Source: a virus. From it: a DNA stretch of 28,127 nucleotides. Positions within the stretch are counted from its first letter, which is position 1. The number at the start of each line of letters is the position of its first letter. Below are positions 1 through 28,127 of this stretch, one piece after another. Location of the stretch: positions 1 through 28,127 of IMG/VR virus record IMGVR_UViG_3300031963_000739, one strand, 5' to 3'. The notes beneath the pieces are model-generated. The model saw only the letters and a program-made list of their open reading frames with translations, ran no database searches and was not told the DNA's origin. The position numbers were made by a program, and so were the translations under genes.

Positions 1-1
1 G

Positions 2-3000
2 AATGTTCCAAGAGTGGCTGAACTTTATAATAATTTGTATATAGGTAATATTAATAATTACGAACCTACAATAAATAACATCTACTTCTTTGAATTAGAT
101 AGAGGAGTAAGTAATGTAAACTATCCTAAATATGAAGCATTAAGTACAGGAGATTCTCAACAATTATCAAGATCAATAGATAATTTAATAGTTGAAGAAA
201 TTAAAGCTATATATGATGAAAGAAAAGATGCTGGTTTACCTAACTTAAAAGCTACTGCATTAGGTATGTTACTATTAGAGAAGAATAGAGCTTATCTATA
301 TAATAGAATTAAACAAAGACTTCAAGATAAATTAGATGAAGAAACAACAAAGTTAGGAACTATAAAAGGTGTTCCTTTACTCAGTACATTTAAAACAAAA
401 CAAGATTTTAAAGATTATGCTGTAGCTATAATGAACAATACTAAAGGTAGAGATAAGTATGTTCTTTTAAAAAGTCAGATAGATGATTATAATTTACTTG
501 ATGCAGACTTAAAAAATGGTGATAGAGTTAAAGGAGAAAAGTGGCATTCTATAAAAATAGTAGGAGATTTTTACACACATAAAGAATTAAAAGATGTAGA
601 CATAATTGTAGTTTCAAAATATGAAGATGCTGAAATACAATTAAAAAATTACATAGAAGGTGGTGCTAAAGCATATGATAAAATTATTCCTGTAAATCCT
701 ACATTTAGTGATCAAGTACTTACTCCTGAACAAGAGGTATTATCAGATAATATTAGAATATTACAAACAGCTATTAGTAACTGGGGTAATGATTCAAAAG
801 GTGTTATTCAATACCATATGAATAATTCTGATTTTGAAATTCTTAAAAAATCAGTAGAAGTTGATATAGAAGAAGACATTGATTCAGATGATAATGTAAA
901 GGATCCTAATAATCCTGCAGAAACTCATAGAGATTCATCTAATCTTGCTGATGAAAAAAATCTTAAAACTAAATTACAAGATCTTCTAGGTAGTGAAACT
1001 AAATTTATTTTAAAATCTTTAACTAAAGTTGATTTTGAAGGTAATCCTGTAAAAGATAAATTTGGTTTTAATGAAAGAGCTGATTTTAGAAAAGTTTTTA
1101 CTCAAGTTGCAAAAACTATTGGAGGTATTCAAGATAGAAATGAAGTGTATAGACTTTTAAATGAAGAAGCAAATAAGAAAGATAAAGATGGAAATCTTAT
1201 TTTTCCAGAGCTAAATGAACTTATAGAATATAAATTACCTGATCCTAAAAATATTGGAAATAGATTTGAAGCTAAAGTAAGTTTAAGTTTCTGGCAAGAC
1301 TTCTCTAGACCACGAATTAAATATTGGAATCTACTAGGTGTACCTATTATCAAAGAAATTGATATGGGAGGTGTTTTAGAAAAGACTCCTGTAGGGTACG
1401 ATTTTATATTTACCCAATCATCTATAGAAGTATCTAGTATTATGAAAGGTTGGTTAAACCGTTATTCAACTTCTCCAAATACTAAATATCTTAAGAAGAC
1501 AGAAGATAATAAACGTGAATTAAAACTTTCCAAAATTGTACAAGAGTTTTCAAATTCTAAAGGTGAACTAGATAGAGCTAAAGATTTTGAATTTGCTAAT
1601 GCAATTGGAATTTATTTTGATGATGTTACTGCTATAAAAGATGATTTAAGTCAAAAAAGAGAATACTATGGTCTTCCATATATATTTAGAATTCTTAAAA
1701 CTTATGAGCAGATTGAACAAAACCCAAGTAATTATTCTCCTTTACAAGTAGAATCAGCTGCTAAATTTAAACAAAATCCATTAACTGTTTTAAATTCTGA
1801 AATAGGTGCAGGTATTGTAGACAAATCAGCAGTTAATCAAAAGACTCAAGTAAAAAGAATGATTGAGTTACAAGCTAAGTACGGGTATGATTCTGCTAAT
1901 TTAGGTGTATTGTTACCTAATAACAATATTGCTTATGAAAATTCAGATATGAGTGCTATGCTTGAAAAAACAAATGCATTAAACTCAGCTAAATCATTTG
2001 CAGACTTGATTAAGAGTTATCCTCACATGAGGTATTTGGATCCAAAAATAAATACATTTACTAAAAGATTAACATTACTTAATCAGTTATTTGATTTGAA
2101 TAACCCAATGGCTGAAAGAAATGATAAAACATTAGAAACAATATATATTGCAGGATTTAAACCCGAAGGAGAAGTTGGACAAGCAACTACTGAGTTAGAT
2201 CCATTAGGAAGATTCTTATTAGGATTTAGTAATGTTCTTCTAGGTGGAGTTGATGAATTACCTAGGATGTCTGAAAAGAAATCTTCTTTTGCTATAAGGT
2301 TAAAAGGTGGTCTTCAAGGGGGTGTTACTCCTACTGGTATAACAAAAGGAGATGATCTTTATTTATATGCAGATCTACCTATGTTTAGAGAAATAAGTAA
2401 AGCTAGAGAATATATATTTGAAACTCATATGCTTAACTATATTGCTGCTGAATTTGATAGACTTAAAAAGTTTAGAAATCCTAAAGAAAGACCAGACTTA
2501 TTGAAGATATCTGGTTTTAATAGACCTGTTGGTATTTCTCAAAATGGAAATGAAGTTGTAGAAGGAGATATTTTTTCAGCATTTGATACTATTTTAAGAA
2601 ACTCAACTAAAAGAGAATTATATGCTTTAGCTGATGATCAATTAGAAATGGATATAGTTGATTACATTAGACAAGATAGAGAATTATATGATAAAATATT
2701 CAATGATATAACTGAGTATTTTAATTTTCAAGCTCAATCACATATAGATTTATATTACAATAAGATACCTTTTGTATCAAAATCTATACTTGAAAAAATG
2801 TTTAATAGAGAATTGAATGATAATGAAATTCTTGATCTAAGAAAAAATACTAAAGTAATAAATAGATTGATGCAAGCTTATCTGTATAATGATTGGATAC
2901 ATAAGTTTGAAACATCTATTATACTTATGGGTGATTTTGCACAATGGAATCATTTTAAAGAAGATTGGTCTAAAAGGATTCCTGGAGTTCAGTCAAGTGG

Positions 3001-6000
3001 TTATAGTATCTTAAATGATAAAGACTGGCAGAACTACATGAAGACTGTTGAGATGACAGAAGATAAAACTTATGCAGGTAAATTATCTAAACAGTTAGAT
3101 AGAAAAGACTTAAATAATTATATTTTTTCTGAAAAAATTATTACAGGTGTAATTAAAGATGCTCAAAGAAAATCTGTTTATTTAGATGATTTAAAAGAAG
3201 CTTGGAGAGAAGCATATGAATCATATCCATCTCTTTCTAAAGAAGATATAGATAATTATGTAGAAGAAGATGCTGATGCTTATGCTAAGATGGATGAGTC
3301 TGTTGGTATTGCTTTTATTACATTTGATGCATATAGAGCTTTATCTATATCTGGTAGAAAATGGTCAGTATCTCAAGAAGATTTATTTCAAAAAATTGCT
3401 AATGGTGATAAAGTTACCCCAGCACAAGTTCTTGAAGCATTTCCTATAAGAAAATACCACTATTTTGGATCATTAGAGAATGATTTTATTGCAACTACTG
3501 CAATGCATAAATTTTCTGTAATGCCGTTAATACCTAATGGTAATGCAAAAGAAGGTTCTGAATTGTATAAATTACATTTAAAAATGTTAAAAGATAATGT
3601 TCAGTATATAACATTTGAATCAGGATCTAAAGGATCATATCTAACCGAGGACGGACAAGTTAATAACTTATTTGCTACAAAAGAAGATAAAGATCTTAAT
3701 GAAGAAGCTATTATTACTGCAAATCCTATATATCTAAATTATTTAAAAGAAGTTACCGTAATAAATGATAAACTAAAAAATGTAATTCCTATTGCAACAC
3801 AAACTCGTTTTATTATTTATGATAACCTATTTGATAATGGTAAACTAATTAATGAAAAAAATAAACCTTTAGTAGATACTTATAATACTAATGTAAAAAA
3901 TTTAACAGAACTATATAAAAGAGAACTTTTAGATGAAATAGGTTTTGAAGAGGTAGATGGTAATTATGTAGGTAATTTAAAAAGATTTGTTGAAGTTATA
4001 AGAGATGAATTAGGAAAAAGAAATGTTCCTTATCATATTCAAAAACTTGTTGATACATCACGTAAAGGTGACCATTTAAGATATGACTTATCTCTTATTC
4101 CAGAAGCAGAAAAAATAGAAAAACTTATACTTTCTATAATTCAAAATAGAATTGTTAGACAAAAAACTAAAGGTGAACCAATGGTTCAAGCACCTTCTAC
4201 ATTTACAAATGGTTTATGGGATACTCCTTTTGCAAAAGATGAAGCAGTTGCTAAAAATAAAGAATTAGAAAAAAAGTTCTTAGGTTCTAATACCCTACCC
4301 TTCTATAGAAGAGGTGAGATTATTAATAAAAAAACAGGGGAAAGATCCCCAACATACTTAGCTAAAGTTGCAATACCATTTAATGGAGATTTTGTAAACT
4401 TATTAAACTTAGAATGGCAAGGTTCTAAAATACAAACTATGGAAAGATTAAATGAACTCATTAAAACAGATGAGTTCTTAAATCAACATAGAGAAGCACT
4501 TACATTAGTAGGTCCAAGAATTCCAAATGATGCTACAAATACTATTGAAGCATTTGAAGTCTGGCATTTTGTTGATGCTTCTGTTTTAAATACTGTTATA
4601 GTACCTACAGAACTTGTTGCAAAAGCTGGATCTGACTTTGATGGTGATAAGTTATTTCTTACAATGCCTCATATTGATAAAACAGGTAAGGTAATAAATA
4701 CTGGTCCAGCAACTTATGAAGATTTTATTAATGAATATGAAAGATTAAAAGCTTTAGAAGCTGATGGAAAACTTTCTAAAGATGATTTAAAACCTAAAAA
4801 ATATCTAGAGCAAGTTAAAAAGTATTATCAAAATAAATACATTACTTCAGCAGCTAATATAATTAAGATACCTGAAAACTTTGCATATTTAACTAAACCT
4901 AATAAAACATACTTGGTACAAAAATATGTAGCTGATTTAGAGAAGGGGTCTAATCTCTATGATAGATATGATAACCCTTTCAAAATTGCAAGTATTAAAA
5001 ACAGTAAAGGGCAAAAAAGAGTTAGTCCATCTACATTATTAACTGCTGCTTATAATTTATATAAGTTTGATGCTAACTTATCTCTAGAACCTGCATTAGG
5101 TATTACAGCAAAAATTAATAAGAATCATATAATGTATAAGACATTGTCTGCACCAATGCCTTTAGTTTATAAAAAACAAGTAAATCTAGGTAATGGACTT
5201 GTAGATGAGACTATTGATGTTCCTATGCATATGAGATTTAAAGTCAATAAAATTAATATTGATGGTAAAGATCATATATCATTATCAGGAGCATATACTA
5301 GTAAAGGACCTAGAATTACTGATGTTAATTCTCATAACCTTAATGGTATTCTAGATAGAGGTAAAGAATCTTGGCCGTTTACATTACAATTATTTCCAGA
5401 AGCAATCGGGGTAATTAATTACCTAATACAGGTTGGTGTTTCAGAAGAAGAAGTATTTTACTTAATGAATCAACCATTAGTTAAACAATATATTGAAAAC
5501 ATTAGAAAATATAATAATGCATTCTCTTCTATTTTAAGTCCAGGTACATATGCTAGATTTCAAGCTAAACAAGATGCATTAAGTAATATTCCTTATACAG
5601 AACTAATTAAAGTTGGTTTCAAAGCAAATGAGTTTAAACTAAAAAGACATATTGAATTTATGTCAGGACCTATATCTGTAAGTTTTAGAGATAAAGATGG
5701 TCAAGCTATAACTCAGGAGTTTCCTAGTGTAGCAGCATTTAAGAAAAGTACTTTATTTGAAAAGAACTTACAAAAAATCAGTAGTATTTCTGATAATAAT
5801 AATGTAGTATTTAATAGAATTGATCTATCTGAAAAAAGAATATATAGCTCACTAATAAATTCTGAAAATTATGTAGAATTTGCAGAGGCTGCTTCTAAAT
5901 ATATAGGTAATACTATTACTATAGATAAATTAAAAGAAGTAAAAGATTCTAATGATATGGAATCTTTAAAAGCACTTGCTATTTTTGCTAATTATATTGA

Positions 6001-9000
6001 ACTAGAAAATCAAAAAAGTGGATTAGATAATTTCCAAATAATATCTTCTTACGATACTGATAAACTTTCTACAGTTCAACAAGTAAATAAAAGAAGACTT
6101 GGTTTACTTGGATTAAAAGAGGATTCTAAAATTGATAATAGATTTGTTGAAGAAGTAATGGAGAAATCTATTATGAAAAATTTTAATAATACAGATCTAA
6201 TAATTGACATTGCTGAGAGTGTTCTTCCTTTTAGATTACATCCTGTAACTACAGCATTTATTGAAATTACAATGTCCAATTCTAAAGTTAAAAGAAGATT
6301 TGGTGAAGGTGTAGCTGGTGAAGAAAAATTTACTAAAAATTATAATAATGCTATATTAAATAATTTATTTCAGAACAGACTTACTTATTTTTATAATGAA
6401 GATGGTATTAAAGTTACTGTTCCTGAAGAATTTCACTCAACAGCTGTAAAAATAAATAACTCTATAGAAAATGAAGTAAATATAACAGAAGACTCTATAG
6501 AAGTTAATTTAGACTTACTTACTAAGATTTATGAAAATAGAGCTTATTTAGCTAAAAACTTTACAGTAGATAAAAATTATACAGCATTAGGTTATCATAC
6601 ATTTATAGGTGGAAACTTAAATCCATTTAAAAATTTAGAACAATTTGTAAAATTTGTAATGCACAGAGAATACATTAGAAAAGATAAACCATTATCTAGT
6701 GTAAAGGATAATATAATGTATAAAAATATATTAGAGGAATCTACATCTGAAAGTGCAGCATATGAAAAGTTTCTTGCTGAAAGTGCATTATATCAAAGTT
6801 TTAACCCGGCTTATATTACAGGTACTACTACTATGTCTTATTATGACTTAGTAATGAGAACTATAATAGATAATAAAATACTAACTAATACATTCCCGGT
6901 TTTAAATTTTATTACACAAGCAACTCTTAAAAATCCAACTTTAAAATTATTTGATTTTTCTGATGGTTTAAGTGCTGATGGTGATATGGCTGATTCTTAT
7001 AAAAATCAATTAGACCAATTAGGTGATATTGACTTTTCTAAATATGCTGGTAATGAGTATAGAGAATTAAATAAACATATATCAAATGTATTTAAATACT
7101 TTTCTGAAGCTGTATATTTTCAACATGGTGTAGGTAAAAATAGATTTGGATTTGCAAATATTCTTAATGCTGAAAAATTTACTGATTTGATTAAACAACC
7201 TGTATTAAATTTTCAAAAAAATGTATTAAGTGCTGAAGATCCTTTTGCAGAATTAGACTCAATTCTACAAAGTTTATTGTCTCTTAATGAATTTAAAAAT
7301 TATACAGAAACACCTGTTGTTCAAACTGAAGTTGAAGAAGAAGATGAAGAAGGTAGTACTATTGTGTTCCCTAGTGTAAAACCAATACCAAGTGTTAAAT
7401 CTACTCAACCTACATCTAATGTTAAACCTACAATAGATTTAAGTAGAGAATGGGCAAGAGATTTAAAAACAAGACCTGTATATACTGCAGAAGGTGTAAA
7501 TACTATGCGTACTGAAGCTGCTAAAAAAGATGAACATTTTGGTAATCCTTTTAGTGAAGCAGGCTATGGAGATACTAGAAAAGTTCCTAGTATTCCAACA
7601 GCTGTACAGGCTTATAAAGATTGGTTACTTACAGGATATGCTCAATGGCTTAATGAAAATGGAGAAGCAGAAGATTTTGCAGGAAAACAAGAACAACGTC
7701 AATGGATATTAAATCAAATTAATGAAGGTAAACTAGATGGTGCCACTTTGCTTTATGCAGGTAAATCTGCAGCTAGAGGGCAAGGTATGCATCCTACAGC
7801 TTTAGCAGAAGTAGTTGAACAATTAAGAAGTAAACCTACTCAACCTACTGCAGCTCCTGTAGTGGAAGGAGTTGAAATTGGTTCCAATGCTAAAGGTCTA
7901 GCAGCAGCACTTACTAATCCTACTGAACTAGCTAAATCTAAAGGTAATCTTACTCAGTCTTATCCTATAGAATTTAATGGTAAAACATATAAAGATGTTG
8001 AATCAGCTTACCAAACATTAAAAGATAAATCTGAAGCTCAAACAAAACCTACTAAAGAAAATAGTAAAAACTATAAACTGATGGTAGATTTAATAACAGC
8101 TAAACTACAACAATATCCTAGATTAGTTTCAGAAATAACTAAACAAGGAGGTTCTGCTTGGATACTATCTTCTACTCATCAGCCTACTAAAGCAAATACA
8201 GTTTGGGAAACTGGTGGTCAAAATTGGTTTATTGAATCTCTTAATGATGCTTATTTATCTACTCAACCTACTGTAGAACCAGTAGGAGAAATTAAAGTTT
8301 TGTTAGATAAATATGGTAACTCTACACCAATTTTAGGAATAATAGATAGAAATAAAGATCTATTTAATAAAGCAAATGTTTCTGCTATTGCTTCTTTTGG
8401 TTCTGTAGTTTATGATATGGTATTACAAGATACTATAAATAATAGAAAAGGTGGAGTTGAGGGATCCAAGGAGTATATTGACAATCTTTCAGAATTTTAT
8501 AGATCAATAAGAAAAGCTTCAGGTCAAAATCCTTTTAATCCAGACTCAATAATACATGGATTTCAAATAAATCCAAAGTATAGAAACTATATAGATGCTT
8601 TTTTAGAGTATAAAGGATTACCTGCTAATACTAATGTAATATTTTTTAATGACGAAACATATAGAGGTTTTAAATTAGAATCTTTATTAATACACGAAGC
8701 TGCTCACAGTTTTGATAATCCTGGCATTGATCTATCAGATAAGCAAGTAGAGTTAATAATAAAAGCTTTTAATGAAGTTTCTAGAGATGAGAATGAATAT
8801 TACGGTATAGATAGTGGAAATTATCTAAAAAGAGAATTAGCTAAAGGTAATAAAGATGAGATTATACCTGTTCTTACTGAACTTTATATAGCAACACCAA
8901 ACCGTGGATATTATTTAAAAAATATATTATCAGAAGAACAATTTAAATTATTAGAGTCTATATTATCTACTCAATCTACTGAAGGATCTGAAGATAATTA

Positions 9001-9502
9001 TGAAATGTCTTTAGAAGAAGAATTAAGAATAAAAGAAAATGAATTAAAATTTTTAATTGAAGATTCTGAATTATCTCAAGAGAGCAGAATAGAATTAATT
9101 GTAGTAAATAATCTTAAAAAAATTACACCAGAAAGTGCTCAAAAAGAAACAGGAGGTAAGTCTGGTGTTAATAGAGATATAGATATATCTTTTTTAAATA
9201 AAAATGGTAAAACAGTAGAAGGGGCAGCTGAAGATATTTGGATGGATCTTGATGAAGGTTATCAGAATATGTATGATGTTCAAGATATTAGAAATATTAT
9301 CATAGATATTTTAATGACTGGTAAGAAAAAATATATTGAAGATTATACATCTAATTATAGGTTAATAGAAAAACTTAAACAAGAAGTTGCTCTATTAAAA
9401 GAAAGAATAAAAGAACAAACTAGAAATAAACCAACTAATAATAATTTAAACTTATTTGGTTTAGAAGGATTTAATATTCCTGATACAGGAGACACATGTT
9501 AA
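2..9502 (+). CDS. Giant virion RNA polymerase of crAss-like phage type, 5'-partial
   Basis: Single-chain DNA-dependent RNA polymerase, probably packaged in the virion and injected to transcribe early genes. The reading frame is open to the window edge (codons for N-V-P-R precede the GTG at 14), so the true start probably lies upstream. Residue numbers here count that GTG as 1. The catalytic motif D1541-F-D1543-G-D1545 sits in a stretch resembling bacterial beta' (R-I-P-N-D-A-T before it, L-F-L-T-M-P after it). An upstream stretch around F-E-S-G-S-K1206-G-S resembles the beta-like barrel that supplies catalytic lysines. Residues 1-1000 are unrecognised. From about 2460 the chain changes to acidic and Pro/Thr-rich linkers separating a DUF4326-like domain, a NADAR-like domain, an HExxH zincin (H2894) and a terminal helical domain. 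The stop is TAA. The next gene follows after 32 bases on the same strand. The RNAP call is firm; the accessory domains are less so. Confidence 0.9.
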   Translation, partial: NVPRVAELYNNLYIGNINNYEPTINNIYFFELDRGVSNVNYPKYEALSTGDSQQLSRSIDNLIVEEIKAIYDERKDAGLPNLKATALGMLLLEKNRAYLYNRIKQRLQDKLDEETTKLGTIKGVPLLSTFKTKQDFKDYAVAIMNNTKGRDKYVLLKSQIDDYNLLDADLKNGDRVKGEKWHSIKIVGDFYTHKELKDVDIIVVSKYEDAEIQLKNYIEGGAKAYDKIIPVNPTFSDQVLTPEQEVLSDNIRILQTAISNWGNDSKGVIQYHMNNSDFEILKKSVEVDIEEDIDSDDNVKDPNNPAETHRDSSNLADEKNLKTKLQDLLGSETKFILKSLTKVDFEGNPVKDKFGFNERADFRKVFTQVAKTIGGIQDRNEVYRLLNEEANKKDKDGNLIFPELNELIEYKLPDPKNIGNRFEAKVSLSFWQDFSRPRIKYWNLLGVPIIKEIDMGGVLEKTPVGYDFIFTQSSIEVSSIMKGWLNRYSTSPNTKYLKKTEDNKRELKLSKIVQEFSNSKGELDRAKDFEFANAIGIYFDDVTAIKDDLSQKREYYGLPYIFRILKTYEQIEQNPSNYSPLQVESAAKFKQNPLTVLNSEIGAGIVDKSAVNQKTQVKRMIELQAKYGYDSANLGVLLPNNNIAYENSDMSAMLEKTNALNSAKSFADLIKSYPHMRYLDPKINTFTKRLTLLNQLFDLNNPMAERNDKTLETIYIAGFKPEGEVGQATTELDPLGRFLLGFSNVLLGGVDELPRMSEKKSSFAIRLKGGLQGGVTPTGITKGDDLYLYADLPMFREISKAREYIFETHMLNYIAAEFDRLKKFRNPKERPDLLKISGFNRPVGISQNGNEVVEGDIFSAFDTILRNSTKRELYALADDQLEMDIVDYIRQDRELYDKIFNDITEYFNFQAQSHIDLYYNKIPFVSKSILEKMFNRELNDNEILDLRKNTKVINRLMQAYLYNDWIHKFETSIILMGDFAQWNHFKEDWSKRIPGVQSSGYSILNDKDWQNYMKTVEMTEDKTYAGKLSKQLDRKDLNNYIFSEKIITGVIKDAQRKSVYLDDLKEAWREAYESYPSLSKEDIDNYVEEDADAYAKMDESVGIAFITFDAYRALSISGRKWSVSQEDLFQKIANGDKVTPAQVLEAFPIRKYHYFGSLENDFIATTAMHKFSVMPLIPNGNAKEGSELYKLHLKMLKDNVQYITFESGSKGSYLTEDGQVNNLFATKEDKDLNEEAIITANPIYLNYLKEVTVINDKLKNVIPIATQTRFIIYDNLFDNGKLINEKNKPLVDTYNTNVKNLTELYKRELLDEIGFEEVDGNYVGNLKRFVEVIRDELGKRNVPYHIQKLVDTSRKGDHLRYDLSLIPEAEKIEKLILSIIQNRIVRQKTKGEPMVQAPSTFTNGLWDTPFAKDEAVAKNKELEKKFLGSNTLPFYRRGEIINKKTGERSPTYLAKVAIPFNGDFVNLLNLEWQGSKIQTMERLNELIKTDEFLNQHREALTLVGPRIPNDATNTIEAFEVWHFVDASVLNTVIVPTELVAKAGSDFDGDKLFLTMPHIDKTGKVINTGPATYEDFINEYERLKALEADGKLSKDDLKPKKYLEQVKKYYQNKYITSAANIIKIPENFAYLTKPNKTYLVQKYVADLEKGSNLYDRYDNPFKIASIKNSKGQKRVSPSTLLTAAYNLYKFDANLSLEPALGITAKINKNHIMYKTLSAPMPLVYKKQVNLGNGLVDETIDVPMHMRFKVNKINIDGKDHISLSGAYTSKGPRITDVNSHNLNGILDRGKESWPFTLQLFPEAIGVINYLIQVGVSEEEVFYLMNQPLVKQYIENIRKYNNAFSSILSPGTYARFQAKQDALSNIPYTELIKVGFKANEFKLKRHIEFMSGPISVSFRDKDGQAITQEFPSVAAFKKSTLFEKNLQKISSISDNNNVVFNRIDLSEKRIYSSLINSENYVEFAEAASKYIGNTITIDKLKEVKDSNDMESLKALAIFANYIELENQKSGLDNFQIISSYDTDKLSTVQQVNKRRLGLLGLKEDSKIDNRFVEEVMEKSIMKNFNNTDLIIDIAESVLPFRLHPVTTAFIEITMSNSKVKRRFGEGVAGEEKFTKNYNNAILNNLFQNRLTYFYNEDGIKVTVPEEFHSTAVKINNSIENEVNITEDSIEVNLDLLTKIYENRAYLAKNFTVDKNYTALGYHTFIGGNLNPFKNLEQFVKFVMHREYIRKDKPLSSVKDNIMYKNILEESTSESAAYEKFLAESALYQSFNPAYITGTTTMSYYDLVMRTIIDNKILTNTFPVLNFITQATLKNPTLKLFDFSDGLSADGDMADSYKNQLDQLGDIDFSKYAGNEYRELNKHISNVFKYFSEAVYFQHGVGKNRFGFANILNAEKFTDLIKQPVLNFQKNVLSAEDPFAELDSILQSLLSLNEFKNYTETPVVQTEVEEEDEEGSTIVFPSVKPIPSVKSTQPTSNVKPTIDLSREWARDLKTRPVYTAEGVNTMRTEAAKKDEHFGNPFSEAGYGDTRKVPSIPTAVQAYKDWLLTGYAQWLNENGEAEDFAGKQEQRQWILNQINEGKLDGATLLYAGKSAARGQGMHPTALAEVVEQLRSKPTQPTAAPVVEGVEIGSNAKGLAAALTNPTELAKSKGNLTQSYPIEFNGKTYKDVESAYQTLKDKSEAQTKPTKENSKNYKLMVDLITAKLQQYPRLVSEITKQGGSAWILSSTHQPTKANTVWETGGQNWFIESLNDAYLSTQPTVEPVGEIKVLLDKYGNSTPILGIIDRNKDLFNKANVSAIASFGSVVYDMVLQDTINNRKGGVEGSKEYIDNLSEFYRSIRKASGQNPFNPDSIIHGFQINPKYRNYIDAFLEYKGLPANTNVIFFNDETYRGFKLESLLIHEAAHSFDNPGIDLSDKQVELIIKAFNEVSRDENEYYGIDSGNYLKRELAKGNKDEIIPVLTELYIATPNRGYYLKNILSEEQFKLLESILSTQSTEGSEDNYEMSLEEELRIKENELKFLIEDSELSQESRIELIVVNNLKKITPESAQKETGGKSGVNRDIDISFLNKNGKTVEGAAEDIWMDLDEGYQNMYDVQDIRNIIIDILMTGKKKYIEDYTSNYRLIEKLKQEVALLKERIKEQTRNKPTNNNLNLFGLEGFNIPDTGDTC
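3590..4720 (+). other. RNA polymerase active-site region (two double-psi beta-barrel-like segments)
   Basis: This is a sub-region of the giant plus-strand protein. The first segment (residues about 1190-1215) has a Q-Y-I-T-F-E-S-G-S-K core like the beta-type barrel. The second (about 1495-1555) has R-I-P-N-D then E-A-F-E-V, followed by L-V-A-K-A-G-S-D-F-D-G-D. This matches, position by position, the beta' order of an R-A-P motif, a Q-A-F-E-P motif and N-A-D-F-D-G-D. The three aspartates would hold the catalytic magnesium. About 335 residues separate K1206 from D1541. Both barrels in one chain is the arrangement of YonO-like and crAss-like phage RNA polymerases. The second barrel is secure; the first rests on weaker similarity. 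Confidence 0.8.
7472..7835 (+). other. DUF4326-like domain within the vRNAP
   Basis: Residues about 2487-2608. H2508-F-G-N-P-F followed by A-Y-K-D-W-L and, at the end, G-A-T-L-L-Y-A-G-K then H-P-T-A-L-A-E-V-V. This follows the DUF4326 pattern of a G-N-P-F motif, a Y-x-x-W-L helix, a G-K-x-L-x-C strand and a C-H-x-D-V-L-A-E helix. The cysteines of typical members are absent here. The biochemical function of the family is not established. The domain is bracketed by two TQPT linkers, so it looks like a discrete module. Assignment is by motif order only. Confidence 0.5.
7849..8258 (+). other. NADAR-like domain within the vRNAP (tentative)
   Basis: Residues about 2613-2749. Features resembling the NADAR (YbiA-like) fold are an N-G-K-T-Y strand leading to E2663-S-A-Y-Q-T-L-K, a helix L-M-V-D-L-I-T-A-K-L-Q-Q-Y-P-R-L with a following G-G-S-A-W-I-L strand, and W2731-E-T-G-G-Q-N2737 before a final helix. 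In NADAR proteins the corresponding motifs are S-x-E-H-A-Y-Q-x-x-K, K-F-x-Q-N-P-x-L and W-G-x-G...G-x-N-x-x-G. Known NADAR proteins remove ADP-ribose from guanosine in nucleic acids. The similarity is partial and a distinct phage-specific family is possible. Confidence 0.4.
8272..8966 (+). other. Zincin-like metallopeptidase domain within the vRNAP
   Basis: Residues about 2754-2985. H2894-E2895-A-A-H2898 follows a hydrophobic stretch (L-E-S-L-L-I), which is the zinc-binding helix of HExxH metallopeptidases. A downstream helix, D-E2949-I-I-P-V-L-T-E2956-L-Y, could supply the third zinc ligand. The domain is flanked by TQPT and TQST linkers. Metallopeptidase domains are a recurrent part of giant polyvalent phage proteins. 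The substrate is unknown; self-processing of the virion protein or cleavage of a host protein are both possible. Confidence 0.6.
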
Positions 9503-9534
9503 TTATAATTTGTATATTTAAATAAAGAAGTATA

Positions 9535-12500
9535 ATGCCTTGTAGAATTAAGATAAAACAGTTTGCTGAAAAATTAGTAGAAGATCTTGCTAAAGATGGT
9601 CTTGGTAAAAGAATTGATATTGCTAAGAGATATGCTCAAAAAGTAAATGAAGATTTAACAGATTATATAAACCAATATAGACCTGCTAATGATAAAATTG
9701 AACAACTTAAAGTATTAGATTATCAAATACAAGGTGACTTTTTAAATCCTGTAATTACAATACCCAAACAGTTAATTGATCATTATTATGAATTAGAGGT
9801 TCAAAAAGAACTACAAGAATATAAAAAAGCTGAAAATCAAGCTAGATTAGTTCAGAAAGAAGATGCAAGAAGACTTGGTATTACAGATAAAGAATATACA
9901 GATAATTATCTTTTTGATGAAGTTGCAAATGAATTAAATTTTGATAGAGCACTTGAAGCTCAAAGAGATTTAGAAATTGCAGAAAAACTTGGTGAAAAAT
10001 TTAGAGAAGCTTTTAATATAAACTATTATATTATTACTCCAGATGAAGCTGCTATACTATTACAAAATAGTCCTACTCCTTTTAAATCAAATGTATCTGC
10101 ATTTTTTTATGGAAACAATGTTTATTTTGTAAAAGGTAGATTTAATTCATCTAATGTAATTCATGAGTTTGCCCATCCTTTAATTAAAGGTATAGCATAT
10201 CAAAATAAAAAACTTTTTGATAATCTATATGCTCAATTAGATTTATCTGACACAGGTAGATTAGCAAAGCAAAGAGTTCGTGATAATTATCCTGAATTAG
10301 AAGAAGGCTCTGAAAGATTTAAAGAAGAATCTTTAGTAACTGCTATGGAAATAGATGCAGAAAATAAACTTAATAACATAAAGTCTGATGATACTTTATT
10401 TAAACAGTTTATGGACAAATTAATCTATGCATTAAAGCAGGTTATTAAAAAACTAATGGGTCGAGAAATAAGACTATCTAATCTTGATTCTACTACATCA
10501 TTAAATGAGCTTGTTGATATGATGATTAATAAGGATTTTGTTATTACAGATTTGCAATATCAAAAGTCTTTATTTGCTGAAATGAAAAAAGAAACAGATG
10601 ATTTTATAAAAGCTCTTGAAAAAACAAATGCTAAAGATTTTATCCAAATAATTGATGATACTCACAGCTTTATGAAGTATCAATTAAATCTTTTAAGAAA
10701 CTCTCCTAAAAGATTAAGAGAAGAATTGCAAGAAGAAGGTGGGTTAAATGTTATTAAAAACATAAGAGACTATCTGGAACCTTTTAAAACTACAGGTTTA
10801 AATTTAACTGAAGATGATCTTAATAATATTGTCACAGCATTAGAACAAAGAGAAGGAGATTTTAGAACAAGATCTTTAGCTTTTATAAATAGTGTTAATG
10901 AAATAGATGTGTTTACAAGAAAAGTAAATGAGGTCTTAAATAATTTAAAAGAAAATAATAAACATCTAACTGTTGACGGAATTGCTAAAGTTAAATACTT
11001 TAAAAATTTACTTAAAGGAGAACAAGACTTTATTAGAAATACTATAAAGTTATTAAAGTTAGATAGTACAAATCCTTTAATTGCTAAACTATCCAGTATT
11101 AATACTCAATTAGAAAATACTATTGATCTTACTGATGAATTGACATTAGAGTTTGCTAAAGAATTTTTTATTGATAATACAGAATTAATGGCTGAAAATA
11201 TTGTTGCTGATTTTAAATCAGGAGCTCTTCAGATATTAAATAAAGAAGCTTTTTCAGAACAAGATATACAAGAGTTTTTTGAAGATATTTTTGATAAAAT
11301 AGATAATCAAAGACTAAAAAATATTACCGCGAATCAATTAAAACTTCCTAGAATACCTAAAGGAATTAAAACTTTAATGGATAGAATTCAAACTTATACC
11401 GTTAAAAGAATAACAGCTGATACTATAAGTGATTACATAGAAGGTAAAACAGAAGATCTAGGTTTACTTACAGCAATGTTTACTCCTACTGGTAATATGG
11501 ATGATCTTCTTGGCTCCGTATTTAGATATGTAAGACAAAAGTTATCTCAAACAGAGAGTGAAAGTTACAATCAGCTTAATAAAATGGCTGATCAATTAAA
11601 TCCTTTGTTTATTGCAGCAGGTGTTGATCCTACTAATACTACTGAAATGAAAAACTTTTTTCTTACAGTAGATAAAGTTCCAGATATTAACCCAGAAACA
11701 AATGAAGTTTCTGAATATGAGATTTATACCTTTATAGATAAGTTTAAAAATTGGAGATATGATCTTGCAGTATTAGAAAATAATCTTGTTATTGCTAGAA
11801 AGAAAGGTAATAAGGATGATATTAAAACTGCAATATCAGCATTGGCTGAGTTTAATGAAAAGTACATGCATAGACCTTACAAACAAGTTGTTTATGATGT
11901 AAGAAAAATATGGAATACAGATAATGAAGTATATGATCCATCAACAAAACAAACAATTACTGTATCTGCTAGTGTATCTTTGGATGCTTATATAGAAAGA
12001 CAAAAGGCACTGGAAAAATTAAGTGTTATTAATAATAACTCTGCCTGGACTGAATTAGATGATGTATTAGATTTTACACCATCTAAAGAAGCACAGATTG
12101 AGTATGATGCTTTGTATACTTTAACTTTACCAAATGGTCAATATAAATCGGGTGAAGAACTTCAAAAAGTTTTAGTAAGAAGAAAATACAGACAAGAATC
12201 TTCTAGATTTTATAAGTTTGAAACCGATCTTAATAAATATCAAAATGACTTAGATCATTTTGCTAAAGTTATTTTGCCTGCAGAAGGAGTAACATTAGAT
12301 GAAAATCCAGAAGAATTTAAAAGAAGAATAGATCAGTTTATTGCTAAAACTACACGTATATCTTATTCTGCAAAATATTTTGAAGATAAAACTAATATTC
12401 TAAATAGAATAAAAGAATTACAGGTAAGAAGTAAAAATAATCCTACTGTAAAGAAACTTAATGAACTCTATGAAGAAAGATTTAGAATTGTAAATAATGT

Positions 12501-15453
12501 TACAGATAAAGATGGTCAACCAAATGGTTTAAATTTACGAGAAGGTTCTGCTCAAAGACTTCTAGAAATAGAAGAAGAAATAATTCAATTGCAAGGAACC
12601 TTTGATAAAAAATCAGGATTAACTCCAAAAGAGTCTAAAAGACTTTTTTATTTAGAGAATTATGTATTTAAAAAAAATAGTAAAATTATACCTACTCAAA
12701 AAGACATTGATGATTTTACTAATTTAACAAATAAAAAGAATGAACTTGGTATGTCTACATTAGAAGCATCTGAGTTAAGAAAGAAATATTCTGAATTAAA
12801 TGAGTTAAGAGATATCATACCTACAGACTATTATATTACTGCTTTAAATAAAGCACTTGAAGGTACTGATATTGAACCACTTACATCAGAGACAGTTGAA
12901 GATTTTGTACGTAATAAATTAGCTATATCTGAAGCATTTGAAAAAAGTCAAGTATTTAAAGATTGGTTTTTAAGTAATCACATTGTAAGAGATGTTTGGA
13001 ATCAAGAATTAAATAATGGTGAAGGAGGATATGATACAGGATATGCACGACTAAAAGTTTGGAGTGTAGAAAGACCTAATGATGATTCTTACTATAAGAA
13101 AACTAAAATCATCAGCCCTATAACAGGAAAAGAAATTACTGTAGATGGAGCTCCAATTGCTAAATATACAAGATCATTTATTAAAGATGAGTATAGAACT
13201 ATACCTGTAGGTAAATCAGATGATTATGTAGGCACTGTTATAGATAATAGAGGTAACTATTTACCAAGAGAAGATGCTACAGATACTAAGTATCTTAACA
13301 AAGACTATTATGATATGAAGGCTTCAAATAGTCCTAAGTTTAAACTTCTTGAAAAACTAAAACAAAACTATCTTGATGTTCAAAAAGAATCTCCTTATTC
13401 ATCAAGACTTTATTTAGATTTAGCAAGATTTAGACAAAGAACAACTTTAGAATATATAAGATCTGGTCAAGGAAAACAAGAAGCAAAAGATAAACTAACT
13501 GCCGCTAAAACAGGTTTAGAGTATATTAAATCTATATTTCAACAAAAAGCAGATGATGCAGAAACATATGGGTTTAATTTAGAAGAGCATATGATGTATG
13601 TACCTACTGATTTACAAGGTAATGCATTATCTAAAGTTCCTGTAAGAGGAACATACAAACTTGATATAAAAGAAACTTCTACAGATGTTTTAAGAGCAAT
13701 GTGGGATTACATGTATTCTCTTAATGAACAAAAGACTCTAATAAAAGAAGAACCTGTAATGAATGCAATATTAGATGTGTTATCTGATGATACAAATGCT
13801 ATTAAAAGATTAGATCAAGCAAGTAGTTCTTTATTAAAAGCAACAAATAAAATTAAAAATTTAGCTAAAAATACAGACACAGATAGAAGAGTTACTGCAT
13901 TACTAGATTTTATAAATAGAACTTTTTACGGTAAAAGAGTTAGTGACTTCCAAGCTGATAATCCTTGGATTACTAAACTAACTTCTAAGTTAATGGGTTT
14001 CAGTAGTTTTGCTTTCTATTCATTAAATCCTGTATCATCAATTAAAAACCGTGGTGGTATGCAGTTCAATAAACTTATTGAAGTTGCTGGTGGTAAAAAC
14101 ATAAATGTAAAAACCATGGCACAAGGTAAGTTTAGAGCAGCAAAAGCTACATGGGAACTTGGTACTAAAGGTTATTATGCAAAAGGTGCTAAACCTTTGG
14201 ACACACAAATTATAGATAGTTTAGATTTAGTACCCGGTAAAGCAAGAACAGAATTTGGTAGAGCTTCTACAAGATCATTTGTAACAGATTTTTTTGATAG
14301 AAACTGGTTATATTCTGATAGAAAACTAATGGAAGTTAATGCTTCATTAGAATTAGGATTTGGTATGATGTATCATCAAATGGTTGATCAAATACAATCT
14401 GGTGGTTCAGTAACTCAAATTCCTTATTCTGAAGCATTTGAACTTGATCAAAATAATATTTTAAAATTAAAAGAAGGTATTAATCCTGAATGGGGTCCAA
14501 ATGCTGTAGATCATACTGTAACTACAGGAGATACTTTAGAAAGTATAGCCAAAAAATATCATATGTCTGTAGAAGAGTTAATGGCTAAAAATAAAATTAA
14601 AAAAGAAAGAGCTCTTTCAGAAGGTGAACAATTAATAATTGGTAGAAGTAAAAGATTTAATGATTTTAAGTTTAAAGTCTACGATGCTAATGTGAGATTA
14701 AATGGTTTAACTAATCAATTAGATTCACCTTTAGCTGAAAAGAACTTACTATATAATACTTTCTTCTTCTCTAGAAGATTTATCACAGGTTTGTTTTTAA
14801 ATAGATTTCAGTTTGATACCTCAAAAAATAACTTAGGGGGTGATGTATATAATTGGAATACTAATGAACTTACTAGAGGATTTTATATTGATGCTTTAAG
14901 TGCTATTAAAAAGATGTTGAAAGATGCTGATTATCTAAGACATTATATGACACCTAGAGAAAAAGCAGCATTAAAAAAGATGTTAGTTGAAACAGCTTAT
15001 ATCATAACACTTATGCTCTTAGCTGCTATTGTATTTGGATATGATGATGATGATCCAGATAGATTTAAAAAGATGAAACAAAGAGAGAAAGATTATGGTT
15101 TACAAGGTTGGGTAGCTAACCATGCTCTATATCAGGTACTAATGATACAAAAAGAAAACCAACTATTTAACCCTATTTTTGGAGCTCAGGATTGGTTAGA
15201 CTTTACAAAGTCTAGTACTATAGTTGTTCAACCTACTATAGGTAGTTTACTTAAAATAACAAAAGATTTGTTTTATTTAGTAACAGGTGATGAATCAGCA
15301 TACTATGCTCAAGATGTAGGTCCTTATGATTGGCAAGAAAAAGAATCTGCAAAAGTTCTGAATCATTTCCTATCTTCATTAGGATTTACAGGTAAAAACT
15401 ATTCACCTATTTGGGCAATTAAAAAGAAAGAACAATTTGAAAATTTAAGATAA
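9535..15453 (+). CDS. Giant virion-type protein with zincin, LysM domain and membrane segment
   Basis: A 1972-residue protein that probably accompanies the vRNAP in the virion. The N-terminal part has H210-E-F-A-H214 after a strand and a helix carrying E264/E265 that could complete a zinc site, so it is a zincin-like metallopeptidase. The middle (about 330-1350) is long, charged and mostly helical with coiled-coil character and no recognisable enzyme motif. A LysM domain starts at H1660 (T-V-T-T-G-D-T-L-E-S-I-A, then L-I-I-G), which would bind peptidoglycan. A hydrophobic segment at about 1819-1838 (A-Y-I-I-T-L-M-L-L-A-A-I-V-F-G) looks membrane-spanning and is followed by an acidic D-D-D-D run. 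LysM plus a membrane segment fits a protein ejected through the cell envelope. The ATG is 32 bases after the vRNAP stop and is preceded by an A-rich AAAGAAG. The next gene starts one base after its TAA. Confidence 0.85.
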   Translation: MPCRIKIKQFAEKLVEDLAKDGLGKRIDIAKRYAQKVNEDLTDYINQYRPANDKIEQLKVLDYQIQGDFLNPVITIPKQLIDHYYELEVQKELQEYKKAENQARLVQKEDARRLGITDKEYTDNYLFDEVANELNFDRALEAQRDLEIAEKLGEKFREAFNINYYIITPDEAAILLQNSPTPFKSNVSAFFYGNNVYFVKGRFNSSNVIHEFAHPLIKGIAYQNKKLFDNLYAQLDLSDTGRLAKQRVRDNYPELEEGSERFKEESLVTAMEIDAENKLNNIKSDDTLFKQFMDKLIYALKQVIKKLMGREIRLSNLDSTTSLNELVDMMINKDFVITDLQYQKSLFAEMKKETDDFIKALEKTNAKDFIQIIDDTHSFMKYQLNLLRNSPKRLREELQEEGGLNVIKNIRDYLEPFKTTGLNLTEDDLNNIVTALEQREGDFRTRSLAFINSVNEIDVFTRKVNEVLNNLKENNKHLTVDGIAKVKYFKNLLKGEQDFIRNTIKLLKLDSTNPLIAKLSSINTQLENTIDLTDELTLEFAKEFFIDNTELMAENIVADFKSGALQILNKEAFSEQDIQEFFEDIFDKIDNQRLKNITANQLKLPRIPKGIKTLMDRIQTYTVKRITADTISDYIEGKTEDLGLLTAMFTPTGNMDDLLGSVFRYVRQKLSQTESESYNQLNKMADQLNPLFIAAGVDPTNTTEMKNFFLTVDKVPDINPETNEVSEYEIYTFIDKFKNWRYDLAVLENNLVIARKKGNKDDIKTAISALAEFNEKYMHRPYKQVVYDVRKIWNTDNEVYDPSTKQTITVSASVSLDAYIERQKALEKLSVINNNSAWTELDDVLDFTPSKEAQIEYDALYTLTLPNGQYKSGEELQKVLVRRKYRQESSRFYKFETDLNKYQNDLDHFAKVILPAEGVTLDENPEEFKRRIDQFIAKTTRISYSAKYFEDKTNILNRIKELQVRSKNNPTVKKLNELYEERFRIVNNVTDKDGQPNGLNLREGSAQRLLEIEEEIIQLQGTFDKKSGLTPKESKRLFYLENYVFKKNSKIIPTQKDIDDFTNLTNKKNELGMSTLEASELRKKYSELNELRDIIPTDYYITALNKALEGTDIEPLTSETVEDFVRNKLAISEAFEKSQVFKDWFLSNHIVRDVWNQELNNGEGGYDTGYARLKVWSVERPNDDSYYKKTKIISPITGKEITVDGAPIAKYTRSFIKDEYRTIPVGKSDDYVGTVIDNRGNYLPREDATDTKYLNKDYYDMKASNSPKFKLLEKLKQNYLDVQKESPYSSRLYLDLARFRQRTTLEYIRSGQGKQEAKDKLTAAKTGLEYIKSIFQQKADDAETYGFNLEEHMMYVPTDLQGNALSKVPVRGTYKLDIKETSTDVLRAMWDYMYSLNEQKTLIKEEPVMNAILDVLSDDTNAIKRLDQASSSLLKATNKIKNLAKNTDTDRRVTALLDFINRTFYGKRVSDFQADNPWITKLTSKLMGFSSFAFYSLNPVSSIKNRGGMQFNKLIEVAGGKNINVKTMAQGKFRAAKATWELGTKGYYAKGAKPLDTQIIDSLDLVPGKARTEFGRASTRSFVTDFFDRNWLYSDRKLMEVNASLELGFGMMYHQMVDQIQSGGSVTQIPYSEAFELDQNNILKLKEGINPEWGPNAVDHTVTTGDTLESIAKKYHMSVEELMAKNKIKKERALSEGEQLIIGRSKRFNDFKFKVYDANVRLNGLTNQLDSPLAEKNLLYNTFFFSRRFITGLFLNRFQFDTSKNNLGGDVYNWNTNELTRGFYIDALSAIKKMLKDADYLRHYMTPREKAALKKMLVETAYIITLMLLAAIVFGYDDDDPDRFKKMKQREKDYGLQGWVANHALYQVLMIQKENQLFNPIFGAQDWLDFTKSSTIVVQPTIGSLLKITKDLFYLVTGDESAYYAQDVGPYDWQEKESAKVLNHFLSSLGFTGKNYSPIWAIKKKEQFENLR

Positions 15454-15454
15454 A

Positions 15455-15595
15455 ATGGCAAAAACTAATACATCAACAGTCAAAGCTTATAAAAGCAACA
15501 AAGTATCACGTCCTGGTGTACATGCAAAATCTAAGACTTCTAAACTTAAAAAGTCTAAGAACTACAAAAAAGCATACAGAGCACAAGGTAGGTAA
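15455..15595 (+). CDS. Small basic protein (46 aa), end of the plus-strand arm
   Basis: Encodes 46 residues beginning M-A-K-T-N-T-S-T-V-K and ending K-A-Y-R-A-Q-G-R. It is very rich in Lys, Ser, Thr and Arg and has no acidic residues. The ATG lies one base after the stop of the preceding giant gene, so it is surely co-transcribed, and it ends directly before the convergent terminator. Composition suggests nucleic-acid binding or a packaged basic peptide. From memory, similar short K/S/T-rich proteins occur in other Bacteroidota phages next to virion genes, but no function is known to me. The close coupling and coherent composition support it as real despite its size. Confidence 0.75.
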   Translation: MAKTNTSTVKAYKSNKVSRPGVHAKSKTSKLKKSKNYKKAYRAQGR

Positions 15596-15596
15596 G

Positions 15597-15625
15597 AAAA
15601 AAAAAGGGGAACCCGAAGGCTCCCC
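15597..15625. terminator. Convergent intrinsic terminator with UUCG tetraloop (strongest on minus strand)
   Basis: An 8-pair hairpin at 15606-15625 lies between the two converging arms. Read on the minus strand it is GGGGAGCC-TTCG-GGTTCCCC, with one G-U pair and a stable C(UUCG)G loop, followed by nine U (A-run at 15597-15605). On the plus strand the same hairpin has one A/C mismatch and is followed only by a short A/T-rich tract. It should end the minus-strand arm efficiently and the plus-strand arm more weakly. Confidence 0.9.
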
Positions 15626-15630
15626 TAAAA

Positions 15631-15813
15631 TTATTCATCTTCTTCACAACAGTCACATTTCTCTGACTCTTGTTCTCCATACTGATTATAGAACCAATCT
15701 GCAGCATCTGCTTTAGATTGTTTTTCATAACAACCACAATACATACTATTAGCACCTGCTAAGTATGCTTCAATCATTGCTTTCTTGAATGCTACTGGAT
15801 GCATCTTTCTCAA
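15631..15813 (-). CDS. Small Cys-rich acidic-tailed protein (60 aa), unknown function
   Basis: Last gene of the minus arm. The N-terminal half (A-F-K-K-A-M-I-E-A-Y-L-A-G-A-N) is an amphipathic helix. A short D-A-A-D-W-F-Y-N-Q-Y-G segment follows, and the protein ends C-D-C-C-E-E-D-E. Counting C26 and C28, the five cysteines could bind a metal, but the spacing matches no family I know. The start at 15813 overlaps the upstream pyrophosphohydrolase gene by 44 bases. An in-frame ATG at 15804 would also keep the full helix. The TAA stop lies five bases before the convergent hairpin. Small proteins of the A-Y-L-A-G type are common in phages without known function. Confidence 0.65.
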   Translation of the reverse strand: MRKMHPVAFKKAMIEAYLAGANSMYCGCYEKQSKADAADWFYNQYGEQESEKCDCCEEDE

Positions 15814-16192
15814 CTTTAATAAACTTACTTAACTCTGGTCTAAAATATCCAGGTCCTTTTAATATTTTCCCGTCAGCTCTAAGTACAGGTTTACCATCCT
15901 CACCTAACTTACTCATATTACTAGCTTGTATTTCATCAAATATTTCTTCTATAATATGTTGCATGCCATGTTTTAATATAGTACCGCATAAAATATACAA
16001 CTGATCACCTAGAGCATCAGCTATTTCTACTAATGAATTCTTAGCACATGCTTCAAGATATTCATCATTTTCTTCTCTCATTAATGAATGTCTAAGATTA
16101 TACTCATACTCACTTAATGGTCTCGGCCATCTACCATTTTCTTGTCCAAATGCTTTATGGAATTTTTCTACTGCTTCAAGTTGTTTTTTCAT
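15770..16192 (-). CDS. MazG-like nucleotide pyrophosphohydrolase
   Basis: Predicted all-alpha NTP pyrophosphohydrolase of 140 residues that would hydrolyse a (d)NTP to the monophosphate and pyrophosphate in the cytoplasm. The metal-binding pattern is visible: E40-E41-N-D-E44 on one helix and E56-I-A-D59-A-L-G-D63 on the next, then F-D-E-I-Q-A-S-N92-M-S-K and a K-G-P-G-Y-F-R-P loop. The length fits phage and PRA-PH-like members of the MazG superfamily, though the natural substrate cannot be read from sequence. Phage members are proposed to adjust nucleotide pools or lower host alarmone signals. The gene lies downstream of a terminator-like hairpin, so it needs read-through or its own promoter. 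Its 3' end overlaps the next gene. Confidence 0.85.
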   Translation of the reverse strand: MKKQLEAVEKFHKAFGQENGRWPRPLSEYEYNLRHSLMREENDEYLEACAKNSLVEIADALGDQLYILCGTILKHGMQHIIEEIFDEIQASNMSKLGEDGKPVLRADGKILKGPGYFRPELSKFIKVEKDASSSIQESND

Positions 16193-16203
16193 ACTGCTAA
16201 TTT

Positions 16204-16236
16204 AAAAAAAAAGAGGATAGTATTACCTATCCTCTT
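16204..16236 (-). terminator. Intrinsic terminator after the DUF932-like gene
   Basis: A perfect 10-pair stem (16211-16220 with 16227-16236, AAGAGGATAG/CTATCCTCTT) has a six-base loop. On the minus strand it is followed by a U run from the A-tract at 16204-16210. It lies between the stop of the DUF932-like gene and the start of the MazG-like gene. The rest of the 78-base spacer is plain A/T-rich sequence. Confidence 0.85.
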
Positions 16237-16270
16237 CTCTATTAACCTACTTTTAAAATCAAAAGTATAA

Positions 16271-17473
16271 TCAGAAAAAGTCTGGAGCTTCTTCTTCTCC
16301 ATTGTCATCAGAAAAATCTAAATCAAAATTATCTTCTAGTGCAAAAACATCTTCTTCTGTTTCTTCAGCTATAGGTTCAGTAGGTTCTAATAGATTACTT
16401 GGACTATTTTCTATCCATACAGTCTCAGCTTCAGCTTCAAACTTTTCAGATATCTCATTAATTACTTTTTCAGTAAATGACTCCTCTATTATAGGAACTT
16501 CAAATGTATTACCAATAGGATCAGTATATTCAAGTATCTCTTCTGTAGAAAATTGTTCGTAATCTTCCGGTGTTGGTTCTAAAGATATAACTTCTTCAGC
16601 TTCAACTTCTTCTTGTACCACTTGATTATCAGATAGTTCTGCTTCAGCAATCTGATCAAGAATATTAGTCTGTCTTGGATCTGCATATAAAGGATCTACT
16701 ATTTGAGTTTCTTCTTCAACTGGTTCATTAACTATAGCAACTGGTTGACTAACTGGTTGACTAAAGTCACAAATTGTCCCTATAAAATAATGCAAGATTC
16801 TTTGGTCTTCCATCCAAGTCTTAGGATGTGATGACTGTAATGCATTAGTTACATAGTTATAGAATGCCCACAAACTATCTGTATTAGTAAATACATGATA
16901 AGGTTTCTTCATTTGATCTCTTACAGCACTAGCTTGTTCAGTAGTAAGAATCTCATACTCAGCAAATAATACTCCTAGTAATTGAGATTGTTTTCTTTTA
17001 TTCAAGTTTACTACTTCCATAGCAGCTTTATCAGAACATAATTGAGTATAATACATATATGCATTAGTGATATAATCATCAATAGTAGCTTTTGTTTCTG
17101 TATCTGCAGAACCAGTATGTTTTCTAACCCAGCTACCAACTTCTCCAGAAATCATAACACCACCTGTTTTATTTATATAAGCACCAACTACACATTTAAA
17201 CTTTACTTGTTTATTATAACTGTTTGTCCAAGCAAACATCATTGACAACTCAGGGTCATTATTAAAATTTAATTTATAAATTCCTTGAGCAATTTGTCCA
17301 TCAGCAGTACATCTGTACTCCTCATCTACAATACCAAACCCTGCAGCAGCAAGGGATTGGTAAGCATAATCAATAACAAACTGGTGACTTATAACAGTAT
17401 AAGTAGCAGCATGATTTGGTAAAGGCACACTAACTAAATGTGCCTTTGTTGTGTTTTGTATTTTCTTTGGCAT
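16271..17473 (-). CDS. DUF932-like phage protein with long acidic C-terminal tail
   Basis: A 400-residue protein in two parts. Residues about 1-240 resemble the DUF932 phage/plasmid family: a central F-A-W-T-N-S-Y-N-K-Q-V-K-F-K-C strand pair, a V-G-A-Y-I-N stretch with M-I-S-G-E, and a long helix rich in Lys and Gln. Residues about 245-400 are strongly acidic and low-complexity (many E and D, P/T-rich), ending E-E-E-A-P-D-F-F. DUF932 proteins are common in phages and plasmids; their function is not established. The gene starts one base after the DNA polymerase stop on the same strand, so the two are almost certainly co-expressed, suggesting a role near the replication fork or a DNA-mimic-like tail. 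A terminator follows. The family call is by resemblance. Confidence 0.65.
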   Translation of the reverse strand: MPKKIQNTTKAHLVSVPLPNHAATYTVISHQFVIDYAYQSLAAAGFGIVDEEYRCTADGQIAQGIYKLNFNNDPELSMMFAWTNSYNKQVKFKCVVGAYINKTGGVMISGEVGSWVRKHTGSADTETKATIDDYITNAYMYYTQLCSDKAAMEVVNLNKRKQSQLLGVLFAEYEILTTEQASAVRDQMKKPYHVFTNTDSLWAFYNYVTNALQSSHPKTWMEDQRILHYFIGTICDFSQPVSQPVAIVNEPVEEETQIVDPLYADPRQTNILDQIAEAELSDNQVVQEEVEAEEVISLEPTPEDYEQFSTEEILEYTDPIGNTFEVPIIEESFTEKVINEISEKFEAEAETVWIENSPSNLLEPTEPIAEETEEDVFALEDNFDLDFSDDNGEEEAPDFF

Positions 17474-17474
17474 T

Positions 17475-19373
17475 TTAAAATAAACTTAATTGATTTGAAT
17501 TAGGTTCTAGAGAGTTAATTTCTTTTCTAATTTTCTCTAGATAGTAATCATAATTAATATCATAATCTTCAAATTGTTTTTCTTCAGCATTTATATATAG
17601 TTTTTGTAACCATCTACCTGCTTCTACTTGTATCTCTCTAAGGTCTTCATTATTCTTTTTAATAATCTTACAACCCTTATTGGATATATAATATCTAATT
17701 GTGTTTTGTAGTTCGTCTAGTGTAAAATTACCAGAAACTATTTCATGTTTGTAAAATTTCCAGTCTCCTTTTATCTTAACACCACCACAAAAATCAAAAA
17801 TGTTTAAATTCTCTGCAATAAACTTTTCAGGTTTAACACCATCTACAAAATAAGCATGCAATGCTTTTGGAATAATTAAGAAACTTTTATTCTTATGTAA
17901 AGCTAGATCTTTATACTCAAATCTACCCTTACATTTAGATTTTCCATCTTCAGTTACAGCAATATAATTGTTTACGTCACCTAATACTAGTTTAGAATAC
18001 TGATCATGTTCAAGTTGTAGGTTAGTTATCTCTTCCCAACGAGCACAGATCTCCATATATTTATCTATATATTCTCTTGGAATCATGGTTTCAAGACCAT
18101 CTGTATTCTGCATTAGAGGTATTGCATTTGGTATTTCTTCACAAATCATCTCATACAACATAGTAAGACTTAGTTGACCATTGATAGTTATACTCATAGT
18201 AAACTGCGGGTCATATAAGAAACTGTTCTCATCATTACTAAGTCCATAAGTTGAATTAAGAATAATCTTATATACATAATTCTTAGGATCTTTCTTTGGA
18301 ATCTTTTTTCTTTCCTCAAAGAACCATTCATATAGTTCACAGAATTCATTTTTAGGTAAATGTGCCGGTGCCCATCCATTTCTAATAGCTAGATTAGGAT
18401 AGAAACTAGTAACATCTGAAGTCATAATAACCATGTCTTCTGTAGCATTATATACTTTGCTAGTTCTAGCACCGTGAATACCACCAAGACCATAATCTGT
18501 TTTAACTCCTTTATATTGAACAGAATATTTAAAACCTCCTTTAGTTTCTCCAGGATATAATATTACGTCCTGAAATTTCTTTAAAAGATTTTGAAATGTA
18601 GCTGTCTTAAATTCAATATAAGGTAAGATTATATCTTTAAATATGATTTGGTTTCTATGAGTTCTCATTTGTCTTAACTCAGCTTTCTTTATACCAGTTT
18701 GTTTACTCAAGAAATGTAGAAACAATTCTTTAGATATTCTTGGTTCAGAGGCTGAGAACAAATCTATATTATACTCCTCTGTTAAAGCTCTCCTCAGATT
18801 AATTTGTTCTTTACTAAGATGCATTATCTGTTTAGTAGATCTTACATCATTAATACAATAACTTACAATATCAGGAATCTGATCTTCTACTACTTCAGTA
18901 GCATGATGTATTGGCATATCTACAATATTCTTCCAATCCATAGTATACTGAATCCATTTAAGACTAGATCTTTTTGCTGGGTTGTCCCAGTGATTAAGTT
19001 TAAATACATCTACTTGTCTAATACTTAAATCTCTTTGACTAAATTCTAGAAACTCTCCTGCATTTTGTCTTGAAATAATATTTTGTGCTTTAGAATATAG
19101 ATATCTTGCAATTTCTTCACCAGACATGCTACATAAGTCTACTTGTTTTCTTAGTATGTATTCAGTTATTTGACTGTCAAATCCAAGACCATTGAAACTT
19201 ACGTGCCATTCATTAAAGTTTTTATTTCTATTTAAGAAATTAACTAGTTCTTCTATATCATTTTTTGCTTTGTGACAGATAAAAATTCTTCTGTCTTTAG
19301 ATTTTACATCTTCAAACACGGCTACAAATAAATTAGCCATTGTTTCATAGTCATGTACCCAATGTGTTTTCAT
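17475..19373 (-). CDS. Family B DNA polymerase with 3'-5' exonuclease and C-terminal clamp-binding motif
   Basis: Replicative DNA polymerase of 632 residues, short for family B. The exonuclease is intact: D8-Y-E10 (Exo I), F-N-G-L-G-F-D66 (Exo II) and Y172-C-I-N-D176 (Exo III). The polymerase domain shows a G-G-I-H-G motif, motif A D320-V-T-S-F-Y325-P, motif B K369-I-I-L-N-S-T-Y376-G, motif C N423-T-D425-G, and a later K-G-R-F-E-Y-K and H-K-N-K-S. Motif C has Asn in place of the usual first Asp of D-T-D; the metal-binding second Asp remains. The C-terminus is Q-L-S-L-F, a canonical bacterial beta-clamp-binding pentapeptide, so the enzyme probably uses the host DnaN clamp. No terminal-protein signature is evident. 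The gene follows a terminator, so a promoter probably lies at about 19374-19415, though none is obvious. The DUF932-like gene follows after one base. Confidence 0.95.
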   Translation of the reverse strand: MKTHWVHDYETMANLFVAVFEDVKSKDRRIFICHKAKNDIEELVNFLNRNKNFNEWHVSFNGLGFDSQITEYILRKQVDLCSMSGEEIARYLYSKAQNIISRQNAGEFLEFSQRDLSIRQVDVFKLNHWDNPAKRSSLKWIQYTMDWKNIVDMPIHHATEVVEDQIPDIVSYCINDVRSTKQIMHLSKEQINLRRALTEEYNIDLFSASEPRISKELFLHFLSKQTGIKKAELRQMRTHRNQIIFKDIILPYIEFKTATFQNLLKKFQDVILYPGETKGGFKYSVQYKGVKTDYGLGGIHGARTSKVYNATEDMVIMTSDVTSFYPNLAIRNGWAPAHLPKNEFCELYEWFFEERKKIPKKDPKNYVYKIILNSTYGLSNDENSFLYDPQFTMSITINGQLSLTMLYEMICEEIPNAIPLMQNTDGLETMIPREYIDKYMEICARWEEITNLQLEHDQYSKLVLGDVNNYIAVTEDGKSKCKGRFEYKDLALHKNKSFLIIPKALHAYFVDGVKPEKFIAENLNIFDFCGGVKIKGDWKFYKHEIVSGNFTLDELQNTIRYYISNKGCKIIKKNNEDLREIQVEAGRWLQKLYINAEEKQFEDYDINYDYYLEKIRKEINSLEPNSNQLSLF

Positions 19374-19410
19374 AAGATTAATTCAGTTAAGCTGTTTCCC
19401 CGTTAAGTAA

Positions 19411-19440
19411 AATAAAAAAGGGTAAGAAGTCTTACCCTTT
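19411..19440 (-). terminator. Intrinsic terminator upstream of the DNA polymerase gene
   Basis: A perfect 10-pair stem (19417-19426 with 19431-19440, AAAGGGTAAG/CTTACCCTTT) has a four-base loop. On the minus strand it is followed by U-rich sequence from the A-rich tract at 19411-19419. It ends the block of four genes from 22715 to 19457. Confidence 0.85.
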
Positions 19441-19456
19441 CTTTTGGATTCTAAAT

Positions 19457-19813
19457 TTAAGCTTTCTCAGGGTTAAGCATAAATTTCTTATAATCAAACT
19501 TCTTTGCATTAACTGCAAAAGTTTTGATTAATTCTTCTATTGCAGATGCATCTTCTACATAAAATTCTTGAAACACTTCAATCTTATGTCTCTCTTGTTT
19601 CATACCTTTTGTACCTGTAACAGCTTGTCCATACTCATCTAGTTTTGGAAGCATATGTAAAGTAGTTTTCCTAATTTTAGAAATAATTACAAATACTTTC
19701 GTTCCCGGATCAAATATACACTCTACATAAGGACAATTTTCTGTAATAGGGATCATTCTGAAAGTTTGTTGGTCTTGCCAACTTGCTTGTAAAAGCAGCA
19801 TTGATTCATTCAT
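19457..19813 (-). CDS. Conserved-looking phage protein of unknown function (118 aa)
   Basis: Encodes 118 residues with no recognised domain. The first 70 residues alternate hydrophobic and polar positions (for example V-F-V-I-I-S-K-I-R-K-T-T-L-H-M), suggesting a beta-rich fold. A charged loop (T-K-G-M-K-Q-E-R-H-K) follows, then a C-terminal helix (E-D-A-S-A-I-E-E-L-I-K-T-F). No signal peptide or membrane segment is visible. It sits last in a block with a nuclease and two other unknowns, directly before a terminator and upstream of the DNA polymerase, so a replication or recombination accessory role is possible but unproven. The ATG at 19813 has an A-rich leader (ACCAACAAAA), consistent with Bacteroidota-type initiation. 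Confidence 0.75.
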   Translation of the reverse strand: MNESMLLLQASWQDQQTFRMIPITENCPYVECIFDPGTKVFVIISKIRKTTLHMLPKLDEYGQAVTGTKGMKQERHKIEVFQEFYVEDASAIEELIKTFAVNAKKFDYKKFMLNPEKA

Positions 19814-19841
19814 TTTTGTTGGTTTTTTAATTTAATACAAA

Positions 19842-20402
19842 TTAATCTAGAATTTTTAAATTTTCCAAATTTACTGTTTCTAACGATAATGTTTCTTTTT
19901 CTAGATCTGGTTTGTTACATAATTCAACAACTTCTCTTAACATACTTTCATCTACATCTAAACATTTTGCATAATCTAGATAAAATCCCTCTGGAAAAAG
20001 ATAGCTTTTCATGTAAACATAATTACTAGATGAAATATCAAAAAAGTTTAAAATCTTCTCTTTAACTTTTAGTGATATTTTACTATATTGACCATTTACA
20101 AAAAATAACCAATCTTCTTTTATATCAGAAAAATCAAATGTATATATTATTTTGTCATGTGTTTTAATATAATCAACCAGTCTATTGTGTTTAAGTAAAA
20201 TTGTTTTCTCAAATCTCATAAATTCTTCATCATCTCTACAATCATATACACAGATTAATTTTGCATCTTCAGGTTTTGTTGTATTCCATGAAAGATATGT
20301 TTCTTCAGGAACTGCACAACTACCTCGTTTAATATTCAAAAGTGGATACAAAAACACTTTTGATTTTTGAAAATACTTTCTGTACACATTTTTAACTGGC
20401 AT
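19842..20402 (-). CDS. Phage protein of unknown function (186 aa)
   Basis: Begins M-P-V-K-N-V-Y-R-K-Y-F-Q-K-S-K-V-F-L-Y-P-L-L, continues with alternating strands and aromatic-rich helices, and ends in an acidic Leu-rich tail (L-S-L-E-T-V-N-L-E-N-L). No catalytic motif, signal peptide or membrane segment is visible. I associate the Y-F-Q-K-S-K-x-F-L-Y-P-L-L opening with conserved unknown proteins of Bacteroidota phages, from memory only. The gene is five bases after the nuclease gene on the same strand and 28 bases before the next gene, so it belongs to the same block. Start choice is clear because no earlier in-frame ATG lies outside the upstream gene. Confidence 0.75.
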   Translation of the reverse strand: MPVKNVYRKYFQKSKVFLYPLLNIKRGSCAVPEETYLSWNTTKPEDAKLICVYDCRDDEEFMRFEKTILLKHNRLVDYIKTHDKIIYTFDFSDIKEDWLFFVNGQYSKISLKVKEKILNFFDISSSNYVYMKSYLFPEGFYLDYAKCLDVDESMLREVVELCNKPDLEKETLSLETVNLENLKILD

Positions 20403-20407
20403 AATAG

Positions 20408-21421
20408 TTATAATTTTATATTACCAACTGCTAAGTCATATGGTAGGTCATATCTTTTGTTTTCATAATGCCATTTGGCAATCTTTAAAACTTCTCCAAA
20501 ATCACTTTTCCATTGACTCATTGTTTCTTTAGAGACCTGAAAAGGATAAACTAAATTGTATTTATCAATTACAATAAAGGTTACTTGAACTTCCCAGTCC
20601 TCTTTGTCTAGTCTGTCTTTCAAGAATTTATCTGAAGCAAGAATAGCATATATTACTCCTTGTATCCAATACTTGTAATAATCTACTGCATCAGGGAAAT
20701 CTTGGATAGACTTACCAGTTGTTTTAAGGTCATTGATAAAAATTATCTTTGCCTCATTATCAACTAAGACATTGTCAAGTACTCCGTGTAAACCAAAAGG
20801 GATTTTGTCATGGTCAACCTTAATGTGCAACTCATTGTAGGTCTCGATGTGTGTGTCTTCCTCAGTTATGTCTAGTGCTAATAGTGTTCTCACATCACTA
20901 TTACTCTTTAGTATTTCAACCTGTGCTTTGCAGCCATCCAAAGTAGGTTGATCAACTATTGATTTGTCTAGACTATTTTTAAGGAATTCAAAATACTCTT
21001 TATGTTCATCAGTAAGCATCTTGTCAAGTCTTTGCTGATCTGTTTTAAGATTCTGATAAAGATTTGCTGTAAGTAGCTGTGTAAGTATATCTTGTGAGTA
21101 GTCTTCCAAAGTTAATGAATTATTTGAATATCCAAGATGTAATCTAAAAATATTGTCAATAATCTTCCTTGGGTTATCACTAGGGAGTTTTCCCGGTAAT
21201 GATAAAAAGTAATCATCATATTTCTCAGGTTCAAATAAAAGGCAGTGCAAGACCCTACCTCCTACAAGGTGAGGGTCTGTACTGTCTTCTCTCTGGTTGA
21301 GCACATAATGATTATAGAATGCTGCAGGAGAATAAAGTAATTTATTCAACCCACTATAACTAAAATAAAATTTGTTTTGATAGAATTTCTCCATCTCATC
21401 AGAACCATTCAAAGCTATCAT
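20408..21421 (-). CDS. PD-(D/E)XK nuclease of the RecE/RecB type
   Basis: Predicted metal-dependent DNA exonuclease. The 337-residue chain shows the RecB-type pattern in order: G54-G-R-V-L-H59 with the following L-L-F-E-P, H212-G-V-L-D216, the core I-N-D231-L-K233, and Q254-x-x-x-Y258. The H, D, D-x-K and Q-x-x-x-Y residues are the lid and active-site signature of RecE C-terminal, RecB and Cas4 nucleases. The G-x-x-L-H...L-x-x-P start is typical of RecE-like members. In a phage it would process DNA ends for recombination or degrade host DNA. Its 5' end overlaps the preceding gene by 23 bases; an alternative ATG at 21394 (M10) lies just past that gene's stop and is equally credible. No SSAP (RecT/Erf-like) partner is recognised in the window. 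Confidence 0.85.
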   Translation of the reverse strand: MIALNGSDEMEKFYQNKFYFSYSGLNKLLYSPAAFYNHYVLNQREDSTDPHLVGGRVLHCLLFEPEKYDDYFLSLPGKLPSDNPRKIIDNIFRLHLGYSNNSLTLEDYSQDILTQLLTANLYQNLKTDQQRLDKMLTDEHKEYFEFLKNSLDKSIVDQPTLDGCKAQVEILKSNSDVRTLLALDITEEDTHIETYNELHIKVDHDKIPFGLHGVLDNVLVDNEAKIIFINDLKTTGKSIQDFPDAVDYYKYWIQGVIYAILASDKFLKDRLDKEDWEVQVTFIVIDKYNLVYPFQVSKETMSQWKSDFGEVLKIAKWHYENKRYDLPYDLAVGNIKL

Positions 21422-22715
21422 CTGGTTTTATTTGATTGTTATTTGTGTTTGTTTCAGGCTCTGGTTTTTCTTCTTCTAATGCTATTAACTCTGACTTGAG
21501 TTCATTTCTCTCAATTCTAGTAAATGCTTCTTCTATATCTTCATCAACAAGTTCTTCTTCCTGTGCAGACTCACTGCACACATCATTAATTTCTTCTAAA
21601 GAATTAAGATCAATAAGGTTTCCATGTATTTCAGGTATCTCAAAACTACCTTCAGGTATAAAATCTGGAATAAGTTCATGAACATAGTTAGTATTGAGTA
21701 GTTTTGAAGTATCTTCATTAAGAGTGATTGTTTTAACTTCAAAATAATCATTACCTCCACTGTTAGCTATTCTTTCACCATAATACTTCATAATAACATT
21801 TACCTTATCTATATCAAGAACATCTTTATCTATAAGAGACTTCATAATGTCATCAATATCAGTATTCATATAATTTTTATTCTTACCTAGAAAACTAAGT
21901 AAAGACTTGAAATTAACATGGTTCTTAGTATGACAGTTACTCATATGATTTGCATATTTCTCAAATAACATCTCAATATAGAGTAAACTATCTATATAAT
22001 TACAATTAGCCATAATTTCCATTGCAAGAATATGATTATCTGAATCTGAGCTCTTGAACATGTCAGAAATTTGCAGGAACATAACCTCATCTATAGTAGC
22101 AGCATCATCACCATTAATATGTTTTAGCAATTTACTTTCATGAAATATATCTAAATTACATATTGTAGGAAATAAGTCTACGTGCTCATCATCTACAGAA
22201 TAAAATAATTTAGAAGATCTTGAAACAGTAGAACTAATATATTTTTTTACAGATGGTAATTCAGAATTTCTTAGTTGATTTGCTGTATGGTAATGTAGAA
22301 TTACTATATCTTCAGTATAAAACTCTAGAGCTTGATTAAGATTATCTTTATAATAATCATCCATTACAAGGTCAGGATCTGCAAGAATATCTCTAAGACC
22401 TTTAGTTTCCATTGTATAGAACCATTTACTAGATGTAATTTTATCTCTAGTATTCTTACCAGCAAAGACATGTGTTGCTTGATTAATATCTCTTACAGTT
22501 TTAATACCATGTTGTAAAGACAAGTCTTTTAGTTTTACCCGGGGAATATTTACACCAGGCAGAAAATAAAGTAAATCTCCTTTTGTAGGAGTATAATCTT
22601 TATCATTTACAGTTAAAACATTACCATCTCTATCAGTACAATATAAAGGTTCTACCTTTAATATTAACTCTTTATCATCTGCCTCTGCTTCATGAATAAA
22701 CAAATATGTTTTCAT
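21399..22715 (-). CDS. Unknown protein with acidic C-terminal tail (438 aa)
   Basis: First gene of its block. Residues 1-130 look globular and beta-rich with F-L-P-G-V-N-I-P-R-V-K and a V-F-A-G-K-N-T-R-D-K-I stretch. Residues 130-330 are mostly helical and include the motif M-F-K-S-S-D-S-D-N227-H228-I-L-A-M-E-I-M-A-N, which is also found in the 138-residue protein encoded at 25146-25562. The last 70 residues are highly acidic and end P-D-D-S-F-E-W-F, loosely like the acidic tip by which SSB recruits partners. No catalytic motif is recognised. It directly precedes and overlaps a PD-(D/E)XK nuclease, so a role as nuclease partner is reasonable inference only. Confidence 0.75.
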   Translation of the reverse strand: MKTYLFIHEAEADDKELILKVEPLYCTDRDGNVLTVNDKDYTPTKGDLLYFLPGVNIPRVKLKDLSLQHGIKTVRDINQATHVFAGKNTRDKITSSKWFYTMETKGLRDILADPDLVMDDYYKDNLNQALEFYTEDIVILHYHTANQLRNSELPSVKKYISSTVSRSSKLFYSVDDEHVDLFPTICNLDIFHESKLLKHINGDDAATIDEVMFLQISDMFKSSDSDNHILAMEIMANCNYIDSLLYIEMLFEKYANHMSNCHTKNHVNFKSLLSFLGKNKNYMNTDIDDIMKSLIDKDVLDIDKVNVIMKYYGERIANSGGNDYFEVKTITLNEDTSKLLNTNYVHELIPDFIPEGSFEIPEIHGNLIDLNSLEEINDVCSESAQEEELVDEDIEEAFTRIERNELKSELIALEEEKPEPETNTNNNQIKPDDSFEWF

Positions 22716-22730
22716 AGATTTTATTTAATA

Positions 22731-22753
22731 AAGGGGAATAAATCATTCCCCTT
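22731..22753 (-). terminator. Hairpin between the AAA+ gene and the 438-residue gene (weak terminator)
   Basis: A 9-pair stem (22731-22739 with 22745-22753, AAGGGGAAT/ATTCCCCTT) has a five-base loop. On the minus strand it is followed by TATTAAATAA rather than a clean U run, so termination may be partial. The stem ends about 15 bases before the next start codon, so it could also affect translation or mark an mRNA processing point. The remaining 94-base spacer shows no other structure. Confidence 0.55.
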
Positions 22754-22809
22754 TTGTGAATAATTTTTGTAATAATGATGTTTGATAAGGAAAAATCTAT
22801 ATCACTAAA

Positions 22810-23979
22810 TTACTTTACAGCCATCTTCACCACGTCTTGATTCATCATGAGCTGACTGAATCGAACTTTGTTTCCATTAACTATCTCTTTGACCATATAA
22901 TATCTAAGGTCATTAGTAAATGCATCACAGTCTGTAGTAAGTTTAGCTATCCTATCAATAATTGGTTTACTTACTGATCCTTTGTCAGCTAAAGTAAGTG
23001 AATAGTTAATTATCCTGGTTGCAATAACACTTGAGATATCAGCACGAAACTCATCATCTTTACCTACTGCATTAGTAAGAGAGTTCATAACATACTGCTC
23101 ATCTTTGGTCAAGATATCTTCAGGACTAATGATTCTATCTAGTTTATTATTAATAAACATAGTAAACATTGAACTAAAATCTGTTCCAACAGAACCTTCA
23201 CCAATCATTTGAATTAATGGTAAGTCTGCCTCAAACTTATCAATAGAACTAATTGCATTAAAGAATGTAGTAATAGATCTTGGATTAACTCTTTGAGTTA
23301 CCAATTCTGGGTGCATCAACATAAAATTAATACATCTACCATCTATGTTTGCTTTCTCTGCCCACTTAGCCCATACATCAGAATCATATTTCATTTCAAC
23401 AGAAATAAATCTAGTCTTTTGAGCTACGTCAAGACTAGTAACATTATAGTCACCATTATCTGGGTTAGTAGTCAAGATAACATGCCAGTTCTTTGGTAAC
23501 TTCCAAGATACATATTCTTGTCTATCTAGAATCTCCATAGTTGCTTGCATAAATCTTGCATCGGCACGAGTATAGTCATCAAGAATTAAAAAACCACCCT
23601 CACCTTTACCCTGAATCCACTCAGGAGCAGCATGTGACATTCTCTTATCTACAACTTTATAACCTTTTGCACTAGCTGCATTTATCTGAGATTCATTAAT
23701 CCAAGTAGTTTTACCTTCTGCATTCTGGATCTGGAATTCTTTAACAGGAAAACCTACTAAATCACCTAATTCTTCCAACTGAGATAAATTCAGTTTTACA
23801 ACTTCCATAGAAAGTTCTTTACCTAACTGCATGATTGCAGAAGTTTTACCAAGACCAGCATCACCCTCAATATTAATTGCCACAGGTACTTTACCTTCAG
23901 CTTGAATATGTTGGTTATTCTTAACCATGTGCTTAATAAAATTCTTTAATTCTTCAACATTTAATTGTACTTGATTCAT
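22810..23979 (-). CDS. MoxR-type AAA+ ATPase
   Basis: A 389-residue AAA+ ATPase. Walker A is G39-D-A-G-L-G-K45-T-S, Walker B is F-L-I-L-D134-D135-Y, sensor 1 is T-T-N172-P-D-N, and A-Q-K-T-R190-F fits the MoxR arginine-finger position. V-N-P-R-S-I-T is a plausible sensor 2. A lid domain follows. MoxR ATPases act as chaperones with a VWA-domain partner, remodelling or loading metal into target complexes. Exactly such a partner lies ten bases upstream (23990-25171), so the two probably form a functional pair. The ATG has an A-rich leader (AAAAAAAAGATT). It is the last gene of the primase-led block, and a hairpin follows. Confidence 0.9.
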   Translation of the reverse strand: MNQVQLNVEELKNFIKHMVKNNQHIQAEGKVPVAINIEGDAGLGKTSAIMQLGKELSMEVVKLNLSQLEELGDLVGFPVKEFQIQNAEGKTTWINESQINAASAKGYKVVDKRMSHAAPEWIQGKGEGGFLILDDYTRADARFMQATMEILDRQEYVSWKLPKNWHVILTTNPDNGDYNVTSLDVAQKTRFISVEMKYDSDVWAKWAEKANIDGRCINFMLMHPELVTQRVNPRSITTFFNAISSIDKFEADLPLIQMIGEGSVGTDFSSMFTMFINNKLDRIISPEDILTKDEQYVMNSLTNAVGKDDEFRADISSVIATRIINYSLTLADKGSVSKPIIDRIAKLTTDCDAFTNDLRYYMVKEIVNGNKVRFSQLMMNQDVVKMAVK

Positions 23980-23989
23980 AATCTTTTTT

Positions 23990-25171
23990 TTATAATTCTA
24001 ATTTAATAACTCTACCTGGTAATTCTTCATTCATATATGATCTTTCAGATAAAACCCACAAAGTATTACCTTTAGGTTTTACTCTTGTATAACACTCACC
24101 ATCAGTAAAATACACCAGGCTAGTATATTTTTTCAGATTAGCATTAAAATATTCTAGGACAGGGTCAAATTCAGTTCCACCCCTACCTTGTACAGCCATT
24201 TCAAATTTACCTTTGTAAGGTTCAATTGATCTAATAGTTGTATCACATTGTATTACAGTAATATCAACCCCGCACTTATAGATATGATAAATTTCACTCA
24301 TAAATTCTTGAAGCTCATTATCACTTACAGATCCTGAAGTATCAATAGCCAACAACATATGTTGTCTCATTTTTACTTTTAGACCGGGGTTATCACTAAA
24401 TCTGCGGTTCTCTTTTCTTCTGATTTTCTTAGTAAATACTTTTGTACTTACCCCAGTAAATCTTCTAATATAACCCCGCCAATTAAATTTAGGTTTAACA
24501 ATCTCTTCAATAATAATTACTCCTTCAATTTCTCCAGGAACAGTACCTCTTTTCTTAATAGTTTGTTCTTTAGCATCACTAAGAACTTTCTGTAATTGTT
24601 TTTCAATTAACTTTTTCTCAGCTTCAGTCATATCTTCAAACTCTTCCCATGTAGCATGATCATCTGTTTCACCATTTTCTATAGCATCTAACAAATTATC
24701 CATAGGTGCATTACCACAAGTACCATTTTGATTTTTCTTATCTTGAAGTTCTTTTAACTTGTCATAGTAATATCTACAACCAGCTTTTTTGTCAAGATTT
24801 AGTTCAGCATAATTATCAATGTCAATACCACCATCGGGTAGATATTCTTTAGATATATACTGATTGATCTCCATATCCATTGCAACATTTGCAAGTCTCT
24901 TATCACTAAACTTAAAGAAAGTAGTAAGATGTCCAAATGCAATATGTAACAATTCATGTTTTAATAATCCAAGTCTGTGGTTATCACTTAAAGATTCCCA
25001 AAACTCAGGATTAATAGCAAGCTGATAATTAATACCATTCTTGCTAACTCCGGCAGTAGGAACTTTCTGACCCCAGACTTTATTTAGAGCAATAAGAAAG
25101 AACCCATAGTAGGGCTCTTTCAACATTAGCTCTTTACCAATTTTACTAAGACTCTCTTGTCTGTCCATCAT
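23990..25171 (-). CDS. VWA-domain protein with N-terminal metallopeptidase-like domain (DUF2201 type)
   Basis: A 393-residue protein in two parts. The N-terminal domain has L-K-H72-E73-L-L-H76-I-A-F-G-H and, 23 residues on, A-N-V-A-M-D99-M-E-I-N, the HExxH-plus-Asp layout of the putative metallopeptidase domain of DUF2201 proteins. After a charged, helical linker (140-230) comes a VWA domain with a complete MIDAS: D277-T-S279-G-S281, T333 in G-G-T-E-F-D and D357 in F-T-D-G-E. The VWA part binds Mg and presumably a target protein. The downstream MoxR-type ATPase is its expected partner. The 5' end overlaps the upstream gene by 26 bases, indicating translational coupling. Whether the protease-like site is active is unknown. 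Confidence 0.88.
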   Translation of the reverse strand: MMDRQESLSKIGKELMLKEPYYGFFLIALNKVWGQKVPTAGVSKNGINYQLAINPEFWESLSDNHRLGLLKHELLHIAFGHLTTFFKFSDKRLANVAMDMEINQYISKEYLPDGGIDIDNYAELNLDKKAGCRYYYDKLKELQDKKNQNGTCGNAPMDNLLDAIENGETDDHATWEEFEDMTEAEKKLIEKQLQKVLSDAKEQTIKKRGTVPGEIEGVIIIEEIVKPKFNWRGYIRRFTGVSTKVFTKKIRRKENRRFSDNPGLKVKMRQHMLLAIDTSGSVSDNELQEFMSEIYHIYKCGVDITVIQCDTTIRSIEPYKGKFEMAVQGRGGTEFDPVLEYFNANLKKYTSLVYFTDGECYTRVKPKGNTLWVLSERSYMNEELPGRVIKLEL

Positions 25172-25562
25172 CTTTAAATTTAATGTTTATCTCAAATTTG
25201 TCTGTAGGATAGCCAATAGACTCTAACATCCTTGACATATCTCTAATAAAGAATTCCATAAATAGCTCAACCGAAGCTTTAGAACCTCTGTGTTTTGTAA
25301 TCAGACTTAATGTTTTAGGACTACTAAGTGGAGTTTCTGGTTTGATATCTAACAACTTAGTTGCTATCTTTTTACAGTTAATCATCCAGTTTTCCATAGT
25401 GTGCCCACCAAACTTATAGAGAACCAATAATTCTCCTACATATTTATCAAAATCAACATTCTTTAGAGATTGAAATGCTATAGTATGATTATCTGCATCC
25501 TCAGATTGCAACATCATCATTAAATTTCTTGTCTCATCTTTATCAAAAATCATCTTTTTCAT
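25146..25562 (-). CDS. Unknown protein sharing a DxDNH motif with the 438-residue protein (138 aa)
   Basis: A 138-residue helical protein with no recognised domain. Residues 15-55 contain M-L-Q-S-E-D-A-D25... (D22-A-D-N-H26 then I-A-F-Q-S-L-K-N), strikingly like the segment at residues 219-237 of the protein encoded at 21399-22715. The C-terminal half (K-H-R-G-S-K-A-S-V-E-L-F-M-E-F-F-I-R-D-M) is a long amphipathic helix. The start codon overlaps the stop of the DUF6915-like gene by one base (TGATG) and the 3' end overlaps the VWA gene by 26 bases. Its stop is TAG, the only one in the window, and is followed at once by an in-frame TAA. Position between the VWA protein and two DUF proteins suggests joint function. 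Confidence 0.75.
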   Translation of the reverse strand: MKKMIFDKDETRNLMMMLQSEDADNHTIAFQSLKNVDFDKYVGELLVLYKFGGHTMENWMINCKKIATKLLDIKPETPLSSPKTLSLITKHRGSKASVELFMEFFIRDMSRMLESIGYPTDKFEINIKFKDDGQTRES

Positions 25563-25909
25563 CAGTCTTCAACTTTTAATGTTTTAATGGCCCACTCATG
25601 TGGTTTACCACTTGTAATCATATCTACCCATTCTTTTGCAGTAGGAATGTAATTGTTACAATCCTCCTTAACATGCTGTTCTCCAATATACCGGACATAT
25701 ACATCTTTACCATCAGAGTTGGTAATTACCATACCAAATCTTTGTTCACATTCAAATATACCTTCACTATGATGTCTAAACATTCTGTGCATACTATGAC
25801 CTACCCAGGCCTTAGTTTCATCAAACCAGTTATGTATTGCTAGATAGTCCACAGGAGACCCACCAAACTTCTTAGCTGATGATTTTGCATGTTGCCAAGG
25901 ATGAGCCAT
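25562..25909 (-). CDS. DUF6915-like protein (115 aa)
   Basis: A small protein with the full run of motifs I associate with DUF6915: M-A-H-P-W-Q-H-A then S-S-A-K-K-F-G-G, D-Y-L-A-I-H-N-W-F-D-E-T-K, H-R-M-F-R-H-H-S-E-G-I-F-E-C-E, then V-R-Y-I-G-E-Q-H-V-K-E-D and I-P-T-A-K-E-W. The many conserved His, with Asp and Glu, suggest a metal site. No activity is established for the family to my knowledge. The length fits a single-domain member. Start and stop each overlap a neighbour by a single base (TAATG and TGATG), so it is translationally coupled to the DUF6878-like gene before it and the 138-residue gene after it. Confidence 0.75.
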   Translation of the reverse strand: MAHPWQHAKSSAKKFGGSPVDYLAIHNWFDETKAWVGHSMHRMFRHHSEGIFECEQRFGMVITNSDGKDVYVRYIGEQHVKEDCNNYIPTAKEWVDMITSGKPHEWAIKTLKVED

Positions 25910-26316
25910 TATTCTTCTTCTACTTTATCTAACAAACTACCATCATGAAAATAATCTTCAGTCTCAGTAATTCTTACATGGTTATTAATAATATATTTTC
26001 CTGAAGGAACACAAATACCAACTTCACCCCAACCACCTTCATTATTCCACCAATCTTCTACATCACTAAGAAGTTTTTCTTCAACAAATGATTCAATTGT
26101 ATAATAAGCATCTTGATCAAATTTTGCTAGGTTACAATTATCTGCCCAATCATCTACCTTATCATTTACATCTTCTGGAGTTTCACAAGGTTTATTTGTA
26201 TAACCTATCCATTCTATGGCACCTGAGTCTCCTCCACCATCATATTTTACCTTAATACCGGTCACACCATGATCAGCCAACTGAAACAGGAGGCTTGTTA
26301 ATTCTAATTCTGTCAT
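25909..26316 (-). CDS. DUF6878-like acidic protein (135 aa)
   Basis: An acidic 135-residue protein. The opening helix (L-T-S-L-L-F-Q-L-A-D-H-G) leads to a strand I-K-V-K-Y-D-G-G-G-D-S-G-A-I-E, the Y-x-G-x-G-D-S-G pattern of DUF6878. Later comes W-W-N-N-E-G-G-W-G-E-V-G and an I-N-N-H-V-R strand, also as in that family. Function is not established; the small beta-rich acidic fold suggests a protein-binding role. The gene starts two bases after the SegE-like gene and its stop shares a base with the DUF6915-like start. The family call is from remembered motif order and not from a search. Confidence 0.65.
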   Translation of the reverse strand: MTELELTSLLFQLADHGVTGIKVKYDGGGDSGAIEWIGYTNKPCETPEDVNDKVDDWADNCNLAKFDQDAYYTIESFVEEKLLSDVEDWWNNEGGWGEVGICVPSGKYIINNHVRITETEDYFHDGSLLDKVEEE

Positions 26317-26318
26317 AA

Positions 26319-26744
26319 TTATTTGATTTTGTAAAACCTACCTAGAATGTTTCCATTTAGGTATTCTTCTTTTTCAAGTACTTCATACAAGAACTGATGT
26401 TTAGTTTCCTGATATGTAAGCTCCATCTGAGTATTACATATCCTAAGAATTTCTCTTTTGATAGGTACTCCAGCTTTGTGAGCATCTTTAAGAACTTTAT
26501 TACTACTGTAATACTTCATAAAGTCAGGTTTCAGTTCCCGCTTGTACTTTTTTAACCTTTTATCAGTAGACATAGCCAGTGCTTTTTTACCAAGAGGTCT
26601 CTTGATATTAGCAAAGAAGTTCTTCTTTCCTATATAAGCAACTGATTTACCATCTATGATAGCAGTCATAATATAAATGAACCCTACGGCCCCTGCAGGA
26701 ATATCCAATTCCTCAAATGTTTTACCTTGATAGATCCAACTCAT
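26319..26744 (-). CDS. SegE-type GIY-YIG endonuclease
   Basis: A 141-residue predicted DNA endonuclease. It has G21-F-I-Y24 and A-Y37-I-G39-K-K for the GIY-YIG core, F-M-K-Y-Y-S-S, then I-K-R97-E-I-L-R-I-C, L-T-Y-Q-E113-T-K-H-Q-F and a closing Y-L-N130-G-N-I-L-G-R-F. R97 and E113 fit the catalytic Arg and metal-binding Glu. This is the layout of phage T4 Seg-like endonucleases. There is no added DNA-binding domain, as in the short SegE-like members. It overlaps the coiled-coil gene by 23 bases and lies two bases from the next one. This is tight integration in a replication block rather than a free-standing insertion, suggesting a fixed role or an old acquisition. Confidence 0.8.
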   Translation of the reverse strand: MSWIYQGKTFEELDIPAGAVGFIYIMTAIIDGKSVAYIGKKNFFANIKRPLGKKALAMSTDKRLKKYKRELKPDFMKYYSSNKVLKDAHKAGVPIKREILRICNTQMELTYQETKHQFLYEVLEKEEYLNGNILGRFYKIK

Positions 26745-26997
26745 GTCTTAACTTTATTAATTCATTAGTAACTTCAGTTAATTCAAGTTCTAAAAATGCT
26801 TTTTCTTTTTTTAACTCTTCAGCTTTTTCTTCAAGTAACTCATTTTGTGCTTCAAGAGTCTCTCTAATGTCTCTAAGATCTCTAATTTCATTATTTAGAT
26901 CTCTAAGTTCATCTTCAACTTCACTTTTTACATCTTCATAATAAGATTGAGCCCAGCTTAGATGTCTTTCTAACTCATCAAAGTTTTTTTCTATCAT
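26722..26997 (-). CDS. Coiled-coil protein (91 aa)
   Basis: Almost the whole chain is a heptad-patterned helix from about residue 20 to 88: E-V-E-D-E-L-R-D-L-N-N-E-I-R-D-L-R, then E-T-L-E-A-Q-N-E-L-L-E-E-K and L-E-L-E-L-T-E-V. It is very rich in Glu, Leu and Lys, without Cys or Pro. It probably dimerises or binds another coiled coil; no enzyme function is expected. Its start overlaps the primase stop in an ATGA junction, and its end overlaps the SegE-type gene by 23 bases. It is thus made together with the primase and may scaffold it. Confidence 0.8.
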   Translation of the reverse strand: MIEKNFDELERHLSWAQSYYEDVKSEVEDELRDLNNEIRDLRDIRETLEAQNELLEEKAEELKKEKAFLELELTEVTNELIKLRHELDLSR

Positions 26998-27974
26998 AAT
27001 GCTTGTTTTAATAGTGGAAATAATTTATCTCTGACAGCTTCAACACCATGATCTCTAACTGAATCTGATAAATCTTTAGACATAACTAAATTTACATACT
27101 CAAAACCATATTTTTTCTTGTATTTTTCAGCAGATCTTATTCCAGCCTCATCATTATCAAACAATACAATTATCTTTTGATATTTATCTAGAAGAGGTCT
27201 CATAAAATTTTCTGGTATTACACTATTCTCACTGTCTGGAGCAATTGATTCTATTCCTGATATGCCTAATACTTTAAAACACATTAAGTCTTTTAGAGAA
27301 GATGTAATTATAAGATACTTAGACTTAAACTCAAGTTGATCACTACCTTGTATGTAATCTTTTACTTTAATAAACTTATTGTCTTTGTTCTTTGGAGTAT
27401 AGATTTTATACAGTGTACCATCTTCCCGAAAATACCCATAGATAAAATTACCTTTAATAGTCATGGATTCTAGTAAATTACCATCATCATCTTCTTTAAT
27501 CATAGTGTAAAATAACAAAGGAAATACATTATGTTTTTCTAAAATATTAGAAGATATTCTAAAACTCTTCCAATAAATTTGATCTAATGTATTCCAGTGT
27601 CTCATCTCATAATCAGAAACTACATATTTACTATGTGGTTTATAATCTATAGGTACATAAGTATTATTAGAAATATAAACATTATAATCTTCCATAATTT
27701 TGAAAGATGCTTTACCTCTATTTTCTAAATTATATAAATGCATTACAAGACTAAGTCCATCACCTCCATATCCAGAAGAAAAATCTTTAAACTTGTAGTG
27801 ACCCTTGCTATCTGTATAAATGCACATAGAAGGAACTTTATCTCTAGAACTAAATATGGATTTAATTTTAAGACTCTGACCTGACAATCTTTCAGTAAGT
27901 TTTAGATAGTATTCAAATACCCATTCTCTAGGTACTTCTGCTAAATCAGAAATTAAATTCTTTGTAGAAATCAT
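26994..27974 (-). CDS. DnaG-like primase with degenerate zinc-binding and TOPRIM motifs
   Basis: Predicted replication primase of 326 residues. The N-terminal part keeps the CHC2 fold pattern (S-S-R-D-K-V-P-S-M, then G-H-Y-K-F-K-D-F and G-G-D-G-L-S-L-V-M-H-L) but lacks the cysteines and histidine that bind zinc. A middle segment (W-N-T-L-D-Q-I-Y-W) matches phage primases. The TOPRIM part has I-I-V-L-F-D273-N-D275-E-A-G, and K300-D-L-S-D304, but its first motif is I-I-T-S-S-L-K-D-L-M, with Ser where the catalytic Glu is expected. There is no helicase domain. It heads a block of eight overlapping genes. The degenerate sites are shared, as I recall, by other phage primase-like proteins, so it may act with a partner. 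Confidence 0.82.
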   Translation of the reverse strand: MISTKNLISDLAEVPREWVFEYYLKLTERLSGQSLKIKSIFSSRDKVPSMCIYTDSKGHYKFKDFSSGYGGDGLSLVMHLYNLENRGKASFKIMEDYNVYISNNTYVPIDYKPHSKYVVSDYEMRHWNTLDQIYWKSFRISSNILEKHNVFPLLFYTMIKEDDDGNLLESMTIKGNFIYGYFREDGTLYKIYTPKNKDNKFIKVKDYIQGSDQLEFKSKYLIITSSLKDLMCFKVLGISGIESIAPDSENSVIPENFMRPLLDKYQKIIVLFDNDEAGIRSAEKYKKKYGFEYVNLVMSKDLSDSVRDHGVEAVRDKLFPLLKQAL

Positions 27975-27986
27975 ACTCTAAAATTT

Positions 27987-28019
27987 AAAAATTAGGGGGA
28001 AACTACAAAATTTCCCCCT
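27987..28019 (-). terminator. Intrinsic terminator-like hairpin before the primase block
   Basis: A 9-pair stem (27994-28002 with 28011-28019, AGGGGGAAA/TTTCCCCCT) has an eight-base loop. On the minus strand it is followed by AATTTTTAAATTTT. It lies just after the stop of the partial gene at the right edge and about 20 bases before the primase start, so it probably separates the two transcription units. Confidence 0.75.
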
Positions 28020-28026
28020 TAACTTG

Positions 28027-28127
28027 TTAGTCTAGAGAGAAATCAGTAGATGGTTTTGATGGCATAGATAAATCATTATCATCATTATCACCAAAACTTT
28101 GAATATTATTTACTTCTAATTTTTTAA
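28027..28127 (-). CDS. C-terminal end of an unidentified protein (partial)
   Basis: An open frame enters from the right edge and ends at a TAA at 28027-28029, with 32 whole codons visible. The visible part starts K-K-L-E-V-N-N-I-Q-S-F-G and passes through an acidic D-N-D-D-N-D stretch to the end P-S-T-D-F-S-L-D. An acidic, disordered tail like this is common on single-stranded DNA-binding proteins and other replication proteins, but the fold is outside the window and no assignment is possible. A terminator hairpin begins eight bases after the stop, which supports a real gene end. Confidence 0.65.
   Translation of the reverse strand, partial: KKLEVNNIQSFGDNDDNDLSMPSKPSTDFSLD

Follow-up and report, generated by a model that had tools for sequence, protein, structure and literature searches.

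A LysM domain carried by some members of a giant protein family encoded beside a virion-RNA-polymerase-like gene in crAss-like phages

How the giant virion RNA polymerases (vRNAPs) of crAss-like phages travel across the host envelope is not settled. The closest described relatives of the protein studied here are gp49 of crAss001 (1349 aa) and gp65 of phi14:2 (1421 aa), two RNA polymerase-associated proteins whose genes adjoin that of the vRNAP catalytic subunit on the same strand. Detection in crAss001 virions is described for gp49 (PMC10172136), and the annotation of gp65 as a virion protein is based on MS/MS. For phage N4, a preprint (PMC12633501) describes the C-terminal domain of the vRNAP (gp50) as a HExxH-bearing part plus a mostly helical part and proposes that the vRNAP stays membrane-anchored; the string 'lysm' has 0 occurrences in that paper.

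We analyze a stretch of viral DNA of 28,127 nucleotides (the window; IMG/VR record IMGVR_UViG_3300031963_000739), in which a comparable pair of genes is found. The features that we refer to throughout are the following.

2-9502, plus strand: P0002, at least 3166 aa with its 5' end outside the window; vRNAP-like by tblastn and motif, with DFDGD at residue 1545 (nt 4634).
9535-15453, plus strand: P0001, 1972 aa; homologue of the virion RNAP-associated proteins crAss001 gp49 and phi14:2 gp65 (hhalign, tblastn).
9892-10464, plus strand: zincin-like domain of P0001 (motif, model), residues ~120-310, with HEFAHP at 210-215 (10162-10179) and E265 (10327-10329).
14212-15450, plus strand: C-terminal module with inserted LysM, residues 1560-1972 (69-row alignment, model).
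14512-14640, plus strand: LysM domain, residues 1660-1702 (PF01476, LysM fold in the model).
14980-15036, plus strand: predicted hydrophobic helix, residues 1816-1834, MLVETAYIITLMLLAAIVF (Kyte-Doolittle).
15043-15060, plus strand: acidic run DDDDPD, residues 1837-1842, part of the family motif FG(Y/F/W)DxxD(E/D)(D/E)(R/K)(F/W/Y) (column counts, 109 rows).

P0001 starts directly downstream of P0002 on the same strand. The earlier note on this DNA had called this neighbor a vRNAP, and at the level of 'vRNAP-like' the searches agree: the last 2666 aa of P0002 match the 'putative RNAP catalytic subunit' of crAss002 (tblastn E 1e-6), a 'hypothetical protein' of cr4_1 (2e-12) and the 'putative RNA polymerase' of crAss001 (3e-3). 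NADAR-like and DUF4326-like stretches, suspected in P0002 by eye, are without Pfam support. The arrangement recurs among relatives: an ORF on the same strand, 600 aa or longer, ends within 400 nt upstream at 81 of the 83 loci that have at least 3 kb of upstream sequence, the RNAP identity of these ORFs not being shown for each. Of 33 large relative records, 29 contain a homologue of the crAss001 major capsid protein, the L002 record among them (E 6.2e-7); the record of the window, a 28-kb fragment, lies outside that set. A search for hosts among one-per-species genomes (two scans, with 141 and 8 pattern matches) returned no relative.

Against named phages, P0001 itself has no tblastn match at 1e-5. 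With the limit set to E 5 it matches 32 records, the best being Leptolyngbya phage Lbo-JY46 at 4e-3, and most of the others are LysM-only matches to endolysins. Among its relatives, L037 gives two weak matches, L023 finds two records of cr118_1, and L030 finds 11, its crAss001 match falling within gp49 (E 3e-4). Profile comparison (hhalign, 69-row profile) connects the P0001 family to crAss001 gp49 (prob 98.3, E 1.5e-14) and to phi14:2 gp65 (prob 97.3, E 1.9e-11), and the profile has no match to any of four other proteins compared: gp50, gp47, gp46 and the Lbo-JY46 upstream protein. The C-terminal module was modeled with pLDDT 75.5 and pTM 0.62, and the model has 12 BFVD matches at E <= 1e-3, eight of them named and five of these from crN or CrAss-like phages. 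By these profiles P0001 is a distant homologue of gp49 and gp65 and thus kin to RNAP-associated proteins of crAss-like phages that are packaged in the virion and presumably ejected.

The counts below refer to 109 aligned rows. From 133 loci we set aside L003 (the window itself) and the named phages L084-L087, dropped two fragments that stop short of the C-terminus (L075 and L083), and merged 18 loci whose last 1100 residues were identical to those of a retained locus; 108 homologues and the window remain. Near-copies persist among these rows, so the counts are not independent, and since the relatives are the best 80 of 109 and the best 80 of 272, the counts lean to close and HEFAHP-bearing relatives.

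We now consider the LysM. The earlier note had placed one near residue 1660, and both sequence and model agree with it: PF01476 matches residues 1660-1702 with 42.9 bits (cut-off 20.9; E 4.7e-11) over profile positions 1-42 of 43, and in the model of the C-terminal module the segment folds as strand-helix-helix-strand (model strands 99-102 and 140-144, helices 109-115 and 120-126) with block pLDDT 83-89. Its best solved neighbors are LysM domains, for example 4uz2_B (Z 8.4, rmsd 1.5 A over 49 residues). By profile and predicted fold, then, it is a canonical LysM.

Judged by eye and from the length aligned in each of the 109 environmental rows, the LysM is canonical in 63, interrupted in 6 and cleanly absent in 40; it is also absent in all four named-phage homologues. 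For the first 69 rows this classing gives 42 whole or interrupted domains, compared with 41 by Pfam at E <= 0.05. At the level of records, LysM is matched at E <= 0.01 in 29 of 48 (in 27 above the cut-off), and all 29 have one in the P0001-type protein; in the remaining 19 (15 IMG/VR, which may be fragments, and 4 named) the record contains none. Phage_lysozyme2 gives a single match in 32 relative records, with no link to LysM. Wherever it is present, the LysM sits at one site, a loop of the C-terminal module, so that in the alignment it is an optional cassette. In the full-set tree, where long branches meet, it is retained in 59/59 rows of one deep clade and is patchy overall. Because a single clade of carriers is rejected (AU test, p-AU 8.56e-5, on 40 representative rows with a quick tree, performed once the full-set tree was known), the domain is, as the phylogeny reads, one repeatedly gained at this site, or gained and lost.

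The cassette is under purifying selection, with a LysM dN/dS of 0.06-0.40 in 13/13 non-overlapping pairs (picked greedily from 47; LysM dS exceeds 1 in 4 of them). In 10 of the 13 the value lies above that of the stretch just upstream, so the LysM is less constrained than its neighborhood. We find it scarcely credible that the LysM was inserted as a neutral passenger: its patchy distribution, its acceptance at a single loop and this higher dN/dS would suit such a passenger, but the low dN/dS in every pair already disfavors it, as does retention throughout the deep clade.

The second element is the hydrophobic stretch that the earlier note had seen about 115 residues beyond the LysM, followed by acidic residues. 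It begins 114 residues past the LysM end, DDDDPD follows it, and its 19-mer mean of 2.26 is the maximum of P0001 (runner-up 0.86). As a single sequence this is not statistically striking, since 77/2000 shuffles of P0001 reach the same hydrophobicity; what lifts it above chance is that in 105/108 homologues the most hydrophobic 19-mer of the whole ORF falls in this aligned segment. LysM carriers and non-carriers alike conserve the segment, and D1840 is D in 108/109 rows, so that helix and acidic motif are, across the alignment, family-wide. The hydrophobic core spans 14-16 residues between flanking E/D and G columns, which is short for a membrane span. The 30 residues N-terminal of the helix are more positive than the 30 C-terminal ones in 99/109 rows (79/109 with 15-residue flanks), for which the positive-inside rule would place the LysM in the cytoplasm; flank charges thus favor a cytoplasmic N-terminal side, opposite to a periplasmic LysM. 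An LPD38-type polyvalent domain, which the hydrophobic-acidic motif had brought to mind, is not among the 14 Pfam families matched by 69 members. One LPD39 match at E 0.05 occurs among these Pfam matches.

What could a domain that comes and goes be doing in such a protein? The reading that we favor, at roughly even confidence, is that P0001 is the environmental crAss-like counterpart of gp49 and gp65, packaged with the vRNAP, in which a LysM inserted in some lineages binds peptidoglycan during entry and the helix contacts the inner membrane. On this view the giant protein would share the particle with the virion RNA polymerase and would enter the cell when infection begins. The parts that the family conserves are the N-terminal zincin-like domain, a long middle part, and the C-terminal module with its membrane-like helix and acidic motif; it is a loop of this module into which some lineages have inserted the LysM. 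During passage of the ejected protein through the periplasm, the LysM would bind the glycan strands of peptidoglycan, keeping the vRNAP cargo at the wall or setting its position there, and the hydrophobic helix would contact the inner membrane. LysM-less relatives persist, so such a tether would be an auxiliary adaptation and not the conduit itself; post-ejection tethering that is non-essential to the family is plausible. We regard as unlikely a more elaborate proposal for some environmental crAss-like phages: with its LysM lodged in peptidoglycan and its helix in the inner membrane, the RNAP-associated protein would give the incoming vRNAP a fixed anchor for pulling in the genome through early transcription, and repeated additions of the LysM to this one loop would reflect adaptation to the host wall.

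A possible, if doubtful, alternative is that the LysM docks proteins to one another, be it in the virion or in the RNAP complex, without contacting peptidoglycan. In the middling range of Z 5.9-7.0, the structures near the LysM segment also comprise baseplate components from phages and contractile injection systems (7b5h, 7aeb, 6j0n, 6rbk and 9eui); in the baseplates of the latter, LysM folds serve structurally. The single insertion site would fit docking too, a LysM placed in the cytoplasm by the flank charges would be beside the RNAP, and purifying selection fits either role. However, the PF01476 match is canonical, the best sequence and fold matches bind wall or chitin (LytE, Ecp6, 4uz2/4uz3), and a cassette that comes and goes is more what one expects of an accessory binder than of a fixed interface for assembly.

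The earlier note went further and pictured an ejected conduit anchored to peptidoglycan and the inner membrane. Homology to virion-packaged, presumably ejected proteins and the family-wide membrane-like helix speak for part of that picture. A lack of LysM in homologues, which it named as a refutation, holds in part: with the domain missing from so many environmental rows and from every named-phage homologue, peptidoglycan anchoring cannot be the core function of the family, and the presence/absence pattern rules out taking the LysM as proof of a conduit. It is improbable that P0001 itself makes up a DNA conduit through the envelope in the manner of the T7 internal virion proteins, held in the wall by its LysM and in the inner membrane by its helix. 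Besides the virion-cargo homology, the helix and the LysM, the proposal that the N4 vRNAP stays membrane-anchored within the ejectosome (PMC12633501) would be in keeping with it. Set against these are the dispensable LysM, the charge bias opposing a periplasmic LysM, and the proposal of the crAss001 authors that gp45/gp46 and not gp49 form the channel (PMC10172136). No T7 ejection protein (gp14, gp15 or gp16) is among the solved-structure matches listed.

LysM often accompanies wall-acting enzymes, and P0001 carries a candidate enzyme at its other end. HEFAHP and E265 supply the HExxH and downstream Glu ligand of gluzincin metallopeptidases; HExxHP is present in 104/105 homologues (one of our search patterns was HEFAHP[LF], and 34 of the 104 have another variant) and E265 in 106/106 rows covering this region, the N-terminal match being missing for 3/108 (L094, L103 and L119). 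The domain model has pLDDT 79.5; its nearest solved folds in a second-look structure comparison are gluzincins, at a weak Z of at most 7.3, and Foldseek has no match at E <= 0.001, its first rows not being zincins. No convincing Pfam peptidase match was found for the region among 93 members (the 93 of 106 rows kept in the N-terminal alignment). That the LysM aims this domain, as a wall-bound peptidase opening peptidoglycan cross-links or clipping host envelope proteins at entry, would fit the conserved residues, the zincin-like model and the many wall-acting enzymes among the 28 sequence matches of the LysM. We consider it very unlikely, given the lack of a convincing Pfam peptidase match, the weak fold match, the roughly 1400 residues between the two domains, and a HExxHP motif equally conserved in rows without LysM.

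The giant RNAP-adjacent protein is probably carried in crAss-like phage particles, and in some environmental lineages it has acquired a LysM. Such a LysM beside a conserved membrane-like helix is a modest, testable hint at the passage of such proteins through the cell wall, and a putative wall-binding cassette that was gained or lost provides matched LysM-plus and LysM-minus relatives, making a peptidoglycan role in cargo entry directly testable. In the open-licence PMC literature, surveyed at title level, no title among the papers listed reports a LysM in crAss-like RNAP-associated or ejection proteins.

How does P0001 compare with the known systems? Profile homology to gp49 and gp65 covers the C-terminal ~500 residues, and like P0001 both adjoin a vRNAP catalytic gene and have their best hydrophobic 19-mer at the matching place, followed in gp49 by the acidic motif. 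Both are shorter and lack the LysM; gp49 has no HExxH, whereas gp65 has one at residue 245. Two further profile homologues, QOR58374.1 of cr118_1 (prob 99.7) and XAI97381.1 of Lbo-JY46 (98.3), have the hydrophobic-acidic motif but, unlike P0001, no LysM; the latter, of 2748 aa, has two HExxH and the former none. With the LysM/CBM50 family (PF01476), such as the LysM of the Thermus thermophilus NlpC/P60 endopeptidase (4uz2/4uz3), P0001 shares profile and predicted fold; unlike in that endopeptidase, its LysM is embedded in a giant phage virion-type protein without a recognized wall hydrolase. To the N4 vRNAP (gp50) and its ejection partners we liken it by description only, as a giant vRNAP system, and claim no homology.

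The giant protein P0001, downstream of the virion RNA polymerase (vRNAP)-like protein P0002, carries the features listed here.

9535-15453, plus strand: P0001, ORF of 1972 aa
9892-10464, plus strand (P0001 residues 120-310): zincin-like domain bearing an HExxHP motif, with E265 downstream of it, assigned by motif conservation and a model
14512-14640, plus strand (P0001 residues 1660-1702): LysM domain, PF01476

The PF01476 match scores 42.9 bits against a cut-off of 20.9 (E 4.7e-11). The top hydrophobic 19-mer, residues 1816-1834, has a mean Kyte-Doolittle value of 2.26 (the runner-up reaches 0.86) and is followed by DDDDPD at residues 1837-1842. The earlier note had the positions and spacing of the LysM and hydrophobic stretch right.

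P0001 is a homologue of vRNAP-associated virion proteins. Identity to its relatives in IMG/VR scans falls from 89% to about 23%, and a plain named-phage search with P0001 gives no match at 1e-5. When eight proteins are compared by hhalign with a 69-row family profile, four match: cr118_1 QOR58374.1 (probability 99.7, E 2e-25), crAss001 gp49 (98.3, 1.5e-14), Lbo-JY46 XAI97381.1 (98.3, 2.4e-14) and phi14:2 gp65 (97.3, 1.9e-11); crAss001 gp50, gp47 and gp46 and the Lbo-JY46 upstream protein do not. Using the relative L030 as tblastn query, we find a crAss001 match inside the gp49 gene (E 3e-4) and matches to the 'putative RNA-polymerase subunit' of cr85_1 and cr128_1 (E 5e-5 and 1e-4); two further relatives give weak or short matches only. 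For the C-terminal model of P0001, BFVD yields 12 matches at E <= 1e-3, including cr111_1 'putative RNA-polymerase subunit' and phi17:2 'structural protein'. Mass spectrometry is described as finding gp49 and other RNAP-associated proteins in crAss001 virions (PMC10172136), and the phi14:2 record bases its gp65 annotation on MS/MS proteomics. The neighbour P0002 contains DFDGD at residue 1545 and, queried from residue 501 on, matches crAss002 'putative RNAP catalytic subunit'. Enough upstream DNA is available at 83 loci; at 81 of them the homologue is preceded on the same strand by an ORF of 600 aa or more whose end lies no more than 400 nt away. A total of 29 of 33 large relative records encode a crAss001-like major capsid protein.

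At the N-terminus, HE(F/Y)xHP occurs in 104 of 105 homologues, with or without LysM (the exception, L125, is cut by the contig end), in a sample that leans to close and HEFAHP-bearing relatives; E265 is present in all 106 rows, window included. Foldseek finds nothing at E <= 0.001 for the N-terminal model (pLDDT 79.5), and the rows it lists first are not zincins; a second structural look places gluzincin metallopeptidases on top and Pro-Pro endopeptidases lower, with Z at most 7.3. An HExxH motif is described in the C1 domain of N4 vRNAP (preprint PMC12633501). P0002 itself has an HExxH motif, HEAAH, near its C-terminus (residue 2898, window 8693-8707). The 2748-aa protein in which the cyanobacterial Leptolyngbya phage Lbo-JY46 carries its C-terminal gp49-family homologue contains HExxH twice. 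Elsewhere in the window, a DUF2201-type putative metallopeptidase and VWA-like protein (23990-25171, minus strand) adjoins a gene that looks AAA-like by eye (22810-23979), and 26319-26744 encodes a SegE-like GIY-YIG endonuclease (PF19835, E 2.2e-22).

Whether homologues share the LysM, a check proposed in the earlier note, has a divided answer: among 108 homologues and the window it is canonical in 63 rows, interrupted in 6 and lacking in 40, as it is in all four named-phage homologues. As read from the alignment, the LysM is a cassette at one site, whose flanks, 'LKxGIdpeW' and 'KFxxxKNr', are unbroken; the stretch enclosed by the anchor columns measures 25-38 residues in LysM-less rows, 72-77 where the LysM is canonical and 123-130 where it is interrupted. 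By eye, the first half of an interrupted LysM aligns, followed by about 50 charge-rich residues and then the final strand; its six carriers (L036, L043, L055, L066, L080 and L114) share one supported clade. Of the first 69 rows, 41 have a Pfam LysM match at E <= 0.05. In whole-record PF01476 searches at E <= 0.01, 29 of 48 records match (27 over the cut-off), each within the P0001 homologue, and the other 19 have no LysM match. The sole additional LysM over the cut-off lies in a separate 1607-aa ORF of the L026 record (41.7 bits, G015:C1:45639-45770); two records have further sub-cut-off matches.

In the tree, canonical LysM fills one 59-row clade (SH-aLRT 97), and the four remaining canonical rows fall within a clade of 19, together with all 6 interrupted rows and 9 without LysM. 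This distribution requires three changes, and grouping all carriers together is rejected (p-AU 8.56e-5, 40-row set); the LysM therefore either was gained two or more times at the single site or underwent both gain and loss, and the data fit either. Across 13 non-overlapping pairs out of 47, LysM dN/dS is 0.06-0.40, with dS above 1, near saturation, in 4, and exceeds that of the stretch just upstream in 10, which argues that the LysM is constrained, yet less than its neighbourhood.

The hydrophobic helix is core to the family and not part of the cassette. The best Kyte-Doolittle 19-mer of this segment scores 1.6 or more in 57 of 63 rows with canonical LysM, in 4 of the 6 with an interrupted one and in 35 of the 40 that lack it; the best 19-mers of P0002 and of crAss001 gp50, gp47 and gp46 reach 1.28, 1.25, 1.57 and 0.53 by comparison. 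The core of the helix is charge-free in 104 of 109 rows. The 30 residues N-terminal of it are more positive than the 30 C-terminal in 99 of 109 rows, so that by the positive-inside rule the LysM side would be cytoplasmic; because the rule may fail for a protein entering from outside, we take this as a caution and not a refutation.

P0001, a homologue of vRNAP-associated virion proteins, thus holds a LysM-fold cassette that is under selection and lies near a conserved helix of membrane-like character. Once ejected, the protein would engage peptidoglycan through the LysM and the inner membrane through the helix. The persistence of LysM-less relatives makes an auxiliary role the most likely one for the LysM. 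In the main rival explanation the LysM would serve as a structural docking module, and its fold neighbours do include LysM-fold domains of injection baseplates. The full ejection conduit proposed in the earlier note is possible and goes beyond the evidence; the channel formers proposed for crAss001 are gp45 and gp46 (PMC10172136). In the profile alignment, the hydrophobic-acidic arrangement of P0001 recurs in crAss001 gp49, cr118_1 and Lbo-JY46, and for phi14:2 gp65 the alignment ends at the start of that segment, right where its own best 19-mer falls.
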